Counted from the stretch's first letter, positions 1 through 64,000 are shown. The stretch is DNA of 64,000 bases from Gemmatimonadales bacterium (GCA_007692665.1 REBP01000087.1:62001-126000); one strand, 5' to 3'. Numbers and translations: made by a program. The notes: generated from the letters alone by a model not told the origin.

Positions 1-301
1 CCCACACCCGCCACGGTCCATCGTCTTCCCGAATCGGAACAAGACGGCAAGCGACCTCCCCGGACAAGTGCGGCCTGGCCTCCGTGATCGCCGCCAGGGT
101 CGCCTCGTCGACAGGCACGATCTCGCCCCCAGAGGTCTGTATCAGGATGACCGCTTCCCCCTCCCAGATCCCGGGAACCAAGCGACAGAACCAAGCAAAC
201 GGTCGCCTGCCTTTGAGGAGCGCGAGCCGCATGCGCTCGATGGGCATCCGATCGAGTTCGGTGTCCTCTACCTGCCCTGCGTCACCCTCCCAGCGCAGCA
301 T
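1..301 (-). CDS. Hypothetical protein, 3' part cut by window edge
   Basis: An open minus-strand frame of about 100 codons starts with ATG at 301 and runs off the left edge of the window without a stop. A strong Shine-Dalgarno sequence (GGAGGAGG) sits about 6 bases upstream, and third codon positions are mostly G or C, so this looks like a real gene. The protein begins MLRWEGDAGQVED and continues with a mixed hydrophobic stretch around residues 40-62 (FCRLVPGIWEGEAVILIQTS). I recognise no family. It is divergent from the helicase gene at 648, a common arrangement for a regulatory or accessory gene of an integrated element. Function unknown. Confidence 0.6.
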   Translation of the reverse strand, partial: MLRWEGDAGQVEDTELDRMPIERMRLALLKGRRPFAWFCRLVPGIWEGEAVILIQTSGGEIVPVDEATLAAITEARPHLSGEVACRLVPIREDDGPWRVW

Positions 302-647
302 TTCCGTCCTCCTCCTGTAGGCCGCTCGAGTCATCCGGCCCCTCGCCGGATTCCTGTCGGAGCCAACCTACCGCCCTGCCGTCGCCCGACCGGATCCGGG
401 GCCGCGTGCCCCCGAACAGGATCCTCACAACCCCGCGACACCCAGCTGTATTCGCATGCTGTGTATTCACTTACACGTACCCCCACCCAGAGGGGTGGGC
501 ATGACCCTCGAAGCTCCTGCTTCCTGTGCTTGCCTGGTGGTCGGCACCGGCACCCAACAAGGAGAACAACTTCACATCGGTGGTGGACTCCGGCGCTGAA
601 ACGCAGCGGCCGACTGCGGACGTCCCTACCGAAAGGGTGTTGCCAAA
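302..647. other. Divergent intergenic region with repeats
   Basis: This 346-bp gap separates the minus-strand gene starting at 301 from the helicase starting at 648, so it should carry both promoters. Visible structure: the heptamer TGTATTC occurs at 447-453 and again at 462-468, a 15-bp step that would suit an operator. A short hairpin, CCCACCC (482-488) with GGGTGGG (493-499), follows. I see no convincing -35/-10 pair. The reading frames crossing the gap are poor and I regard them as non-coding. Confidence 0.35.
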
Positions 648-2192
648 ATGGCAAAGAAGCAGAAGAAGAAGGGGGCCTCGAAGAAGGCTACCCGCTGGAC
701 CACGACCGCCAAGAAGACGGCGTTGTCCAAGCAGGTGAAGCGCGCCAACAAGTGGATTCAGAAACGCCACCCGGGTGCCATCGACCGGGCCGGATGCGGG
801 CTCTTCACTCAGGGCAGGGGAGGGATCAGCGTCACCAACGACTGGGTCATGGCCTACCTCGTCGGAGGTTGGGGGATGCCCAAGGAGCCGACCGTCTACT
901 GCGAGATGACCGGAGGCTACTACCTCTACGACGCGAGAGCCACGGTCTACCGGGAGATCCGCCCCAACCAGGTGGTCCAGCGGCTCGCCGGTGTCGTCGA
1001 GACCTGCGGGCAGGACACAGGGAGTGCCGCGTTGCTCACGGGTCTCAAGTCCACGAGGTTCGCCGCGCTTCCGAGCGTCCTCGCCGGTCTGGTCGACCAG
1101 CAGCCCGACGGCCTCGGGTCGCCCATCAAGCGGCATGGTGCTGGATTTCTCCAAGTCCTGAACGGCCGCCTCGACCTCGCGACCCTCACTCTCTCGCCTG
1201 CGGTTCCGTCCAACGCCGGCGTCTGGCGGATCCCGGTGCCCTGGGTGCCCGATGCGAAGTCGCCCACGCGATTCCTGGCGTTCCTGAAGGAGATCATGCC
1301 GGACGAGGACGACCGGGAGCTGCTCCTCGACCTTCTCGCCTCGGCGTTCGTGGGAAACCCGTCCCAGAAACTCCTGATCCTCCGCGGAACCGGCGGCTCC
1401 GGGAAGTCGACGCTGATCAAGCTCATCCGGCTTCTCATCGGTGAGGGCGCAGCGGGGGAGCTGGGACTCGGCCATGCCAAGGAACGCTTCACCGCGATCA
1501 ACTGGCTGGGGAAGCTCCTTCTCGTGGAGAGCGAAGCGAGTCAGGCCGCGCTGGATGGCGCGTATTCGGAACTCAAGCGTCTCACCGGCCAGGACACCAT
1601 TTTCGCCGACCGGAAGAACCGGAGCCACCTCCAGTTCACCTCGGAAGCCCTCCCCATCCTGGTCTCCAACGAACACCTCACCATCCGCAGCCGTGGAGAC
1701 CAGGCGGCCTGGGAGCGCCGAGCCGTCATCCTCGATGCTGCTGAGCCGCCCAAGGACCGGGAGGCCATCACCGGACTCCACGACACCCTCGTGGAGCTTG
1801 AGGGTCCGGCAATCCTGAAGGTGCTGGCTACCCGAGCCGCCCAGATCCTTTCCGAGGAGCGGTCCGTCCGCCCCCTCAACGCCGCGCAGCGGAGCCGGGT
1901 CACGGCGCGCTTCTCCTTCCATGCCTATCTCACGGAGTGGGCACAGGAGAGGCTCACATCGCTCGGCGGCGCCCTTTGCCTCTACCGAGACGAGGCGTGG
2001 CAGGACTTCCAGCGGTGGGCGGCAGCCAAGGGGTACGCCACCGGACCCTCGTCGGCTCCCACTCCCGACCTCCGAGAGATTGTGGAGGAGATCGGTGGCG
2101 TCTGGAGCCAGTCGCTTCCGAAACCGGCCAACAGGGAGAAGGCCGGCATCCTCGCCCTCAAGGGATGGAGAGGTGTGGGCCTGAGGGGCTGA
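648..2192 (+). CDS. D5/P4-family SF3 DNA helicase of an integrated element
   Basis: A 514-residue replication helicase of the superfamily 3 type found in phages, satellites and integrative plasmids. The P-loop GTGGSGKST lies at residues 247-255 and a Walker B-like LLLVESE at 290-296, inside the D5/P4-alpha-like helicase module. The lysine-rich N terminus (residues 1-40) is followed by a D5_N-like region (about 80-240). The C terminus has the FHAYLTEW and LYRDEAWQDFQRW elements usual in this family. I see no archaeo-eukaryotic or zinc-ribbon primase domain upstream of the helicase, so it may be helicase-only, unlike full P4 alpha. The ATG at 648 has only a weak ribosome site. It lies upstream of an excisionase-like gene and an integrase, so a role in replicating the excised element is likely. 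Confidence 0.8.
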   Translation: MAKKQKKKGASKKATRWTTTAKKTALSKQVKRANKWIQKRHPGAIDRAGCGLFTQGRGGISVTNDWVMAYLVGGWGMPKEPTVYCEMTGGYYLYDARATVYREIRPNQVVQRLAGVVETCGQDTGSAALLTGLKSTRFAALPSVLAGLVDQQPDGLGSPIKRHGAGFLQVLNGRLDLATLTLSPAVPSNAGVWRIPVPWVPDAKSPTRFLAFLKEIMPDEDDRELLLDLLASAFVGNPSQKLLILRGTGGSGKSTLIKLIRLLIGEGAAGELGLGHAKERFTAINWLGKLLLVESEASQAALDGAYSELKRLTGQDTIFADRKNRSHLQFTSEALPILVSNEHLTIRSRGDQAAWERRAVILDAAEPPKDREAITGLHDTLVELEGPAILKVLATRAAQILSEERSVRPLNAAQRSRVTARFSFHAYLTEWAQERLTSLGGALCLYRDEAWQDFQRWAAAKGYATGPSSAPTPDLREIVEEIGGVWSQSLPKPANREKAGILALKGWRGVGLRG

Positions 2193-2206
2193 GCAAAAAG
2201 GAGTTA

Positions 2207-2245
2207 GACCCCGGGGGATGCAGTCAGCGACACACCCCTGGGGTC
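2207..2245. repeat. 11-bp hairpin just after the helicase gene
   Basis: The left arm GACCCCGGGGG (2207-2217) pairs with CCCCTGGGGTC (2235-2245): eleven pairs including one G-T wobble, with a 17-base loop. It starts 14 bases after the helicase stop. No T-run follows on either strand, so it is not a textbook intrinsic terminator. It could stabilise the 3' end of the mRNA or belong to the cis-acting region downstream. Confidence 0.5.
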
Positions 2246-2367
2246 GGCTCCTTGCCCGCGGACGGGCGCGGACCAAGGATGCGCCGCTGACCCTTTCAAG
2301 ATGGAGGATGAGCCGGGCCGGAGCCAAGCGGGTTCCGGTCCGGCTTCGTTCGTTTCCCCACGCCCTC

Positions 2368-2471
2368 GGTACAGTTGGTACGCCCGAAAGGACTCAGGCC
2401 GATGTCGAACCGGGGGGAAAAAAGGGGGCCGGATATCCGGCAGACACCCCCGTGGGCGTACCAACCGTACC
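2368..2471. repeat. Near-perfect 18-bp inverted repeat, arms 68 bp apart
   Basis: Positions 2368-2385 read GGTACAGTTGGTACGCCC. Positions 2454-2471 read GGGCGTACCAACCGTACC, the exact reverse complement apart from one base. Each arm itself contains GGTAC twice, nine bases apart. The arms enclose a purine tract and the 12-bp palindrome. Inverted arms of this length next to a helicase gene fit binding sites for an initiator or recombination factor; no match to a known site is claimed. Confidence 0.75.
2429..2440. repeat. 12-bp perfect palindrome
   Basis: CCGGATATCCGG is a perfect palindrome between the arms of the larger inverted repeat, directly after the tract GGGGGGAAAAAAGGGGG. It fits a dimeric DNA-binding protein, possibly the excisionase-like product encoded at 2758. 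Confidence 0.6.
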
Positions 2472-2516
2472 AGCCACTCCCCCCACCGTGTGCCCAGAAG
2501 CCCGCCGCGCACACCC

Positions 2517-2534
2517 GATTTGCCCGGGCAAATC
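2517..2534. repeat. 18-bp perfect palindrome
   Basis: GATTTGCCCGGGCAAATC reads the same on both strands over all 18 positions. It lies 223 bp upstream of the excisionase-like gene, in otherwise non-coding DNA. A perfect palindrome of this length is unlikely by chance and suggests an operator for a homodimeric regulator. Confidence 0.65.
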
Positions 2535-2757
2535 TCGAAAATGGCTGCGCAACGTCAGGCAAACCGGCCCCCTCAAGCAATGACCACGGTCAGAGTACTG
2601 CCTTAAATCCATGTATACCAGCACTTACATCCATTCTTTCAACCAAGCGTTTTTGCTGAGGCAACGCGAGCCGGCTTTCTCTTGGACGCTCCACCAGCGG
2701 GTATTTGTGGCAGACGGCCCAACCGTGGGTCGCAACGCCAGACAAGCGAGCATTCCC

Positions 2758-3213
2758 ATGTCGCCCGAAATCATCAGCACACTCGCAACCCTCCTCCCCG
2801 CTGGGACGATGATCATCGTCATCCCCCCCGCGGAGAATGGGGCCGCCTTGCCCTCGACGACAGCCCTGACCGTTGGGTCCGGCTCCCCCGCCCGGCCGGC
2901 CGGACCGAGCACCTGCGGTTCCGACCGAGCAGAGGATAACCTCCTCACTCCCCTCGTAGAGGCTGGAGACGAACCAAAGAAGGTCTCCGACTGGGGTGGA
3001 CTCTTGAAGGGTATCGTATCAGCCCGTGAGATCGCACGGGCGATTGAGCACGGTGCCCTGACCGCGTCGGTGCGGGGCTTCGGTCGCGGACACAACGCGA
3101 CCGTGGTCAAGCCGTCGGAACTCCTCAGGTTCCTCCAGGTCCGGTCGGATGTCGAAGCGGGTGAGATTGGCCACCCCGCCTGGTGGGCACCCGTTTGTCG
3201 GAAGGCGGCCTGA
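2758..3213 (+). CDS. Small HTH (excisionase/AlpA-like) protein
   Basis: I place the start at the ATG at 2758, giving about 151 residues. The frame is open from 2611, but its first 49 codons look non-coding. The first 60 residues are hydrophobic and Pro/Ala-rich. The last 75 contain a winged-helix-like segment, VSAREIARAIEHGAL, followed by a basic turn (RGFGRGHNA) and TVVKPSELLRFL. That order resembles excisionase/MerR-type DNA-binding modules. The gene ends 2 bases before the GTG start of the integrase, so the two are probably co-translated, as expected for an excisionase/integrase pair. The family assignment is tentative because overall similarity is weak by eye. Confidence 0.5.
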   Translation: MSPEIISTLATLLPAGTMIIVIPPAENGAALPSTTALTVGSGSPARPAGPSTCGSDRAEDNLLTPLVEAGDEPKKVSDWGGLLKGIVSAREIARAIEHGALTASVRGFGRGHNATVVKPSELLRFLQVRSDVEAGEIGHPAWWAPVCRKAA

Positions 3214-3215
3214 CC

Positions 3216-4661
3216 GTGGCGCGCGAGACGAAGGGCCGCCGACAGGCGGAGGCATCGCCCCACAACGTGAACGATCTCCTCAACCGGATGAGGCGGAGGA
3301 AGGAAGGTGCCTTCTTTCTGGACCTCCGAACTGAGCAGTGGGGCCACGAAGGACGGGTTCAGGTGCGAGACCCGAAGCACCCCAGGTGGCCCTCCAAGGG
3401 GCGGGACCCGGTGGACGAAGGCGAGGCTGAGCGATGGGTCCGTGAAGACTACCATCCGTACCTAGTTCAGAAGCTCGCTTCCGGAGGGGGTGCCGCAGAC
3501 AACATCACGGTGCGGGGTGCCGCGGACGCCTACCTCGAGCACTTGCTCACGACCCTGGATTCTCGGAAGGAGAAACACAGCACCTTCAGGAATCGCAAGG
3601 CTCAGCTGGGCACCCCCCTCGCACCCCTCCATGACCAGCCCCTAAAGATGCTCACCCACCGGGCTGCGGTCGAGTGGCTTCGCGGGTTGCGAGTGGACCG
3701 GATTATCAACGGAAAGCCCGTTAAGACAGAGCCCGCAGCGAGTTATCGGAAGAATCTGCTCGAAAGCCTGAGGGCCGTCTACCGGCACGCGTTTCCGCGA
3801 CTAGATTGCCCGTTCACCGACGCCTGGAGGGAGTTTTCAGTGTCGGACACGACACTCAAGGAGGATATCCTTGCGGGCAACCCGCTCCACCTGTCCTCCC
3901 TCGGTGAGACTGCCTACGAACGGGAGGACATCCTGAGGCTCCTGGTGGCCGGGGCCTACCACGACAAGGCGGTCATCGCCGAATCGCCGCCGCTACGTGG
4001 GAGAACCCGTCAGATCAGCGCTGAGACCGTAGCCCTCATGTTCGGAACCGGCGGTAGGTTGGTTGAAGTCTGCCGGATGCAGTGGCAGGACGTGATAGAG
4101 GGCTCGCCCGGACGGCCGGACCGGCTCTACATCCGGGGAACCAAGAACACGAACGCGTTCCGGGCGCAGCCCATCCAGAAGGGTCTGAAGCCGTGGCTCG
4201 ATCGCATGCGGGAGCGGTGCACACAGGAACTTGGGCGCCCGCCCCGACCCAAGGACTACCTCATTCAAATCAACTCTCGCGGATACTCCACTTCTCCGGT
4301 GAGCCGAAGCCTCGGGGAGAGGGTGGCAAAGGTTCAGGTTCTGGCGGGCCTCAAGCGGGAACAGAAGGCCGCCCACATCTTCCGCGCTTCCTTCATCTCC
4401 CACGTCCGCACAGCGGTTCACCCGGAGAAGGGCCACCTTCTCATCCCGGAGGCCAGGCTTGCCGAATACGTGGGACACGCTACTCTGGCCGCCGGCTCAA
4501 GGACCGATGTGCGGCGCGAGTACGTCCAGCAGCTCGTGAGTGCCATGGAGCCTGAGCACGCTTGGGCCCTCGACTGGCTTCCGACCCCGGAGGAGGTGTT
4601 CGCGGAGGTGGAGAACTTCGTCCCGGCGGTGCCCGTGAAAAAGGGGGCGGGAGCCAAGTGA
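3216..4661 (+). CDS. Tyrosine recombinase (phage-type integrase)
   Basis: A site-specific recombinase that should catalyse integration and excision of this element. With the GTG start at 3216 (GGAAGG lies about 10 bases upstream) it has 481 residues. All catalytic positions are visible: Arg281 in GTGGRLVEVCR, Lys310 in GTKNTNAF, His387 and Arg390 in AHIFRAS, His421 in EYVGHAT, and the nucleophile Tyr436 in RREYVQQL. Residues about 100-200 form the SAM-like core-binding domain. A GTG at 3183 would add 11 residues and overlap the previous gene. It is transcribed with the excisionase-like gene. The protein appears intact, so the element may be mobile or only recently fixed. Confidence 0.88.
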   Translation: MARETKGRRQAEASPHNVNDLLNRMRRRKEGAFFLDLRTEQWGHEGRVQVRDPKHPRWPSKGRDPVDEGEAERWVREDYHPYLVQKLASGGGAADNITVRGAADAYLEHLLTTLDSRKEKHSTFRNRKAQLGTPLAPLHDQPLKMLTHRAAVEWLRGLRVDRIINGKPVKTEPAASYRKNLLESLRAVYRHAFPRLDCPFTDAWREFSVSDTTLKEDILAGNPLHLSSLGETAYEREDILRLLVAGAYHDKAVIAESPPLRGRTRQISAETVALMFGTGGRLVEVCRMQWQDVIEGSPGRPDRLYIRGTKNTNAFRAQPIQKGLKPWLDRMRERCTQELGRPPRPKDYLIQINSRGYSTSPVSRSLGERVAKVQVLAGLKREQKAAHIFRASFISHVRTAVHPEKGHLLIPEARLAEYVGHATLAAGSRTDVRREYVQQLVSAMEPEHAWALDWLPTPEEVFAEVENFVPAVPVKKGAGAK

Positions 4662-4671
4662 AGTGGCTCCC
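4649..4671 (+). terminator. Hairpin across the integrase stop codon
   Basis: GGGAGCCA (4649-4656) pairs perfectly with TGGCTCCC (4664-4671) around a 7-base loop that contains the integrase stop codon. No T-run follows, so it would be at most a weak or factor-assisted terminator, or an mRNA-end stabiliser. Confidence 0.35.
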
Positions 4672-5100
4672 TGCGCGCGCAGGACGGATGCCTTCTCAAT
4701 CCGAGTCCGTTCTGAAGACCACAGCGCCGAACTGCGCGCGCAGGTCGTCAACCTACCCGAGTCCAAAGAGCCCCTTTTGCTCCCCTTGAAGGTGGGCGGT
4801 GGGGCCTCTAACCTGACCTCCTGAGCCGGACACGATTGGTCGCTCCAGGTCTTCCAACGACCTGCGGCACGGCCCACGCCGTGGGGCTGAGCATGCCACA
4901 GCCCGGCAACGTTCAACTTCACGTCAACGACGAGCTCTAACCCTTCTCCTCGCAGCCGGGCCAGTTCGCGGTTCTGCTTCCAGGCCGGAGTGTACACGAA
5001 ACCTTTTTGGACCCATGGTTCAGCCCCCGTGCAACGTTGGCGCCCGCCGCGTCTACCATCTGCCACCGTCTCGACCTCCGTATCACCGAGGCCTATGGGC
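4662..5100. other. Integrase-downstream non-coding stretch
   Basis: Apart from the hairpin and the duplicated 13-bp motif at its start, this 439-bp interval shows no convincing gene. The minus-strand frame open over 4497-5273 has poor composition and lies antisense to the integrase and the recombinase remnant. This is where an attachment site would be expected, but I cannot identify a core sequence because the other junction is not evident. Confidence 0.35.
4671..4744. repeat. Duplicated 13-bp motif next to the integrase
   Basis: CTGCGCGCGCAGG occurs at 4671-4683 and again at 4732-4744, a 61-bp step. Its first 12 bases are themselves a perfect palindrome. Repeats directly downstream of an integrase gene are typical arm-type binding sites around attP/attL. 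That role is inferred from position. Confidence 0.45.
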
Positions 5101-5530
5101 CCCGCAGGCCCGCCATCCCGGCAGAAATGAGCTTCACGTCGAGGGTGCGGAACGGCGGCAAGGTGAAGGAGAACGCTCTCGTGCGCGAGGTTCCGCGCAC
5201 GAATGACTGCTGGATCGCCATCCGAAGGGACATCGAGTGCAAGCCAGGTAACGAGCCCTTTCTCCTGGTCCACCCTTAGTCCGGCCGACGGACCGGAAGC
5301 GGCGGGCCTGGAACCGGGTGCGTGCGGCTGCCGAGGGGGCGGGCCTGCCGGGTGAACTCATTGAGCATCTTTCGCCCCACAAGCTCCCGCCCGCCATCGC
5401 GCAGCATCTCGTGGATGACGGAGTGCCGCTCCCGGACGTTCAGGCGCTCTCGACCGTGCGAGCCTGAGCAACGCGGACCACTACGTCCGCGCGGATGAAG
5501 TACGTCGACTGGCTGTGCTTAGGCGCTCGA
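5101..5530 (+). pseudogene. Decayed second tyrosine recombinase (XerC/D-like C-terminal domain)
   Basis: Three plus-strand frames, read one after another, reproduce the catalytic half of a tyrosine recombinase. About 5150-5276 gives a strand region ending GNEPFLLVHP, followed by a stop. The frame from 5285 gives RAAAEGAGL, LSPHKL and QHLVDDGVPLPDVQAL, matching the usual LSPHxLRHxxAxHLL...VQ(E/A)LLGH. A further frame shift near 5460 continues ASLSNADHYVRADEVRRLAVL, with the Tyr nucleophile context HYV. The HxxR arginine is lost (HKLPP). With at least two frame breaks and that substitution, the gene is dead. It suggests an older integration event next to the present element. Confidence 0.6.
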
Positions 5531-5541
5531 GCGAAAAAATA

Positions 5542-5575
5542 CCCCCTTCCTCTGACCGGGGTCGGAGGAAGGGGG
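5542..5575 (-). terminator. Strong intrinsic terminator for the 7769-5632 transcription unit
   Basis: CCCCCTTCCTC (5542-5552) pairs perfectly with GAGGAAGGGGG (5565-5575), and an inner GACC/GGTC extends the stem. Read on the minus strand, the stem is followed by TATTTTTTCGC, a classical T-tract. It lies 57 bp past the stop of the membrane protein gene at 5632, so it ends that minus-strand unit. Confidence 0.85.
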
Positions 5576-5631
5576 CCCACCAGGCTAGGTTGAGGACTGC
5601 GTGAGAGCTGAAGGCGGGCCTTGCGAGACCC

Positions 5632-6204
5632 CTATCCGAGGTTGCGCACTCCCCAGACCGCGAACTCGGTCAGGGCGATGCCGCACAGTAGCGCAATGAG
5701 AAAGTAGGCAGGCCAGAACGCCGTTCCGGACGTCTTCGCGCGTCTCCAGGCCCAGAGTGAGGACGCGCCGACTGCAAACACCGAAACGAAAAGCCATTCG
5801 TTCAGATGACGCCCGGTTCTTAGGTTTATGGCCCAGTAAGTGAGCATCTTTAGGATAAACAAACCTACGGTAGTACTGACCAAGTAGAACACGAGGCCTG
5901 TCATTACTGCGCCCGATGCTGAGCGCCGTGCCAGGTATATTCCTATGGGAAGCAGCACCAGGACGGCACCGTTCAACACAAGGCCTACCGTAAGAAACCA
6001 GATTCCAAGGAAGTAGGATCTAACGTAGAGCCCGGAAAAATGCGCAAGAGGAGGGAGCAGGTCGATCAGCATCGCGGCGGCGCATAACCCGAGAAGGACA
6101 ACGGATGTCCGTCGCGTCTGCAGCTCCCTCAGCTCGGAGAGATCTCCTCGACTCTCGGAATACACAGCCTTCGAGCTTTGCCGCTCCTCCGTCATGCGCT
6201 GCAT
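5632..6204 (-). CDS. Hypothetical multi-pass membrane protein
   Basis: A 190-residue protein with a charged N terminus (residues 1-33) followed by four or five hydrophobic segments: about 34-50, 65-95 (GIWFLTVGLVLNGAVLVLL), 98-122, 133-150 and 164-185. I recognise no family. Its ATG at 6204 overlaps the end of the upstream lipoprotein gene by 13 bases, so the two are translationally coupled and probably work together at the cell envelope. A strong terminator follows. The region is visibly less G+C-rich than the core genes to the right, which suggests the pair is imported cargo of the island. Confidence 0.6.
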   Translation of the reverse strand: MQRMTEERQSSKAVYSESRGDLSELRELQTRRTSVVLLGLCAAAMLIDLLPPLAHFSGLYVRSYFLGIWFLTVGLVLNGAVLVLLPIGIYLARRSASGAVMTGLVFYLVSTTVGLFILKMLTYWAINLRTGRHLNEWLFVSVFAVGASSLWAWRRAKTSGTAFWPAYFLIALLCGIALTEFAVWGVRNLG

Positions 6205-7769
6205 CCCTGAAGGGTCTCAAGGCCAGCGTTGCCCGACAGGATGTCCTCCAAGAGAGACCAGTCCGGACGATAAGGGATCAATCTCGTGGTAGCGGCACTC
6301 GGTCCCAGCATATTTTTGAGGTTGTGCTGAAAGTTTTGCCACACGAGGTCACCACCAACCAACACATCGTCGATCCTATGTGCAATGTTCCACCAGGGGC
6401 CCGAAACCCGATCCACCCCACGGATCGTGAGGGTTCCGTAGTTCCCACTCTCCGTCCAGGTAAAGCTTCGGTGCCCGCTCACGGGATGGGATTTGTTCTT
6501 TGGGGTGGACACCGTGGAGAATGTCCAGGATGACCCGGGACTGAAGCTGGAGGTCACGACCGATGCCGAGAACCATAGCGGCAGGTTGATCGAAAAATAG
6601 GTTCCATCCGGTCCGCTCCCCGCCGAAGACCAGCGATTTTCCTCTCCTGGTGCGTAGTAAGAAAACGTGCCGTCGTGCCCCGACGTCAAGTTCGGGAGGT
6701 TCGCGCGAATATGATCGAATACCCCGCCGGCATCGATGCCGCTCGGAAGCATGTTCAGATTCACGCTCACCGTATAGTGATCGAGGTTCACCACAGCTCC
6801 CTTCGCGGTGGAAAGTTCCTGAAGGGTGGTGCTAGGGAACCGGTTGAGAATCCACTGGGCTACCGTCGTCTGAGCGAGATCGCTCCACTCAGGAATCAAG
6901 TGGCAAGGGATAGTGTCAAGAAGTACGAACTCGTTCAGAGCAACGAGATCGTCAAGGGCAGCCTCTGTGTCTACCCCGTCGCCGCCGTTACTCCCCCCAC
7001 CACCACCCTCGTCATAATCCGGGTCAGGGTCCTCCCAGTCGTCGCAGTCGGACCCGAAACCCGCGATGCCCGAGCCACCAGTACCCATACCCGCCACCAT
7101 ATTCATGGGGTCATCGTGGCATTGACACCAGTTTAGGTCGTACCAAGGATCGCACTCCTCTTCTTCCTCGCCGTTCCCCTGACAGTCGGGATGATCCGGA
7201 TATTCTCCACACTGATTTCCGATCCCCGGGATGGGGATCGGATGGTCGGGGGGATCCGGGTTGAGGAACCCCACTTCCTCCGCACCGCTTGCGGACTGCT
7301 GCGTGAAATGCTCGGCCAAGGGCCTGCGCGAAGGAGACGCCAGGGAGAATCTTGCCTCAAACTCCTGCACCGCCAGCGGGGAGTGGGGAATCGTGCAGCG
7401 GACCTCCTGAATCAGGCGCTCATCGAGATCGTATAGTTGGTATGCGATTGTCGCAGTCCTTCCGTTTGCCGCTCGGGCAGCCTGATTGCTGAACATGGCG
7501 ATGACTCGACGGGAGACCATGGGTCCGTCCCGGCCTGCGCGGCGCACGTCAGCAGAGCAAATCGATACCCTCATGCTAGGGACGAGGGTTCCATGGTATG
7601 AAGAGAGGAGTCCCATGGTCGGCTGCTCGGTGCCTTCTGTCACGCCGTCGACCTCGATCGGAGTTTCCGTGATTTCACCGAGAGTAATCGAATCTTGGCA
7701 TCCTGCGGCCAACAACAACATTCCAGACAGTCCGAATCCCAGGATCCTTCTGCCGCAGCGTCTCTTCAT
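6192..7769 (-). CDS. Hypothetical secreted lipoprotein with acidic/Gly low-complexity region
   Basis: I choose the ATG at 7769, which has a clear GGAGG about 9 bases upstream and begins a lipoprotein signal: MKRRCGRR, a hydrophobic stretch, then the lipobox LLLAAGC. The open frame extends to 7985, but the extra residues do not look coding. The mature protein is about 500 residues. The middle carries several cysteines and a Glu/Asp/Gly-rich stretch (EEEEECDP, DPDPDYDEGGGGG), which looks like a flexible linker. The C-terminal half is Ser/Thr- and aromatic-rich, consistent with a beta-rich extracellular domain. I do not recognise a family. It forms a coupled pair with the downstream membrane protein. 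Confidence 0.6.
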   Translation of the reverse strand: MKRRCGRRILGFGLSGMLLLAAGCQDSITLGEITETPIEVDGVTEGTEQPTMGLLSSYHGTLVPSMRVSICSADVRRAGRDGPMVSRRVIAMFSNQAARAANGRTATIAYQLYDLDERLIQEVRCTIPHSPLAVQEFEARFSLASPSRRPLAEHFTQQSASGAEEVGFLNPDPPDHPIPIPGIGNQCGEYPDHPDCQGNGEEEEECDPWYDLNWCQCHDDPMNMVAGMGTGGSGIAGFGSDCDDWEDPDPDYDEGGGGGSNGGDGVDTEAALDDLVALNEFVLLDTIPCHLIPEWSDLAQTTVAQWILNRFPSTTLQELSTAKGAVVNLDHYTVSVNLNMLPSGIDAGGVFDHIRANLPNLTSGHDGTFSYYAPGEENRWSSAGSGPDGTYFSINLPLWFSASVVTSSFSPGSSWTFSTVSTPKNKSHPVSGHRSFTWTESGNYGTLTIRGVDRVSGPWWNIAHRIDDVLVGGDLVWQNFQHNLKNMLGPSAATTRLIPYRPDWSLLEDILSGNAGLETLQGCSA

Positions 7770-8014
7770 CTTCGAAAGCCTCCTTCTCAGGGGAAACAAC
7801 GCGATTCTGACCACGCTACGCTGCGACGTGCGGATGCGCAAGGATAGTTTGTAACATTGTGGTGCGTGATGCTCCACGGACATTCGTCGCACCTCCTGAT
7901 ACGCACGGCACCCACATACGAGTAGACGGGAGAGAGGGCACCGAAACCATCTCGTTTGCCCTGCGTGTACAAGTACAGTATTCACCTGACACCCGGCCCC
8001 GCCGGGGATGAGAC
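7770..8014. other. Region upstream of the lipoprotein gene
   Basis: This 245-bp stretch holds the ribosome site (GGAGG, 7779-7783) and presumably the promoter of the minus-strand lipoprotein/membrane-protein unit. It includes TGTACAAGTACA, a near-palindrome around 7967-7978. It ends where the transposase remnants begin. I do not see a confident promoter pair. Confidence 0.3.
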
Positions 8015-8617
8015 TTAGGCGGCCTTCTGTGCCTCCTTGGGTCTGGGGTTGGAACTTGCGGCCGTAACGGCCTTGGGGATGCCGGCCGTGAAGACGGTGA
8101 AGGGGGCCCTTCCGTTCATTTTGCGTCCGCGGTGCGGGCGCTTGGTGTTGTAGAGCTCGAGGTGCTCATCGAGGTCGGCCTGCATCTCGTCGAGGGACTC
8201 GTACCAGGTGGTGCGGCCCTTCACGCGGAGGTGCTCGTCGAGCAGGGTCCGGTGGAAGCGCTCGATGAAGCCGTTGGACTGGGGCCTGCGGACCTTGGCG
8301 GTGCGGTGCTAGATGTCTTCGAGCTGGAGGAAGATCTCGTAGGGGTGTCTGTCAGGCCGGCCGCAGAACTCGCGCCCGTCGTCGGAGAGCACGGTCCGGA
8401 TCTGGACGCCGTGCTCGTCGAAGAAGGGCAGGACGCGGTTGTTCAGGACGTGGACGGCGGTGACCGGCAACTTGGAGGTGTAGAAGTGTCCCCAGGCCAT
8501 GCGGCTGAAGGTATCGAGGACGGTCTGGAGGTAGACCTTGCCGACGCCCTTGAGGGTGGCGACGAAGAAGGTATCGACGGCCACGAGGTCTCCGGGGAAG
8601 CGGGTTGGGTCTGTAGG
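8015..8617 (-). pseudogene. IS481-family transposase, truncated, with internal TAG
   Basis: The frame from about 8617 down to 8015 encodes an rve/DDE integrase core. The first Asp is in LVAVDTFF, the second in LSDDGREF, and the Glu in GFIERFHRTLL. The C terminus is typical of the family: LELYNTKRPHRGRKMNGR. A TAG at 8309-8311 replaces a sense codon in LQLEDI*HRTAKVRRPQSNGF, and the N-terminal DNA-binding domain is missing, so no active enzyme is expected. All three catalytic acidic residues are still readable across the stop, so decay is fairly recent. Confidence 0.75.
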
Positions 8618-8965
8618 GTTGGGGACCGAGCCCCGCTTCTTCGTGACTTTCCGGATCTGGGCGTTGATCGCCTCGATGGCGTTGGTCGTATACATCACCT
8701 TCCGGATCTCCGGTGGGTATTCGAAGAAGGGGGTCAGGTTCGCCCAGTGCGTCCGCCACTTCCGGCTGATCCCGGGGAAGCGGGCGTCCTAGCCCGCCTC
8801 GAAGGGAGCCAGCCCCTCTTCGGCGGCCTCCAGGGTGGGGGCCTGATAGATGGTCCTCAGGTCCCGGGCGACGACCTTCCTTCCCTTGTACGATACGTAC
8901 TTGAGCGAGCCGCGCACCATGTGGTCCGGGAACCGTTCCACCCGCTCGCATCTCTCAGGCTGCAC
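8618..8965 (-). pseudogene. IS256-family transposase fragment with internal TAG
   Basis: Read on the minus strand, this segment gives VRGSLKYVSYKGRK, RTIYQAPTLEAAEEGL, SRKWRTHWANLTPFF and MYTTNAIEAINAQIRKVTKKRG, all hallmarks of the C-terminal half of mutator/IS256 transposases. A TAG at 8789-8791 stands where the family usually has Trp (TGG), a single-base change. The N-terminal two thirds are absent, and the frame runs straight into the IS481-type sequence after SVPN. The join could be an insertion or a deletion. Confidence 0.75.
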
Positions 8966-9050
8966 GCGCTCCTGCCTGGCAGATCCCGGTTTCGAACCTT
9001 CGCGCTACACAGAGTTTCGCATTTGTCTCAGAAGTTGACACAGAATGCGC

Positions 9051-10322
9051 CTACTCCGAGACCATTTTTACGAAAAGTTGGTCCCCTTCCCTCTCGATGG
9101 TTCCCGGTCGAATCCGGTGATCCCCCGACCCCCAGGCCCCCTTCACCGGCAGCCTCAGGTAGTCCCCCGTGAGCCCCAGGGGCACGCCATCGGTCCCCGG
9201 ACGCTCCACCACCACCTCCACCTCGGCCCCCACCCGGGAGGCCAGATACGCCTCCCCCCTGGCCTGTCCAAGTTCGCGTATTTCCCTGGCTCTCTCCGCC
9301 GCGACGCGCTGGGGCACCGGCATCTCCCGGGCCAGCTCCGCCGCCGGCGTCCCCTCCCGGGGCGAGAAGGGGAAGACGTGGAGGTAGGTGAAGGGGAGCT
9401 CCTCCACGAGGGCCACCGTCTGGGCGTGGTCCTCGTCCGTCTCGCCGGGAAAGCCCGTGATGATGTCGGCGCCCAGCCCCAGGACCGGGAGCGATTCCGC
9501 GATTTTCAACGCTCGATCACGATACATGGCCCGCGTGTGCCAGCGCCGCATCCGGCGCAGTACCGGGTCCGCCCCGCTCTGCAGGGGCATGTGAAGATGG
9601 GGGGCGAGGTTCGGGGCGGAGGAGAACAGGTCGAGCAGCGCTTCATCGATCTCGGTGGCCTCCACGCTCCCCAGCCTGAAGCGAACCCCCGGGAGCTCCC
9701 GGGTGAGCTGCGCCACGAGGTCGCCGAGAGAGCTGCCCTCCCCGAGCCCGTAGTGCCCGATGTGGATGCCGGTGAGAACGATCTCCGGATGGACTGCCGC
9801 CAGGAGCCCGGCTTCCGAAAGGACGTCGGCCACCGGTCTCGAACGACTCGATCCCCGGGCCAGTCGGGTCGCGCAGAAGCTGCACTGGCGGTCGCAGCCA
9901 TCCTGGACCTTGAGCCACCCCCGGGTTCCGGCCTCCCTGCGTCGGAGGAATCCTCCCCCGATCTGGACCAGGGGGGTGGGGGCGGCCTGCGCACCCAGAA
10001 CGGCTCGCGCCACGCGCTGGGGATCGTGCCCCTCCACCACCTGGTCCGCCGCCACCTCGCGACGGAAGGAAGGGGCATGCAGGGCGGCGGAGCATCCCAC
10101 GACGACGACACGAAGACCCGGGTGGTCGCGCTGGAGCTTTCGCACCTGGCGTCGCGCCTCCGCATCCGCCCGCCGGGTCACGGTACAGGTGTTCACGACC
10201 ACGGCGTCGGCCCCGTCGGGTCCCGCCGCCGTCCGGCATCCTGCGGCTTCCAGCTCCTGGCGCATCCGCTCCGAGTCGTACTGGTTCGCCTTGCAGCCGA
10301 AGGTCTGGAACGCGACGCGCAT
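9051..10322 (-). CDS. mtaB: tRNA t6A37 methylthiotransferase MtaB
   Basis: A radical-SAM methylthiotransferase that converts t6A to ms2t6A at position 37 of ANN-decoding tRNAs, using two [4Fe-4S] clusters. The N-terminal UPF0004 domain has its three cysteines at Cys10 (FGCK), Cys46 (NTCT) and Cys77 (VGCS). The radical-SAM triad is Cys143, Cys147 and Cys150 in DGCDRQCSFC, and a TRAM-like tail follows from about residue 365. The 423-residue length is normal. The MtaB subtype (rather than MiaB or RimO) rests on FGCKANQYDS at the start. It is the last gene of a minus-strand run from alr, 31 bp after the barrel protein gene. Confidence 0.9.
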   Translation of the reverse strand: MRVAFQTFGCKANQYDSERMRQELEAAGCRTAAGPDGADAVVVNTCTVTRRADAEARRQVRKLQRDHPGLRVVVVGCSAALHAPSFRREVAADQVVEGHDPQRVARAVLGAQAAPTPLVQIGGGFLRRREAGTRGWLKVQDGCDRQCSFCATRLARGSSRSRPVADVLSEAGLLAAVHPEIVLTGIHIGHYGLGEGSSLGDLVAQLTRELPGVRFRLGSVEATEIDEALLDLFSSAPNLAPHLHMPLQSGADPVLRRMRRWHTRAMYRDRALKIAESLPVLGLGADIITGFPGETDEDHAQTVALVEELPFTYLHVFPFSPREGTPAAELAREMPVPQRVAAERAREIRELGQARGEAYLASRVGAEVEVVVERPGTDGVPLGLTGDYLRLPVKGAWGSGDHRIRPGTIEREGDQLFVKMVSE

Positions 10323-10353
10323 GGCTCGCCCGGGGGTCAGGAGATCGAGGCTG

Positions 10354-11574
10354 TCATCGGGCGGAAATCCGGAAGGTCACCGTGGTCCGCCAGAAGGTTT
10401 CCTCCGCCATCCCCGCCGCCCGGGACCCCCGCTCGACACCCACGTGCGCGAGCGCCAGGGGAATGCCTTCCGTCTCGGCGAGATGGATCCCGAATCCGCC
10501 GGTGACGGCCGACTCCGACGCCGCTTCTCCGAGGAACGAGAAGGGGAGGTCGCCGCTCCGGTACCCCAGGGCCAGCGGCACCCGGCGATTCCTCACGATC
10601 CCTCCGTTCCACTCCGCCCCCACGCCCCACTGGAGCACGGTCCCGGGGGCCCCGTCATCGTTCAGCGCCGCGGCAGCATCGCTCCAGTCCGCCCGCGACA
10701 CCGACGCGGTCAGGCCGAGCTGCGGGGTCAGCGCGGCATAGCCTCCCAGGCGCAGGACCAGCGGCAGGGGGACGCTGACGGTCTCCCCCGTGGTCGCGCC
10801 CTCCGGAACCAGGTCCAGGTCCCCCGACCACGTCGCGCCGGCTCCCAGCCGGAGCGTGGAGCCTGGCTGCCAGGAGACGCTGGTGGTGACCGAGTTGCCC
10901 TCGGCTCGCCAGAGACCTCCCGTCTGGAAGAACTCCACCTCGGAACCCACGTCGGAAGGATCGAGCTGCCGTTCGAAGTTGCGCTCGACGGTTCCCAGGT
11001 AGAAGCCGAGATTCGCCCCCGCGGAAAGCGACGGCGTGATCTGACGCGCCATGCCGACCTGGGCCGACCCGATCCCCGCCTGGCTCTCGAACCGGTCGAT
11101 GGCGTCCACGACGAGCCCGTTGCCGAAGTCGATGTCGCGTTCCACCTCGGTCCGCAGTTCCTGGCTCAGGACTCCCGTGACGCCAAGCGAATACACGTTC
11201 CCCCGGTACGGATAGGCGATCCCGACGAAGGGGAAGCGGGTCCGACCCGTCGGCTCGCCGTCTCCGAAGACTTCACTGCTGGACTCCATGGATGCGGAGA
11301 TCCCGGGCAGGACCAGCCAGCCGGCAGCGGCGGGGTCCGTCGGAGAATAGTACCCCCCCGAGAGTCCGAGCCCGACCCCGCCCAGCATGCGCGTTCGACC
11401 GTCGGGTGCCCCGGTGGGAACGCCGATGCCGCCGGCCGAGAAGAGGGACTGGGCCATGACCGGAGCGGGGGCAAGCCCCTCCAGGAGTGCCGCGCCGGCA
11501 AGCACGACGAGAACGGCCAGGGCGGCTGGGGTGGGCGCAGCGGGCGCCCGGAAGGAATCGAGAGGCCGCGTCAT
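10354..11574 (-). CDS. Outer-membrane beta-barrel protein
   Basis: A 406-residue protein with a long N-terminal signal peptide (hydrophobic about 16-35, cleavage likely after PVMAQ). The remainder is built of alternating beta-strand patterns rich in Gly, Ser and aromatics, and it ends TVTFRISAR, like the last strand of a barrel. Segments such as GGVGLGLSGGYYSPTDPAAAGW recall FadL/PorV-type barrels with an N-terminal region placing the protein near OmpP1 transporters. Substrate unknown. Its ATG overlaps the stop of the lipoprotein gene by 4 bases (ATGA), so the barrel and the lipoprotein are made together and may form a complex. Confidence 0.65.
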   Translation of the reverse strand: MTRPLDSFRAPAAPTPAALAVLVVLAGAALLEGLAPAPVMAQSLFSAGGIGVPTGAPDGRTRMLGGVGLGLSGGYYSPTDPAAAGWLVLPGISASMESSSEVFGDGEPTGRTRFPFVGIAYPYRGNVYSLGVTGVLSQELRTEVERDIDFGNGLVVDAIDRFESQAGIGSAQVGMARQITPSLSAGANLGFYLGTVERNFERQLDPSDVGSEVEFFQTGGLWRAEGNSVTTSVSWQPGSTLRLGAGATWSGDLDLVPEGATTGETVSVPLPLVLRLGGYAALTPQLGLTASVSRADWSDAAAALNDDGAPGTVLQWGVGAEWNGGIVRNRRVPLALGYRSGDLPFSFLGEAASESAVTGGFGIHLAETEGIPLALAHVGVERGSRAAGMAEETFWRTTVTFRISAR

Positions 11575-12962
11575 GGCAGGGAAACTCCGTCGGAACGAGT
11601 CAGGATGAGCCGAAGTCGAGGAGCCCCTTCCCTTCCGGGGCCCGCGAACGAGGCGATGCCGAGACCGGAGGGTTCGGTCCCCGCCAGCAGACTCACCGTG
11701 TTCGGAATGGGGTCCTGGCCCGGGAGGGGTTCACGGATCAGGTCCCGGAGGTAGCGGGTCAGGGGCACTTCGACGCGCGTTCCTGCCGCCCCCGCAAAGG
11801 CGGACGGAGGCACCCGACGGGGCTGGGTCTGCACCGGCACGCCCAGGGGAGCCCGCGGGAGCAGGTCGGGTGCGAGCACCGGTCTCAGTTCGAGGGAGAT
11901 GGTGTCGGCGGGTTGGTAGAGCGACGAGGTGGAGGGCGCGGTGGTGAGGACCAGGCCCGCAAAGACGAGCCGGTCCGCCGTCAGGTCGATGAGACAGGAG
12001 GCTTCGGCGCCGCAGACCGGCCCCGTCGCCGGGACCTGCTCCGGCAGATCCATGCGGAACGAGGTTCTGAACGCAGGGGCCCCGCCCGCCGCCATGGCTC
12101 CCGGTTCGAGAACGGGATCTCCGGAATGAATGAAACTGATCTCCACGCCGGAGGGCTGGACGACCACCACCGTGTCGGGCCGGGAGGACGGCCGCACCTG
12201 GAGCCGAAGGCGGGCGTCGAAGAGCCGGAGGAAGGCGCCGTCCGTCGTCGTGCGGATCAGCACGCCTCGACTGGAGGCATCCCGGTTCCCGAGCCGGGTC
12301 GCCATGGCGGAGTCGAGCGCCACCACCAGGGAATCTCCATCCCCGGGGGTCCAGGGGACCGACCCGAGCAGTTCGAGGGCCCCTCCCCCGGGCGCACTCC
12401 AGCTGCGCCGGTCACCGAGGGTATCGACGGCCATCGTCCAGCCTGCCGTCCGGACATCGAAGGCCTCGACCACCCTCCGGGCTTCGATTTCGAACCGTTC
12501 GCCGCCGGTGAACCGGGCACTGTCCACCCGGAGGATCAGTTCCCCGCCCACCACCGTCCACGTGGAGTCCTGCACGCTCGCCGACCCATCGGCCTGGGGC
12601 ACCATCACGGCGGCCGGAAGTGCACCCCACCGGATCAGGGGGCGCGACTCGTCACCACCCTCGTCGCTCCGTGCGAGGGCGGCGGCGACGAGATCCACCG
12701 CGGATCCGTACCCCCCGTCGACACGAAACCCCGATGCGAAGGCCTCGAACGGCAGCTCGACGACGAAGGTCTCCGCGTCGATGGGGATCAGCCCCGGATC
12801 CGAGGCCGTGGGAATGCCGTCCGCACACCCCGCCAAGATCCCCGCGACCGCTCCGAAGCAGACGGCGAAAAGGAGGGGGGACGGGGCCCGCCCCGCGCTC
12901 CCACGCCGCCGCACACTCGAAGATCTTGCCGTCCAACTCTTAGGTCCGATCACCCGTTCCAT
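11571..12962 (-). CDS. Hypothetical lipoprotein coupled to the barrel gene
   Basis: I place the start at the ATG at 12962 (463 residues). It begins MERVIGPKSW, has a basic region and hydrophobic core, then the lipobox GILAGC near residue 48. The frame is open to 13115, but the extra codons overlap a non-coding gap. The mature part is rich in short beta-like segments (FVVELPFEAF, LILRVDSARF, LIDLTADRLVFAGLVL) and looks like a surface or periplasmic adhesive module, without a family I can name. The 4-bp overlap with the barrel gene suggests the two products act together in the outer membrane. Confidence 0.6.
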   Translation of the reverse strand: MERVIGPKSWTARSSSVRRRGSAGRAPSPLLFAVCFGAVAGILAGCADGIPTASDPGLIPIDAETFVVELPFEAFASGFRVDGGYGSAVDLVAAALARSDEGGDESRPLIRWGALPAAVMVPQADGSASVQDSTWTVVGGELILRVDSARFTGGERFEIEARRVVEAFDVRTAGWTMAVDTLGDRRSWSAPGGGALELLGSVPWTPGDGDSLVVALDSAMATRLGNRDASSRGVLIRTTTDGAFLRLFDARLRLQVRPSSRPDTVVVVQPSGVEISFIHSGDPVLEPGAMAAGGAPAFRTSFRMDLPEQVPATGPVCGAEASCLIDLTADRLVFAGLVLTTAPSTSSLYQPADTISLELRPVLAPDLLPRAPLGVPVQTQPRRVPPSAFAGAAGTRVEVPLTRYLRDLIREPLPGQDPIPNTVSLLAGTEPSGLGIASFAGPGREGAPRLRLILTRSDGVSLP

Positions 12963-13111
12963 CCTTCCATCTTGAGAATTCCTTCGTTTCGAGAGCGGCG
13001 TCAGAAGCGACCGTGTCACCTGGTCGTGCCCCCCCGCCTGTCCTGCGTCGGTCGGGAGCGGTCCGCCGAAGCCGGCGTCGCTCGCCTGTGCGGGAGTCCC
13101 GGCTCCCGGCC

Positions 13112-13534
13112 TCACTCTGCCTGGTCGCGGGGGCCGCCCGTGCCTCCCGACCGGGGCTCGAAGCTGAATCTAGCGGGGAGGAGGTCGTCGAGTCGCCAGT
13201 GCGCCCGTTTCCCCTCGGCCTCGGAGATGATTTCCAGGTCGACCCCGAACTCCACCAGGACCTGACGACACGCGCCGCAGGGGGGGGTGGGCGCCGACGC
13301 GCGGGTGGACAGGGCAAGCCTCCGGAAGCCCCGATGCCCCCCGGCCACCGCCGCCCCCACCGCGTTCCGCTCGGCGCAAACCGTCAGACCGTACGAGGCA
13401 TTCTCCACGTTGCACCCCTGGAAGACCTCGCCCGACGCCGTCTCGAGTGCAGCGCCCACGGCGAACCCGGAATACGGCGCATGGGCCCGGTCCCGGACTG
13501 CGCGGGCCAGGGCCAGCAGATCGTCGTCGTTCAT
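13112..13534 (-). CDS. cdd: Cytidine deaminase
   Basis: A 140-residue zinc enzyme of pyrimidine salvage that deaminates cytidine and deoxycytidine to uridine and deoxyuridine. Zinc ligands are Cys53 (TVCAERN), Cys86 and Cys89 (PPCGACRQ), and the catalytic Glu is Glu55. CNVENASYG (41-49) binds the ribose. Length and the three-cysteine ligand set match the homotetrameric class. The ATG at 13534 begins [10 protein letters not shown]; the longer open frame upstream belongs to alr in another phase. It lies 38 bp after alr on the same strand. Confidence 0.92.
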
Positions 13535-13572
13535 GGATTCGATGATTTCCCGGGTTTCGGAATGAGAGCGGA

Positions 13573-14784
13573 TCAGTCTTCGGTCCAGATCCGCGGGAGG
13601 CGCGATGTCCAGCCCGTGAGGATCTCGTAATCGATGGTGCGTGCCTCTTCCGCCACGTCCGCAAGGGAGATGCGAACGGCCCCCGACGTTCCCACCAGCG
13701 TCGCCACGTCGCCCGGGGTGAGGTCTTCGATGCCCGTCACATCTACCACCGTCATGTCCATACTGATCCTTCCGATGATGGGCACCCTTCGCTCCGCCAC
13801 GATTGCAGACCCGCGGTTGGACAGCGCACGCGGCAATCCGTCTCCGTACCCGATCCCCAGCGTTGCCCACGTTTCCGGCTTCCGGGCCCTGTAGGTGGAG
13901 GCATAGCCCACCGTGGTCCCCGCGGTCACGTCGACCACCCGGATGACGCGCGCCCGAACCGCCACCACGTCGGCGAGTCCGGTGTCCGCGCCCACGGACC
14001 CCCCGTAGAGCGCGATCCCGGGTCGGACGGCGTCGAAGGCGCTCATTTCGCCCGGAAAGCGCAGGGCACCGGCGGAGTTGGCGACGTGACGCTCGAGGAG
14101 AGGCCGACCGGCGCTGCCGCACATCATGTCCAGCTGCCGAAGGACTGTCTGGAAGCGCCGGAGCTGTTCGCCGACAGCCTCACCTGCCGCGACTCCCTCC
14201 GGGTCATCCGCCGAGTGCAGGTGAGTGAAGACTCCCGCCCACTCGAGGCCGGATCCACGAATCCCCTCGAAGATCGCCGGCGCCCAGTCCGCCACGGAGC
14301 CCGCCGCAAACCCGGAGCGACCCATACCGGTGTCGACCTCCACATCGAAGCGGCCGACGAGCCCTCGGGAGCCTCCCCTGGCCCGACCCTCCGCGCTTTC
14401 CGTGGTCAGGATCGAAAGGAAGTCCAGATCGGAGAGGGTGGGGCGCAACCGTCCCTCCAGGGCACGAAGCCGTTCGGCCGGCGCGGCTGGAGAAAAGACC
14501 TGAATCGGCTCCGTCACGCCCAGTTCGCGCAGGCGCAAACCTTCGTCAACGGTGGCCACACCCCATCGGAGCGGTCCCTGGCCCCGAAGCGCCCGCACGA
14601 CGCCCTCGACGCCCAGTCCGTATCCATCGGCCTTGACCATCGGGATCATGCCCACGTCAGGTCCGACGGCTGCCTGCACCGTTCGGTAGTTTTCTCGAAG
14701 GGCGGAGGCGCGGATCTCGATCCACGCGCGACCCCGAGGATCGCTCGGAGGCGCCCGTTCCGGGAGAGAGGTTTCAGTTGACAT
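13573..14784 (-). CDS. alr: Alanine racemase
   Basis: A PLP-dependent racemase giving D-alanine for peptidoglycan. The PLP lysine is Lys51 in [10 protein letters not shown], and the second catalytic base is Tyr294 in [20 protein letters not shown] and [11 protein letters not shown] are also family signatures. I choose the ATG at 14784 (403 residues) since the protein then begins [10 protein letters not shown]; a frame open to 14847 would add 21 poor residues. It heads the minus-strand run to mtaB and is divergent from mazG, with about 128 bp between for both promoters. Confidence 0.92.
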
Positions 14785-14912
14785 GACCGGTGAAAGATGC
14801 GACAAAAGAGCGCGGGAGCAACCCACCCCCGCTCCACGGCTCGCCAACCCGTCACCCCGTCGGTCCGCAGCTCGATGGGATCACGTCGCTCACGTCCACC
14901 CAGGGAAGGTCA

Positions 14913-15863
14913 ATGGAACGCAAGCGGCCCGATCGCGGGACGGCCCACCCCTCCCCGCCCGTCGACGACCCCGGCACGTGCCCACCCCCGTCCTCCGACG
15001 AGAGGACTCCGGATGGCTTTCCCCCCTCCCCCGGCCATCTCGACCGGGCCCTGGACGTCGTGACTTTCCTGCGGACCCATTGCGACTGGGACCGTCGGCA
15101 GACGGCGCAGTCCCTGGTGCCCCACCTCCTCGAGGAAGCCAGCGAGACCGCCGAGGCCGTTCGTTCAGGCGATGTCGGTCAGGTCAGGGACGAGCTGGGG
15201 GACCTCCTCCTGAACGTGGCGTTCCAGATCATCGTGGCGGAGGAAGGAGGTCATTTTTCCCGGGAAGATGTCATTCGCTCCCTCGAGGAGAAGATGATCC
15301 GGCGACATCCGCACCTCTTCGGGCTCGGGGACGCCGAGGATTGGGATACCCTCAAGGCTCGGGAACGCGCAGCTCCTCCGGAACCGAGAGGTCCCGACGC
15401 GCCCCTGACGGCAGGAGGTGCAGCCCCTTCGGACAGGTCGGTACTGGACTCCCTCCCCACGGCCTCCGGGCCGCTTCATCGGGCGCATGCGCTCCAGGCC
15501 CGCGCATCCGAAGTCGGATTCGACTGGGCGGATGCATCGGGGGCTCTCGAAAAGACGCGGGAGGAAATCGCGGAGGTCGCGGAGGCGCTCGTGAGCGAGT
15601 CACCGGCCGCCATTCACGAGGAGATCGGCGACCTTCTCTTCTCGGTCGTCAACCTGGCCCGGCTCGCTCAGTCCCACGCTCCCGCTGCTCTCATCTCCGC
15701 AAACGAGAAATTCGCCACGCGTTTTCGCGCCGTGGAAGCGCTCGCTGCATCACGGGGGCTCGCAATGCCCGGAACCTCGCTCGAACAGCTGGATGAACTC
15801 TGGGATGAAGTGAAGCGCAGCGAGGCCCGCGAAGCCGGCCACCGCCCGACGGACACCCCCTGA
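14913..15863 (+). CDS. mazG: Nucleoside triphosphate pyrophosphohydrolase MazG
   Basis: A house-cleaning enzyme that hydrolyses (d)NTPs to NMP and pyrophosphate. Two MazG repeats are visible. The N-terminal one has LLEEASETAEA followed by VRDELGDLLL. The C-terminal one has KTREEIAEVAEAL followed by IHEEIGDLLF, each giving the EExxE...ExxD metal-binding set. The start is the ATG at 14913, preceded by GGGAAGG; the frame is open from 14790. At 316 residues it is longer than the usual 260-270 because of a Pro/Arg-rich N-terminal tail (about 50 residues) and a Pro/Ala-rich linker between the repeats. It is the only plus-strand gene among minus-strand neighbours. Confidence 0.9.
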   Translation: MERKRPDRGTAHPSPPVDDPGTCPPPSSDERTPDGFPPSPGHLDRALDVVTFLRTHCDWDRRQTAQSLVPHLLEEASETAEAVRSGDVGQVRDELGDLLLNVAFQIIVAEEGGHFSREDVIRSLEEKMIRRHPHLFGLGDAEDWDTLKARERAAPPEPRGPDAPLTAGGAAPSDRSVLDSLPTASGPLHRAHALQARASEVGFDWADASGALEKTREEIAEVAEALVSESPAAIHEEIGDLLFSVVNLARLAQSHAPAALISANEKFATRFRAVEALAASRGLAMPGTSLEQLDELWDEVKRSEAREAGHRPTDTP

Positions 15864-16242
15864 GCCCGCGGCAGACGCGGCAGGCACAGCAGACGCCGCA
15901 GGCGCGGCAGACGCGCCAGAAATGAAGGGCTCCGACACGCCGCCCCGCCCCCCGGGCTGACACCCGGCAAGGAAGTGGACGTCACCCCTCAACCTCTCCT
16001 CCATCCCCCCTCTCCGATTTGCCGTCCGTCCCTGATCGCGAACGCTGTTGAATCCTTCCGCCTGGAGGGCCCGGGGCGGGCCGAGGGTGAACCTCTTCTG
16101 GAACCGTGCCCCCCGGGTCGGCGCCTCCTCGGTTCGAGATCTCTCGCGGACCTGTCCGGCAAGGGGCGCGGCGACGGTAATCGCACGCACGGTCCCGTGG
16201 GCAAGTCTCCACGCGGCCGAGCGTCATCTCGCTCGGGCTGGG
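15864..16242. other. Intergenic stretch after mazG
   Basis: A 379-bp gap between the convergent ends of mazG and the transposase-derived gene. Its first 60 bases carry imperfect short repeats of the type GCGGCAGACGCG. I see no T-tailed hairpin, tRNA or convincing reading frame. Small frames on both strands lack ribosome sites. Confidence 0.35.
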
Positions 16243-17292
16243 TCACCCCAGCAGGCCGCAGATGAGTCGAAAGCCCTTCTCTCCCACTGGGAGATGACGG
16301 TGGACGGTCCGAGCATCAACACGTCCATCGATTGTTTCCCTTGCCAGCAGGTGCCACTCCAGATAATTCGGGGCGTAGCGCGGCGCTACGCCGCGGAACC
16401 TCCGCAACCACCTCCGTAAAGCCGCGCCTCCTTGCCGTGCGAGTTGCGAATCGAGGCCGCCACCGGATCCGGCCCCCCGGGAAATCGGCTGCGATCGGAC
16501 CCCGAGAAGCCGGGCCAGTCGCGCACCCGAACTGTGCCGCCCCCTTACCGTCAGAACACACTGCTGCCCGACCCAGAGGCCCAGCTCCGCAAGTCTCGGC
16601 GCCCCTGGCTGCGAAATCTCCCATCCCATCCAGCGGAAACGCAGTTCCGGACGGTCCCGCCGGGAATGGCGCCCAACCACCGCGAGGAATCTGGGCTGAA
16701 GCGGGTCAGGTTCGGCCGCTCGGCCCTCCGTGAGAACCCTGGACCTTCGGCGGGGGTTGAGGGGCTGAACCTGGTAGGAGACCCTGTACCGGAAATCCGG
16801 CCGAACCCGGTTTCCTCGCTCCCGCAGGACAAGATGGCGCCATCTGAAGGCCGTGGAGTGATGAATCCCGCAGCAAAGGGCCGTCCTGCGAAGCGTGGCG
16901 GCCTCCTCCATCAGCAGAAGCGCCAACGGCCACCTTGCCAGCCGTTTCGTGTGAGCCAGGCACGTGCCGGTCAGGTCACTGAACGTGCGACTGCACGCAC
17001 GACACCGATAGCGCTGACGCCCGCTGAATCCTCCCCATCTTCGAGCTGAAGGCGCGCCGCAATGCACGCAGGGCGGACGGGAGCCCTTGAACCGGAGGGC
17101 GCGGATCTCGCGGAGAAGGAGATCTCTAGAGGGCTGGCCGGCCTCGGGTCGGGGAGACCCCGGACAGGGGTAATCGCCGGGGGGGAGAGAGGAGTGCATG
17201 GCCTCAAGGTCTGGCGCAGCCGGGGGCGAAACCATGGAAAGGGGGGTCCAACAGAATTCGCGATCAGATCCGGAGTGCGAAGCTCCATCCAT
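16243..17292 (-). CDS. Zinc-ribbon protein derived from an IS1595/ISXO2-type transposase
   Basis: About 349 residues. Near residue 75 lies a zinc ribbon (CVHCGAPS...YRCRACSRTF), then TCLAHTKRLARWPLALLLM and the helix-turn-helix-like LRRTALCCGIHHSTAFRWRH, the order found at the N terminus of IS1595/ISXO2 transposases. The C terminus has RWLRRFRGVAPRYAPNYLEW, matching the family's GVaxxYLxnYLxW ending. The middle, where the DDE catalytic core should be, has no recognisable VExDE or second Asp and is Arg/Pro-rich. The frame is uninterrupted and I see no inverted repeats around it, so it looks like a domesticated, catalytically dead derivative that may bind DNA. Start uncertain: GTG 17322 or ATG 17292. 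Confidence 0.55.
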   Translation of the reverse strand: MDGASHSGSDREFCWTPLSMVSPPAAPDLEAMHSSLPPGDYPCPGSPRPEAGQPSRDLLLREIRALRFKGSRPPCVHCGAPSARRWGGFSGRQRYRCRACSRTFSDLTGTCLAHTKRLARWPLALLLMEEAATLRRTALCCGIHHSTAFRWRHLVLRERGNRVRPDFRYRVSYQVQPLNPRRRSRVLTEGRAAEPDPLQPRFLAVVGRHSRRDRPELRFRWMGWEISQPGAPRLAELGLWVGQQCVLTVRGRHSSGARLARLLGVRSQPISRGAGSGGGLDSQLARQGGAALRRWLRRFRGVAPRYAPNYLEWHLLARETIDGRVDARTVHRHLPVGEKGFRLICGLLG

Positions 17293-17394
17293 CGATCCCT
17301 CGAGTTCCGGTCTCCCCCCCACCCGCTCCGAGCTTTCGCGGGCTGATGCGCCAGCCGCCCTTCCCCGAGGCTTCAGCCCCCCTCGAGGTCCCCG

Positions 17395-18438
17395 TCAATA
17401 TCCGAGGTCGAGGTCAACCTCGTTTCGGAGGCGCTCTCCAGCCCGCCACCGACTCATGTTTTCGAGGATCAGGTCTACCTCTCGGCGCCAGAAGCCGCGG
17501 CTGACTCCGCTGACGTGGGGGGATAGGAGTACCCCCGGGCAGGCCCAGAGCGGACTCTCCGGGGGAAGCGGTTCGGTCTGGAACACGTCCAGCCCGGCGC
17601 CCCGAATTCGGCCGTCAAGAAGGCCCTCCACGAGAGCCTCCTCGTCCACGATGGATCCTCGGGCAACGTTCACGATGACGGCGCCGGGGCGGAGCCTCTC
17701 GAGTCGTTCGCGCGAAAGGAGTCCGCGCGTTTCCGGAGTTTCGGGCGCAGTGATGACCAGGGCATCGGACTGGTCCAGCAGAACGCCGAGCCCATCCTCT
17801 CCCATCCCCCGAAGGATCTCGACCCCGGGGGGAGAGGTTTCCGCAGCTGCAGACCTGCGGAGTCCGAGAACCCGGACCCCCATCCCCCGAAGTCGCTCAC
17901 CCACCTCGCGGCCGATCCCGCCGTATCCGATGATCCCGACAGTCGCGCCCGAGAGTTCCCGCACCGGCGTGTCGGCACGGAAGAAGGGGTCTGGGTCCCA
18001 GACGCCCCGCCGCTGTGCTTCCGCCGCCAGATCGAGACCGCGGAAGAAGTACAGCAGCATGCCGAGGACGGTTTCGGCGATGGGGGGGCCGTGGATGCCC
18101 GCACTGTTGGTGAAGCGGACACCCGAGCGCCTCATGGTGTCGTGGAGAGAACTTCCGACGCCGGCCGCGCCGGTGTGGACCCATTCGAGCGTACCGGCCC
18201 CTGCCTCGAGGATTTCCGGCGCGACCCCATACCCCACGTACACGCGGGCCCCTTGAACTTCGTCGAGAACCGCGGGCTCCGGCGCCACGCCCCGCCCGTC
18301 TCCGGAGCCATCGGCAGGGCTCGTGGCGGAATAGAGAATCCATCCTCCCGGGAGCGCGGTCCGGATCTCGGCGACCGCCCACTCGGGAATGGCCCAGACC
18401 GGTCGACGATCCAGGAGATCAAGGACGACATCAGCCAC
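17395..18438 (-). CDS. D-2-hydroxyacid dehydrogenase family protein
   Basis: A 347-residue NAD(P)-dependent oxidoreductase of the D-isomer-specific 2-hydroxyacid dehydrogenase family. The nucleotide-binding motif GYGGIG is at residues 171-176 with an upstream hydrophobic strand. The catalytic triad is Arg260 (NVARGSIVD), Glu289 (FQTEPLP) and His308 (SPHVSGV). The N-terminal catalytic half contains the family's NSAGIHGPPIAE. Substrate cannot be deduced; the sequence fits the phosphoglycerate/glyoxylate-reductase branch. The start codon is GTG. It follows the NHL-type lipoprotein gene by 27 bp. Confidence 0.85.
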   Translation of the reverse strand: MADVVLDLLDRRPVWAIPEWAVAEIRTALPGGWILYSATSPADGSGDGRGVAPEPAVLDEVQGARVYVGYGVAPEILEAGAGTLEWVHTGAAGVGSSLHDTMRRSGVRFTNSAGIHGPPIAETVLGMLLYFFRGLDLAAEAQRRGVWDPDPFFRADTPVRELSGATVGIIGYGGIGREVGERLRGMGVRVLGLRRSAAAETSPPGVEILRGMGEDGLGVLLDQSDALVITAPETPETRGLLSRERLERLRPGAVIVNVARGSIVDEEALVEGLLDGRIRGAGLDVFQTEPLPPESPLWACPGVLLSPHVSGVSRGFWRREVDLILENMSRWRAGERLRNEVDLDLGY

Positions 18439-18465
18439 CGGGAGCCCCCGAAGTCCGCGGGGCGT

Positions 18466-19437
18466 TCACCACGGGGGAAGCTGCCAGACGTCCACCCGGT
18501 TCAACGCGATGTAGGGAACGGCGACCCGGTGGCGCCGGGTGTCGATCCCGATGTCGGCGGGGGCCCCCGGTGTGAGAATGATCGCGCGTCCGCCCGCCCT
18601 GTCCACGAGGTGGAGGGCACGATCCCGCTGGCTCGCCGCCAGGATCCGCGAGCCGACCATCTCGATCCCGTCGAATCGACCTCCGTCGGGGCTCTCTCCC
18701 ACGACGACCAGTTCGGCATCACCGGGGCGCCAGGACCGGAAGGTGGTCACACCCTGCCCCCATGGGGCAAAGACGAAGCTGCCATTCGCGGCATCCCACG
18801 TCACTCCGTTGGCCGGTCCCATTCCCTCGTCCTCCAGCGCGATCTCGCCGGACCGGCTCCCGTCCGGGCGCGTGGTCAGACGGTACAGGAGAGGCCGCGA
18901 CGAGTCCGTGACGTGGGGCACGCCGTCGTCTCCGGCCGCCACGTCGTTCAGGAATCCCGGCTCGAGGTGCCGGAGATCGGCAAAGGCCACCTGTGCGCCG
19001 GAGCGGCGGTTGAAGCCGTGAACCCCGTCCACGTCCGCCACCCACAGCGTGTCACCGACAATGTACATCCCCCGGGGTGCATGGAGTGGACCGGCGCTGC
19101 CGCCCACCATGAACCGGAGGGATTCCATCGTTCCGTCCGCCGCCACCCGCGAGATGAATCCTTCCGCGTTGCGCTCGTTTCCGCCGCCGTTCCAGTTGGA
19201 CACGAACCACACGTCCTGGTCCGGATCGTACCGGACAGCCTCGGGACCTGAAAGCCCCTCGATGGCAAAGACGCGGTGCGTCGAGTCCTGGACTGCCTCC
19301 CACCCCCCCGGGATGCCCGCCATTGCCCCCTCCCGGGCTTCCCGCTCGGGCGACGCCCGATCCGGCGCTGCCGAGGCCGCACACCCGGCCAGCAGGAAGG
19401 CAGCCACGAGCGCGCCGGCCCCCGCGCCCCGCCCCAT
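18466..19437 (-). CDS. SMP-30/NHL-like beta-propeller lipoprotein
   Basis: I start at the ATG at 19437 (323 residues), beginning MGRGAGAGAL with the lipobox AFLLAGC near residue 19. The mature protein shows repeated propeller blades: FAIEGLSGPEAVRYDPDQDVWFVSN, APRGMYIVGDTLWVADVDGVHGFN and PNDV-like FLNDVAAGDDG, all typical of SMP-30/gluconolactonase/NHL proteins. Such proteins are often lactonases or ligand-binding sensors; the substrate here is unknown. The gene begins about 33 bp after the asnS stop on the same strand. A GTG at 19473 overlapping the asnS stop is an alternative start. Confidence 0.75.
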   Translation of the reverse strand: MGRGAGAGALVAAFLLAGCAASAAPDRASPEREAREGAMAGIPGGWEAVQDSTHRVFAIEGLSGPEAVRYDPDQDVWFVSNWNGGGNERNAEGFISRVAADGTMESLRFMVGGSAGPLHAPRGMYIVGDTLWVADVDGVHGFNRRSGAQVAFADLRHLEPGFLNDVAAGDDGVPHVTDSSRPLLYRLTTRPDGSRSGEIALEDEGMGPANGVTWDAANGSFVFAPWGQGVTTFRSWRPGDAELVVVGESPDGGRFDGIEMVGSRILAASQRDRALHLVDRAGGRAIILTPGAPADIGIDTRRHRVAVPYIALNRVDVWQLPPW

Positions 19438-19469
19438 CCTGACCCGGAGGTCGCTTCCGACCCGGCGGC

Positions 19470-20840
19470 TCACGGGTTCAGTCGGTTCATGAGACGCGGG
19501 TAGGGGATCATCTCGCGCACGTGGGGGCGACCGGTAATCCAGGCCACCGTCCGCTCGATCCCCAGGCCGAATCCGGAGTGAACGAAGCTCCCGTAGCGGC
19601 GCAGGTCCAGGTACCAGCTGTAGACCTCCTCGGGGAGCCCCTCCTCGCGGATCCGGGTCACGAGCCGGTCCAGATCGTCCTCCCGCTGGCTGCCCCCGAT
19701 GATCTCCCCGTACCCCTCGGGTGCCAGCATGTCGTTGCAGAGCACGGTCCGGGGGTCGTCGGGATTTTCCTTCATGTAGAAGGCCTTCGCCTCCTTCGGG
19801 TAGTTGTAGATCAGCGTGGGCAGGTCGCTCCGCGACGCGAGGATCGTCTCGTCCGCCGCGCCCAGGTCCCGCCCCCACGCGATGTCGTTCCCCTGGGATT
19901 GCAGGTATTCGACGGCCTCCGTGTAGGACATGCGGGGAAAGGGCCCCCGGACCTGCTCGAGCTTCGAGGTGTCGCGCTCCAGGACCTTCAGTTCCTCCGA
20001 ACAGCGCTCCAGCGCCCGCTCCACCAGGTACGTGACGAACGTCTCCTGGAGGCGCATGTTCTCGTCGGAATCGGCGAAGGCCACCTCCGGCTCCACCATC
20101 CAGAACTCCGTGAGGTGGCGCCGGGTCTTCGACTTCTCGGCGCGGAAGGTCGGCCCGAAGCAGTAGACCTTCCGGAAGGCGGGGCACGCGGTCTCGACGT
20201 AGAGCTGGCCGGTCTGGGCGAGGTAGGCCTTCTCGCCGAAGTAGTCGGTGCTGAAGAGCGTGCCCGCCGACTCCCCGATGGACCCGGTGAGGATCGGCGT
20301 GTCGATCCGGGTGAACCCCCGGTCGTAGAAGAAGTCGTGCACCGCCTGCATGACCTCGGCCCGGACCTTGAGACCCGCCCGCTGCATGGAGGACCGGAGC
20401 CAGAGGTGCCGGTTGTCCATCAGGAACTCGATGCCGTGTTCCTTGGGCTGAATCGGGAACTCTTCCGCCTTCGACAGGAGTCGGAGACCGCTCACCACGA
20501 GCTCGGCTCCACCCGGCGCACGATCGTCCAGCTTCACCTCGCCGGTAATTTCGACGGTCGACTCCTGGGGCAGCTCACCCGTACCGGTCTCCCAGTCCTC
20601 ATCCCCCAGTGCCTTCCTGACCAGGACGCACTGCACGAGCCCCGTCCCGTCGCGGAGCACGATGAAGGCCACCTTCCCGTGGATCCGTACCGTCTCGACC
20701 CAGCCGGCCACGGTGACCTCGTTTCCGGCGTGGGCGTGGAGGTCCTGGACCTCGGTGTACGTCGGGCGGGGCTGGAACTGAGTCTGGGGATCGGCCTCGG
20801 GCTGGGCCTGTTCCTGCGACGAAGATTCGGGCTGGGGCAT
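19470..20840 (-). CDS. asnS: Asparagine-tRNA ligase
   Basis: A class IIb aminoacyl-tRNA synthetase charging tRNA-Asn (456 residues). The OB-fold anticodon-binding domain spans about residues 40-135 (VTVAGWVETVRIHGKVAFIVLRD). Motif 2 is FRAEKSKTRRHLTEFWM and motif 3 is GFGLGIERTVAWI. PAFRKVYCFGPTFRAEKS and the absence of a GAD insertion separate it from AspS. The first 30 residues are a Gln/Pro/Glu-rich tail. A dedicated AsnRS means Asn-tRNA need not depend only on the amidotransferase route. Confidence 0.93.
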   Translation of the reverse strand: MPQPESSSQEQAQPEADPQTQFQPRPTYTEVQDLHAHAGNEVTVAGWVETVRIHGKVAFIVLRDGTGLVQCVLVRKALGDEDWETGTGELPQESTVEITGEVKLDDRAPGGAELVVSGLRLLSKAEEFPIQPKEHGIEFLMDNRHLWLRSSMQRAGLKVRAEVMQAVHDFFYDRGFTRIDTPILTGSIGESAGTLFSTDYFGEKAYLAQTGQLYVETACPAFRKVYCFGPTFRAEKSKTRRHLTEFWMVEPEVAFADSDENMRLQETFVTYLVERALERCSEELKVLERDTSKLEQVRGPFPRMSYTEAVEYLQSQGNDIAWGRDLGAADETILASRSDLPTLIYNYPKEAKAFYMKENPDDPRTVLCNDMLAPEGYGEIIGGSQREDDLDRLVTRIREEGLPEEVYSWYLDLRRYGSFVHSGFGLGIERTVAWITGRPHVREMIPYPRLMNRLNP

Positions 20841-20951
20841 GGGTCTCGGGGGGAAACGGGAAGGGAAGGCGTGGGCCCGGGGTGTGGGCGCACAAGGTAG
20901 GGGGACGAGCGAAGGGACGTCAATCGGGGGAGGCGGGCCGACCGGCCCGTG

Positions 20952-23117
20952 CTAGCCGACCTTCCACATGCGAAGGCGCTCGGCGTGACGAAGATGGAGT
21001 ACCCCCCGGATCCGGGCGTGTGCAGGGGCCGCCAGTTCCGGGTCGGATTCCACGACGCGGCGGGCCAGGGAGCGAGCCTCGAGAAGAAGGTCTTCGTCCC
21101 GAAGCAGGTCCGCGTACCGGAGCAGCGGATCCCTCCCGCTCTGCTGCGCGCCAAAGAGGTCGCCCTGGCCGCGGATGCGAAGGTCGGCCCGGGCGATTTC
21201 AAAGCCGTCGGTGGTGGATGCGAAGACCCGGAGACGCTCCATGGCGAGGTCACCACCCTCCGCCACCAGCACGCACCAGGAAGCCCCGCCGCCCCGCCCC
21301 ACGCGGCCCCGGAGCTGGTGGAGCTGGGACAGCCCGAAACGCTCGGCATGCTCGATGACCATGACCGTGGCGTTCGGGACATCGATTCCGACCTCGATGA
21401 CCGTGGTCGCGACGAGAAGGTCCAGGGCGCCGTCGCGGAACGCCCGCATCACCGATTCCTTCTCGTCGGCGGAGAGCTGTCCATGGAGGAGGCCGACGCG
21501 ACGGTCCGGGAACACCTCGGTGCTCAGGCGTGCGTGCTCCTCGGTGGCGGCCCGCAGATCCATCTTCTCGGACTCTCCCACCAGCGGATAGACCACGTAT
21601 CCCTGCCGCCCGGCTTCGAGCTCACGGGCGACCCCGTCGTAGACCTCGTCCCGCTGCCCCGGCCGGCGAAGTAGCGTCGTCACGGGGGTGCGGCCCGGGG
21701 GGAGCTCGTCCAGGATCGAAAGCTCCAGGTCGCCGTACAGGGTCAGGGCGAGGGACCGGGGAATGGGGGTGGCCGACATGACCAGGACGTCGGGGGCCAC
21801 CGGCCTCGACACCCCTTCCCCCCCGGGCGCGTCCAGCAGCGCCATGCGCTGCCGGACTCCGAACCGGTGCTGCTCGTCCACGACGACGAGCCCCAGGCGG
21901 TGGAATCGGACGCTCTCCTGGATCAGGGCATGCGTGCCCACCACAAGGGGGATCGTCCCCTCGCGGAGCCCTTCGAGGGTCTCGTTCCGGGCCTTCGTGC
22001 CCAGGCTCCCCGTCAGGAGGCCCACCCCCAGCCCCAGTTCGGCCACCAGTTCCCTCAGCTTCAGGGCGTGCTGCTCCGCCAGGAGCTCGGTGGGGGCCAT
22101 GAGGGCCGCCTGCCACCCGCTCTCCACGGCCAGGAGCATGGCGAAGAGCGCCACCAGCGTCTTGCCGGAGCCCACGTCGCCCTGCAGGAACCGATTCATG
22201 CGCCGCGGCGCCGTCATGTCGGCGAAGATCTCGCGCAGCACCCGTGCCTGGGCCCCGGTCAGGCGAAAGGGGAGCGCTTCATGGAGAGGGCGGATCAGCG
22301 TGTTCGAGCGCCGGAAGGCGATTCCAGGCTCGGCCTCCGCCTCCCGGAGCCGCGCCATGGCCTGGACGAGCTGCAGGAAGAAGAACTCGTCGAAGGCGAG
22401 GCGTCGGCGCCCCGTCTCGGCCTCCGTCGGGGTGCGAGGACGATGGAGCTGCCGGAAGGCTTCGGGGAGGTCCGGAAGCCCGAGCCCGTCCAGCGTTGAC
22501 CGGTCCAGGTACTCCTCGGAATCCGACTCCGCCAGCAGGGTGTCGAGATTCTCCTCGTAGACCCGCCGGAGCACCCACTGCGGGACGTCGTCGCTGGCCG
22601 GGTACGAGGTGAAGATCGTGCCGCCGTCGAACCCGCTTTCCTTCCCCTCCCGGGCCGTGATGACGAACTCCCGCGGGTGCATCTGTCGACCGTGGTAGAA
22701 CTTCACCGGTCCGGACACCAGGAGTTCGTCCCCCTCCCGGATCTTCCGCTCCAGCCACGGCTGGCCGGGCCAGGAGCAGGTGATCATGCCGGAGTCGTCC
22801 TGGAGCACGGCCTGGAAGATCCGGAGCCCGCCCCGGGTGGGGATCACCCCCCGGGAGCGCACGCGCCCCACGGCGTTGGCATCCGCCCCCACCTCGAGGC
22901 GCCCGATGGGGGTCAGCGTCGAGGCATCGTCGTATCTGCGGGGGAGGTGGTAGAGGAGATCCCGAGCGGTCCCCAGTGCCAGCTTCCGGAACGCCTCGGC
23001 CCGCCGGGGACCCACCCCCTTCAGGAACTGGACGGGCCGGTCGAGTCGGGTGAGATCACCGGCCCCGGCCTCCTGCCGGTCGGGGAGTCGCCCCTCGGGC
23101 GGACGCCGTCCCGACAT
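20952..23117 (-). CDS. recG: ATP-dependent DNA helicase RecG
   Basis: A monomeric SF2 translocase that remodels stalled forks and branched recombination intermediates. Residues 20-60 include the wedge-proximal FLKGVGPRRAEAFRKL. The OB-type wedge runs about 75-160. The P-loop is QGDVGSGKT (313-320) and the DEQH box 414-417. SATPIPRSLALTLYGD is motif III, and LLHGQLSADEK and QLRGRVGRG belong to the C-terminal helicase lobe. The 721-residue length is normal. It starts 7 bp after the ftsY stop, so ftsY-recG are co-transcribed. Confidence 0.94.
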   Translation of the reverse strand: MSGRRPPEGRLPDRQEAGAGDLTRLDRPVQFLKGVGPRRAEAFRKLALGTARDLLYHLPRRYDDASTLTPIGRLEVGADANAVGRVRSRGVIPTRGGLRIFQAVLQDDSGMITCSWPGQPWLERKIREGDELLVSGPVKFYHGRQMHPREFVITAREGKESGFDGGTIFTSYPASDDVPQWVLRRVYEENLDTLLAESDSEEYLDRSTLDGLGLPDLPEAFRQLHRPRTPTEAETGRRRLAFDEFFFLQLVQAMARLREAEAEPGIAFRRSNTLIRPLHEALPFRLTGAQARVLREIFADMTAPRRMNRFLQGDVGSGKTLVALFAMLLAVESGWQAALMAPTELLAEQHALKLRELVAELGLGVGLLTGSLGTKARNETLEGLREGTIPLVVGTHALIQESVRFHRLGLVVVDEQHRFGVRQRMALLDAPGGEGVSRPVAPDVLVMSATPIPRSLALTLYGDLELSILDELPPGRTPVTTLLRRPGQRDEVYDGVARELEAGRQGYVVYPLVGESEKMDLRAATEEHARLSTEVFPDRRVGLLHGQLSADEKESVMRAFRDGALDLLVATTVIEVGIDVPNATVMVIEHAERFGLSQLHQLRGRVGRGGGASWCVLVAEGGDLAMERLRVFASTTDGFEIARADLRIRGQGDLFGAQQSGRDPLLRYADLLRDEDLLLEARSLARRVVESDPELAAPAHARIRGVLHLRHAERLRMWKVG

Positions 23118-23124
23118 CAGCGCA

Positions 23125-24102
23125 TCACCGCTCGCCCTCGAACACCCCCTGGAGGAAGTCCTCGGGGTCGAAGGCGTCCAGGTCCTCCACCTTCTCGCCC
23201 AGGCCCACCAGCTTCACCGGCAACCCGAACTCCTCCCGCAGCGCCACGACGATCCCCCCCCGGGCGGAGGAGTCCATCTTGGCCAGCACGATCCCGGTGA
23301 GTTCCACGGCTTGCCCGAACGCCCGGACCTGGGCCACGGCGTTCTGACCCACGGTGGCGTCGAGGACGATGAGGGTCTCGTGAGGCGCGCCCTCGAGCCG
23401 CCGGCGGATGACCCGGTCCACCTTCCTGAGTTCCTCCATGAGGCCACGGTTCGTATGGAGTCGCCCCGCCGTGTCCACGATGACCACGTCCGCACCCCGG
23501 GCAATCCCGGCCTCCACCGCGTCGTACGCCACCGCGGCCGGATCCCCCCCCTCCTTCCCGCGCACGAAGTCGGCGCCCACGCGCCCCGCCCACGTCTCGA
23601 GCTGCTTGACGGCGCCGGCCCGGTACGTGTCGCCGGCCGCCACCAGCACGGATCGTCCCTGCTGCACCAGGTAGTGCGCGAGCTTGGCGATGGAGGTCGT
23701 CTTCCCCACGCCGTTCACCCCGACGACCAGGTACACCGTGGGTCCCTCCCCGGCGTTCTCGGCGAGGTCCCGAGGGTTCGAGGTCGCGCCGTCCCCGGCG
23801 GGGCGGGCGGCCCCGGAAGCACCCCCGTCCCCCTCCAGGATTCGCGCCACCTCGGCCCGGAGCGCATCCCGGAGCTGACCGCCCCCTCGGATCTTGCCGC
23901 GGCGGGCCAGGTCCTCCACATGCTGCACGAGCCGGAGGGTGGCCGGCACCCCGAAGTCTGCGGCGAGGAGCCGTTCCTCCAGCTCCTCGAGGGATTCGTC
24001 GTCCATGCCGCTGGAGAGAACTCGAACGTCGGTCAGGGCGAGGTCCACCACCCTTTTCCAGATGGACTTCCGGGTCTCGTCCTTCTTCCTGAACAGGCGC
24101 AT
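23125..24102 (-). CDS. ftsY: Signal recognition particle receptor FtsY
   Basis: An SRP GTPase that docks ribosome-SRP complexes at the membrane. From the ATG at 24102 it is 325 residues: N domain about 10-90, P-loop GVNGVGKTT at 128-136, DTYRAGAVKQL near 158-168, DTAGRLHTN at 210-218, and the TKxD-equivalent LAKMDSSARGG. The acidic A domain of E. coli FtsY is missing; instead the protein begins MRLFRKKDETRK, as in many other phyla. An open frame to 24180 is Pro/Arg-rich and precedes the better start. Confidence 0.93.
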   Translation of the reverse strand: MRLFRKKDETRKSIWKRVVDLALTDVRVLSSGMDDESLEELEERLLAADFGVPATLRLVQHVEDLARRGKIRGGGQLRDALRAEVARILEGDGGASGAARPAGDGATSNPRDLAENAGEGPTVYLVVGVNGVGKTTSIAKLAHYLVQQGRSVLVAAGDTYRAGAVKQLETWAGRVGADFVRGKEGGDPAAVAYDAVEAGIARGADVVIVDTAGRLHTNRGLMEELRKVDRVIRRRLEGAPHETLIVLDATVGQNAVAQVRAFGQAVELTGIVLAKMDSSARGGIVVALREEFGLPVKLVGLGEKVEDLDAFDPEDFLQGVFEGER

Positions 24103-24155
24103 CTTGGGTCGGCTTGGGGTTCGGGGAATGTGAGGGAGGGGAAGTGGGCGCGAGA

Positions 24156-24216
24156 CCCCCCGCCGGGGGGGGGGCTTCACGACCCCCGAAAGGTAACCCG
24201 GGAGTGCCGCCCCGGG
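24156..24216 (-). terminator. Two G+C-only hairpins between the BatA-like gene and ftsY
   Basis: CCCGGG at 24197-24202 can pair with CCCGGG at 24211-24216, and CCCCCC (24156-24161) with GGGGGG (24165-24170). They lie in the 129-bp gap after the stop at 24232. Neither has a T-run, so termination would need help. They may mark the end of the division-cluster transcript. Confidence 0.3.
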
Positions 24217-24231
24217 ACCCCCGCGCGGCTG

Positions 24232-26025
24232 CTACCGGAACCCGATCCTTCGCCGCAGCAGCCATTCCGCCGAAAGCAGCCCGACCAGCAGGAGCCATGG
24301 GAGGGGATGCGAACGGAGCGGCCGCTCCGGATCTCCCCGCCGTCCCACCCGGGGGCCCGCCTCGATACCGGACCCCGCGAGGTCCTCCAGTTCCCCGGGT
24401 GGCAGAGGGAGCATGGACGCCGGCCCCGCCTCCCCGGGGGCTGCCTCCCCCGGAACTCCGGCAAGGGGATCGGTGGCGGGAGGCGCCAGGACCCATGCCG
24501 CCAGGCCCCCCCACAGGCCCCGGTAGAACCGCTCGCCCTCCCCCTCCCGGACCGCCCACCGCCAGAGCCCCGCCACCAGGACCCGGGCCTCCCGGCCCGC
24601 CTCCCCCTCGGAGAGAAGGACGGCGGGGAGGGTCGATCCGCCGGGCTCGCGGACTCGCAGCGCCACGCCGCCGGCCCCGTCCGCGGTGCCGGGGGCGACG
24701 GGCCGACCCAGCGGGGGGAGCCGACGCGCCGATCCCGCGTCGAGAATGCCCGACAGATAGCCCGAGAGCGGCGAGGCCGGGAGATCCGGGTCCACGCTCC
24801 ACCCGGCGCCGGCATCGGCTCCCGGGGCCGGGGTGTCCGCCGTCGCCGCCGTCGCCGCCCCGGCAAGGAGGAGCCGGCGAGGATGCGCGTCCAGCGCCGA
24901 CGCCCAGGGGGGAGGGAAGGACCCGGACCCGGTGACCCCGGCGCCCTGCACGACCACGAGCCGCGCCCGCGGGATCTCCGCCCCCACCTCCCGGACCGAT
25001 GCCACCCGGAGGGGCTCTCCCGGCCCGCCAAGGGCCACGAACCGGTCCTCGCCGACCCGGATCCACCCGCGTCCCTCGAGCCCGGTGGCCCGCTCCAGGA
25101 GGGGGAGCAGGATGCGGGGCTCCCCGTCCGGCGCCAGGGACAGGAGGAGGATCCCCCGTTCCCCCGGATCCCTGGCCACGACCTGGCGCATCTCGTCGTC
25201 GGCGGCGTAGGCGTCGCCGGCGAGCTCGACGCTCGCCACGACCTCGAACTCCGCCGCCCCCGGGAGGTCGGCGCTGAAGGGGATCCGGGTTCGCGCCCCC
25301 GGTGCGGGCAGCGGAATCCAGCGGTCGACCGCGAGTGCCTCGCCCTCCCCCACCCGCACGCGGACCCGCGCGGAATCCCCATCGGCGCCGGCACCCTCCC
25401 CCCCGATGACGACCGCGCCCTCGACGACCTGGTCCGGAAGCACGGCACCGGGGAGTTCCAGCGCGGCGATCCCGGCGTTCCGGAGCCCCGCCGCGACGCG
25501 ATGGACCGTCACCGGGACGGGGCGGGGCAACGAGGAGAGGGTCCGGATCGCCGCCTCCAGCGGCTCCATCGGACCGCGAAGGGGAGAGTACACCTCCAGG
25601 GAGTCCGCCCCGGCCTCTGCGAGCCCCAGCAGCGTCCTGGCCAGCGCCTCGGGCTCCCCCTCCGGGGCCTCGACCTCCACCATCTCCATCCTCCCCGAAG
25701 GCGCGGCGTCGTCGACCCGGGAACGGATGACCTCCCGGAGGGAATCCCCCACGCTGCCTTCTCCGCCTGCGGCCACGGCCTCGAGAACCGGATGCTGCTC
25801 CACGACGAGCCAGTGGCCCACCACGCCGGCGGGGGCCAGCACCGGATCCCCCCCGGGGATGGCCGGATTCACGAGGAGAAGTAAAACCAGGGCCAGGGAG
25901 GCGAAACGGAAACCGGCAGGGAGCACACGCCCGGCGATCGGGGGTTCTCGCCGGGCATACGAAACGGCGGCCGGGATGAACCCGGCCGCCGTCACGAGAA
26001 GCACGAGGAAGAGAACCCTCGTCAC
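24232..26025 (-). CDS. BatA-like membrane protein of unknown function
   Basis: About 597 residues from the GTG at 26025; an ATG at 26145 would overlap the previous gene by 65 bases and seems less likely. Two N-terminal membrane segments (VLFLVLLVTAAGFIPAAVSY and FASLALVLLLLVNP) precede a long periplasmic region. A final membrane helix near the C terminus (HPLPWLLLVGLLSAEWLL) is followed by RRRIGF. That layout (two N-terminal helices, an Ig-like/von Willebrand-like middle, one C-terminal helix ending in Arg) resembles the BatA/GATase1-like membrane proteins of diderms. I see no MIDAS motif. Function unknown; it sits after the M23 endopeptidase at the end of the division cluster. Confidence 0.6.
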   Translation of the reverse strand: MTRVLFLVLLVTAAGFIPAAVSYARREPPIAGRVLPAGFRFASLALVLLLLVNPAIPGGDPVLAPAGVVGHWLVVEQHPVLEAVAAGGEGSVGDSLREVIRSRVDDAAPSGRMEMVEVEAPEGEPEALARTLLGLAEAGADSLEVYSPLRGPMEPLEAAIRTLSSLPRPVPVTVHRVAAGLRNAGIAALELPGAVLPDQVVEGAVVIGGEGAGADGDSARVRVRVGEGEALAVDRWIPLPAPGARTRIPFSADLPGAAEFEVVASVELAGDAYAADDEMRQVVARDPGERGILLLSLAPDGEPRILLPLLERATGLEGRGWIRVGEDRFVALGGPGEPLRVASVREVGAEIPRARLVVVQGAGVTGSGSFPPPWASALDAHPRRLLLAGAATAATADTPAPGADAGAGWSVDPDLPASPLSGYLSGILDAGSARRLPPLGRPVAPGTADGAGGVALRVREPGGSTLPAVLLSEGEAGREARVLVAGLWRWAVREGEGERFYRGLWGGLAAWVLAPPATDPLAGVPGEAAPGEAGPASMLPLPPGELEDLAGSGIEAGPRVGRRGDPERPLRSHPLPWLLLVGLLSAEWLLRRRIGFR

Positions 26026-26080
26026 CGCGTCATCCGGCTCCAGGCCGGGGACGCCGGCGAGCCGGGCGGCAGCGACCGGA

Positions 26081-27442
26081 TCACGGAGACCCTTCGTCGG
26101 AAGGCGCGTCCCCCAGGGGATCGACCACCGACCGGGCCCGCGCATCCGCGCCGGCAGCCCCGTCGTCCGCCCGGGCCATCTGGAACCCCGGCCCGCGGGC
26201 CGCGCGGTTCAGCAGCGCGAAGCGAACGTCGGCCTCGCCGTTCCAGCGCTCCAGGTACTCGGCCGGAATCGGTTCACCCGACGGAATGTCCACGCTGAGC
26301 GGGTCCACCGGACGACCATCCTTGTGAAGCTCGTAGTGAAGGTGGGGACCGGTGGCGAGTCCCGTCATGCCCACGTACCCGATGATCTGCCCCTGACGCA
26401 CGCGAGAACCTGCCCGGACGTCGGAGGCGAAGCCGTTCAGGTGGGCGTACTTCGTCACGTATCCGCTGGAGTGGCGGATCTCCACCAGGTTCCCGTATCC
26501 ACCCTGGACGCCGCGCACCGTGACGGTCCCGTCGGCGGTGGCCATGACCGGCGTACCGGTGGCGGCCGCGTAGTCCACGCCGATGTGTGGACGCCGGGTG
26601 TTCAGGATGGGGTGGAACCGGTTCATGTTGAAGCGCGACGAGATGCGCCGGAACTCGAGGGGCGCCTTCAGGAAGGCACGCCGCAGGGATTCGCCGTCCA
26701 GGTCGTAGTAGCCCCCGACGCCGTCGTCATGCAGGTCGAACCAGATCGCGTGGATGGGGCGATCCCGGTTCACCAGTTCCGCCGCCAGGATGCGACCCTT
26801 CCGCATCGTGCCATCCGGACGGACCTCCCGCTCGAAGGCCAGCCGGTACGAATCCCCGGTCTGGATCTGACGGGAGAAGTCGAGCTGCCACTGGAAGACC
26901 CGATCCATGAGATCGATGACCCGGGCCCGGTCGGCGCGGGGCATGTCCTCGAGGTCGGGGTTCAGCACCACCGCGCTCCACAGGTCACGGGTGATCTCGC
27001 CGTGCACGAAGACCGTGTCGACCCACACCGGTGTCTCCACCTTGGCGGACCGCCACCCGAAGTCGCTCCGCTCGATCCGGAGAAGCTCGTCAGGGCTTAC
27101 CACCACCTCGATGGCCCGGACATCGGGAACCCCGCGCAGATAGCGCAGCGTGATCTCGGTCCCGACCCGGAGTCGCGACGGCGACGCGTGCTCCTGGAAC
27201 GCCAGCAGCAGCGCCTGCTGCTCCGCGTGGGGAATCATGACACGGGAGAGAACTCCGCCGAAGGTCTCCCCGTGCCCCAGGACCTCGATCTTCACCTCTT
27301 CCGCCGTTTCGGCGTGGAGCGGCGCGAGAATCCCGGCATCGGGCGTCCCCGGGAGGTTGGGGACGAAGAGCATGGCCCCGATGGCCATGGCCCCGCCCAG
27401 ACCGAGGAAGGCACGCGAGGAAGATCGCTTCAGAACATTCAT
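26081..27442 (-). CDS. M23-family murein endopeptidase, MepM-like
   Basis: About 453 residues from the ATG at 27442 (MNVLKRSSSRAFLG). An N-terminal membrane anchor or signal (LGLGGAMAIGAMLFVP) leads into an OapA/LysM-like domain (EVLGHGETFGGVLSRVMI...LRVGTEITLRYLRG), a second beta domain and the LytM catalytic domain. Zinc site: His in RPHIGVDYAA, Asp in the same motif, and the final HLHYE. Metal ligands look complete, so it should cleave cross-linking peptides in peptidoglycan. Its place directly after ftsZ suggests septal wall splitting. The open frame reaches 27547; the extra 35 residues look non-coding. Confidence 0.85.
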   Translation of the reverse strand: MNVLKRSSSRAFLGLGGAMAIGAMLFVPNLPGTPDAGILAPLHAETAEEVKIEVLGHGETFGGVLSRVMIPHAEQQALLLAFQEHASPSRLRVGTEITLRYLRGVPDVRAIEVVVSPDELLRIERSDFGWRSAKVETPVWVDTVFVHGEITRDLWSAVVLNPDLEDMPRADRARVIDLMDRVFQWQLDFSRQIQTGDSYRLAFEREVRPDGTMRKGRILAAELVNRDRPIHAIWFDLHDDGVGGYYDLDGESLRRAFLKAPLEFRRISSRFNMNRFHPILNTRRPHIGVDYAAATGTPVMATADGTVTVRGVQGGYGNLVEIRHSSGYVTKYAHLNGFASDVRAGSRVRQGQIIGYVGMTGLATGPHLHYELHKDGRPVDPLSVDIPSGEPIPAEYLERWNGEADVRFALLNRAARGPGFQMARADDGAAGADARARSVVDPLGDAPSDEGSP

Positions 27443-27585
27443 GCAGTCGGTCCATCCCTTGTCGGCAGGCCCGAGGCCTCCGACGCTGGAGCATCGAATC
27501 AGGTCATTTGCCAGGATGCGGAGGTGGCGGACGGCCGACGGGATCAACCCCGCCGGCGCGCCGCACGCCTCCAGTCCCGGTCGAA

Positions 27586-28854
27586 TCAGTCCATCTGCCG
27601 GCGGATGAAGGTCGGAATGTCAAGCTCGCCGATCTGGTTCCGGTCCACCACCCGGTCCGGGGGCCGGTGGAAGGGGGTCACCCCACTCCGATCCCCGGGG
27701 GAACCGTTTCCGTTGCCGCTGCCGCTTCCCGATGCATCGCCATTGACCACCCGTCGCTCGGGCTGCGACTGGAACTGCAGCTGGGACTGCGACGTCGTGG
27801 TCGCAGGCTGGGACACGTTTCTCGGGGTGCCCGCGGTCGACGGACGGCGGAAGTCGGGGCGGATGACCGGAGTCTCCGCCTTCGCCGCCTCGCTCCGATC
27901 GAAGCCGGTGGCGATGACCGTCACCCGGATCTTCCCCTCCAGCTCGGGATCGTGCACGGCGCCGAAGATGATCTCGGCGTCCTCGCCGGCCTCCTCCTGG
28001 ATGATGGAAGAGACCTGCGTGACCTCGTCGATGGCGAGGTCCATGCCACCCGTGATATTGATGAGCACGCCCTGGGCGCCCCGGATCGAGACGTCGTCCA
28101 GGAGGGGCGAGGAGATGGCCTCCTGGGCCGCCTCCTGCGCGCGGTTCTCGCCCTCGCCGAAGCCCGAGCCCATGAGGGCGGGGCCGCGGCAGGCCATGAT
28201 GGTGCGCACGTCGGCAAAGTCCACGTTCACCTCGCCGGTGACGCGGATCAGGTCCGAGATCCCCTGGGTGGCGTGCAGGAGCACCTCGTCGGCGCGCTTG
28301 AGGGCGTCCTTGAAGGTCGTCCCCTTCCCCACGACGGAGAGGATGCGGTCGTTGGGCACGACGATCATCGTGTCCACGGCCCGGCGGAGTTCGGCGAGGC
28401 CCAGGTCGGCCTGGCGGCCGCGCTTCTTCCCCTCGAAGGAGAAGGGGCGGGTCACGACACCAATGGTCAGGGCACCCAGCTCACGGGCGATCTCGCCGAT
28501 GAGGGGGGCAGCCCCGGTTCCGGTTCCGCCGCCCATGCCGGCGGTGATGAAGACCAGGTCGGCGCCCTCGAGCGCCTTCCGGACTTCCTCCTCCGACTCG
28601 GAGATGGCCTGGCGACCGATCTCGGGGCGCGCGCCGGCGCCCAGTCCGCGGGTCAGCTTCTTGCCGAGCTGGATCGTGATCTGGGCACGCGAGTTCTTGA
28701 GGGCCTGCGCGTCGGTGTTGGCAGAGATGAACTCGACGCCCTCGAGGTCCTCGTCCACCATGCGGTTGACCGCGTTGCCCCCGGCGCCGCCAACGCCGAT
28801 GACCTTCATCTTTGCGTTCTGGGCTGGCGTTTCTTCGAATTCGAAAATCATCAT
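27586..28854 (-). CDS. ftsZ: Cell division GTPase FtsZ
   Basis: The tubulin-like ring protein, 422 residues. The start is the first ATG of MMIFEFEE at 28854, with a strong GGGAGGAG ribosome site; the frame is open to 29073, but those codons are not FtsZ-like. GTP-binding signature GGGTGTG lies at 108-114, NTDAQAL at 46-52, and the T7 catalytic loop is [13 protein letters not shown] Gln/Ser/Gly-rich linker (about 330-400) ends in the conserved tail [11 protein letters not shown], which contacts FtsA and ZipA-like partners. There is a 94-bp gap to ftsA, so ftsZ may have its own promoter there. Confidence 0.96.
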
Positions 28855-28948
28855 GTTCTCCTCCCGGGTTGCGGGAATGTGAGGGTGCGGGGGTCGTTTG
28901 TCCAGAAGAGGGGCCTCTGCGGGGACATCTGCGGGGACGGCTGAGGGG

Positions 28949-30181
28949 TCAGAAGAACTCACGGATCCATGCCCCCACACGGGTAATGAGCTGCGACGAC
29001 ACGGTGCTGGCCCCCTCGCCGGTCTCGTGGAAGCGGTCGGCACCCAGCAGGCAGGCTCCGGTGACGGTGGCAAAGCGCGGGCGGCCGACCTCGGCGGCGA
29101 GACCGCTCAGCCCCTCGCCGGGGGCTCCGATCCGGATCGGGGCGGCGAAGCACTGCTGCGCCATCTCGAGCACGCCGTCCAGTGCCGATGTCCCCCCGGT
29201 GAGCACGACGCCTGCACCCAGCCGGTCGAGGACGCCGGCCCCGTCCAGGTGCTGGTGCACGAGGCCGAAGATCTCGTCCAGGCGCTGTTCGACGATATGC
29301 GCGATGAGCTCCCTGGCCACCTCCCGCCGCTGCCCGGGACCCGGGCCGGGCAGTTCCACCGTCTCCTGCGGATCCACGAGCTGCGCCAGCGCCACCCCGT
29401 GACGCTCCTTCGCCTTCTGTGCCTCGGCAAAGGGGATGGACAGGCCCCGAACCAGGTCGCTGGTGATGGTGTCGCCCCCCACCGGGAGGACGCCGATGTG
29501 CTGGATCTTGCCTTCGTGAAACGCCACCATCTCGGTGGTGGAGGCGCCGACGGACACGAGCGCCACCCCCACCTCCTTCTCGTCCTCGGTGAGGACGGCC
29601 CGGGCGGTGGCCAGCGGCGACAGGACCAGCGACTGGACCCGGTAGCCCGCCCGGTTCACCGCCTTCCGCAGGTTTGTCGCCGCCGCCGCCGCGCAGGTGA
29701 CCAGGTACACCTCGGCCTCGAGCCGGACCCCCGACATCCCGACCGGGTCCTTGATGCCGTCCTGGTGGTCCACGCGGTATTCCTGGGGGATCGCGTGGAG
29801 GAACTCCCGGTCCGGCGGAAGCGCCACGGCACGGGCGACCTCGTGAACCCGGGCCAGGTCCCCGGCATTGATCTCCTCGCCCTGCACCGCCACGACCCCC
29901 ATGGACGAGAAGGCCTGGATGTGATCGCCGCCGATGGAGCACCAGACCCGGTCGATCTCGTGGCCGGCCATGAGCTCGGCCTCCCGGATCGCGGCCTGGA
30001 CCGACTCCATGGTCTCCTCGATGTGCGTGACCACGTCGCGCCGCACCCCGCCGGTGCGAGCCTGGCCCACGCCGAGGACCTTGAGTTCGGGCCGGCGGCG
30101 CCCCTCCCCCACCAGTTCGGCAACGAGGGCGCAGGTCTTGGTCGTACCGATGTCGAGGGCGGCAATGAGGTTGGATCGCAT
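28949..30181 (-). CDS. ftsA: Cell division protein FtsA
   Basis: An actin-like ATPase that tethers FtsZ to the membrane (410 residues). Phosphate-1 motif [15 protein letters not shown] is at 9-23; the 1C domain follows at about 85-160 ([16 protein letters not shown]). Phosphate-2 is [10 protein letters not shown] and the adenosine motif [10 protein letters not shown]. The C terminus GAWIREFF is the short amphipathic membrane-targeting helix. It begins 2 bp after the ftsQ stop. Confidence 0.95.
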
Positions 30182-30183
30182 GA

Positions 30184-30921
30184 TCAGCGTGGGTTCGGTG
30201 AGGTGTATCGGACGACAACCTGTTCGGCGAAGCGCAGGTCGATGGCCACCGGGATCCTGCCGGGGGTCCGCTCGAGGGCATCCGCCAGGACCTCGAAGCC
30301 CTCCTCGAGGCGTCCCCGGGTGAGCGGGGGCCGGAACCGGAGCGTGGTGCGGGGCTCCAGGATGTGAATCACCACGTCGCCCCAGCCGTCCAGCGCCGCC
30401 TCCGAGACCGACGCGGCAAGTCGGGGCTCCAGTGCGGCGACCCGGGCGACCTCCCCGGCCAGCATCCGGAGTTCGTCGGGGCCGAGGGCGCCGCCGTCCT
30501 CGAGGATCGGGCGGAGGAGGGGGAGGTCCAGGTCATGGTGCACCGGATCGATGGGAAGGATCCGACCCTCCGCATCCACGGGCACGAGCGCCGGCGTCGG
30601 GAGGAGCGCGACGGGCTGCCGCTCCCGCACCTGGAGCACCAGGGTGGAGGGGAGTCGCCTGCGCACCCGGGCCTCTGCCACGAGGGCATGGGATCCGAGG
30701 CGCTCCGCGATCCCCTCCAGGTCGCCCCAGATCGAGAGTCCCTCGGGGAGGAAGGCGGCGGCCACGGCCTCGTCGTGACGCAGGTAGAAGGCCCCCTCGA
30801 GGCGGACCTGGTCCACCTGGAAGTACGCCACGGAGGCCAGGGCATCCGGGGCCTGGGTGGCGGCCAGCGCCGCGCTCCCGAGGAGTGCCGTGACCAGGAC
30901 GAACCTGAGGCCCTTACGCAT
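30184..30921 (-). CDS. ftsQ: Cell division protein FtsQ/DivIB
   Basis: A bitopic divisome protein linking FtsB/FtsL to the rest of the machinery. From the ATG at 30921 it has 245 residues. One N-terminal membrane helix (RFVLVTALLGSAALAA) is followed by the POTRA domain (FQVDQVRLEGAFYLRHDEAV) and the beta domain (PVALLPTPALVPVDAEGRILP). Its start lies inside the last codons of murC (8-bp overlap). Sequence is divergent, as usual for FtsQ; assignment rests on the fold pattern and on the murC-ftsQ-ftsA order. Confidence 0.88.
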   Translation of the reverse strand: MRKGLRFVLVTALLGSAALAATQAPDALASVAYFQVDQVRLEGAFYLRHDEAVAAAFLPEGLSIWGDLEGIAERLGSHALVAEARVRRRLPSTLVLQVRERQPVALLPTPALVPVDAEGRILPIDPVHHDLDLPLLRPILEDGGALGPDELRMLAGEVARVAALEPRLAASVSEAALDGWGDVVIHILEPRTTLRFRPPLTRGRLEEGFEVLADALERTPGRIPVAIDLRFAEQVVVRYTSPNPR

Positions 30922-32398
30922 GCTCCCTCTCCCCTGGCGTTCCGTGCCGCGACCCGTCCGAGGCTTCGCCCGGCGCCGCTTCCCGAAGGAGGGCGAGGAT
31001 CCGTTCGCCCACGCCTTCGATGGAGCCTGCCCCCATGGTGAGGCAGAGATCACCGGGACGAAGGGTGGCGGCCACCGCCCCGGGGAGGGTCCCCACGTCG
31101 TCGTGGACATGCACCTCCGAGGGCCCGGCGGCCCGGGTCGCCCGGACCACCATGGCGGCGTCGACACCGGGGAGGGGTTCCTCTCTCGCCGGGTAGATGG
31201 CCGTGATCCAGACCACGTCGGCGGCGGCCAGCGCCCGCCCGAACGCCTGGTGGAAGTCCCGGGTCCGGGTGTAGAGGTGGGGCTGGAAGACCGCCACGAG
31301 CCGGGCGCCGGGGGCCGAGGCCCGCGCGGCCAGGAGGGCCGCCTCCACCTCGGTGGGGTGATGGGCATAGTCGTCCACGACCTGCACGCCCGAGGCTTCG
31401 CCAAGGCGCTGGAACCGGCGGCGCACGCCGGAGAACCCGGCCAGGCCCTTCCGGATGGCATCCCACTCCACCCCCATGGACCGGGCCGCAGCGGCGGCAC
31501 CCAGAGCGTTCCGGAGGTTGTGCATGCCGGGGATGTGCAGGCGCAGCCGGCCCCGGGACACGCCGAGCTCCCGCACGCGCATGGTGGAGAGTCCGCCCTC
31601 GAAGACGGGGCGCTCGCCGCGAAGCTCCGCACCGGCGGAGAAGCCGTAGGCGTGTCCGGAAACCTCCCCGCGAACGGAGGCGAGGAGGGATGCCGCCCCG
31701 GGGTCGTCGGCACAGGCCCAGACGCTGCCTCCCGGTCGGACCCCTTCCAGGTAGCGATGGAAGGCGTGACGCACCCCCTCCATGTCACCGTAGATGTCCA
31801 GGTGGTCGGCCTCCATGTTGGTGACCACGGTCACATCTGGGTTCAGATGGTGGAACGACCGGTCGTATTCGTCGGCCTCCACGACGAAGAGGTCGTCCCG
31901 TCCCGGGCGGAGGTTGCTCTTCCAGGTGGCGACCTCGCCCCCCACGAACCCGGTGGGATCCATGTCGGCCGCCTCGAGGATCGCGGTGAGAAGGGCCGTG
32001 GTCGTGGTCTTGCCGTGGGTGCCGGCCACCGCCGCCACTCGACCGGCCGAGACCCAGCTTCCCAGGGCGGCAGCACGCTTCACCACCGGGATCCCCAGTT
32101 CCCGGGCCCGCCGGAGTTCCGGGTGACTCTCCGCCACCGCGGCCGTGACCACGAGCCCCGCGATCCCCTCCACATGCGACGGGTCGTGTCCGCCCAGGAC
32201 GGTGACGCCCAGGGCCTCGAGGGCCCGGACGGCGCTCCCCGGGTTCCGATCGCAGGCGGTCACCGTGCCCCCGGCCCGGGCCACGGCCTCGGCCAGCGCG
32301 CACATCCCTGCGCCTCCCGCGCCCATGAAGTGCACGGGCCCCGAGGCCACGAGTCCCCGCAGGCCGTCCGGACCGAGTCCGGTCTCCCGGGTGCTCAT
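30914..32398 (-). CDS. murC: UDP-N-acetylmuramate-L-alanine ligase
   Basis: The first Mur ligase, adding L-Ala to UDP-MurNAc (494 residues). The N-terminal Rossmann motif is HFMGAGGAGMCALAEAV, the ATP loop VAGTHGKTTTTALL, and the central domain has VVEADEYDRSF and NMEADHLDIYGD. The C-terminal domain has VVDDYAHHPTEV. The ATG at 32398 overlaps the murG stop (ATGA). murB and ddl, often next to murC in other phyla, are missing here. Confidence 0.95.
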   Translation of the reverse strand: MSTRETGLGPDGLRGLVASGPVHFMGAGGAGMCALAEAVARAGGTVTACDRNPGSAVRALEALGVTVLGGHDPSHVEGIAGLVVTAAVAESHPELRRARELGIPVVKRAAALGSWVSAGRVAAVAGTHGKTTTTALLTAILEAADMDPTGFVGGEVATWKSNLRPGRDDLFVVEADEYDRSFHHLNPDVTVVTNMEADHLDIYGDMEGVRHAFHRYLEGVRPGGSVWACADDPGAASLLASVRGEVSGHAYGFSAGAELRGERPVFEGGLSTMRVRELGVSRGRLRLHIPGMHNLRNALGAAAAARSMGVEWDAIRKGLAGFSGVRRRFQRLGEASGVQVVDDYAHHPTEVEAALLAARASAPGARLVAVFQPHLYTRTRDFHQAFGRALAAADVVWITAIYPAREEPLPGVDAAMVVRATRAAGPSEVHVHDDVGTLPGAVAATLRPGDLCLTMGAGSIEGVGERILALLREAAPGEASDGSRHGTPGEREHA

Positions 32399-33603
32399 GA
32401 CGCCACCGACCGAGGCCAGGGAGGCGGGAGGAGTTCGGCCACCTGGTCCGCGATGTCCACCGCGGCAGACGGGCGACCCCGCAGGCGGGCCGCTGCGGCC
32501 ATGCCGGCCAGGGCCATCGGATCGCCGAGAAGGGCCCTGAGCGTCTCCGCGAGTTCCGCCCCGGTGAGCTCTGCCTCGGGGATGAGGCTCGCGGCGCCGG
32601 CCTCGGCGAGGGCCCGGGCGTTGGCGGCCTGGTGGTCGGCGGCGGCGGTGGGAAGGGGTACCAGGATCGACGGAACGCCCCAGGCGAGGAACTCGGAGGT
32701 CCCCATGGCGCCGGCCCGGCTGACCGCGATCTCGGCGAGGGCCAGGGCCATGGGCATGGCGTCGATGTACCCCACCGGGCGGACCCAGGCCGGATTCCCG
32801 ACCGCCTCCAGTGCACTCCGGACCTGTCCGATGTGTGAAGGTCCCGTTGCCCACAGGAGTTGAGCACCACCGGGAAGACCCCCGGGCATGACCGCGGTCA
32901 CCATCTCCAGGACCGCCTCGTTCAGCGCCCTGGATCCCTGGCTCCCCCCGACGACGAGAACGACCGGGTGCTCCGGGTCGAGGTTGAACATCGCCCGGGC
33001 CGCGACCAGGTCCACGGCCTCGGGGGGTCGAACCGGGTTTCCGGTGATTCGGGACCGGGAGCGTGCGACGCGCGGCAGGCGTCCCCGCGCCTCCGGGAAG
33101 GCCAGGTGGATCTGCCGCGCCCGCAGCGAGAGGAGGCGGGTGGTCACCCCCGGCACCGAGTTCTGCTCCTGGAGCACGAGGGGGACGCCGAGGAGCATGG
33201 CCAGGATGCCCGCAGGGCCCCCGGCGTACCCCCCGGTGACGACCACGAGGGCGGGGCGAAGCGAGCCGAAATACCGGGCAAGCTCGGTCATGGCGCCCAC
33301 GAGTCTGCCGGCCACGCGTACGTTCGCGACCAGGCGACCCACCCCGGATCCCCCTCCCCGCTGGAATCCCTCCACCCGGAGCAGGTGGTGAGGCACCCCC
33401 CGTGCCGGGAGAACCCGGGCCTCCAGTCCGCGTTCGGACCCCACGAAGAAGGGGACCACGTCGGGACGTCGGGCCGTGATCGCATCGGCGAGCGCCAGGG
33501 CCGGGTACAGGTGTCCCCCGGTACCGCCGCCGGAGAGGATCACGGCAAGGGGCTCGGCCGCGGGCCGGTGCCCGGACACGCCCAGGGGTCCGGATGCGGT
33601 CAT
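32395..33603 (-). CDS. murG: UDP-GlcNAc-MurNAc-pentapeptide GlcNAc transferase
   Basis: The membrane-associated glycosyltransferase converting lipid I to lipid II. The glycine-rich loop GGGTGGHLYPALALA is at the N terminus, GGYAGGPAGILA follows, and the second GT-B domain has VVGGSQGSRALNEAV and the sugar-nucleotide site SRAGAMGTSEFLAWGVPSILVPLP. I take the ATG at 33603 (402 residues), which overlaps the ftsW stop region; a GTG at 33615 with a GAGGG ribosome site is a close alternative. Confidence 0.94.
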   Translation of the reverse strand: MTASGPLGVSGHRPAAEPLAVILSGGGTGGHLYPALALADAITARRPDVVPFFVGSERGLEARVLPARGVPHHLLRVEGFQRGGGSGVGRLVANVRVAGRLVGAMTELARYFGSLRPALVVVTGGYAGGPAGILAMLLGVPLVLQEQNSVPGVTTRLLSLRARQIHLAFPEARGRLPRVARSRSRITGNPVRPPEAVDLVAARAMFNLDPEHPVVLVVGGSQGSRALNEAVLEMVTAVMPGGLPGGAQLLWATGPSHIGQVRSALEAVGNPAWVRPVGYIDAMPMALALAEIAVSRAGAMGTSEFLAWGVPSILVPLPTAAADHQAANARALAEAGAASLIPEAELTGAELAETLRALLGDPMALAGMAAAARLRGRPSAAVDIADQVAELLPPPWPRSVAS

Positions 33604-33607
33604 CGGC

Positions 33608-34810
33608 TCAGACACGGGAAACCCTCGCGCGTGGAAGGTCGGTCTCGCGCCGTGCACGGGGATCCCCGCGGGCGATGGAGAGGAGGATCCCCACCGACAC
33701 CAGGGTCACGAGAAGGTTCGAGCGGCCGTAGGAGACCAGCGGAAGGGGAAGGCCCGTCGTCGGGATCACGCCCAGCCCCACCGACATGTGCAGGACGGCG
33801 TGGATGGCGATGAAGCTCGTGATCCCCATGGCCAGGAGCTGCCCGAAGAGGTCGGGTGCCCGGCGGGCGATGCGGAATCCCACCACGACCACCACGAGGT
33901 AGAGCAGGGTGAGCCCGGCCACCCCCATGAACCCCCATTCCTCGCCGATCATGCTGAAGATGAAGTCGTTGTGGGGCTCCGGAAGGAACCCGAACTTCTG
34001 CCGGCCCTCTCCGAATCCCACGCCCGTGGCGCCGCCGGACCCGAGGGCGATGAGGGACTGCTTCACCTGGTATCCGGCGCCCAGCGCCGTGCCCTCCATG
34101 TCGCCGAAGGACCGGAGTCGTTCCATCCGGAAGCCGCGCGACAGCTGCATCCAGGCCACGGGGAGGAGAAAGAGCCCCATGAAGAGGAAGTGGGCGATCC
34201 GGGCGCCTGCCGTGAAGAGGACGAGGAGTCCGAGGAGGCCGACCATGAAGGCCGTGGAGAGATCCGGCTGGAGCAGGATCGGCACGATCAGGAAGCCCCA
34301 CACCACGAAGAAGGGGGCGAGCCCCCGGGTAAGGCTCTGGAACTCGTCACGCTTCTTCACGGCCAGGTGGGCCGTCCAGATCAGGATGGCGAGCTTGGCG
34401 AACTCCGAGGGCTGGATCGTGACGCCCAGGGTGAGCCAGCGCCGGGCTCCGTTGATCTCCGGAGCGATCCCGGTGGTCCAGGGGAGAACCAGGAGGAGGA
34501 GCGCGCCCCAGACCGCCGCCAGCAGGGGCCATGCAAGGCTTCGCCACCAGGTGTAGGGGATGCGGGAGGCGGCGGCGAGCCCCACGAGGCCCACCACGCC
34601 GCCGATGGCCTGCCGAACCAGGTAGAAGTGGTCCGGGAGTGCCTGTCGCTGCGCCAGGAAGGCCGACGCGGAATAGAGGTTCACGAGTCCGAAGCCCAGC
34701 AGGATCGCCGTCGCCGCGAGGAGGGCGGCGGGCTCCCACCCCTTCGCGAGCCCCGTCTCGGGGAGCCTGGGCCGGACGGTGGGTGCGATATCGGCGTGGG
34801 CGGTGCTCAT
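33608..34810 (-). CDS. ftsW: SEDS peptidoglycan glycosyltransferase FtsW
   Basis: The septal SEDS polymerase that builds glycan strands from lipid II with FtsI. The 400-residue protein has about ten membrane segments. Family signatures: NLYSASAFLAQRQ, GVTIQPSEFAKLAIL, LLQPDLSTAFMVG (usually QPDLGT), and the extracellular loop PEPHNDFIFSMIGEEWGF carrying conserved Asp and Glu. PTTGLPLPLVSYGRSNLL is the terminal signature, with Arg where many have Gly-Gly. ATGA overlap with murD. Confidence 0.94.
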   Translation of the reverse strand: MSTAHADIAPTVRPRLPETGLAKGWEPAALLAATAILLGFGLVNLYSASAFLAQRQALPDHFYLVRQAIGGVVGLVGLAAASRIPYTWWRSLAWPLLAAVWGALLLLVLPWTTGIAPEINGARRWLTLGVTIQPSEFAKLAILIWTAHLAVKKRDEFQSLTRGLAPFFVVWGFLIVPILLQPDLSTAFMVGLLGLLVLFTAGARIAHFLFMGLFLLPVAWMQLSRGFRMERLRSFGDMEGTALGAGYQVKQSLIALGSGGATGVGFGEGRQKFGFLPEPHNDFIFSMIGEEWGFMGVAGLTLLYLVVVVVGFRIARRAPDLFGQLLAMGITSFIAIHAVLHMSVGLGVIPTTGLPLPLVSYGRSNLLVTLVSVGILLSIARGDPRARRETDLPRARVSRV

Positions 34811-36333
34811 GAGCGGCTCCGGGCCAGGGCTCGGAAGTGCTCGCCACGTTCGGCGTAGTCGCGGAACTCGTCGAAGGAGGCACAGGCCGGGGAGAGGAGG
34901 ACCACGTCACCGGGCACGGCGGCGCTCCGGGCCACGGCCACCGCTTCGTCCAGGCCTCCCTGAACGCGCTTCAGCGCGGGTCCGGGGGCTGCGGGGCCGG
35001 GGGCGGCGGATCCCGGGGTCGCAGCCGCGCCGCCGGTTCCCGCCCTCTCGAGCGCGGCCCGCAGTTCGGCCTCGAGGCGTGCACCGGCCTCCCCGAAGAG
35101 AATGGCCTCCCGGGCCCTGCCCCGGAGCGCGTCGGCCAGCGGGAGGAACGGCTCGCCCTTGTCCCGGCCACCCAGGAGCACCAGCACCGGCCGGTCGAGG
35201 GCCGCGATGGCGGTGCACGCCGCGGCCACGTTGGTCCCCTTCGAATCATTGACCCAGAGCACCCCGTCGGCCTCGGCCACCGGTTCCATGCGGTGCGCGA
35301 GGGGCCGGAAGGTCAGGAGCCCGTCGCGGATCCCCTCGTGGGTGGCGCCGGCCAGGCGCGCCACGAGGGCCGCGGCCAGGGCGTTTTCCACGTTGTGCGA
35401 ACCGAGCATGGGAAGGGCGTCGGCAGGCACGAGAGGGACCTCTTCGCCGGTACCCCCGCAGCGCTCGGGGATGCGGAGGGTCAGGATGCCGCGGCGGACG
35501 AAGGCGGCGGTGCGCTCCTCGCCGGCGCGGGCGTCGGCCGTCCCGGCCTCGGGGTCCCGGGAGAAGAGGAGTCGGACACCGGGCGCATCGCCGGGCAGGT
35601 CACGCACGCGGGGACTGCTTCCGTTCAGCACCCACCGGCTCCGGGCGTCCGCGTTCCGGAAGAGGCGCGCCTTGTCGGCGTAGTAGGCGTCGACGTCGGC
35701 GTAGCGGTCCAGGTGGTCGGGGGCGAGGTTCGTGACCACGCCGATGTCCGGGGCGAACCGGTCCGTGTCGGCCAGCTGGAACGAACTCATCTCCAGCACG
35801 CTCCACGCGGGGGGCGCGTCGCGAAGGGCCAGCTCCGACGCAGCGGGAGCGAGTCCGCCCCCCACATTTCCTGCCGCCTCCGCATCCACGCCACCACTCC
35901 GGAGCAGGTGCGCGGCAAGGAGCACGGTGGTGGTCTTTCCGTTCGTGCCGGTGACGGCGATCAGTGAACCCGGGAGGAACCGTACGGCAAACTCGGGTTC
36001 GGAGATCCAGCCGATGCCGCGCTCCCGGAGGCTTCGGAGCACCGGAGCGTCCGGAGGGATGCCCGGGGAGACGACGCGGGTTGCAGCCGAGGCGATCCGG
36101 GATGCGTCGTGGTGGCCCAGCTCGACGTGGGCTCCCAGGAGTTCGAGCTCACGGGCATGAGCGCGAGTCGGGGGGTCGGTACGGAGGTCCGAGACATGAA
36201 CGTGTTCTCCTTGCTTGAGGGCCAGACGGGCGGCGGCGAGGCCGCTGGCGCCGAGGCCGATGATGGACACCCCGGGGGTGGGGGCCCTGCCCTTCGGGCG
36301 GTCGTTCCGGGGTCCTTCGGCAGGGCGGCTCAC
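34807..36333 (-). CDS. murD: UDP-MurNAc-L-alanine-D-glutamate ligase
   Basis: Adds D-Glu to UDP-MurNAc-L-Ala. With 508 residues it is longer than the usual 440-450 because of insertions around 255-300 and a Pro/Ala/Gly stretch near 440. Motifs: IIGLGASGLAAARLA (N-terminal fold), VTGTNGKTTTVLL (ATP loop), SSFQL and NLAPDHLDRY in the central domain, NDSKGTNVAAA in the C-terminal domain. The start codon is GTG at 36333, overlapping the mraY stop (GTGA). Confidence 0.95.
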   Translation of the reverse strand: MSRPAEGPRNDRPKGRAPTPGVSIIGLGASGLAAARLALKQGEHVHVSDLRTDPPTRAHARELELLGAHVELGHHDASRIASAATRVVSPGIPPDAPVLRSLRERGIGWISEPEFAVRFLPGSLIAVTGTNGKTTTVLLAAHLLRSGGVDAEAAGNVGGGLAPAASELALRDAPPAWSVLEMSSFQLADTDRFAPDIGVVTNLAPDHLDRYADVDAYYADKARLFRNADARSRWVLNGSSPRVRDLPGDAPGVRLLFSRDPEAGTADARAGEERTAAFVRRGILTLRIPERCGGTGEEVPLVPADALPMLGSHNVENALAAALVARLAGATHEGIRDGLLTFRPLAHRMEPVAEADGVLWVNDSKGTNVAAACTAIAALDRPVLVLLGGRDKGEPFLPLADALRGRAREAILFGEAGARLEAELRAALERAGTGGAAATPGSAAPGPAAPGPALKRVQGGLDEAVAVARSAAVPGDVVLLSPACASFDEFRDYAERGEHFRALARSRS

Positions 36334-37463
36334 CGGATCTTGAGGGTGCTGAAGGCGGCGAGGGCGCAGAGGATGCCGAGGATCCAGAAGCGCACCACCA
36401 CCGTCTGCTGGATTTCCCTGCCACGCACCCGCTTCCGCTCCGCCCAGACGTGCTCGAAGTGGTGGTGGAGGGGCGCCATGCGGAAGACCCGCGCGCCCTC
36501 TCCCCGGGTGCGTTTCGTGACCTTGAACCAGCTCACCTGCAGCATGACCGAGAGCGCCTCGGCCACGAACACGCCCCCCACGATGAGGAGAAGGAACTCG
36601 GCCTTGAGGAGGATCGCCATGACGGCGAGCGCCCCGCCCAGGGCCAGGGATCCCGTGTCGCCCATGAAGACTTCGGCGGGGTGGGCGTTGTACCAGAGAA
36701 ACCCGGTGATCCCCCCCGCCAGCGCGGCGGCGAAGACGGCCAGTTCCCCGGTGCCCGGGAGGTACAGGAGCCCGAGGTACGCCGAGGTGTCCACGCGACC
36801 GATGAGGTAGGCCAGCACCCCGAAGGTGATGAAGGCGATGGCACCGAGCCCGCCTGCCAGGCCGTCCAGCCCGTCGGTGAGGTTCACCGCGTTCGATGTT
36901 CCCGACACCACGAGGGCGACGAAGACGACGAAGACCGCAGGGTGGAAGACCGCGACCCAGGCGTCGAAGAAGGGCACCATGGACCAGGTCGACGGCACCG
37001 GGTGGATCGGGTACAGGACCAGGAAGAGCCCGAGGGCGAGGCCGAAGCTGAGCTGCCCGATCATCTTGTAGCGGGCAATCAGCCCCCGGGGGCGGTGCTG
37101 CACGACCTTCAGGTAGTCGTCCATGAACCCGATGGCCCCCATCCAGAGGAGGGCCAGCAGCGTCAGGACCACGTACCAGTTCGTCAGTTCGGCCCAGAGG
37201 AGGGTCGAGGCCGTTGCGCCCAGGATGATGAGGACGCCCCCCATGGTGGGGGTGCCGGCCTTCTCCAGGTGGCTCTCGGGTCCCTCGCTGCGCACGACCT
37301 GCCCCACGCGGAGGAGCCGGAGCCGCCGGATCGTGGCGGGCCCCGCCAGGACGGCGCAGAGGAAGGCGGTGGCCCCGGCCCCCGCCGACCGGAAGGTCAG
37401 GTAGTTGAAGAGGTTGAAGAGAATGTGGACGTCCGCGAAGCCGGGGAGGAAATGGTAGAACAT
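36330..37463 (-). CDS. mraY: Phospho-MurNAc-pentapeptide transferase MraY
   Basis: An integral membrane enzyme forming lipid I from UDP-MurNAc-pentapeptide and undecaprenyl phosphate (377 residues, about ten helices). The Asp-rich signature GFMDDYLKV, the NLTDGLDGLAGG motif and FMGDTGSLALGGAL are all present. FRMAPLHHHFE is the conserved histidine motif. TGATG overlap with murF gives tight coupling. Confidence 0.96.
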   Translation of the reverse strand: MFYHFLPGFADVHILFNLFNYLTFRSAGAGATAFLCAVLAGPATIRRLRLLRVGQVVRSEGPESHLEKAGTPTMGGVLIILGATASTLLWAELTNWYVVLTLLALLWMGAIGFMDDYLKVVQHRPRGLIARYKMIGQLSFGLALGLFLVLYPIHPVPSTWSMVPFFDAWVAVFHPAVFVVFVALVVSGTSNAVNLTDGLDGLAGGLGAIAFITFGVLAYLIGRVDTSAYLGLLYLPGTGELAVFAAALAGGITGFLWYNAHPAEVFMGDTGSLALGGALAVMAILLKAEFLLLIVGGVFVAEALSVMLQVSWFKVTKRTRGEGARVFRMAPLHHHFEHVWAERKRVRGREIQQTVVVRFWILGILCALAAFSTLKIR

Positions 37464-38944
37464 CAGCCCTCTCCTCCCGGCGGTCCCGGCGGCCCGTGCG
37501 GCCTGTGCCCCCCGTGCGGGGAGCCGTCCGGTCCGGGGGCCGGCTTTCCGTCGAGGGCCTCGCCGAGCGCGGGAACCAGTCGCTCCAGGGCGATCCCCCG
37601 CGAGCCCTTCAGGAGGATCACCGCCCCGGGCTCGAGGCGCGGGAGCAGGAGGGGGAGGACCTGGTCGGTGTCGGGGGCCCGGAGGAGGCGGGGGTCGGCA
37701 ACGCCCGGGAGCGCCTCCGCGAAGAGCCCCACCGCCACGACGAGGTCCGCGCCACCGGAGAGCGCCTCCTGCAGGATGCGTTCGTGCAGGTCCCCCGCCA
37801 GGGCGCCGAGCTCCAGCATGCTTCCCAGCACGGCGATCCGGGGTCCCTCGGCCGGAAGCGCCTCCAGCCAGGCCAGCGCCGCCCGCGTGGACTGGGGGTT
37901 CGCGTTGTAGCAGTCCACGAGGAGCACCCCGCGGGCGTGGCGGCGGACCTCCGTCCGCATCCCCGGGAGAATCGTGGAGGGAAGCCCGGCCCGGGCCACC
38001 TCGGGCGCCACCCCCAGCAGGTCCGCCACGGCCAGCGCCAGCAGTGCGCAGCGGGCACCGTGGGCACCAGGGACCGGCGACACGAAGGAGCCCGACGGGG
38101 TCCCCACCCGCCAGCGCCCCACCGCGTCGGACTCGAGGAGGCGACCCCGCCAGGGCTGGTCCGCCCAGTCGGACAGACCTGCCACGCGGAGTTCGTGGCC
38201 GGGGGCCGCCTGGCGGGCGCGGTCGGCGAGTTCCGCCGGCTCGTCGCCCACCACCACCACCGCCCCGGACGGGAGATCCCGCAGGAGGGACAGTTTCTCC
38301 CGGTACACGCCCTCGAGGTCGCCCAGCCGTTCCACGTGGGCCTCGCTCACCGTGGTCACCACGGCGACATCCGGGTGGGCGACGCGGCGGAGCGCCTCGA
38401 TCTCGCCGGGTTCGTTCGTCCCCACTTCCACCACCACGACCTGGGCATCGTCGGGAGCGCTCAGCAGGGTCAGCGGGACCCCGACCCGGTTGTTCAGGTT
38501 GGCGGAAGTCACGTGGATGCGGAGGTGTCCGCGGAGCGCCGCTCGCAGCAGTTCCTTGGTCGTGGTCTTCCCCGAGGATCCGGTCACCGCCACGACCCGG
38601 GCCGGAAGCCGGAGCCGACGATGATGGGCGAGGGCACCCAGCGCCACCAGCGTGTCGGGAACCGGGAAGAGGGGGAACCCCTCCGGGCGTCCCGCCGGGA
38701 TCCGCCGGACGACGGCCCCGGTGGCCCCGCGTTCCGCGGCCTCCTCGAGGAAGTCATGTCCGTCGAAGCTCGGGCCCTCCAGCGCAACGAAGAGGTCCCC
38801 CGGACCGAGCGCCCGGGTGTCGGTGGAGACGTGGCGAAAGACCCGGTCCTGGTCCCGGGGGGCCGCGACGCCGCCGAGCCCGAGGGCCTCGCGCACCGCG
38901 GCAGCCGTCCAGGTGAACCCGGGTTCCCGGTGGGCGTCCGTCAT
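37463..38944 (-). CDS. murF: UDP-MurNAc-tripeptide-D-alanyl-D-alanine ligase
   Basis: The last cytoplasmic Mur ligase, adding D-Ala-D-Ala. From the ATG at 38944 it has 493 residues. N-terminal signature STDTRALGPGDLFVAL, ATP loop VTGSSGKTTTKELL, SANLNNRVGVPLTLL, EVGTNEPGEI, DCYNANPQS and VLGSMLELG. The C terminus ends in a Pro/Gly/His-rich tail (GPDGSPHGGHRPHGPPG), unusual for MurF and probably disordered. ATGA overlap with murE. Confidence 0.95.
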   Translation of the reverse strand: MTDAHREPGFTWTAAAVREALGLGGVAAPRDQDRVFRHVSTDTRALGPGDLFVALEGPSFDGHDFLEEAAERGATGAVVRRIPAGRPEGFPLFPVPDTLVALGALAHHRRLRLPARVVAVTGSSGKTTTKELLRAALRGHLRIHVTSANLNNRVGVPLTLLSAPDDAQVVVVEVGTNEPGEIEALRRVAHPDVAVVTTVSEAHVERLGDLEGVYREKLSLLRDLPSGAVVVVGDEPAELADRARQAAPGHELRVAGLSDWADQPWRGRLLESDAVGRWRVGTPSGSFVSPVPGAHGARCALLALAVADLLGVAPEVARAGLPSTILPGMRTEVRRHARGVLLVDCYNANPQSTRAALAWLEALPAEGPRIAVLGSMLELGALAGDLHERILQEALSGGADLVVAVGLFAEALPGVADPRLLRAPDTDQVLPLLLPRLEPGAVILLKGSRGIALERLVPALGEALDGKPAPGPDGSPHGGHRPHGPPGPPGGEG

Positions 38945-40557
38945 GGCCTCACCTCTCCGCCGAGGAGTTCCCGAAGGACGGCGCGCTCGTCGAAGTTCCG
39001 GACCTCGGTCCCCACGACCTGGTAGGTCTCGTGGCCCTTCCCCGCCAGCAGGATTGCATCTCCCGGCACGGCGATCTCCAGGGCCCGGGCCATGGCGAGG
39101 CGGCGGTCCTCGATGCGGATCCACCGGTGACCCTCGGCCTCGGCCGGCATGCCGGCGACGATGTCGTCCACGATGGCCGCCGGGTCCTCGGTGCGGGGGT
39201 TGTCCGAGGTCACGATGGCGAAGCCGGTGCCCTCGGCGGCGATGCGTCCCATCTCCGGACGCTTCGAGCGGTCCCGGTCCCCTCCGGCGCCGAACACGAC
39301 GATGAGCCGCCCCGGGTACAGTGGGCGAAGGGTCTCGATGACCCGCTCCAGCGCGTCCGGGGTGTGAGCGTAGTCCAGGATGACGGGAACCGGTTCGGTG
39401 AGGGTGAGCTCCATGCGTCCCGTGGGGGCCGGGGCCCCGGAGAGGTTCGCCGCCACCGTTTCGAGGGCCTGTCCTGCCGCGAGGGCGACGCCGGCTGCCA
39501 CGAGGGCGTTCTCGACGTTGAAGCGTCCGAGGAGCGGGAGGCGGACCTCGTGGCTCCCGGACTGTCCCTCCTCCCGGAGTTCGAAGTGCGATCCGGACCC
39601 GGAATAGCGGACCCGGTGTGCCAGGAGCGCGGGAAGGCGTTCGCCTCCGGCGGGAATCCCCGGCGCGGGCTCCCCGGCGAACCCCACCGGACGAACTCGA
39701 GCCTTCACCGGCGGGAGCCCGCTCCAGGCCGGGTCCCCGGCGTTCACCACCACCTCCGCATCCTCCGAAAGCAGGCCGAGGAGGTGCGCCTTGGCTTCGA
39801 AATACGCCTCCATGGACCGGTGATAGTCCAGGTGATCGCGGGACAGGTTCGTGAAGGCGGCGATGTTCACCCTGAGCCCGTCCAGCCGGCGCTGCTCCAG
39901 CGCGTGGGAGGACGCTTCCATGACCAGCTCCCGGACGCCCTCGTCCACGAGCGCGCGAATCCTGCGTGCGAGCGTCGCCGGCCCGGGCGTGGTGAGCCCC
40001 CCCGTCCCCTCCCGTACCCTGCCATCGGGACCCACCACACCCAGCGTTCCCAGCGCCGCCGACGGCCCGCTGTTCCCCAGCAGGTGCCGGACAAGCAGCG
40101 CCGTGGTCGTCTTCCCATTCGTTCCCGTGACCGCGGTCACACGTAGTTCGGCCGAAGGGTCGCCCAGGACCAGCATGGCCGCCAGGGCGGCGCCGGAGCG
40201 GCCATCGGCAACCCGGAGCTGGGGGATCTCGACGTCGTTCACGAACCGTTCCACGAGGGCCGCGGCGGCCCCCCGTGCCATGGCATCGCCGAGGAAGTCG
40301 TGGGCGTCGTGGTCCGTCCCCTTCCAGGCGAGGAACAGGTCACCGGGGTCGATCAGCCGGGAGTCCTGTGCGACCCCGGTCAGTGCCACGGTGTCCCCGG
40401 CCCCGTCCCCGGCCCCGCCCCCCGGCATGCGGAGCTCGGCACCGAGACCGCGGTCCCGAAGCATGCCGCTCAGGCGAGCGAGTTCCAGGGGGCGCGCGAC
40501 GGGAAGCCGCCCGGATGCCGGGGTCATGCTCTCGCGGGATCCGGGGGAGACCGTCAT
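38941..40557 (-). CDS. murE: UDP-MurNAc-L-Ala-D-Glu:meso-DAP ligase
   Basis: Adds the third residue of the stem peptide (538 residues from the ATG at 40557). VAQDSRLIDPGDLFLA, ATP loop GTNGKTT (145-151), TTPGPATLARRI and NLSRDHLDYH are present. DNPR at 452-455 within SDNPRTEDPA is the meso-diaminopimelate specificity motif, so the wall is of the DAP type, as expected in a diderm. An open frame continues far upstream but is antisense-like composition over ftsI. ATGA overlap with ftsI. Confidence 0.95.
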   Translation of the reverse strand: MTVSPGSRESMTPASGRLPVARPLELARLSGMLRDRGLGAELRMPGGGAGDGAGDTVALTGVAQDSRLIDPGDLFLAWKGTDHDAHDFLGDAMARGAAAALVERFVNDVEIPQLRVADGRSGAALAAMLVLGDPSAELRVTAVTGTNGKTTTALLVRHLLGNSGPSAALGTLGVVGPDGRVREGTGGLTTPGPATLARRIRALVDEGVRELVMEASSHALEQRRLDGLRVNIAAFTNLSRDHLDYHRSMEAYFEAKAHLLGLLSEDAEVVVNAGDPAWSGLPPVKARVRPVGFAGEPAPGIPAGGERLPALLAHRVRYSGSGSHFELREEGQSGSHEVRLPLLGRFNVENALVAAGVALAAGQALETVAANLSGAPAPTGRMELTLTEPVPVILDYAHTPDALERVIETLRPLYPGRLIVVFGAGGDRDRSKRPEMGRIAAEGTGFAIVTSDNPRTEDPAAIVDDIVAGMPAEAEGHRWIRIEDRRLAMARALEIAVPGDAILLAGKGHETYQVVGTEVRNFDERAVLRELLGGEVRP

Positions 40558-42827
40558 CGGCGTTGGCCCCCGGCCACGCGGGGGGGACCCGCGGCAGATC
40601 GCGAGGCTTCGGGAGCTGCGGCAGAGGATCCGGAAAAGGCGCCGGCGGGCGCGCCGCCCCCGGGGGCCAGGCGTGGCAGCGGCGCGGCGTGTTTCCCCAG
40701 CACCCGGATCGTGTCGCCGGGATGGACCCGTGCTCCAGCCCCCGGCAGGGTCGACGCGGCAGCGCCCTGGCCCTCCCACGAGACGTGGAGCCCGAGGCCG
40801 TGCAACCGCCGGATGACGTCTCGCGCCGGAAGGCCCCGAACCTCCGGAACGGCCACCTCGCTCCCGGGCAGTGCGGGAATGCGCGGGTCCAGCGCCGCAG
40901 CCCCGGAGCGTGCTTCCCACGATGCGAAGAGGGCGGGAACGCCCCCCTGGGGCCGGGAGATGTCCCCTGCCAGGGCGAGGGCCGTTCCGGCGCCGCCGAG
41001 GCCGGGAGCCCCGACCTGTTCCGAGGACTGCGGCGCGGTCGAGCCCGACGGCGCGCCGGCGTGCCCGGGCTCCCCCCCCTCCTCGAGCGCCCGCTCCATG
41101 GCTTCCAGTTCCACCCGGGTCCGGAGTTCCTGCTCCTGCCGGCGGGCAATGGAGGCCAGCGCCTGCCGGTCCAGCGGAGGATGCCGGGCCGCGAGCACCG
41201 CCTCCATCGTGGCCCGGGTCACCGGCGCTGCCGTGACACCGCCGTAGTAGGTCCCCTGGGGGCGATCCAGCTTCACGAACACCACCAGCTGGGGGTTCTC
41301 CGCCGGAAAGAACCCGACGAAGGAGGCGAAGTAGGCGCCGCTTTCGTAGCGCCCGTCCAGCCCCGTGGCCCGGGCGGTTCCGCTCTTTCCGGCAACCTGG
41401 AAGGTGCCGAGGCTGGCGCGGGTTCCGGTGCCGTCCTGGACAGCCTCGACCAGCGCCCGGTTCACCTCCTCCGACGTGGAGGTCGAGATGGCCCGCCGCA
41501 CGACCCGCGGCTCCTGCCTTTCGAGGACCCGGCCGTCGGGGGCGCGGACCTCCCGGACAAGGCGTGGCTCCATGAGGAGGCCTCCGTTGGCCAGCGCCCC
41601 GTAGGCCATGGCCATCTGGAGCGGGGTCACGGCGATCTCGTACCCGATGGAAAGCGATACCGCCGACTGCCCGGACCAGTTTCTCGGGTGCCGCAGCGTG
41701 CCCGAGGCCTCGCCGGGAAGGGGGAGCCCCGTGGGTACGCCGAAGCCGAAGTCCCGGAGCACTTCGAACTGCTCCAGCGGTGCATAGGCGCCGGCGACCT
41801 TCGCAATTCCCACGTTGGACGAGACACGGAGGGCGTGCGACAGGCTCACCTTCCCCACCCGGGACACGTCGGAAATGGTCCGCCGCCCCACGGTCCACCG
41901 GCCCTCCTCGGTGTCCACCGAGTCCGCCATGGAAGCGAGCCCGAGTTCGAGGAGGCCGGCCACCGTGAAGGGCTTGAGGGTGGAACCGGGCTCATAGGGG
42001 GTGTTCACCCCCCCCAGGTGGTTGGAGGAGCCATCCTGGATCGACACCATGGCGAGGATCTCTCCGGTGCGCGGGTCGGTGACGAGGAGGTCCCCTCCCC
42101 GGGCCCCGGTTTCCGCAATGGCCTCGAGAAGGGCCTCCTGCGCGATCTCCTGGAGGTCCCGGTCCAGCGTCAGGACGATGTCGCCCCCGGCCCTGGGGGC
42201 CTGGATCATCCAGGTTTCCCCGGGGATGGGACGACCCTCCGAGTCCCGTGCCACGATCTGGGACCCCGGCATTCCCCGGAGGTGGTCCTCGTAGGCCTGC
42301 TCGATCCCTCCGGTGCCCGCATCGTCGATGACGACCCCCAGGATCCCGCGGCCAAGCTCTCCATGGGGATAGGACCTCGACAGCTCCCGCTCCACGTAGA
42401 TCCCCCGGGCCCGGGCCAGCGCCTCTCGCGCCCGTGGCGGATACCGCTGCGGGAGCTGGACCCAGCGGCGGTCCGACGAGACGGCGCGGCGGGCATCGGC
42501 GGGTGCCAGGCCGAGGGCCTCCACCAGGAGCGCTGCGGCGGCGTCCCGGTCCAGGAGTTCGTGGGGCGCGATCCCCACCCGGAAGACCTCGTGACTCATG
42601 GCGAGGGGCGTCCCCTCCCGATCCAGGATCCCCCCCCGCGCGGCGGGGAGCGTCCCCTGTGCCTGGTGCTGCCGTTCGGCCTCGGCCCGCCACACGGCGC
42701 CTTCCTTCAGCTGCACTTCTCCGGCACGGAAGAGGAGGCCGCCCAGGGCCAGCACCCACCCGGCCATGAGGATCCTCCCCCGGAAGGCGGGAGAGCGAAG
42801 GGTGCGTCCAAGGTCACGCAGGCTCAT
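40554..42827 (-). CDS. ftsI: Class B penicillin-binding protein FtsI (PBP3) with PASTA domain
   Basis: The septal transpeptidase, about 757 residues. An N-terminal membrane helix (ILMAGWVLALGGLLFRAG) precedes the pedestal, with ARGGILDREGTPLA at about 63-76. The active site comprises STLK (282-285, nucleophile Ser282), SSN (336-338) and KSG (481-483). After a variable linker a PASTA domain (VAVPEVRGLPARDVIRRLHGLGL) lies near 660-720, and the chain ends in a Pro/Ala/Ser tail. I start at the second ATG (42827) because it gives the ATGA overlap seen across the cluster; ATG 42833 is possible. Confidence 0.93.
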   Translation of the reverse strand: MSLRDLGRTLRSPAFRGRILMAGWVLALGGLLFRAGEVQLKEGAVWRAEAERQHQAQGTLPAARGGILDREGTPLAMSHEVFRVGIAPHELLDRDAAAALLVEALGLAPADARRAVSSDRRWVQLPQRYPPRAREALARARGIYVERELSRSYPHGELGRGILGVVIDDAGTGGIEQAYEDHLRGMPGSQIVARDSEGRPIPGETWMIQAPRAGGDIVLTLDRDLQEIAQEALLEAIAETGARGGDLLVTDPRTGEILAMVSIQDGSSNHLGGVNTPYEPGSTLKPFTVAGLLELGLASMADSVDTEEGRWTVGRRTISDVSRVGKVSLSHALRVSSNVGIAKVAGAYAPLEQFEVLRDFGFGVPTGLPLPGEASGTLRHPRNWSGQSAVSLSIGYEIAVTPLQMAMAYGALANGGLLMEPRLVREVRAPDGRVLERQEPRVVRRAISTSTSEEVNRALVEAVQDGTGTRASLGTFQVAGKSGTARATGLDGRYESGAYFASFVGFFPAENPQLVVFVKLDRPQGTYYGGVTAAPVTRATMEAVLAARHPPLDRQALASIARRQEQELRTRVELEAMERALEEGGEPGHAGAPSGSTAPQSSEQVGAPGLGGAGTALALAGDISRPQGGVPALFASWEARSGAAALDPRIPALPGSEVAVPEVRGLPARDVIRRLHGLGLHVSWEGQGAAASTLPGAGARVHPGDTIRVLGKHAAPLPRLAPGGGAPAGAFSGSSAAAPEASRSAAGPPRVAGGQRR

Positions 42828-43177
42828 GGCCACATCTCGGCGTCGAGGTCGGGGTGCGAAGCGGAATCGGCGTCGGGCTCGAGGATGCGGACGGAGCCCC
42901 CGGGCGCGAGCAGCACGATGTTTGCGGCGCCCGGCGTCCGCATGCCCAGGCGCTCCCGTGCGGCAGGGACCACGTGGCCCCGGCTCTCGAGACTCTGGAT
43001 CCTGCGCTCGAACGCGGCACGCTCCGCCCGGACGAGGGAGATCTCGCGGTGAAGGGCGTCGAGCTCCGCCATGGCCTCCCGGGCCCGGGACTGCCGCCAG
43101 GTCACCAGCGAGAGCGAAAGGAGAAGAGCCGCCAGGCCCACCGCCGTGAGGACCACGCCCCAGCCGCCCCGCTTCAT
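42824..43177 (-). CDS. ftsL: Cell division protein FtsL
   Basis: A 117-residue bitopic divisome protein. One membrane helix (GVVLTAVGLAALLLSLSLVTW, about 6-26) is followed by a coiled coil (ALHREISLVRAERAAFERRIQSLES) and an extracytoplasmic tail with AARERLGMRTP, the usual end of the FtsL coil. Low sequence conservation is normal; the call relies on topology and its place between rsmH and ftsI. ATGA overlaps at both ends. Confidence 0.88.
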   Translation of the reverse strand: MKRGGWGVVLTAVGLAALLLSLSLVTWRQSRAREAMAELDALHREISLVRAERAAFERRIQSLESRGHVVPAARERLGMRTPGAANIVLLAPGGSVRILEPDADSASHPDLDAEMWP

Positions 43178-44175
43178 GCCGCCTTCCTCCAGACCCGGAA
43201 CCGCGCGCTCCGCGCCCGGGGGTTCGCGGCCACCTCGGCCTCGGAGGGGCGCCCCACCGAGCGGTTCACCAGGGACCCCAGCGCATGACCCCGGCACTGG
43301 CAGCGCAGGAGTTCGGGGGGGCAGACGCAGCTTCGGCTCCACTCCCGGAACGCGTTCTTGACCTCCCGGTCCTCGAGGGAGTGGTAGCTGAGGACGGCCA
43401 GCACGCCGCCCGGCCGGAGGGCGTCGCGGAGCGTCGGGAGGGCATTTTCCAGCGCCTCGAGTTCCCTGTTCACCTGGATGCGGAGGCCCTGGTAGACGCG
43501 GGCCTTCTCCTTGGCGCGCACGGGGCGACGGTAGATCGAGGCCAGCGCCTCGTTCAGGTCGGCGGCGCGGACGAAGGGTGCCTTCTCGCGGCGCGCCACC
43601 ACGGCCCGGGCCAGGGCGCGACCGCGTGGCTCCTCGGCCAGCCGCCAGAACAGGAGTTGCAGTTCCTCCTCGGGCCAGCTGTTCAGGATCTCGGCGGCGG
43701 TGAGCCCCTCGCCCGAGTCCATCTCCATGCGGGCGTCGAGGGGGGCGTCGTCGCGGAAGGTGAACCCCCGCTCCGACGCATCGATCTGCCGGGAGCTGAT
43801 CCCCAGGTCCAGGAGTGCGCCGGACAGGGGTTCGCCGCGGTCCAGGAACTCCTGTGCCGCGTCGTCGAATCGGGCCTGCACGAGGCGGACGCGGTCCGCG
43901 AACGGGCTGAGCCGGAGCCGAAGCGCCGCCATGGCCTCGGGATCCCGGTCCACGGCCACGAGGCGAAGGCTGGGGTACCGGGTCAGCAGGGCATGGCTGT
44001 GGCCCCCGCCGCCGGCCGTGCCGTCAAGGACGAGACCATCGGAGGCGGGCTCCATGGCCTCCACCACCTCGTGCACCATGACGGGCACATGGTAGGCGTC
44101 GCCGGCGGGAGGGGTCGGGTCCGACCCCGTGCCCCCACCGCTGCCCCCGCTCCCTGACTCCTGCTGCTCGTCCAC
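43174..44175 (-). CDS. rsmH: 16S rRNA m4C1402 methyltransferase RsmH
   Basis: An SAM-dependent enzyme that N4-methylates C1402 of 16S rRNA (formerly MraW). I use the GTG at 44175 (333 residues); GGGGGAG lies 5 bases upstream and overlaps the mraZ stop. HVPVMVHEVVEAM opens the fold, the SAM loop is DGTAGGGGHSHALL, and LLDLGISSRQID, RVYQGLRIQVNREL and SYHSLEDREVKNAF are family signatures. The first 22 residues are a Gly/Ser-rich extension. Confidence 0.94.
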   Translation of the reverse strand: MDEQQESGSGGSGGGTGSDPTPPAGDAYHVPVMVHEVVEAMEPASDGLVLDGTAGGGGHSHALLTRYPSLRLVAVDRDPEAMAALRLRLSPFADRVRLVQARFDDAAQEFLDRGEPLSGALLDLGISSRQIDASERGFTFRDDAPLDARMEMDSGEGLTAAEILNSWPEEELQLLFWRLAEEPRGRALARAVVARREKAPFVRAADLNEALASIYRRPVRAKEKARVYQGLRIQVNRELEALENALPTLRDALRPGGVLAVLSYHSLEDREVKNAFREWSRSCVCPPELLRCQCRGHALGSLVNRSVGRPSEAEVAANPRARSARFRVWRKAA

Positions 44176-44188
44176 CGGCTCTCCCCCG

Positions 44189-44629
44189 TCAGCCGAAGAT
44201 CTGTACATCCAGATCGGTGAGGTCCTCGTCGTCCAGCGTTGCGCGCTCCACGGTCGTGGCAAAGGTCTCCGGGTCCCAGAACTCGATGCGGTCCACGTTC
44301 CCCGTGACCACCACGGTGCCCTCGAGCCCCACGGCCTCCTTGAGCCCGGCAGGGATCAGGATCCGCCCCTGCTTGTCCGGGTCCACGTGAACGGCGCGGG
44401 AGGTAATCCTGCGGAGGCGATTCAGCATCGCCGGCTGCGTGCGCCGGAGTTCGAGGATCCGCGCCTGCACCCCTTCCCACACATCCATGGGAAGGAGGGT
44501 GAGGTGCGTGGGTTCCCACTGGAGCAGCACGAAGCGCGATCCGTCGGCCTCCTTTCGGAAGTCCGCAGGGAGACTGACCCTCCCCTTCGGATCGAGCTGG
44601 TACTCGTACCGCCCCAGGAAACTCGCCAC
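44189..44629 (-). CDS. mraZ: Transcriptional regulator MraZ
   Basis: A DNA-binding regulator of the division cluster (146 residues). Both SpoVT/AbrB-like halves are visible: GRYEYQLDPKGRVSLPADFR and VDPDKQGRILIPAGLKEAVG. Start is GTG at 44629 (VASFLGRYEY) with GAGG 8 bases upstream; the frame is open to 44845, but the upstream part overlaps the operator boxes. MraZ forms a ring that binds repeated GTGG boxes in front of its own gene, as found directly upstream here. rsmH, its usual partner, follows. Confidence 0.95.
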   Translation of the reverse strand: MASFLGRYEYQLDPKGRVSLPADFRKEADGSRFVLLQWEPTHLTLLPMDVWEGVQARILELRRTQPAMLNRLRRITSRAVHVDPDKQGRILIPAGLKEAVGLEGTVVVTGNVDRIEFWDPETFATTVERATLDDEDLTDLDVQIFG

Positions 44630-44641
44630 CGGGCCTGCCTC

Positions 44642-44676
44642 GTGGGTGAAAGTGGAGAGAAGTGGGAGAAAGTGGA
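44642..44676 (-). promoter_or_regulatory. MraZ-type operator: four GTGG(G/A) boxes at 10-bp spacing
   Basis: On the plus strand GTGGG (44642-44646), GTGGA (44652-44656), GTGGG (44662-44666) and GTGGA (44672-44676) repeat at exactly 10 bp, separated by A/G-rich spacers. They lie 13-47 bp upstream of the mraZ start and downstream of a -10 candidate. MraZ proteins are known to bind direct repeats of this type. Here the GTGG strand is opposite to the mraZ coding strand. Confidence 0.8.
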
Positions 44677-44688
44677 GAATGCAACCAC

Positions 44689-44717
44689 AACATAGGCGCG
44701 GGGTGGGACGGGGGCAA
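44689..44717 (-). promoter_or_regulatory. mraZ: Candidate promoter of the division cluster
   Basis: Read on the minus strand, TTGCCC (44717-44712) and TATGTT (44694-44689) are separated by 17 bp, each matching four of six sigma-70 consensus bases. The start point would fall near 44682, so transcription would run straight into the MraZ boxes, as expected for autorepression. Prediction by eye only. Confidence 0.45.
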
Positions 44718-44756
44718 GGGTGCGGGCCTGCCGGGACAAGGGGGGAAAACGACAAT

Positions 44757-44788
44757 GGGGGCGCCGCGGCCGTAGCCGCGACGCCCCC
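44757..44788 (-). terminator. Intrinsic terminator after the TPR gene
   Basis: GGGGGCG-C-CGCGG (44757-44769) pairs with CCGCG-A-CGCCCCC (44776-44788): twelve pairs, one internal mismatch, 6-base loop. On the minus strand it is followed by CATTGTCGTTTTC, a loose T-tract. It lies 75 bp past the stop at 44863 and separates that gene from the mraZ promoter. Confidence 0.65.
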
Positions 44789-44862
44789 GTCGCCTGAGAG
44801 CCCGAGGGCCCTCGAATCACCTGCCGGTCGCCCCCGAGGGGGCACGCCGGCTCACCCGGGCA

Positions 44863-46611
44863 TCAGCGCCCGCGGCGGATGATCGCCTCCTGGATCTCGA
44901 TGTACCGGTCGACGTTCTCCATCAGCGGCCCGAACTGGAGCACGTTCGTGCGCTGCACGTAGGGCTGACCGGCCCGGAGCAGTTCCCGTGACCGCTGGAA
45001 CTGCGGGAGGGCCGCCTGGGCGGACTGAACCGTGCTCGGCTCCTGGCGGTCGATGGCCAGCCGGAAGAGGGCGTAGCCGTGCCAGAAGTCGAGCTGCTGC
45101 CGCCACTCGGTGGACACGTCCAGCTCGTTCTTCGCCAGCTCGAGGCGCCGGATCCCGTACGCCAGGTCCCGGTCGTCCCGGATCCCGTTGGTGTGGGCGT
45201 CGGCGAAGATCATGTTCGCGACCTGGTCCGGCGTCTGCTCGCCGGCCTCGATGGCCTGCCTCAGGTACGGGAGCCCATCGTCAAGGCGCCCGGCCTGGAC
45301 CATGAAGTTGCCCATCCGCGCCCGGATGTTCGGAAGGTCCGGGTTGATGTCCATGGCACGCTGGAGCGCCGCGACGGCCTCGTCGGTCTGCTGGAGCCGG
45401 TTGTGGACCGTTCCCTTCTCGGACCAGATGTTCGCGGCCTCGGGGAAGATCTGGAGTCCGCGTTCCGCGGTGCGCAGCGCTTCCTGGTTCTCGTTCAGCT
45501 GCAGGTAGGCCCGGATCGCGTTGACCACGTAGGAGGGGTTGGACTCCTCCCCCTCGAGCTCGACAACCTGCATCAGCGTCTCGGAGGCGTCGCGGAAGAG
45601 CGCCGCAATCTCCGGGTCCATCTCGCCGTCCTGAGAGGCCGGCGCAAAGGACTGCCGCTCCACCGCGAGGCGGAAGGCAAAGGAACCGTAGTATTCGAGC
45701 AGGCCCACGTCGTCGGGATTCTCCTCGAGACCGGCCTGGATGAAGGTCATGGCCCCCTCGAGGTCACCCCCCTGGGCCAGGTCGAATGCGACCTGCGCCC
45801 GAACGCTGGTGCTCCCCGGGTTGATCTCCAGGTAGCGGGTGTAGTAGGTGCGCGCCTTCTCCGTCTCACCCAGCTGGGTGGCGGCGTAGCCGGCGTTCAC
45901 CAGCACGTCGCTGTTCCACTCGTCGGCGGCCAGCACGCCCTCGAAGAGTTCGAGCGAGCGCTCGTACTCTTCCATCTCCATGTAGGTACCGGCCAGGGCG
46001 ATCCTGGCAGACTGCACTTCAGGCGCGATTTCCACCGCCTGCGTGCAGTAGCCCAGGGCGCTTTCCCAGTTCTGCGAGGCGTAGGCCTCGGCGCAGTAGG
46101 CAACGAACTGGACCTGCTCCACCATGACCTCGAAGCTCTGGAGGATCTGGTTCATGGCACCGCGTTCGTCATTCTCGGCGACGAGGAACGGCTCCACCGC
46201 GTATTCCTCGTTTCCGGGCACGGTCCAGAAGGAGGCATTCACACGGAGCTGGTCGCCCTCGCGCTGGTACTCGCCGCACATGACGAGCTGGACCTCGACG
46301 AGCGCCGCGAGCTGGCGGGCCAGCGTGCAGTCCAGGTCCCGGGCACGCATGTCGTAGTCGCGGGCCGCGCGGTCCATGTCGCGCTCGCTCATGCCGACGT
46401 GACGGTCGAGGTCGATGCCTCCGCGGAGGTTGTTTGCAACACGCTCGCCGAAACGGGCGCGCGTGTCGTCCGTGGGCTGCATGTTCGGGATCATCACCCG
46501 AAACCGCTGACCATCCTGGGCTTCAGCCTGCCCGGGAACAGCGAGGAGCGGGAGGGCGAAAAGGGTCATCGTCGAAGCGATGACCAGTTGGTCTCTCAGG
46601 CGTCGAAGCAT
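44863..46611 (-). CDS. Secreted TPR-repeat protein with FlgO-like N-terminal region
   Basis: A 582-residue protein with a signal peptide (MTLFALPLLAVPGQAEAQ, cleavage near residue 31). Residues 35-150 (FRVMIPNMQPTDDTRARFGERVANNL...) resemble the FlgO/CsgG-type envelope domain with four cysteines. From about 165 on, tetratricopeptide repeats follow (NWESALGYCTQAVEIAPEVQ, DEWNSDVLVNAGYAATQLGETEKARTYYTRYLEINPGS, DEAVAALQRAMDINPDLP). It is likely a periplasmic scaffold. It forms a single-gene unit with a terminator after it and a 197-bp leader. Confidence 0.75.
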   Translation of the reverse strand: MLRRLRDQLVIASTMTLFALPLLAVPGQAEAQDGQRFRVMIPNMQPTDDTRARFGERVANNLRGGIDLDRHVGMSERDMDRAARDYDMRARDLDCTLARQLAALVEVQLVMCGEYQREGDQLRVNASFWTVPGNEEYAVEPFLVAENDERGAMNQILQSFEVMVEQVQFVAYCAEAYASQNWESALGYCTQAVEIAPEVQSARIALAGTYMEMEEYERSLELFEGVLAADEWNSDVLVNAGYAATQLGETEKARTYYTRYLEINPGSTSVRAQVAFDLAQGGDLEGAMTFIQAGLEENPDDVGLLEYYGSFAFRLAVERQSFAPASQDGEMDPEIAALFRDASETLMQVVELEGEESNPSYVVNAIRAYLQLNENQEALRTAERGLQIFPEAANIWSEKGTVHNRLQQTDEAVAALQRAMDINPDLPNIRARMGNFMVQAGRLDDGLPYLRQAIEAGEQTPDQVANMIFADAHTNGIRDDRDLAYGIRRLELAKNELDVSTEWRQQLDFWHGYALFRLAIDRQEPSTVQSAQAALPQFQRSRELLRAGQPYVQRTNVLQFGPLMENVDRYIEIQEAIIRRGR

Positions 46612-46808
46612 GGTGCTGCTCTCCTGCAGGCTACTCTAGGCAGGTGGATCCGCCGGCTCATGTCCGGAACCGTACAGATCCGCGAAGTGCGTGCCGTTCA
46701 CCCTTGAAGCGTCCCGGGGTTCCCTGGCAAGGCTCCTGCTTTCAGTCGTCCCCCTCAATAACCCGTGCAGCAGGGGTGACGCAAGCCTCGCTCTCTAACA
46801 CGCTCCTT

Positions 46809-47318
46809 TCATACCTCGTTTTGTCCCGAAGGATCCCTCCGGCGAGGCAGCTTCTCCCCCTCGAAACTTTCAAGCCGTTCCCGAAGCGCTCCCGAAACCG
46901 CTGCGGGTCGGCCGGCGGCGTAGTCGAACATCACGAGCACCGTGGACCCCGTGACCGCGATCTCCCCCCCTCCCTTCCGGACCTCGTATTCCAGCTCCAC
47001 GTGGGTCCGCCCCACGGACACGGTCCGCACGCCCACGGACAGCGTGTCGGGGTAGAGGATCCGGGCGCGGTACCGGAGCCTGGCCTCTGCGAGGATGTAG
47101 TCCACGGCGTCGGCGCGGGCCTCCCGCTTCGCGACGCGGGTCCAGTACTCCCACCTCGCTTCCTCGAAGTAGGCCAGCGCGTGGCTGTGATGCGCGTGGG
47201 CTCCCACATCGATGTCGCGGAAGCGCACGGGCACCGGAACGCGAAAGCGGAAGGGACTGGGTCCCCGGGCATCTGCCGTGATACCTTGGGGGGTGCCGTC
47301 GGCACGATCCTCGGTCAT
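46809..47318 (-). CDS. Hotdog-fold acyl-CoA thioesterase
   Basis: A 169-residue 4HBT-type thioesterase from the ATG at 47318 (AGGAG 10 bases upstream). Key elements: VPVRFRDIDVGAHAHHSHALAYFEEARWEYW, where the usual catalytic Asp of this class is in FRDIDVGAH, then YRARILYPDTLSVGVR and VTGSTVLVMFD. Such enzymes hydrolyse short or aromatic acyl-CoAs; substrate unknown. It is divergent from thiO, sharing about 106 bp of upstream DNA. Confidence 0.82.
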   Translation of the reverse strand: MTEDRADGTPQGITADARGPSPFRFRVPVPVRFRDIDVGAHAHHSHALAYFEEARWEYWTRVAKREARADAVDYILAEARLRYRARILYPDTLSVGVRTVSVGRTHVELEYEVRKGGGEIAVTGSTVLVMFDYAAGRPAAVSGALRERLESFEGEKLPRRRDPSGQNEV

Positions 47319-47424
47319 GGTGCGCTGCTCCTGGACCAGGGGCGGGGAGTTCGAGTCCCCGCCGGCCCTGACCTCCCCGGGGACCCTCGAAGCGTCGGGA
47401 ACGACTCCACAATCGGTGCACCGG

Positions 47425-48591
47425 ATGCGATTGGGCAAGACAGCCGACGACGTGGTCGTGGCCGGTGGAGGCCTCGTGGGCATGGCCGTGGCTCTCGAGG
47501 CCGCGCGCCGGGGGCTGCGGGTGCGGGTCCTGGACCGAAGCACGCCGGGAGCCGGTGCCACGCAGGCAGCCGCGGGCATGCTGTCCCCCCTTTCCGAGTC
47601 TTCCGACGGCGGGCCGTTTCTCTCTGCCGGACTCGCCTCGCTCCGTCTCTACCCGGGCTGGATCGATGCCCTTCGGGCGGTTTCGGAGGTGGACCCCCGC
47701 TACCGCCGCGACGGCAAGCTGCGGGTGGCCTGCGCTCCCCCGGCCCTTCGGGGTCTCGCGGGGCTGGCCCGGCGGGCCCGCGAGTTCGGGCTCTCGGCTG
47801 CGCCCATCGACGGCGAGGACCTCGCCCGACTCGCAGGCACCCGGGTCGCGCCGCCCTCGGGGGCCCTCCTGCTGGCCGAGGACCACCAGGTGGACAACCG
47901 ATGCCTTCACCGCGCCGTCTCGGAAGGCGCCCGCCGGACAGGGGTTGCCGTGACGCCCGATGCCGAGGTGGTCGCCGTCGTGGTGGAGCGCGGTCGTGCC
48001 ATCGGGGTCCGCCTGGCCGGCGGTGACCTCCTTCGCGCGGGCGCGGTCGTCCTCGCCGCCGGCGCCTGGACCGGGGGGATACCCGGGATCCCGTTCCCGC
48101 TCCCGGTCCGACCGGTCCGGGGCCAGATGCTCGCCCTGGATGCCCGGGACTCGCTTCCTGCACGCGTCATCGAATCCGAGGATGTGTACCTGGTTCCCCG
48201 GTGGGACGGGCGGCTCCTCGTGGGTGCAACCGTCGAGGAAGTGGGATTCGACTCCGGTTGCACCGCCGAAGCCGGAACCCTCCTCCGGGACGCCGCCATC
48301 CGGCTCCTTCCCGGTCTCGCCACGGCCCCGGTGCTGGACCACTGGCACGGCTTCCGCCCCGGCACGCCCGACGCCCACCCCATCATCGGAACGGCCCCGG
48401 GGGTGGAGGGTCTGTACATGGCAACCGGACATTTTCGAAATGGCATTCTCCTGGCCCCGTGGACGGCCGAGGCGCTGGGGCGTCTCCTGGCCGGCGGAGA
48501 CGGTCCCGAAATCCCCGAAGCGTTCCTTCCCGACCGCTTCCAGCGGTCGCCCGAGGACGGTCGTCGCTCTCACGCACCGAATGGAGGTTGA
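47425..48591 (+). CDS. thiO: Glycine oxidase ThiO (FAD-dependent)
   Basis: A DAO-type flavoenzyme that oxidises glycine to the imine used in thiamine thiazole synthesis. From the ATG at 47425 it has 388 residues. FAD motif VVVAGGGLVGMAVALEAARRG, GATQAAAGMLSPLSE, RPVRGQMLALD, and the C-terminal HGFRPGTPDAHPIIG and ATGHFRNGILLAPWTA are all ThiO hallmarks. No other thi genes are in the window, so another amine oxidase of this family remains possible. It begins a plus-strand run of three genes. Confidence 0.82.
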   Translation: MRLGKTADDVVVAGGGLVGMAVALEAARRGLRVRVLDRSTPGAGATQAAAGMLSPLSESSDGGPFLSAGLASLRLYPGWIDALRAVSEVDPRYRRDGKLRVACAPPALRGLAGLARRAREFGLSAAPIDGEDLARLAGTRVAPPSGALLLAEDHQVDNRCLHRAVSEGARRTGVAVTPDAEVVAVVVERGRAIGVRLAGGDLLRAGAVVLAAGAWTGGIPGIPFPLPVRPVRGQMLALDARDSLPARVIESEDVYLVPRWDGRLLVGATVEEVGFDSGCTAEAGTLLRDAAIRLLPGLATAPVLDHWHGFRPGTPDAHPIIGTAPGVEGLYMATGHFRNGILLAPWTAEALGRLLAGGDGPEIPEAFLPDRFQRSPEDGRRSHAPNGG

Positions 48592-48594
48592 TCC

Positions 48595-49254
48595 ATGGCT
48601 CCCAGGCACGCCCTTCGAAATGCTCCCGCCTTCCTCGCCACGGCCCTCGTTTCTGCAGCCCTCTGGATCCCGGCCGGGGCCTCGACGCCCGGGGGGAGCG
48701 AGGCGGCCTTCGGTCCGCTGGCCGGGCCGGCCGCAGTTCTCGACGAGCCGGCCTGCACGCCCGTGGACCGCATGCCCGTGTCCGGGCGCGCCTCTCCCTA
48801 CGACTCGGTCCACGTGACGCTGGCGGGGGGCATCATCAAGATCTGCTACGGGAGCCCCGCCCTCCGGGGACGGACCATGCTGGGCGGCGGGGAGGTGCCC
48901 TTCGGTCAGCTCTGGCGGTTCGGGGCCAACGAGCCCACCACGCTCCACACCTCCGTGCCCCTTTCCGTGGGCGGCGTCCGGTTTCCCCCGGGGAGCGTGA
49001 CCCTCTACGCGATCCCCGGAGCCGATGAGTGGGAGATCTTCATCAGCCGTTCCACGACGCACTGGGGCCTTCGCATCACGCCGGAGGTTCGGGCCCAGGA
49101 AATCGGGTCCTTCCGCGTGGTTCCCGAAGTACTCGACGAACCGGTGGAATCCATGACCTTCCGGTTCGAGGACCCGGGGACTCGAAGCGCCGCCCTCGTC
49201 ATGGAATGGCAGACCACCCGGCTGGCCATCCCCGTGACGGTGACCGGAGGGTGA
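48595..49254 (+). CDS. Secreted DUF2911 protein
   Basis: A 219-residue protein with a signal peptide (ALVSAALWIPAGAS, cleavage near 29). The rest is a DUF2911 domain: IKICYGSPALRGRTMLGG, VPFGQLWRFGANEPTTLHT and PPGSVTLYAIPGADEWEIFI. DUF2911 proteins are periplasmic or secreted with unknown function, common in Bacteroidota and Gemmatimonadota. The ATG is 3 bases after the thiO stop with GGAGG in front, so it is co-translated with thiO, although no functional link is obvious. Confidence 0.8.
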   Translation: MAPRHALRNAPAFLATALVSAALWIPAGASTPGGSEAAFGPLAGPAAVLDEPACTPVDRMPVSGRASPYDSVHVTLAGGIIKICYGSPALRGRTMLGGGEVPFGQLWRFGANEPTTLHTSVPLSVGGVRFPPGSVTLYAIPGADEWEIFISRSTTHWGLRITPEVRAQEIGSFRVVPEVLDEPVESMTFRFEDPGTRSAALVMEWQTTRLAIPVTVTGG

Positions 49255-49460
49255 CGCCGTGGGCCGAGGGATCCGAGGGGGTGGGGGTGGGCCCCGTGCC
49301 GGTGGCGGTGGGGACGGCGCCGGGGTAGCTTCCCCGCAGTCCGCAGCGCGGGGCTCGCATGACCCCCGCGCCTTCTCCGCCAACCGCGTATTCGGGAGGA
49401 ACACGGCATGGGCCGTTCGGCATCCTGGACCCGCTGGCGCCCCTCCAGGCGGCAGTGCCC

Positions 49461-50315
49461 ATGACCTCGGGCCTCCCCCCCCAGTCGCAGCGCGCCCCGG
49501 GTCCTGCGGCAATCCGGGGAATCGAACTCATCGGACATCGGGGCGACCCTTCCCGCTTTCCCGAGAACACCCTGGTTTCGCTCGCGGGAGCCCTCGGGGT
49601 GGGCGCACGTTCGGTGGAGTTCGATGTCCGGGTGGCTGCGTGCGGCACCCCGGTTCTCTTTCACGATGCCAGTCTCGAGCGGACCACCGACGGGTCGGGC
49701 GCGCTGGTGGAGCATTCCCTCGCGCAGCTCCGGGAGCTGGACGCCGGCCGCTGGTTCCACCCCTCCTTCAGCGGAACGAGGGTCCCCACGCTCGAAGAGG
49801 CGCTTCGCGTCACCCTTCACGCCCCGGCGGCCGGGCGCGCTCGCCGCGTGTACATGGAACTCAAGAGCGTGCGGGAAAGCTCGGATCTGTCCCACATCCT
49901 CGACATCCTCCGGCGAATGGAGGCCATGGACAGGGTTGTCGCCATCTCCATGGACTTCTCCCTCCTCGCGAAGCTTCGAGACCTCTCTCCGGCGCTGGTG
50001 CTGGGGTACGTGGCCGATGACGAGGCCTCCCTGGACGCGGGGCTTCATGCGGTGCGCAGGGACCGGAACGCGCTCCTCGATCCGGACCAGAACCTCCTTC
50101 GCCGGCACCCGGTTCGGACATCCGGATGGATCGAGCAGGGGATTCGCCTGGCGACCTGGACCGTCAACGAGCCGTCGCACGCACGGGAACTCCTGGCCCT
50201 GGGTGTCCGCCGCCTCGCGACGGACGACCCTGGCGGCCTCCTCGTCGGGATCTCGCCCGGCGCGGTGTCCGCGGGGGAGCCCTCCGGGGCCCCGCCCTCC
50301 CCTTCGGCGCGTTGA
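49461..50315 (+). CDS. Glycerophosphodiester phosphodiesterase
   Basis: A GDPD-family TIM-barrel enzyme hydrolysing deacylated phospholipids to glycerol-3-phosphate and an alcohol. From the ATG at 49461 it has 284 residues. Catalytic elements: GHRGDPSRFPENTL (His26, Arg27, Glu35), VEFDVR, LFHDASLERTTDGSG (second His) and the late ATWTVNEPSHARELLALGV. No signal peptide is seen, so it is probably cytoplasmic. The frame is open to 49359; those extra residues look poor. An intrinsic terminator follows 28 bp after the stop. Confidence 0.87.
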   Translation: MTSGLPPQSQRAPGPAAIRGIELIGHRGDPSRFPENTLVSLAGALGVGARSVEFDVRVAACGTPVLFHDASLERTTDGSGALVEHSLAQLRELDAGRWFHPSFSGTRVPTLEEALRVTLHAPAAGRARRVYMELKSVRESSDLSHILDILRRMEAMDRVVAISMDFSLLAKLRDLSPALVLGYVADDEASLDAGLHAVRRDRNALLDPDQNLLRRHPVRTSGWIEQGIRLATWTVNEPSHARELLALGVRRLATDDPGGLLVGISPGAVSAGEPSGAPPSPSAR

Positions 50316-50342
50316 CACCATCCCGGTCCGGCTCTACCGTTC

Positions 50343-50384
50343 GGGGATGAGTTGAGTTTCGTTCTCATCCTCATCCCCCTTTTT
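50343..50384 (+). terminator. Intrinsic terminator after the thiO-DUF2911-GDPD run
   Basis: GGGGATGAG (50343-50351) pairs with CTCATCCCC (50370-50378) and is followed by CTTTTT on the plus strand. It closes the three-gene unit. The ABC ATPase gene starts only 20 bp later, so its promoter must lie within or before this hairpin. A TTGACA at 50312 with TACCGT 17 bp later is a weak candidate and would make the hairpin a leader element. Confidence 0.7.
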
Positions 50385-50404
50385 CTCCCCGCTCTCCGGT
50401 GGTC

Positions 50405-51553
50405 ATGTCCACGACCCGCCCCGTCATCCAGTTCGAAGGTGTCTCGAAGCGCTACTGGCCGGGTCCGGTGGAGGCGGTGAGAGATGTTTCGCTGGGCGTG
50501 AACGAAGGGGAGATCGTGACGCTCCTGGGCCCCTCCGGATGCGGAAAGACGACGACGCTCCGCCTCATGGCCGGCTTCGAGATCCCCGACGGGGGGTCCA
50601 TCCACATCGGCGGACGGGAGGCAGCGGGTCCCTCGGCCTGGATCCCGCCGGAACGGCGGGGGGTCGGGATGGTCTTCCAGGATTATGCGCTCTTTCCGCA
50701 CCTGAAGGTGGGGGAAAACGTGATGTTCGGGCTCGATGCCATCCCCCGGAGCCAGCGCAGGGATCGGGCGAAGGAAGTCCTCCGGGTGCTGGATCTCGGA
50801 CCCCACTTCGACCGCTATCCCCACGAGCTCTCCGGCGGGCAGCAGCAGCGGGTGGCCCTGGCCCGGGCCATCGCCCCACGCCCCGTCATGGTCCTCATGG
50901 ACGAGCCCTTCTCGAACCTCGATGCGCACCTGAGAGACCAGGTCCGCGACGAGGTGGTGGGGATCCTGCGGAACGCCGGCATGACGTCGATCTTCGTGAG
51001 CCATGACCAGCGGGATGCTCTCGCGATCTCCGACCGGGTCATCGTCATGAACCGGGGAAAGGTGGAGCAGGTCGGGAGCCCCCGGGAGATCTACCGGCAC
51101 CCGGAGTCGGTCTTCGTGGCGACCTTCGTGGGCCGGACGAACCTCCTGGCCGGCGTGGTTCAGAACCGGGATGGGTGTGTGCTCACCGACTTCGGCTCCT
51201 TCTGCCGGGTGGACCGACTCGGGATGCCCGACGGAAGCCAGGTCATGGTTGCGGTCCGCCCCGACGGTTTCGTCCCGTCCGAGAACGGTCAGCTCCGTGG
51301 GCGGGTGCTGGCGACGACCTTTACCGGCGCCCAGATCGAGGCGGAGGTCGCGATCCCTTCGGCCCTCGGTGGGGACCGCCGACTCGTCGTGCATCTCCCT
51401 CCCTCGGCGGGGCTGGTTCCCGGGGATCAGGTGGCCTTCCGACTGGACCCGGACTACGCCTCCGTCGTCCGGAATTCCTGTCAGGTCATGGATCGGGGTG
51501 CCGGCGCATCCGGCATGACCTCTCCCGTGGCGGAGGCGCTCGCCTCGTCCTGA
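50405..51553 (+). CDS. Orphan ABC transporter ATPase (FbpC/PotA-like)
   Basis: A 382-residue importer-type ATPase. Walker A is GPSGCGKTT (42-50), the Q-loop FQDYALFPH, the signature LSGGQQQR (142-149), Walker B VLMDEPFSN (163-171) and the H-loop FVSHDQRDAL. A TOBE-like domain follows from about 280. The ATPase half resembles those of Fe(III), spermidine or sulfate importers. No permease or binding-protein gene is nearby, so partners must be encoded elsewhere. Its last 73 bases overlap the end of the convergent Na/Pi gene. Confidence 0.85.
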   Translation: MSTTRPVIQFEGVSKRYWPGPVEAVRDVSLGVNEGEIVTLLGPSGCGKTTTLRLMAGFEIPDGGSIHIGGREAAGPSAWIPPERRGVGMVFQDYALFPHLKVGENVMFGLDAIPRSQRRDRAKEVLRVLDLGPHFDRYPHELSGGQQQRVALARAIAPRPVMVLMDEPFSNLDAHLRDQVRDEVVGILRNAGMTSIFVSHDQRDALAISDRVIVMNRGKVEQVGSPREIYRHPESVFVATFVGRTNLLAGVVQNRDGCVLTDFGSFCRVDRLGMPDGSQVMVAVRPDGFVPSENGQLRGRVLATTFTGAQIEAEVAIPSALGGDRRLVVHLPPSAGLVPGDQVAFRLDPDYASVVRNSCQVMDRGAGASGMTSPVAEALASS

Positions 51554-53142
51554 GGACCGGGCCCCCGGGGGTCCGGCGGAGGGCCACTCGCGCTCCCTCC
51601 CCCGGCGATCTCCAGGTGGAAGGCGGCGCGCCATCCGTGGTAGACGATCCGGTCCATCCGCTTCACGTGCAGGATGGCGAGCCTCGCGGACTCTGCGGAA
51701 GTTCCGCCCACGGCCTCGTCCTGGAGGGTCCGGGCCCGCCGCGCGCGCCGCTCCCCGGCCAGGGCACGCGAGAACTCCGCCACCGCTTCCACGTCGCCCG
51801 TCTCGATCCACCCTTCGAGCATCCCGGCCACGCGTCCGGCGATGTCGTGGAGCTCCGGAGGAACGTCTCCCAGCTCCCCGAAGTCGCGCCGCAGGTCGTC
51901 CAGCCGGTCCAGGTGGTCCACCGCATGGAGGAGCGACAGGTGACGCGCGAGGCCGTCGCCTCCCTCCGGATGGGCCCGGACCCGGGCCAGGAAGCCGCGA
52001 ACCTCCACCAGGGCCTGGGGGACCTCCTCCACGCCCGCCACCCGTCGGCTCTTCGGCACGGGGATCCCCACCGCGCTCCGGAGCAGCCGCGCCAGCTCGG
52101 AGGAAAGGAGCCGGGCGGCTGCGAGGGCGCTTCGGCTTGCCGCCTCCACCGCTACCTCGGGCACCTGGGCCACGGCGGGATCGAGGTTTCGTGTGAGCGA
52201 GGGCCGGGTCTCGGGAACGACACGCTCCACCAGGTCGGCGAACCGGTTCAGCACGGGAAAGAGGACGGCGACACCGAGGAGATTGAAGCCCGTGTGGAAG
52301 AGCGCGATCGCAAGCGCCGGATCAGCCTCCCCGCTCACCGTCAGCGCCCCGAACAGCAGGACCGGGAGGAAGAGGAGCGCCAGCGCTGCGGTGATCAGGT
52401 TGAACATGGTGTGGGCCACGGCCGTCCGCCGAACGGGCACGCCCCCGCCGATCGCCGCGAGCATGGCCTTCACGGAGGTGCCGAGGTTCTGCCCGATGAC
52501 AAGGAGCGCCGCCTGCTCGACCCCGATGCCGCCGGCATGGAGGGCGGTGAGCGTCGTGGCCACGGCGGCCGAAGAGGACTGCATGACCACGGTCATCACG
52601 GCACCGATCAGCACCAGGAGGAAACGTCCCCCGAGGCTGGCGCCCGGAAGGGAGGCCGGGTCGATGCGTTCGGCCAGCCCTGCCATCCCCTCCTGGAGGG
52701 TGTCGATCCCCACGAAGATCAGGCCGAAGCCGGCCAGGGCCATCCCCCCGTGCGCCCAGCGGCCGCGGCCCAGGAGCCGAAGCAGCGCCCCGGCGCCCAC
52801 GAGCGGGAAGGCGAGCGCCCCCATGTCGACCTTGAACCCCAGCACGGCCACCAGCCACCCGGTGCTCGTGGTTCCGAGATTCGCGCCGAAAATGAGCCCC
52901 ACGGCCTGCGGAAAGCTCAGGAGCCCGGCGCTGACGAACCCGATGGTCGTGAGCGTGGTCGCCGAGGAGGACTGGACCAGGGCGGTGACCCCTGCGCCCG
53001 AGAGGACCGCCCGGGCGGGGGTCCGCGCGAAGCGCTCGAGGATCGATCGAAGGGCTCCGCCGGCGGCGGCCTTCAGACCCTCGCTGAGGAGGATCATCCC
53101 GATGAGAAAGATGCCGATCCCTCCGAGGAGGGCCAGGATCAC
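51481..53142 (-). CDS. Na/Pi cotransporter family protein with PhoU-like tail
   Basis: A 553-residue membrane protein from the GTG at 53142. The N-terminal two thirds hold two inverted PNaS repeats, each with the substrate motif QSSSA (LVQSSSATTLTTIGF and VMQSSSAAVATTLTAL) plus GANLGTTSTGW and GQNLGTSVKAML. The cytoplasmic C-terminal third (about 370-540) is helical like PhoU. Likely imports phosphate with sodium. Start overlaps the epimerase stop (GTGA). Its end overlaps the convergent ABC gene by 73 bp. Confidence 0.87.
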   Translation of the reverse strand: MILALLGGIGIFLIGMILLSEGLKAAAGGALRSILERFARTPARAVLSGAGVTALVQSSSATTLTTIGFVSAGLLSFPQAVGLIFGANLGTTSTGWLVAVLGFKVDMGALAFPLVGAGALLRLLGRGRWAHGGMALAGFGLIFVGIDTLQEGMAGLAERIDPASLPGASLGGRFLLVLIGAVMTVVMQSSSAAVATTLTALHAGGIGVEQAALLVIGQNLGTSVKAMLAAIGGGVPVRRTAVAHTMFNLITAALALLFLPVLLFGALTVSGEADPALAIALFHTGFNLLGVAVLFPVLNRFADLVERVVPETRPSLTRNLDPAVAQVPEVAVEAASRSALAAARLLSSELARLLRSAVGIPVPKSRRVAGVEEVPQALVEVRGFLARVRAHPEGGDGLARHLSLLHAVDHLDRLDDLRRDFGELGDVPPELHDIAGRVAGMLEGWIETGDVEAVAEFSRALAGERRARRARTLQDEAVGGTSAESARLAILHVKRMDRIVYHGWRAAFHLEIAGGGSASGPPPDPRGPGPQDEASASATGEVMPDAPAPRSMT

Positions 53143-54023
53143 GGGCCCGACTCCTCCAGCATCTCCCCGTACCCGTCGCGGAAGGACGGGTAGCGGAAGG
53201 CGAAGCCGGACGCCTGGAGACGCTCGCTGGAGCACCGCTTGTTGGAGCGGTCCCGCGAGACCGCCGGATCCTTCGGGGGTTCCGGGGCTCCAACCTGTTC
53301 CGCCAGCCACCGGTACACCTGGCAGAGCGGGGTCGGCTCGGCATCCACACCCAGGTAGACGTCCTCGGGCTCAGGCAGGTCCAGGAGGTGCATCGTTGCC
53401 GCAGCCGCATCCTCCCGGTGGATTCGGTTGGACCAGATCGGCCCGTCGCCGGGACAGCGCGCCTGTCCGGCCCGAACGAGGTCGATGATGCGGGTCCGCC
53501 CGGGTCCGTAGATCCCGCCCAGCCGCAGCACGACTCCGGGGATCGGGGACCCGAGGACCCTGTCCTCGCCCTCGACCATCACGCTCCCGCGGAAGGATTC
53601 CGGCCGGGGCGAGGTGTTCTCGTCGACCCAGCCCCCCTCTGCATCCCCATAGACGGCGGTGGAGGAGACGAAGACCAGCCGGGACGGACGCTGATCCGGT
53701 TCACGCGATTCGAAGACCCGCAACAGGGCGTCGACCGCGTCCACGTAGATGCGGCGATAGGACGACTCGTCGGACCGATCGGCCGACGCGGCATAGACGA
53801 CGAGATCCGCCGGCGGGATCCGGGATTCGAGATCCCCGGCGAGGAGATCAACTGCCAGCGGCTCGATGGACGGCGGGAGGCCGGATGGGTTCCGCCGAAG
53901 CCCCACCGGGTGATCGCCGCGGGCGGCGAGCAGTTCACCCAGCCGCGTTCCCACGTAGCCGCAGCCGGCGATGAGAACCTGACGGGGGCTGGCGCGCCCG
54001 ACGGGGGTCGGGGCAGTGCTCAC
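53139..54023 (-). CDS. NAD(P)-dependent epimerase/dehydratase (YeeZ-like SDR)
   Basis: A 294-residue extended short-chain dehydrogenase. The nucleotide loop IAGCGYVGTRLGELL is at about 18-32, LVFVSSTAVYGD marks the active-site strand, and GIYGPGR follows. The usual YxxxK is not clear (the Lys is missing), as in several YeeZ-type SDRs, so it may bind rather than turn over its nucleotide sugar. Start is GTG overlapping the upstream stop (GTGA). Substrate unknown. Confidence 0.75.
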   Translation of the reverse strand: MSTAPTPVGRASPRQVLIAGCGYVGTRLGELLAARGDHPVGLRRNPSGLPPSIEPLAVDLLAGDLESRIPPADLVVYAASADRSDESSYRRIYVDAVDALLRVFESREPDQRPSRLVFVSSTAVYGDAEGGWVDENTSPRPESFRGSVMVEGEDRVLGSPIPGVVLRLGGIYGPGRTRIIDLVRAGQARCPGDGPIWSNRIHREDAAAATMHLLDLPEPEDVYLGVDAEPTPLCQVYRWLAEQVGAPEPPKDPAVSRDRSNKRCSSERLQASGFAFRYPSFRDGYGEMLEESGP

Positions 54024-54460
54024 AGATCCTGCCGGGAGAATCGGAAGGTGCCGGTCATCGTGCCATCACAGTCCCGCGCCGTCAGGGATCCCGTCAGCAG
54101 ACGACCGTCCTCTTCCAGGCGGCCTTCGAACGACGCTTCTCCGGGGCAGTTGATTTCGTAGGGAACGCTGGCAGAAAACCGGTCGGCGTGCGCCACACCC
54201 GTACCCTGGGCCGATGCGCCCAGGGTGGGGATCGAGAGATCGAGCCGGAGATCGACGCCGTCCTGCGCGATGGTCAGCGAGGCGGGAAGCAGGTTCCCCT
54301 CCACCGAGAGGGAGCCCGTGTACTCACCTGCGAGAGGAGCTGCGGCCGGGGTCGGGGGCTCGGGAGCGCTGCGCGCGCAGGCGGATGCGGAAACGAGGAC
54401 GAGGATCAGAACGAGGAGGTGCGTCGTGGAGCGTGCGGGAAGAGCGCGTGCGAACGACAT
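54020..54460 (-). CDS. Small lipoprotein, hypothetical
   Basis: A 146-residue protein from the ATG at 54460: basic start MSFARALPARS, hydrophobic LLVLILVLV, then the lipobox SASAC (Cys near residue 27). The mature 120 residues show alternating beta strands (GEYTGSLSVEGNLLPASLTI, GTMTGTFRFSRQ), suggesting a small beta-barrel or lipocalin-like domain. The open frame continues upstream through the tRNA and its repeats and is certainly not coding there. The GTGA overlap couples it to the epimerase gene. Confidence 0.65.
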   Translation of the reverse strand: MSFARALPARSTTHLLVLILVLVSASACARSAPEPPTPAAAPLAGEYTGSLSVEGNLLPASLTIAQDGVDLRLDLSIPTLGASAQGTGVAHADRFSASVPYEINCPGEASFEGRLEEDGRLLTGSLTARDCDGTMTGTFRFSRQDL

Positions 54461-54495
54461 CTGATACCTCGGGGAAGCGGAAGATCGGCAGGGCA

Positions 54496-54619
54496 GGATG
54501 CGCTTCGCAGATCCCCGGCCCACGGTGCTGTCGTGACCATGTAGTGGGCGCTGAGGGATGCGCTTCGCAGATCCCCGGCCCCCGGTGCTGTCGTGACCAT
54601 GTAGTGGGCGCTGAGGGAT
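54496..54619. repeat. 60-bp tandem duplication including the tRNA-Val 3' end
   Basis: Bases 54496-54559 recur at 54556-54619 with an exact 60-bp period and a single substitution (A at 54531 against C at 54591). The right copy contains the last 15 bases of tRNA-Val plus the next 45 bp; the left copy repeats them, so a second tRNA 3' end (TGGGCGCTGAGGGAT at 54545-54559) lies 60 bp downstream of the true one. Confidence 0.9.
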
Positions 54620-54679
54620 TCGAACCCCCGACCCCCTGCTTGTAAGGCAGGTGCTCTGAACCGGCTGAGCTAAGCGCCC
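54605..54679 (-). tRNA. tRNA-Val (anticodon TAC)
   Basis: The minus strand folds into a full cloverleaf of 75 bases: acceptor GGGCGCT/AGCGCCC, D stem GCTC/GAGC, anticodon stem CCTGC/GCAGG with loop CTTACAA (anticodon TAC, reading GUA), T stem GGGGG/CCCTC with loop TTCGAAT, discriminator A. CCA is not encoded. It lies 8 bp from the stop of the small membrane protein gene. Confidence 0.95.
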
Positions 54680-54687
54680 GGATATCC

Positions 54688-54963
54688 TCAACGCACCAGC
54701 GCGAGGGGGAACAGCACGAGGTACGCGAGCACCAGGAGGAGCGGCGCTGCGGTCATGTCGCCCCTGGACACAAGCCAGAGTCCGAGAACAACCACGGCCG
54801 CGCCCGCGACTCCCAGGCCGACTCCCATGGGGGACAGGCCCGACACATGCTCGGTGCTCCCGGCTCCCCGCGACGTGGGGCGACGCTCCCGCCGGGGGGT
54901 CGTGGCATCCGCCCGCGCGGCCCTGCCCCGAGTGCGCTTCGGAACTTCGCTCTCGTTCTTCAT
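54688..54963 (-). CDS. Small two-helix membrane protein
   Basis: A 91-residue protein: Arg/Lys-rich soluble N terminus (1-38), then two membrane helices (MGVGLGVAGAAVVVLGLWLV and APLLLVLAYLVLFPLALV). No known domain is clear; the pattern recalls small DUF3098-like proteins. It follows the peptidase-MA gene by 80 bp and ends immediately before tRNA-Val. Codon usage matches neighbours, so I consider it real. Confidence 0.6.
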   Translation of the reverse strand: MKNESEVPKRTRGRAARADATTPRRERRPTSRGAGSTEHVSGLSPMGVGLGVAGAAVVVLGLWLVSRGDMTAAPLLLVLAYLVLFPLALVR

Positions 54964-55043
54964 GGGGAAACGCTACCGGTTGCGGGCCGGGGGGTCAACG
55001 GGGGAGGCGGGGGCGGCTGCAGGTTTCGAGGGCCCGAGGGGGT

Positions 55044-56132
55044 TCACGAGAAGGGCGTCCACCAGGTGGGCGGGGTTTCGCCGCTCGCCTCGTTCCGCCG
55101 GAGGCGTTCAAGTCGCTCCCTGTCCCGTCGCCGCCGGATTCCGAAAAGCACGAGAAGCACGACACCGAGGATCCCCCACACGAACGCCGTCTGCGAAAGG
55201 AAGATCATCCACCCGTAGCGGCGTCGGACATGCTGGATCCACCGGGACTCGAACTGGGACGGACTCATCCCGAAGGTTTCCCGGAACGCCCGGTCGAAGC
55301 TCCGACTCTCCTGCCAGCGATCAAGGAAGACTTCCATGCCCCGGATCCCGCTCTCCTCCACCAGGTAGGTGACCGCGCTGGCCGAGAGAAGGTAGGCGAG
55401 TTCCGCCGACTGGCGGTCCCGGGGCCAGGCCAGCGTGAGTTCCTGGAGGGGTGGGGCCGAGCCTCTGGCGAGCGCCACCCGGAGCCGCCAGCCGGACGTG
55501 GCGTCCCAGCCGCCCGACGCCCACTGGGCGTAGCCTTCGTCGAACCATCGCGGGATGCGCAGACCCTCGAGATGGGAATGCAGTCCGAGGTGAGCCCACT
55601 CGTGCCGGAGGGTGCGGTCCTCCGAGACGCCACCACTCCAGGGGGCACGGAAGAGCGGCAGAACGATCCGGTCCAGCGAGGGGATCGCGACCCCTGCCCC
55701 CCAGTGCGGGACCTGTCCCCCCGTGTAGGCATCCCAGGCGGCGAGATCGGGCGCCAGGACCACCTCGGCCCGCACGGGTTCATGGGGAGGGAGCCCGGGC
55801 AGGGCCGCGTGTCTGGCGAGCACGAGGGCAGTTCGCTCGGCCCGACCCGCCGACCCGTCCCAGTAGAGGATCCGGACCCGGCCCGCCAGCTCCTCGTGGT
55901 CGGGGACGAGGACATGGGGGGTGCCGGGGGATCCGGCCGTGTCCCCCGGCACGGGGCGGAGCGACCCCTCCGCCGGAGCCGCAGGGAGCGGACCCGCGAG
56001 GAGCATCGCGAGGAGGAGGATCGCGGCCGGGAGCATGCCGGCCAGGAGTGATCCCGCCAGGAGCACCCCCGCCCTGCGGCTGGACCTCCGCAGCCAACCC
56101 AGGTCGAGCCCGGGGGGCCGGCCCCCGGTCAT
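55044..56132 (-). CDS. Peptidase-MA-like membrane metalloprotease
   Basis: A 362-residue protein from the ATG at 56132. A signal/anchor (residues 20-52) precedes a gluzincin-type catalytic region: HEWAH at 177-181 gives the HExxH zinc site and WFDEGYAQW (Glu199) the third ligand. A C-terminal helix (FLSQTAFVWGILGVVLLVLFGI) anchors it, followed by a basic cytoplasmic tail. The catalytic set looks intact, so a cell-envelope protease is likely; substrate unknown. ATGA overlap with the DUF4388-TPR gene places it in the roadblock/DnaA-like operon. Confidence 0.78.
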   Translation of the reverse strand: MTGGRPPGLDLGWLRRSSRRAGVLLAGSLLAGMLPAAILLLAMLLAGPLPAAPAEGSLRPVPGDTAGSPGTPHVLVPDHEELAGRVRILYWDGSAGRAERTALVLARHAALPGLPPHEPVRAEVVLAPDLAAWDAYTGGQVPHWGAGVAIPSLDRIVLPLFRAPWSGGVSEDRTLRHEWAHLGLHSHLEGLRIPRWFDEGYAQWASGGWDATSGWRLRVALARGSAPPLQELTLAWPRDRQSAELAYLLSASAVTYLVEESGIRGMEVFLDRWQESRSFDRAFRETFGMSPSQFESRWIQHVRRRYGWMIFLSQTAFVWGILGVVLLVLFGIRRRRDRERLERLRRNEASGETPPTWWTPFS

Positions 56133-57757
56133 CGGCTCGCTGACGACGCGGCCAGCTGCAGGTTGGTCCGGACCACCTCGTTCCGCGGGTTCAGCTCCAG
56201 GGCGCGTCGCCAGTGCTGGAGGGCGAGGTCCCGGTCCCCCTCCTTGTACGAGATGTTCCCGAGCTTGAAGTAGACGTCGTCGCCGAGGGTCGGGTCGATT
56301 CGCACCGCCCGTTCGAAGTGGGCGCGGGCCCCCGCCTGGTCTCCCCTTCGGTACGCCAGGTCCCCGAGATTCTTGTGAGCCTGCGGTGGGGTGGGTGACG
56401 CGGAAAGGGCCCGAAGGTAGAGGGCTTCGGCGGCGGCACCCTGTTCCCTGGCCTCCAGCACGACGCCGAGGTTCACCAGGATGGCCCCTTCTGCCGGATG
56501 GTGGGAAACGCCTTCCCTCCCGATTCCCAGGGCGGCATCGGCATCCCCGGTGGCCGCAGCCGCGAGGATCGCCCATGCGTAGTACAAGGGCGAAGGCACC
56601 TCCCCACCGGAAAGCCCGCTCCGAAAACGTACCAGAAGGTCCCACGCCCTGCGCGGCCGCCCGGACTTGAGGAGGGGAATGGCCCGCGCGAGAAGGAGGT
56701 CCCGGTCCCCGGGATGCGACTCCGCCAGTGCTTCGAGCAGCTCCACCGCCTCGTCATGCCGATCCATGAGTTCCAGCGCCAGGGCCCGGTTCCGGATTCC
56801 TGCCGGGGCCTCCCGCACCCCGTCGGGCGCGGCAGCGTAGTGCGCCAGGGCCTCGGCGTTCCGACCCGTCCGCAGGCAGATGAGGGCGAGGCGACGCCGC
56901 GCCGTGGGTTCGGCCTCGATCTTCTCCACGATGGAACGGTACTCCCGCTCCGCATCCTCGAACATTCCGGCCCGGTAGTAGGCACCGCCCACGTTGAGCG
57001 CCTGCTCCACCCCCCCGGCTGCCGCCTCGTCGGATGCCGGCTCCTGTCGCTGTCCGACGGAGCGGATGAACCCGGCCTGGACCAGCCCGTACAGGGCCTT
57101 TGCCACGTCGAACTCCACCAGGCCGGTCTCGAGAACGAGCTCCCGGGCCGTATGGTGACCGTCGACGAGGGCGAGGAGCCGCTCCTGGTCGGGCGTGAGT
57201 TCCACGTCGTGAACGTCGTCCCGGGGTTCGACGGCGAAGACCACGTCCATGGACGGGATCTTCTTCGCGATCATCGACCACTCGTCCACCCGCCGCGCCC
57301 CCTCCAGGAGAAGGCTTTCCGCGTTGATGGACACGTCGGAGGTGGCCTCCTCGTCAGGCTGCGCATCGGGCTCGAAGTGGAAGGCCCCGCGGTCCCACGA
57401 GAAGAGGTGGTAGACGGCTTCCTCGATCTGAACGGTGATGAAGCGCTGGAGCTCGTTCTCGCCGAGGTCGCCGCGTTCCACCAGGATCTGCCCCAGCCGC
57501 TTGCCCGGCTCCCGGGCCTGGTCCTCCATGGCACGGGAGAGCTTCTCGCGGTCGATGACCTGGTTCCGGACGAGGAGTTCCCCGAGGCGATCGGGGCGGT
57601 TCAGCACGTTGGCGTACACGACACGGCCGTCATCGAGATAGATGTAGCCGAAGCTGGCACGGTCGGTGACGGTGAGGCAGCCGGTCTTCCGCCCCACGGC
57701 AAGGAGCTGGATGATGTCCGCCAGGCTCACGTCCGCGAGCTGTCCCTCGATGGCCAT
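56129..57757 (-). CDS. DUF4388 (PATAN-type) and TPR protein
   Basis: A 542-residue cytoplasmic protein. Residues 1-75 match the DUF4388 start (MAIEGQLADVSLADIIQLLAVGRKTGCLTV ... GRVVYANVL). A helical segment (about 76-130) has DREKLSRAMEDQ and a repeat-like LGENELQRFITVQIEEAVY, and a short winged-helix-like part (LTPDQERLLALVDGHHTARELV) lies near 190-230. From about 260 to the end are TPR repeats. DUF4388 and TPR proteins commonly serve two-component or MglA-type signalling. Here it sits between the double DnaA-like protein (19 bp upstream) and a protease gene. Confidence 0.8.
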   Translation of the reverse strand: MAIEGQLADVSLADIIQLLAVGRKTGCLTVTDRASFGYIYLDDGRVVYANVLNRPDRLGELLVRNQVIDREKLSRAMEDQAREPGKRLGQILVERGDLGENELQRFITVQIEEAVYHLFSWDRGAFHFEPDAQPDEEATSDVSINAESLLLEGARRVDEWSMIAKKIPSMDVVFAVEPRDDVHDVELTPDQERLLALVDGHHTARELVLETGLVEFDVAKALYGLVQAGFIRSVGQRQEPASDEAAAGGVEQALNVGGAYYRAGMFEDAEREYRSIVEKIEAEPTARRRLALICLRTGRNAEALAHYAAAPDGVREAPAGIRNRALALELMDRHDEAVELLEALAESHPGDRDLLLARAIPLLKSGRPRRAWDLLVRFRSGLSGGEVPSPLYYAWAILAAAATGDADAALGIGREGVSHHPAEGAILVNLGVVLEAREQGAAAEALYLRALSASPTPPQAHKNLGDLAYRRGDQAGARAHFERAVRIDPTLGDDVYFKLGNISYKEGDRDLALQHWRRALELNPRNEVVRTNLQLAASSASR

Positions 57758-57776
57758 CGTCAGCTTCTCCGGACGA

Positions 57777-59618
57777 TCATGGGAGTTCCTCCACGATGCG
57801 GTCCTCGATCCTGTGCCACCGCCAGACCACCCGGTCCTGTGGCGGCAGCCAGGCCGGCGTCTCCCGCTCGGCCGTCACCGCGACCCCGTTGGTCCTGTCG
57901 CCGGGAGCTTCCGGGGACCGATGGATCGACGGCGCGGCCGATCCCGTCGCAGCCGAGGGCGCCGTCACCGCAGGCGGGGCGGCATCCGGGCCCAGGTCGA
58001 GCACCAGGCCCCCCTGGAAGCGGGATCGAAGGCGATCATCGATGCCTTCAAGACGGGATGCCGGGCGGTCGGCTGCCAGGAAGATGCGGGCGCCCTTTCG
58101 CTTCAGCGCCTCGAACAGGTGAAAGAACTCCTCCTGTGCCCGTTCCGTGCCGCCCAGGGATTCCACCTCGTGGAGGAGGAGAAGGTCCAGGGTCCACCAG
58201 CGTTCCCGCCACGCACCCGCGACGCCCGCCGAGAGGGCGGCAATGAACTCCTCGCTGAAGTCGGGCACCGAGAGGAGCCCCACGATTCCCTTCGGGTGCT
58301 GCTGCTGGTAGGCCCGGCCGCAGGCCTCGAGGAACCCCCGGGTCCTGGCGGCTTCCGGTGCGTGCACGAAGAGGGGGTTGTAGTGCGGCGCGTCGGTTTC
58401 CATGGCGCGTTCGGCCGCCCTCCGCGCCAGCGCCGGAAAGCGGCTTCCGGAGGCGGCGAGATCCGGGCCGGGCGGAATGACCGGAAAGGCGCGGGAGCGC
58501 TCCACCGCAAGCGCCAGCAACCGTTCCGCCTCGTCCAGGAGATCGGGGTCGCGCAGGACGAGTTCGGCGTCGGTGGGCCACGGGGCCGGGAGCGCCTGGA
58601 GTTCGTTCCGGATCTCGCGGAGTCGATCCATGTCCTTTCGGAACCCCAGGAGGATCGCCTGCCAGTCCGGTGGCCCGTTGCCCCCGATCTCCAGCAGCCG
58701 TCGAATCCGTTCCGCCGAGTATCCCGCCGACTCCACCGCCGCGATGACCGTGCGGAAGGCGCGTTTCCACTCGGGTTCGGAGGGGACCGCGCGATCCTCC
58801 GCTCGACCGGCACCCGCGGCATCCCCCACGCCCGACCCGGGCGCCTCTCCGACGGCCACGACGGCGGAGAACTGCTCCCCCAGGACCGAGGCCAGTTCGT
58901 GAGGCGGCACCAGGCGTTCCTCGAGTTCCTGGATCGCGAGCAGCCGGTTCAGCGCGCCCTGCAGCTCGCGGACGTTCTGAAACGGGTAGCGCGCCAGGAG
59001 TTCCGCCACCCCATCCGCCAGGCGCGCCTTCCGCTCCTCCACCTTCCGCCGCATGATCGCCACGCGGGTCTCGTAGTCCGGAAGCCCCATGTCGACGATG
59101 AGGCCGCCCGAGAACCGTGAAAGCAGCCGGGCATCGAGACCGTTGATCTCCGCGGGCGGGCGGTCCGACGCGAGGACCACCTGGGCCCCCCGGGTGGTCA
59201 GCGTGTCCAGCGTCCGCAGCAGCATCTCCTGCGCCTGGGCCTGCCCGGTGAGGAACTGGACGTCGTCAAGGAGCAGGATCTCCACCCGGGCATATCGATC
59301 GAGCGCTGCGCCGCTTCCTCCCACCTCGAGCGCCCGGGTCAGGTAGTCCAGGTACCCCTCGAGGGTCTCGTATTCCACGAGGCGTGTCGGGTGGGTCCGG
59401 ACGGCGTGATGGGCGATGGCGTTCAGGATGTGGGACTTGCCGAGCCCCGACGCCGAGTAGAGGAAGAGAGGGTTGTAGCTCGTGCCGGGGGACTCGGCGG
59501 CTCGCCGTGCCGCAGCGGAGGCCAGCCGGTTGGCCGGCCCCACCACGAGGGTATCGAAGGTGAGGCGGGGGTCGAAATCGGGCCCGGCCTCTCCGGAGCG
59601 GAACCCCTGTGCGCTCAT
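57777..59618 (-). CDS. Protein with two DnaA-like AAA+ modules
   Basis: A 613-residue protein. Module 1 (about 15-250) is DnaA/Hda-like: FDTLVVGPANRLASAAA, P-loop SASGLGKSH (55-63), Walker B LLLDDVQ (115-121), sensor LASDRPP and the arginine region LLSRFSGGL. Module 2 (about 390-545) repeats the layout (RFPALARRAAE, YNPLFVHAP, LLLHEVESLGG, LAADRPASRL, RLRSRFQGGLVLDLG) but has no GK[ST] at its P-loop position (419-427), so it cannot bind ATP normally. No DnaA domain IV (DNA-binding HTH) is present. It is not the replication initiator; it may be a regulatory ATPase. ATGA overlap with the roadblock gene. Confidence 0.72.
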   Translation of the reverse strand: MSAQGFRSGEAGPDFDPRLTFDTLVVGPANRLASAAARRAAESPGTSYNPLFLYSASGLGKSHILNAIAHHAVRTHPTRLVEYETLEGYLDYLTRALEVGGSGAALDRYARVEILLLDDVQFLTGQAQAQEMLLRTLDTLTTRGAQVVLASDRPPAEINGLDARLLSRFSGGLIVDMGLPDYETRVAIMRRKVEERKARLADGVAELLARYPFQNVRELQGALNRLLAIQELEERLVPPHELASVLGEQFSAVVAVGEAPGSGVGDAAGAGRAEDRAVPSEPEWKRAFRTVIAAVESAGYSAERIRRLLEIGGNGPPDWQAILLGFRKDMDRLREIRNELQALPAPWPTDAELVLRDPDLLDEAERLLALAVERSRAFPVIPPGPDLAASGSRFPALARRAAERAMETDAPHYNPLFVHAPEAARTRGFLEACGRAYQQQHPKGIVGLLSVPDFSEEFIAALSAGVAGAWRERWWTLDLLLLHEVESLGGTERAQEEFFHLFEALKRKGARIFLAADRPASRLEGIDDRLRSRFQGGLVLDLGPDAAPPAVTAPSAATGSAAPSIHRSPEAPGDRTNGVAVTAERETPAWLPPQDRVVWRWHRIEDRIVEELP

Positions 59619-60034
59619 CGATCAGGCTCCAGCGAATCCTCGAAGGATGCGGCGTCGAGGACAATGGGACCGCCGGGCACCCGCGGCGCCAGGGCCCGGA
59701 GGTGACCGGGAAGCACGCGTTCCCACCCCTCCTGCCGCGGCCCCTCCACGTGGAGGAGGATGACGTGAATCGCCGGGGGCGGGACCCGGATCAGCAGGAT
59801 CTCGCCATCCTCCACCCGGATGCGCAGCAGGGCGGGACCGGGATGCCCGGCCGCCTCGGAGAGCCGGGCCCCGGAGGCGTGGAGCCCGGCGACGAGCGAG
59901 GCCACCTGGATGCGGGCAGAGCGCTCGCGAAAGCCGAACTGCTCCACGACCCGCCCCGACAGGTCCACGAGAAGGACACCGCGGACAAAGGGGAGCGCCA
60001 CGAAGGCATCGAGGAGCCCGGTGCCCGGACTCAC
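59615..60034 (-). CDS. Roadblock/LC7-domain protein
   Basis: A 139-residue protein from the GTG at 60034 (GTGA overlap with rluD). Residues 5-100 follow the roadblock/LC7 pattern: LLDAFVALPFVRGVLLVDLSGRVVEQFG, a helix (ARIQVASLVAGLHAS), and strands ending GEILLIRVPPPAIHVILLHVEG. Bacterial roadblock proteins (MglB-like) act as partners or GTPase-activating factors for small GTPases such as MglA; no such GTPase is in this window. Tight coupling to the DnaA-like gene suggests a direct partnership. Confidence 0.7.
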   Translation of the reverse strand: MSPGTGLLDAFVALPFVRGVLLVDLSGRVVEQFGFRERSARIQVASLVAGLHASGARLSEAAGHPGPALLRIRVEDGEILLIRVPPPAIHVILLHVEGPRQEGWERVLPGHLRALAPRVPGGPIVLDAASFEDSLEPDR

Positions 60035-61017
60035 GGAAGGGGGCCTCCCTCTTCCTCGCCGTGGACCCACCGGACGGACGCCGCCAGGTCCTCGGGCAGG
60101 GGCGAGTCAAAGGTCATGACCTCACCGGTCATCGGGTGCCGGAACTGGAGCCGGCGGGCGTGAAGGAACTGCCGGGGCACGCGCCGCGCCAGCGCGCTGG
60201 CCCAGGCGTGTGCGTCGCCGCTCATGCCGCGTTCCCAACCGGCGCCGTAGAGGGCGTCCCCCACCACGGGGTGCCCCTGGCTCGCCAGGTGCACGCGGAT
60301 CTGGTGGGTCCGTCCGGTTTCGAGGGCCACGTCCACCAGGTCGGCGGCGCGCCACTGCTCCCGGACCCGCACGTGGCTCACGGCGGGGCGCCCGTCGGAT
60401 ACCACCGCCATGCGCTTCCGGTTGGACGGATCCCGGCCGATGGGCGCGTCGATGCGCCGGGGGGTGTCGTCCAGGTGGCCCCACGTGGCGGCACGGTAGA
60501 GGCGCCGGATCTCCCGCGTCCGGAGGGCCTCGGAGAGGACGCGGTGGGCCTGGTCGTGCTTCGCCACCACCAGGAGTCCGGACGTGTCCTGGTCGAGACG
60601 GTGCACGATGCCCGGACGGAGTTCCCCCCCGATCCCCGAGAGGTCGTCCACGTGGTGGAGGAGCGCGTTCACCAGTGTCCCCGTGAGGTGTCCCGGCGCC
60701 GGGTGCACGACCATGCCGGCGGCCTTGTTCACCACCAGGAGGTCCGTGTCCTCGTGGACGATCTCCAGCGGGAGGTCCTCGGGTTCGGCCTTCGCGAGCT
60801 GGAGCGCCGGGAGTACCACCTCGATCCGGTCGCCGGCGGCGAGGGGCTCGGCCTTGCGCGGCGTCCCGCCGTTCCAGGTCACGTGACCGTCGGCCACGAG
60901 CGATGCCACGCGGGTGCGCGACAGGTCGAGGGCCTCCGACACCCATCGGTCGAGGCGTTCTCCGTCTCCGTCGGGCCCGACGACGAGTTCGTGGCGATCC
61001 ATGCTGGCGTCCTGCAT
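60031..61017 (-). CDS. rluD: 23S rRNA pseudouridine synthase RluD
   Basis: A pseudouridine synthase of the RluA/RluD family modifying helix 69 of 23S rRNA. The S4-like domain is at the N terminus (ERLDRWVSEALDLSRTRVASLV), the catalytic motif GIVHRLDQDTSGLLVVAK contains the catalytic Asp, and the C terminus has ETGRTHQIRVHLASQGHPVVGD. I choose the ATG at 61017, preceded by GGAGAAGAG; 61035 and 61002 are alternatives. Family members differ in target, so RluD is the most likely rather than proven. It follows ileS by about 33 bp. Confidence 0.87.
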   Translation of the reverse strand: MQDASMDRHELVVGPDGDGERLDRWVSEALDLSRTRVASLVADGHVTWNGGTPRKAEPLAAGDRIEVVLPALQLAKAEPEDLPLEIVHEDTDLLVVNKAAGMVVHPAPGHLTGTLVNALLHHVDDLSGIGGELRPGIVHRLDQDTSGLLVVAKHDQAHRVLSEALRTREIRRLYRAATWGHLDDTPRRIDAPIGRDPSNRKRMAVVSDGRPAVSHVRVREQWRAADLVDVALETGRTHQIRVHLASQGHPVVGDALYGAGWERGMSGDAHAWASALARRVPRQFLHARRLQFRHPMTGEVMTFDSPLPEDLAASVRWVHGEEEGGPLP

Positions 61018-61049
61018 CCGTTCTCTTCTCCCCATGGGTGGTCCGGGCC

Positions 61050-64000
61050 TCAGTCGAGGACCCGGCTCAGTGCGACACGGACGGGGTCTCCGTCCACGTC
61101 GTCGTCCAGCTTCGAGGCCAGCGCATCCACGGCGGCCCCTCCCGCTTCCAGCTCCACCGCGAGCGTTTCCCCGGCAATGAAGTCGCCCCAGTCGGCCACC
61201 GCGCGGGCGACCCGCTCGGGGCCATCCACCCCCAGCCGGATCCGGTCCGTGATCTCGAGCCCCGCGTCCTTCCGGAGGCGCTGGATCCGGTTCACCAGTT
61301 CCCGGGCCATCCCCTCCACGAGCAGTTCCTCGGTGAGGCCGGGATCCAGCGCGGCGACGAACCCGTCCTGGGCCTTCACCACCAGGTCCCCGGCGGCCGA
61401 CTCGACGACGTCCATCCAGCCCGGCTCCACCGAAACCTCGTCGTCCCCGACCCGGATGGACACCGGCTCGCCCCTGCGATGGGCCGCCAGCGCGTCTGCC
61501 CCCAGCTCCCGGAGCGCGGTGGCCGCCAGTTCGCTCCGGGCCTGGAAGCGGGGGCCCAGCACCCGGAAGTTCGGGCGCGCCGTCAGGGTCACGAGCCCTT
61601 CGGCGGAGTCCAGGAAGTGGACCTCCTTCACGTTCAGTTCGTCCCGGAGAACGGCGAGAACCTCGCCCCGGGGACGCCGCCCCGGGACCACGGCGTGAAG
61701 CACCGCCAGGGGCTGGCGCACCCGGATCCGGACGTCCTCACGGGCGGCCCGTCCGAGCGACACCAGCGCTCGCACGGCGTCCATCTCTTCCTCCAGGCCG
61801 TCCTCGACCTGCGCAGGGTCCGCCACGGGAAAGGACGTCAGGTGGACCGACCCGCCCGCCGGATGCAGCGCGCGGTGCAGCCAGTCCGCCGTGAAGGGTA
61901 CCACCGGGGCGGTCAGACGTGCCACGGTGACAAGGGCCTCCCAGAGCGTCCGGAACGCCGCCCGGGTGTCCGCCGGGTCGCCCTTCCCCCAGAAACGGGC
62001 CCGCGACCGGCGCACGTACCAGTTGGAGAGGTCCTCGTTCAGGAACTCGGTGACGAGGCGGTAGGCCCGGGTGAGCTGGTACGCCTCGAGCTCCTCTCCC
62101 ACCTCCGCCACCAGCCGGTTCAGTCGCGAGAGGAGCCAGCGGTCCAGGACGCTGCGCTCTCCTGTCCCCTCCGCATCCACACCCGCATCCACATCCGCAT
62201 CCGGTGACCACCCCTCCACCTCGGCGTACATGGCGAAGAACCGGTACGAGTTGAAGAGCGTGTCGAAGAACTTCCGCGAGGCCTCGCGGACCCCCTCGGG
62301 ATCGTAACGCTTGGGCACCCACGGGTTGGAGGCGGTGACCAGGTACCAGCGCAGCGGATCGGTGCCGAACTCCTCGATGGCATCCCAGGGGTTCACCGTG
62401 TTCCCCTTGGACTTGGACATCTTCTGCCCGTTGGCATCGAGGATCAGCCCGTTCACCATGACGTTCCGGTACGCCGGCCCCAGGTCGAGCATGGTCGAGA
62501 TGGCCATGAGGGAGTAGAACCACCCCCGGGTCTGGTCCAGCCCCTCGCAGATGAAGTCGGCCGGGAAGTGGGCCCGAAAGGCCTCCTCGTTCTCGTGGGG
62601 CCAGTGCCACTGGGCATAGGGCATGGCGCCCGAGTCGAACCAGACGTCCAGGACCTGGGGGACCCTGCGCATGGTGCCGGTTCCGCTCGGTGCAGGCCAG
62701 GTCACGTCGTCGATGAAGGGGCGGTGGGGGTCGAAGTCCGCGGGAAGCCCGCTTCCCCCGCCCGAGCGAACCCGCGCATCCAGCTCCGCAAGCGACCCGA
62801 TCCACTCGGTCTCGCCGGGGTCCGTGTCGTTCACCCAGACCGGCAGGGGCGTGCCCCAGAACCGGTCCCTCGAGAGGGCCCAGTCCACGTTGTTGGCCAG
62901 CCACTCCCCGAAGCGTCCCTCGCCCACCTCGGGCGGATGCCAGGTGACCCGTGCATTGTGCTCGAGCATCCGGTCCTTGACGGTGGAGGTCGCGGCGAAC
63001 CAGGAGTCGCGCGCCATGTAGATGAGGGGCGACGTGCAGCGCCAGCAGTGCGGGTACGAGTGGACCTCGGATTCGATGCGGAAGAGCGTGCCGGCCTCGC
63101 GGAGGGCCTCCACCAGCGCCGGGTCCGCCTCCTTGACGAAGGTGCCGCCCACGCCGGGGATGTCGGCGTTGAAGCACCCCCGGTCGTCCACCGGCCGGAG
63201 CATGGGGAAGCCGTGGCGCTGGCCCGCGGCGTGGTCATCGGCGCCGAAGGCGGGGGCCATGTGCACGATGCCTGTACCGTCGTCGGCCGACACCCAGGAC
63301 TCGTCCACGACCCTCCATCCCGCGGCCATCTCGGCGGGATCGACATCGTCCAGGGACACCAGGGCGAGGGGCCGCGAATAGCGCTGGCCCAGCAGGTCGC
63401 GCCCGCTCACGCGCCGGGTGATCCGCTCGCCGGCTCCCTCGCCGAAGATCGCCTCCACCCGGGCTTCGGCCAGCACCAGCCGCCGCTCGGTTCCGTCGGG
63501 CGCGGTCCAGGGGACCTCCGCGTAGGTCAGCTCCGGATCCACCGCCAGGGCCGCGTTCGAGGGAACGGTCCAGGGGGTCGTCGTCCAGACCAGGAAGCTG
63601 CGGCCTTCCGGGTCGGGGGCGCCCGCCTCGTCCACCCAGTGGCAGAGGAAGTGGAGGGAGGGATCCTCGATGTCGGCGTACCCCTGGGCCACCTCGTGGG
63701 AGGAGAGCGCGGTGCCGCACCGGGGGCAGTACGGGACCGACTTGTGACCCCGGTACAGGAGCCCCTTTTCGGCCAGACGCTTGAGGATGGCCCAGACCGA
63801 CTCCACGTAGGGGGTGTGGAAGGTCACGTACGGACGGGAGTAGTCGAGCCAGTAGCCGATCCGCTCCGAGAACCGCTCCCACTCCTCCTTGTAGGTGAAG
63901 ACGGAGTCGCGGCAGACCTGGTTGAACTTCTCGATGCCCACCGCCTCGATGTCGGGCTTGCCGGAGATGCCGAGCTTCCGCTCCGCCTCGATCTCCACCG
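61050..64000 (-). CDS. ileS: Isoleucine-tRNA ligase, 5' end cut by window edge
   Basis: A class I synthetase; about 983 C-terminal residues lie in the window and the frame is still open at the right edge. ELxK-type sequence VEIEAERKLGISGKPDIE is the internal region after the missing HIGH motif. The KMSKS motif is MSKSKGNTVNPWD near residue 525 from the edge. WFDSGAMPYAQWHWP and ICEGLDQTRGWFYSL are present. The C terminus ends without a zinc-binding Cys cluster, and the SVFTYKEEW region resembles the eukaryote-like (mupirocin-tolerant) IleS class. rluD, the roadblock and DnaA-like genes follow on the same strand. Confidence 0.93.
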   Translation of the reverse strand, partial: VEIEAERKLGISGKPDIEAVGIEKFNQVCRDSVFTYKEEWERFSERIGYWLDYSRPYVTFHTPYVESVWAILKRLAEKGLLYRGHKSVPYCPRCGTALSSHEVAQGYADIEDPSLHFLCHWVDEAGAPDPEGRSFLVWTTTPWTVPSNAALAVDPELTYAEVPWTAPDGTERRLVLAEARVEAIFGEGAGERITRRVSGRDLLGQRYSRPLALVSLDDVDPAEMAAGWRVVDESWVSADDGTGIVHMAPAFGADDHAAGQRHGFPMLRPVDDRGCFNADIPGVGGTFVKEADPALVEALREAGTLFRIESEVHSYPHCWRCTSPLIYMARDSWFAATSTVKDRMLEHNARVTWHPPEVGEGRFGEWLANNVDWALSRDRFWGTPLPVWVNDTDPGETEWIGSLAELDARVRSGGGSGLPADFDPHRPFIDDVTWPAPSGTGTMRRVPQVLDVWFDSGAMPYAQWHWPHENEEAFRAHFPADFICEGLDQTRGWFYSLMAISTMLDLGPAYRNVMVNGLILDANGQKMSKSKGNTVNPWDAIEEFGTDPLRWYLVTASNPWVPKRYDPEGVREASRKFFDTLFNSYRFFAMYAEVEGWSPDADVDAGVDAEGTGERSVLDRWLLSRLNRLVAEVGEELEAYQLTRAYRLVTEFLNEDLSNWYVRRSRARFWGKGDPADTRAAFRTLWEALVTVARLTAPVVPFTADWLHRALHPAGGSVHLTSFPVADPAQVEDGLEEEMDAVRALVSLGRAAREDVRIRVRQPLAVLHAVVPGRRPRGEVLAVLRDELNVKEVHFLDSAEGLVTLTARPNFRVLGPRFQARSELAATALRELGADALAAHRRGEPVSIRVGDDEVSVEPGWMDVVESAAGDLVVKAQDGFVAALDPGLTEELLVEGMARELVNRIQRLRKDAGLEITDRIRLGVDGPERVARAVADWGDFIAGETLAVELEAGGAAVDALASKLDDDVDGDPVRVALSRVLD

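Follow-up and report, generated by a model that had tools for sequence, protein, structure and literature searches.

What could a protein built from two DnaA-type ATPase modules, in which DnaA domain IV is not found, be doing between a roadblock gene and a DUF4388 gene? The question is raised by a locus in a 64,000-nucleotide stretch of DNA from a Gemmatimonadales bacterium, the whole of which we call the window. All genes of the locus lie on the minus strand. The AAA+ protein, 613 amino acids long and encoded at 57777-59618, matches Pfam Bac_DnaA over two stretches (whole-protein E value of 4.9e-73). Its gene is preceded by one for a roadblock/LC7 protein (59615-60034; 139 amino acids, GTG start) and followed by one for a 542-amino-acid protein with a DUF4388 (PATAN) domain, an MshEN-type motif, and TPRs (56129-57757). 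The original prediction treated these three genes as an operon with ATGA and 19-bp junctions. The junctions were confirmed, as an ATGA overlap at 59615-59618 and a 19-nucleotide gap between the AAA+ and DUF4388-TPR genes, but the gene series is longer than proposed. It includes rluD upstream (60031-61035), joined to the roadblock gene by a GTGA overlap, and downstream, after another ATGA overlap with the DUF4388-TPR gene, a gene for a Peptidase_MA_2 (HEWAH) membrane protein (55044-56132; Pfam E value of 1.3e-12). In relatives, rluD is the upstream border of the locus and the peptidase gene is the downstream border in nearly all cases.

Between rluD and the peptidase gene, the window contains no gene for CheA, CheW, CheY, CheR, or CheB, whereas the same site in relatives has them. 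There is likewise no gene for the GTPase MglA at the window's locus; the MglA gene of this genome, split over two contigs, is sited elsewhere, in a dnaX-recR-MglA-pgsA locus. A second DnaA-type gene of the same genome, on another contig (G000:C199), is presumably the true dnaA. The window's roadblock protein matches Robl_LC7 (E value of 1.7e-8) and had no meaningful match in the PDB, and none to an MglB structure. A role in anti-phage defense was rejected, the sole PADLOC match being a trivial one (mad8, E value of 0.004).

Module 1 of the AAA+ protein closely resembles DnaA domain III. In the AlphaFold2 model (mean pLDDT of 86), module 1 with its lid (residues 16 to 256) is followed by a disordered stretch, a helical linker domain (281 to 375), a lid-less module 2 (380 to 545), a disordered tether, and a C-terminal tail at about residues 590 to 613 that is modeled at moderate confidence. 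The best structural match to module 1 is domain III of Bacillus subtilis DnaA (8bv3), with a TM-score of 0.94, an rmsd of 1.5, and 39% identity. As in DnaA, the fold, the catalytic residues, and the lid are complete. Walker A reads SGLGKS, and its K61 is present in 41 of 41 orthologs, as are the Walker B residues D118 and D119; sensor-1 D152 and the arginine finger R168 are each found in 40, and box VII R164 and sensor-2 R217 in 37. The DnaA model TIGR00362 scored the protein at 342.2 bits, slightly below the cutoff of 343.9. DnaA domain IV (Bac_DnaA_C) was not found by Pfam in the window protein, and it was absent from the 25 families shown for the 41 orthologs. The protein further differs from DnaA in being tandem, in its linker and tail, and in its location within a che/mgl operon in relatives. 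Linker and tail are kept in all orthologs, including those with a single module; in the tail (residues 590 to 613; codons with the stop at 57777-57851), W601 is present in 41 of 41 and E610 in 39 of 41.

The second half was predicted to keep the AAA+ layout without its P-loop, giving a live/dead DnaA-type pair with no domain IV. Motifs, Pfam, and AlphaFold2 agree on this, and in the model both modules take the alpha/beta fold of AAA+ proteins, with pLDDT values above 90. Module 2 of the window protein has no P-loop (HAPEAARTRGF in its place) and a broken Walker B (HE), and it retains box VII R529 and the arginine finger R533. How general this arrangement is can be read from a tree of all modules of all families, rooted with DnaA. 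Every family's module 1 falls into one clade (SH-aLRT of 99) and every module 2 into another (97), so DnaA domain III was duplicated before the families diverged, and families f3 and f9, whose proteins have a single module, lost module 2. The P-loop of module 2 is intact in families f4, f5, and f6. Of four f2 sequences, three keep it and one has a dead P-loop, as does all of f1, the family of the window, whose module 2 sits on a long branch. The sequences thus point to a live ancestral module 2, which lost its P-loop in the window's family and was deleted in two other families. The tree rules out a live/dead pair as the ancestral design: the predicted switch is real in the window, but as the derived state of one family, most others having two live modules or a single live one.

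Loss of the P-loop did not free module 2 from constraint. Across families, Arg533 is kept in 33 of 34 and Arg529 in 34 of 34 module 2 sequences, though the P-loop is gone in about a quarter of them. In the sole in-frame pair with unsaturated synonymous sites (L003/L004, both members of f1), module 1 had an omega of 0.038 and the dead module 2 one of 0.045; the dead module is thus under purifying selection. In DnaA, Arg285 touches the ATP of the neighboring subunit (PMC5742627), and what selection keeps in the dead module includes this interface. Retention of the arginine finger suggests that module 2 acts in cis in the manner of Hda in RIDA, which it resembles as a DnaA-type module retaining an arginine finger, and it could likewise stimulate hydrolysis on another module. 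It differs from Hda in that it is part of the same chain, has no lid, and comes without a visible clamp-binding motif; Hda also binds ADP, whereas the window's module 2 is without a P-loop.

The DUF4388-TPR protein appears from gene order to be the constant partner of the AAA+ protein. Its AlphaFold2 model (mean pLDDT of 92) has a PATAN sheet with a four-helix insert (about residues 57 to 119) between strands, followed by TPRs; Foldseek with this model returned mostly TPR proteins. Both the Pfam match (E value of 8e-40) and the beta-sheet with helical insertion place it among PATAN/DUF4388 proteins. The insert scored 48.5 bits against NF053729, an NCBIfam model related to the c-di-GMP-binding MshE (cutoff of 38), and this model matches 40 of 41 DUF4388-TPR orthologs. 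The nearest solved relatives of the insert are the MshEN domains of PilB (6olj, E value of 2e-8) and then MshE (5htl, E value of 6.5e-5). Like MshEN, the insert has four helices and two RLGxx..Q half-motifs (residues 57 to 80 and 87 to 110; codons at 57428-57589, 54 residues including the spacer). Judged by the published paired motif RLGxx(LVI)(LVI)xxG..LxxxLxxQ (PMC5013675), at least 90% of orthologs carry Arg57, Leu58, Gly59, Leu73, Gln80, Gly89, Leu103, and Gln110, the counts being 41 of 41 for Arg57 and 38 of 41 each for Gln80 and Gln110. The insert departs from MshEN in its spacer, which has six residues rather than five, in being embedded in a PATAN domain, and in the window protein at residues 66, 77, and 97, which are off consensus. 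Residue 66 in motif I is Gln instead of Gly, which makes the c-di-GMP affinity of the window protein uncertain. By these motifs, the DUF4388-TPR protein is a probable c-di-GMP sensor. In the cyanobacterial response regulators PixE and LsiR, the PATAN domain is tied to control of type IV pili; the window protein differs from these in that PATAN is fused to TPRs rather than REC and carries the near-consensus MshEN motif in its helical insert.

Gene neighborhoods were compared over 40 loci from seven families, chosen by the AAA+ gene alone. The DUF4388-TPR gene directly follows the AAA+ gene in all 40, in 36 of them no more than 30 nucleotides away, and an MglA gene lies directly upstream of the AAA+ gene in 32 of 34 loci outside f1. 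Given this adjacency and the closeness of module 1 to 8bv3, the locus is not a product of chance. Six other families of the class have one che/mgl operon at the same site, between rluD and the peptidase gene. Its full order is ileS, a small gene, lspA, rluD, CheW, CheY, CheA, CheC, a TPR protein of 900 amino acids, DUF4388-TPR, a TPR/roadblock protein, two roadblock proteins, MglA, the AAA+ protein, DUF4388-TPR, CheR, CheD, CheB, two CheW proteins, a TPR protein, and the peptidase, with the Che, roadblock, and TPR neighbors assigned by Pfam; this order was stitched from overlapping regions, and some loci are without some of the genes. The GTPase is MglA (E value of 5e-73 to Myxococcus xanthus MglA), and a roadblock protein of 156 amino acids is MglB-like (E value of 1.4e-7).

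In f1, the same site holds only rluD, in some cases a roadblock gene, the AAA+ and DUF4388-TPR genes, and the peptidase gene. Compared with the full operon of relatives, the window's locus is therefore a reduced che/mgl operon in which the AAA+/DUF4388-TPR pair was kept. Full-operon contigs in two f1 members (L089 and L090) were excluded as possible contamination; one of their MglA proteins is 82% identical to that of another family. Conservation of gene order, by which the original prediction was to be judged, thus holds for the AAA+ and DUF4388-TPR genes but not for the roadblock gene, which among the f1 loci examined lies beside the AAA+ gene only in the window and in genus g11. The idea that the roadblock protein regulates the AAA+ protein loses its footing accordingly, since the roadblock gene does not generally accompany the AAA+ gene in this lineage.

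The operon of relatives recalls the MglA/MglB/SgmX and Frz systems of M. xanthus, sharing MglA, MglB-like roadblocks, TPR proteins, and a chemosensory set. What sets it apart is the presence of a DnaA-derived AAA+ protein and of DUF4388/MshEN proteins, with everything in one operon; M. xanthus mglA is not near the genes for those partners, and MglA and MglB genes have been found near PATAN genes (PMC4316618).

Within f1, which has no MglA or che genes at the locus and whose MglA gene lies at another, the link of the AAA+ protein to the MglA system rests on this ancestry and on co-occurrence. Of 44 f1 genomes scored both ways, 22 have both AAA+ and MglA genes, none has AAA+ alone, 5 have MglA alone, and 17 have neither (Fisher P = 8e-8). 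At least two PilT-family matches were found in 24 of 26 f1 genomes with the AAA+ gene and in 1 of 45 without it (P = 1.5e-15); these P values ignore relatedness, the counts being phylogenetically non-independent, and all were made by hand from tables with a few genomes with ambiguous matches omitted. The same trend is seen within genera g8, g13, g14, and g24, where PilT matches are fewer in members that lack the AAA+ gene. There are also genomes with MglA or PilT and no AAA+ gene.

All members of the tandem family found so far belong to a single class of Gemmatimonadota; what occurs elsewhere is a looser parallel. A search with an MglA P-loop pattern gave 80 loci from many phyla, one of which (L150), in a Desulfomonile metagenome-assembled genome, has a DnaA-like AAA+ gene beside genes for DUF4388, MglA, and roadblock proteins. 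This AAA+ protein has a single module and neither linker nor tail, in contrast to the window protein, and the DUF4388 protein is without an MshEN insert. Zixibacteria loci show part of the mgl/DUF4388 order, with no AAA+ gene in the stretch covered. Searches of 50 of the MglA-pattern genomes yielded, other than in Desulfomonile, mainly matches of DnaA length.

The original prediction offered replication, polarity, or secretion as the process served, and among these polarity or motility is favored by MglA, the MglB-like roadblocks, and the chemosensory set in the operon and by the co-occurrence with MglA and PilT. With the AAA+ protein encoded beside a probable c-di-GMP sensor, and in a che/MglA operon in most families, it looks as if a replication engine has been put to new use in surface-motility signaling. 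We consider it about evenly balanced that this tandem DnaA domain III paralog provides the ATP-driven part of a network of MglA, chemosensory proteins, and c-di-GMP that most likely determines the polarity of type IV pili or their activity. In such a scheme, module 1 would bind and hydrolyze ATP. The f1 module 2, unable to bind ATP, would pack on the ATP site of module 1 in the same or a neighboring chain and, by analogy with Hda on DnaA, probably stimulate hydrolysis or cap the oligomer. The conserved tail on its disordered tether would dock on a partner, perhaps in the TPR groove, and c-di-GMP on the DUF4388 insert would gate the complex. Output may fall on the pilus extension ATPase, by analogy with PATAN proteins, including PATAN-REC proteins, that bind PilB1 (PMC9090330, PMC7690835) and with MglA-GTP, which acts on PilB via the TPR protein SgmX (PMC7519303). 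More specifically, the protein could be a nonreplicative ATP switch gated by c-di-GMP, with the dead module as its built-in Hda, that controls type IV pili by polymerizing or cycling at the cell pole; this version is a tentative proposal that we hold with less confidence.

The main rival is a role in replication: an Hda-like partner of DnaA that forms mixed oligomers with it and couples the motility or c-di-GMP state to initiation. Module 1, with its 39% identity to DnaA domain III and all of its catalytic residues, makes the idea a natural one; nearly the whole DnaA ATPase core is there, which may mean that DNA or DnaA is the target. The profile of module 2 matches Hda (5x06, E value of 1e-10), and an arginine finger without a P-loop would suit an activator of DnaA-ATP hydrolysis. 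Nevertheless, domain IV was not found, and inspection of residues 1 to 27 showed no Hda-type N-terminal clamp-binding motif. Linkage in six families is to che/mgl genes rather than replication genes, and the AAA+ gene is absent from many near-complete f1 genomes, lost together with pilus genes, so we regard this role as unlikely. A related reading, of an adaptor or helicase-loader-like AAA+ protein of the DnaC/IstB type that acts on nucleic acid under the control of the DUF4388-TPR protein, earns very little credence from us. When the profile comparison with the DnaA, Hda, and DnaC families was made, DnaA was strongest, the Hda model TIGR03420 stayed below its cutoff (99 bits against 194.8), and the IstB and DnaC/DnaI-type matches on which this reading draws were weak, far weaker than DnaA; the protein also lacks a DNA-binding domain, and its gene has neither a transposase nor a helicase partner in the neighborhood.

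ParA-like ATPases encoded in che clusters position or maintain chemosensory arrays in other bacteria, and the AAA+ protein, encoded in the middle of the che operon in six families, might do the same. Yet in f1, where every che gene at the locus is gone, the AAA+/DUF4388-TPR pair was kept, a retention that an array-only role cannot explain, and we find this reading improbable. The loss of che and mgl genes, together with a module 2 P-loop that is dead in every f1 member examined and a long branch, could instead mean that the window's locus is a decaying remnant, with module 2 degenerating and the pair of little function. This seems very improbable in view of the omega of about 0.04 to 0.05 in module 2, equal to that of module 1 in the one unsaturated pair, the conservation within f1 of the module 1 motifs, Arg533, the tail, and the DUF4388 motif, and synteny kept over many genera.

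The reading we prefer, an ATP-driven element of the MglA/chemosensory/c-di-GMP network, brings together parts that are already known, while their combination and the reuse of the DnaA core appear to be new. The open-access literature searched, on DUF4388 together with roadblock proteins, on DnaA-like proteins together with MglA, and on chemosensory systems of Gemmatimonas, yielded no earlier description of the system. To our knowledge, there is no earlier case of an initiator ATPase core reused for motility or polarity, and this one, if true, would be the first. It would mean that the ATPase core of DnaA, normally associated with origins, now also serves as a signaling ATPase, and MglA/chemosensory control of polarity would gain an ATP-driven part as well as a likely input from c-di-GMP. 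The natural series of live/live, live/dead, and single-module forms offers a direct test of the role of a dead AAA+ partner, and the che/mgl operon provides an experimental entry point to surface motility in Gemmatimonadota.

Contig ends interrupt the MglA gene of the window genome, which is split over two loci (L087 and L088). The gene order there is dnaX, a small gene, recR, two small genes, MglA, pgsA, and cinA, and the two small genes between recR and MglA (115 and 161 amino acids) had no Pfam match.

Downstream of the locus, three members of the window's family (loci L035, L036, and L037) encode a protein of 440 to 477 amino acids that matches the CheB query, a match that probably rests on the CheB receiver domain. 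In two loci from part of family f5 (L052 and L053), the second AAA+ module ends without a lid, and the gene caller did not pick up the roadblock genes in the interval from the smaller DUF4388 gene to MglA.

A cluster of division and cell wall genes (ftsZ, ftsA, mur genes, and mraZ; window positions 27586 to 44629) lies approximately 10 kb from the AAA+ operon. In some relatives (locus L045), homologues of mraZ and rsmH are found within a few kilobases after the che/mgl operon, the chemosensory and MglA gene set. On the minus strand, a tRNA-Val (TAC) gene is located at 54604 to 54679, and its 3' end falls inside a direct tandem duplication of 60-nucleotide copies (54496 to 54555 and 54556 to 54615; 98% identity). 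The duplication is possibly the scar of an integration or excision; with the tRNA gene, the site spans 54496 to 54679. Short transposase-like open reading frames at 8015 to 8698 are probably remnants of one insertion element.

A Desulfomonile metagenome-assembled genome contains a locus (L150, positions 1942 to 4926) with genes for a roadblock protein, MglA, a DUF4388 protein, and a DnaA-like AAA+ protein, in this order. Its AAA+ protein has 388 amino acids, and its DUF4388 protein has, as judged by eye, a roadblock-like C terminus. Here, MglA and DUF4388 occur with a DnaA-like ATPase in what is apparently a separate pairing.
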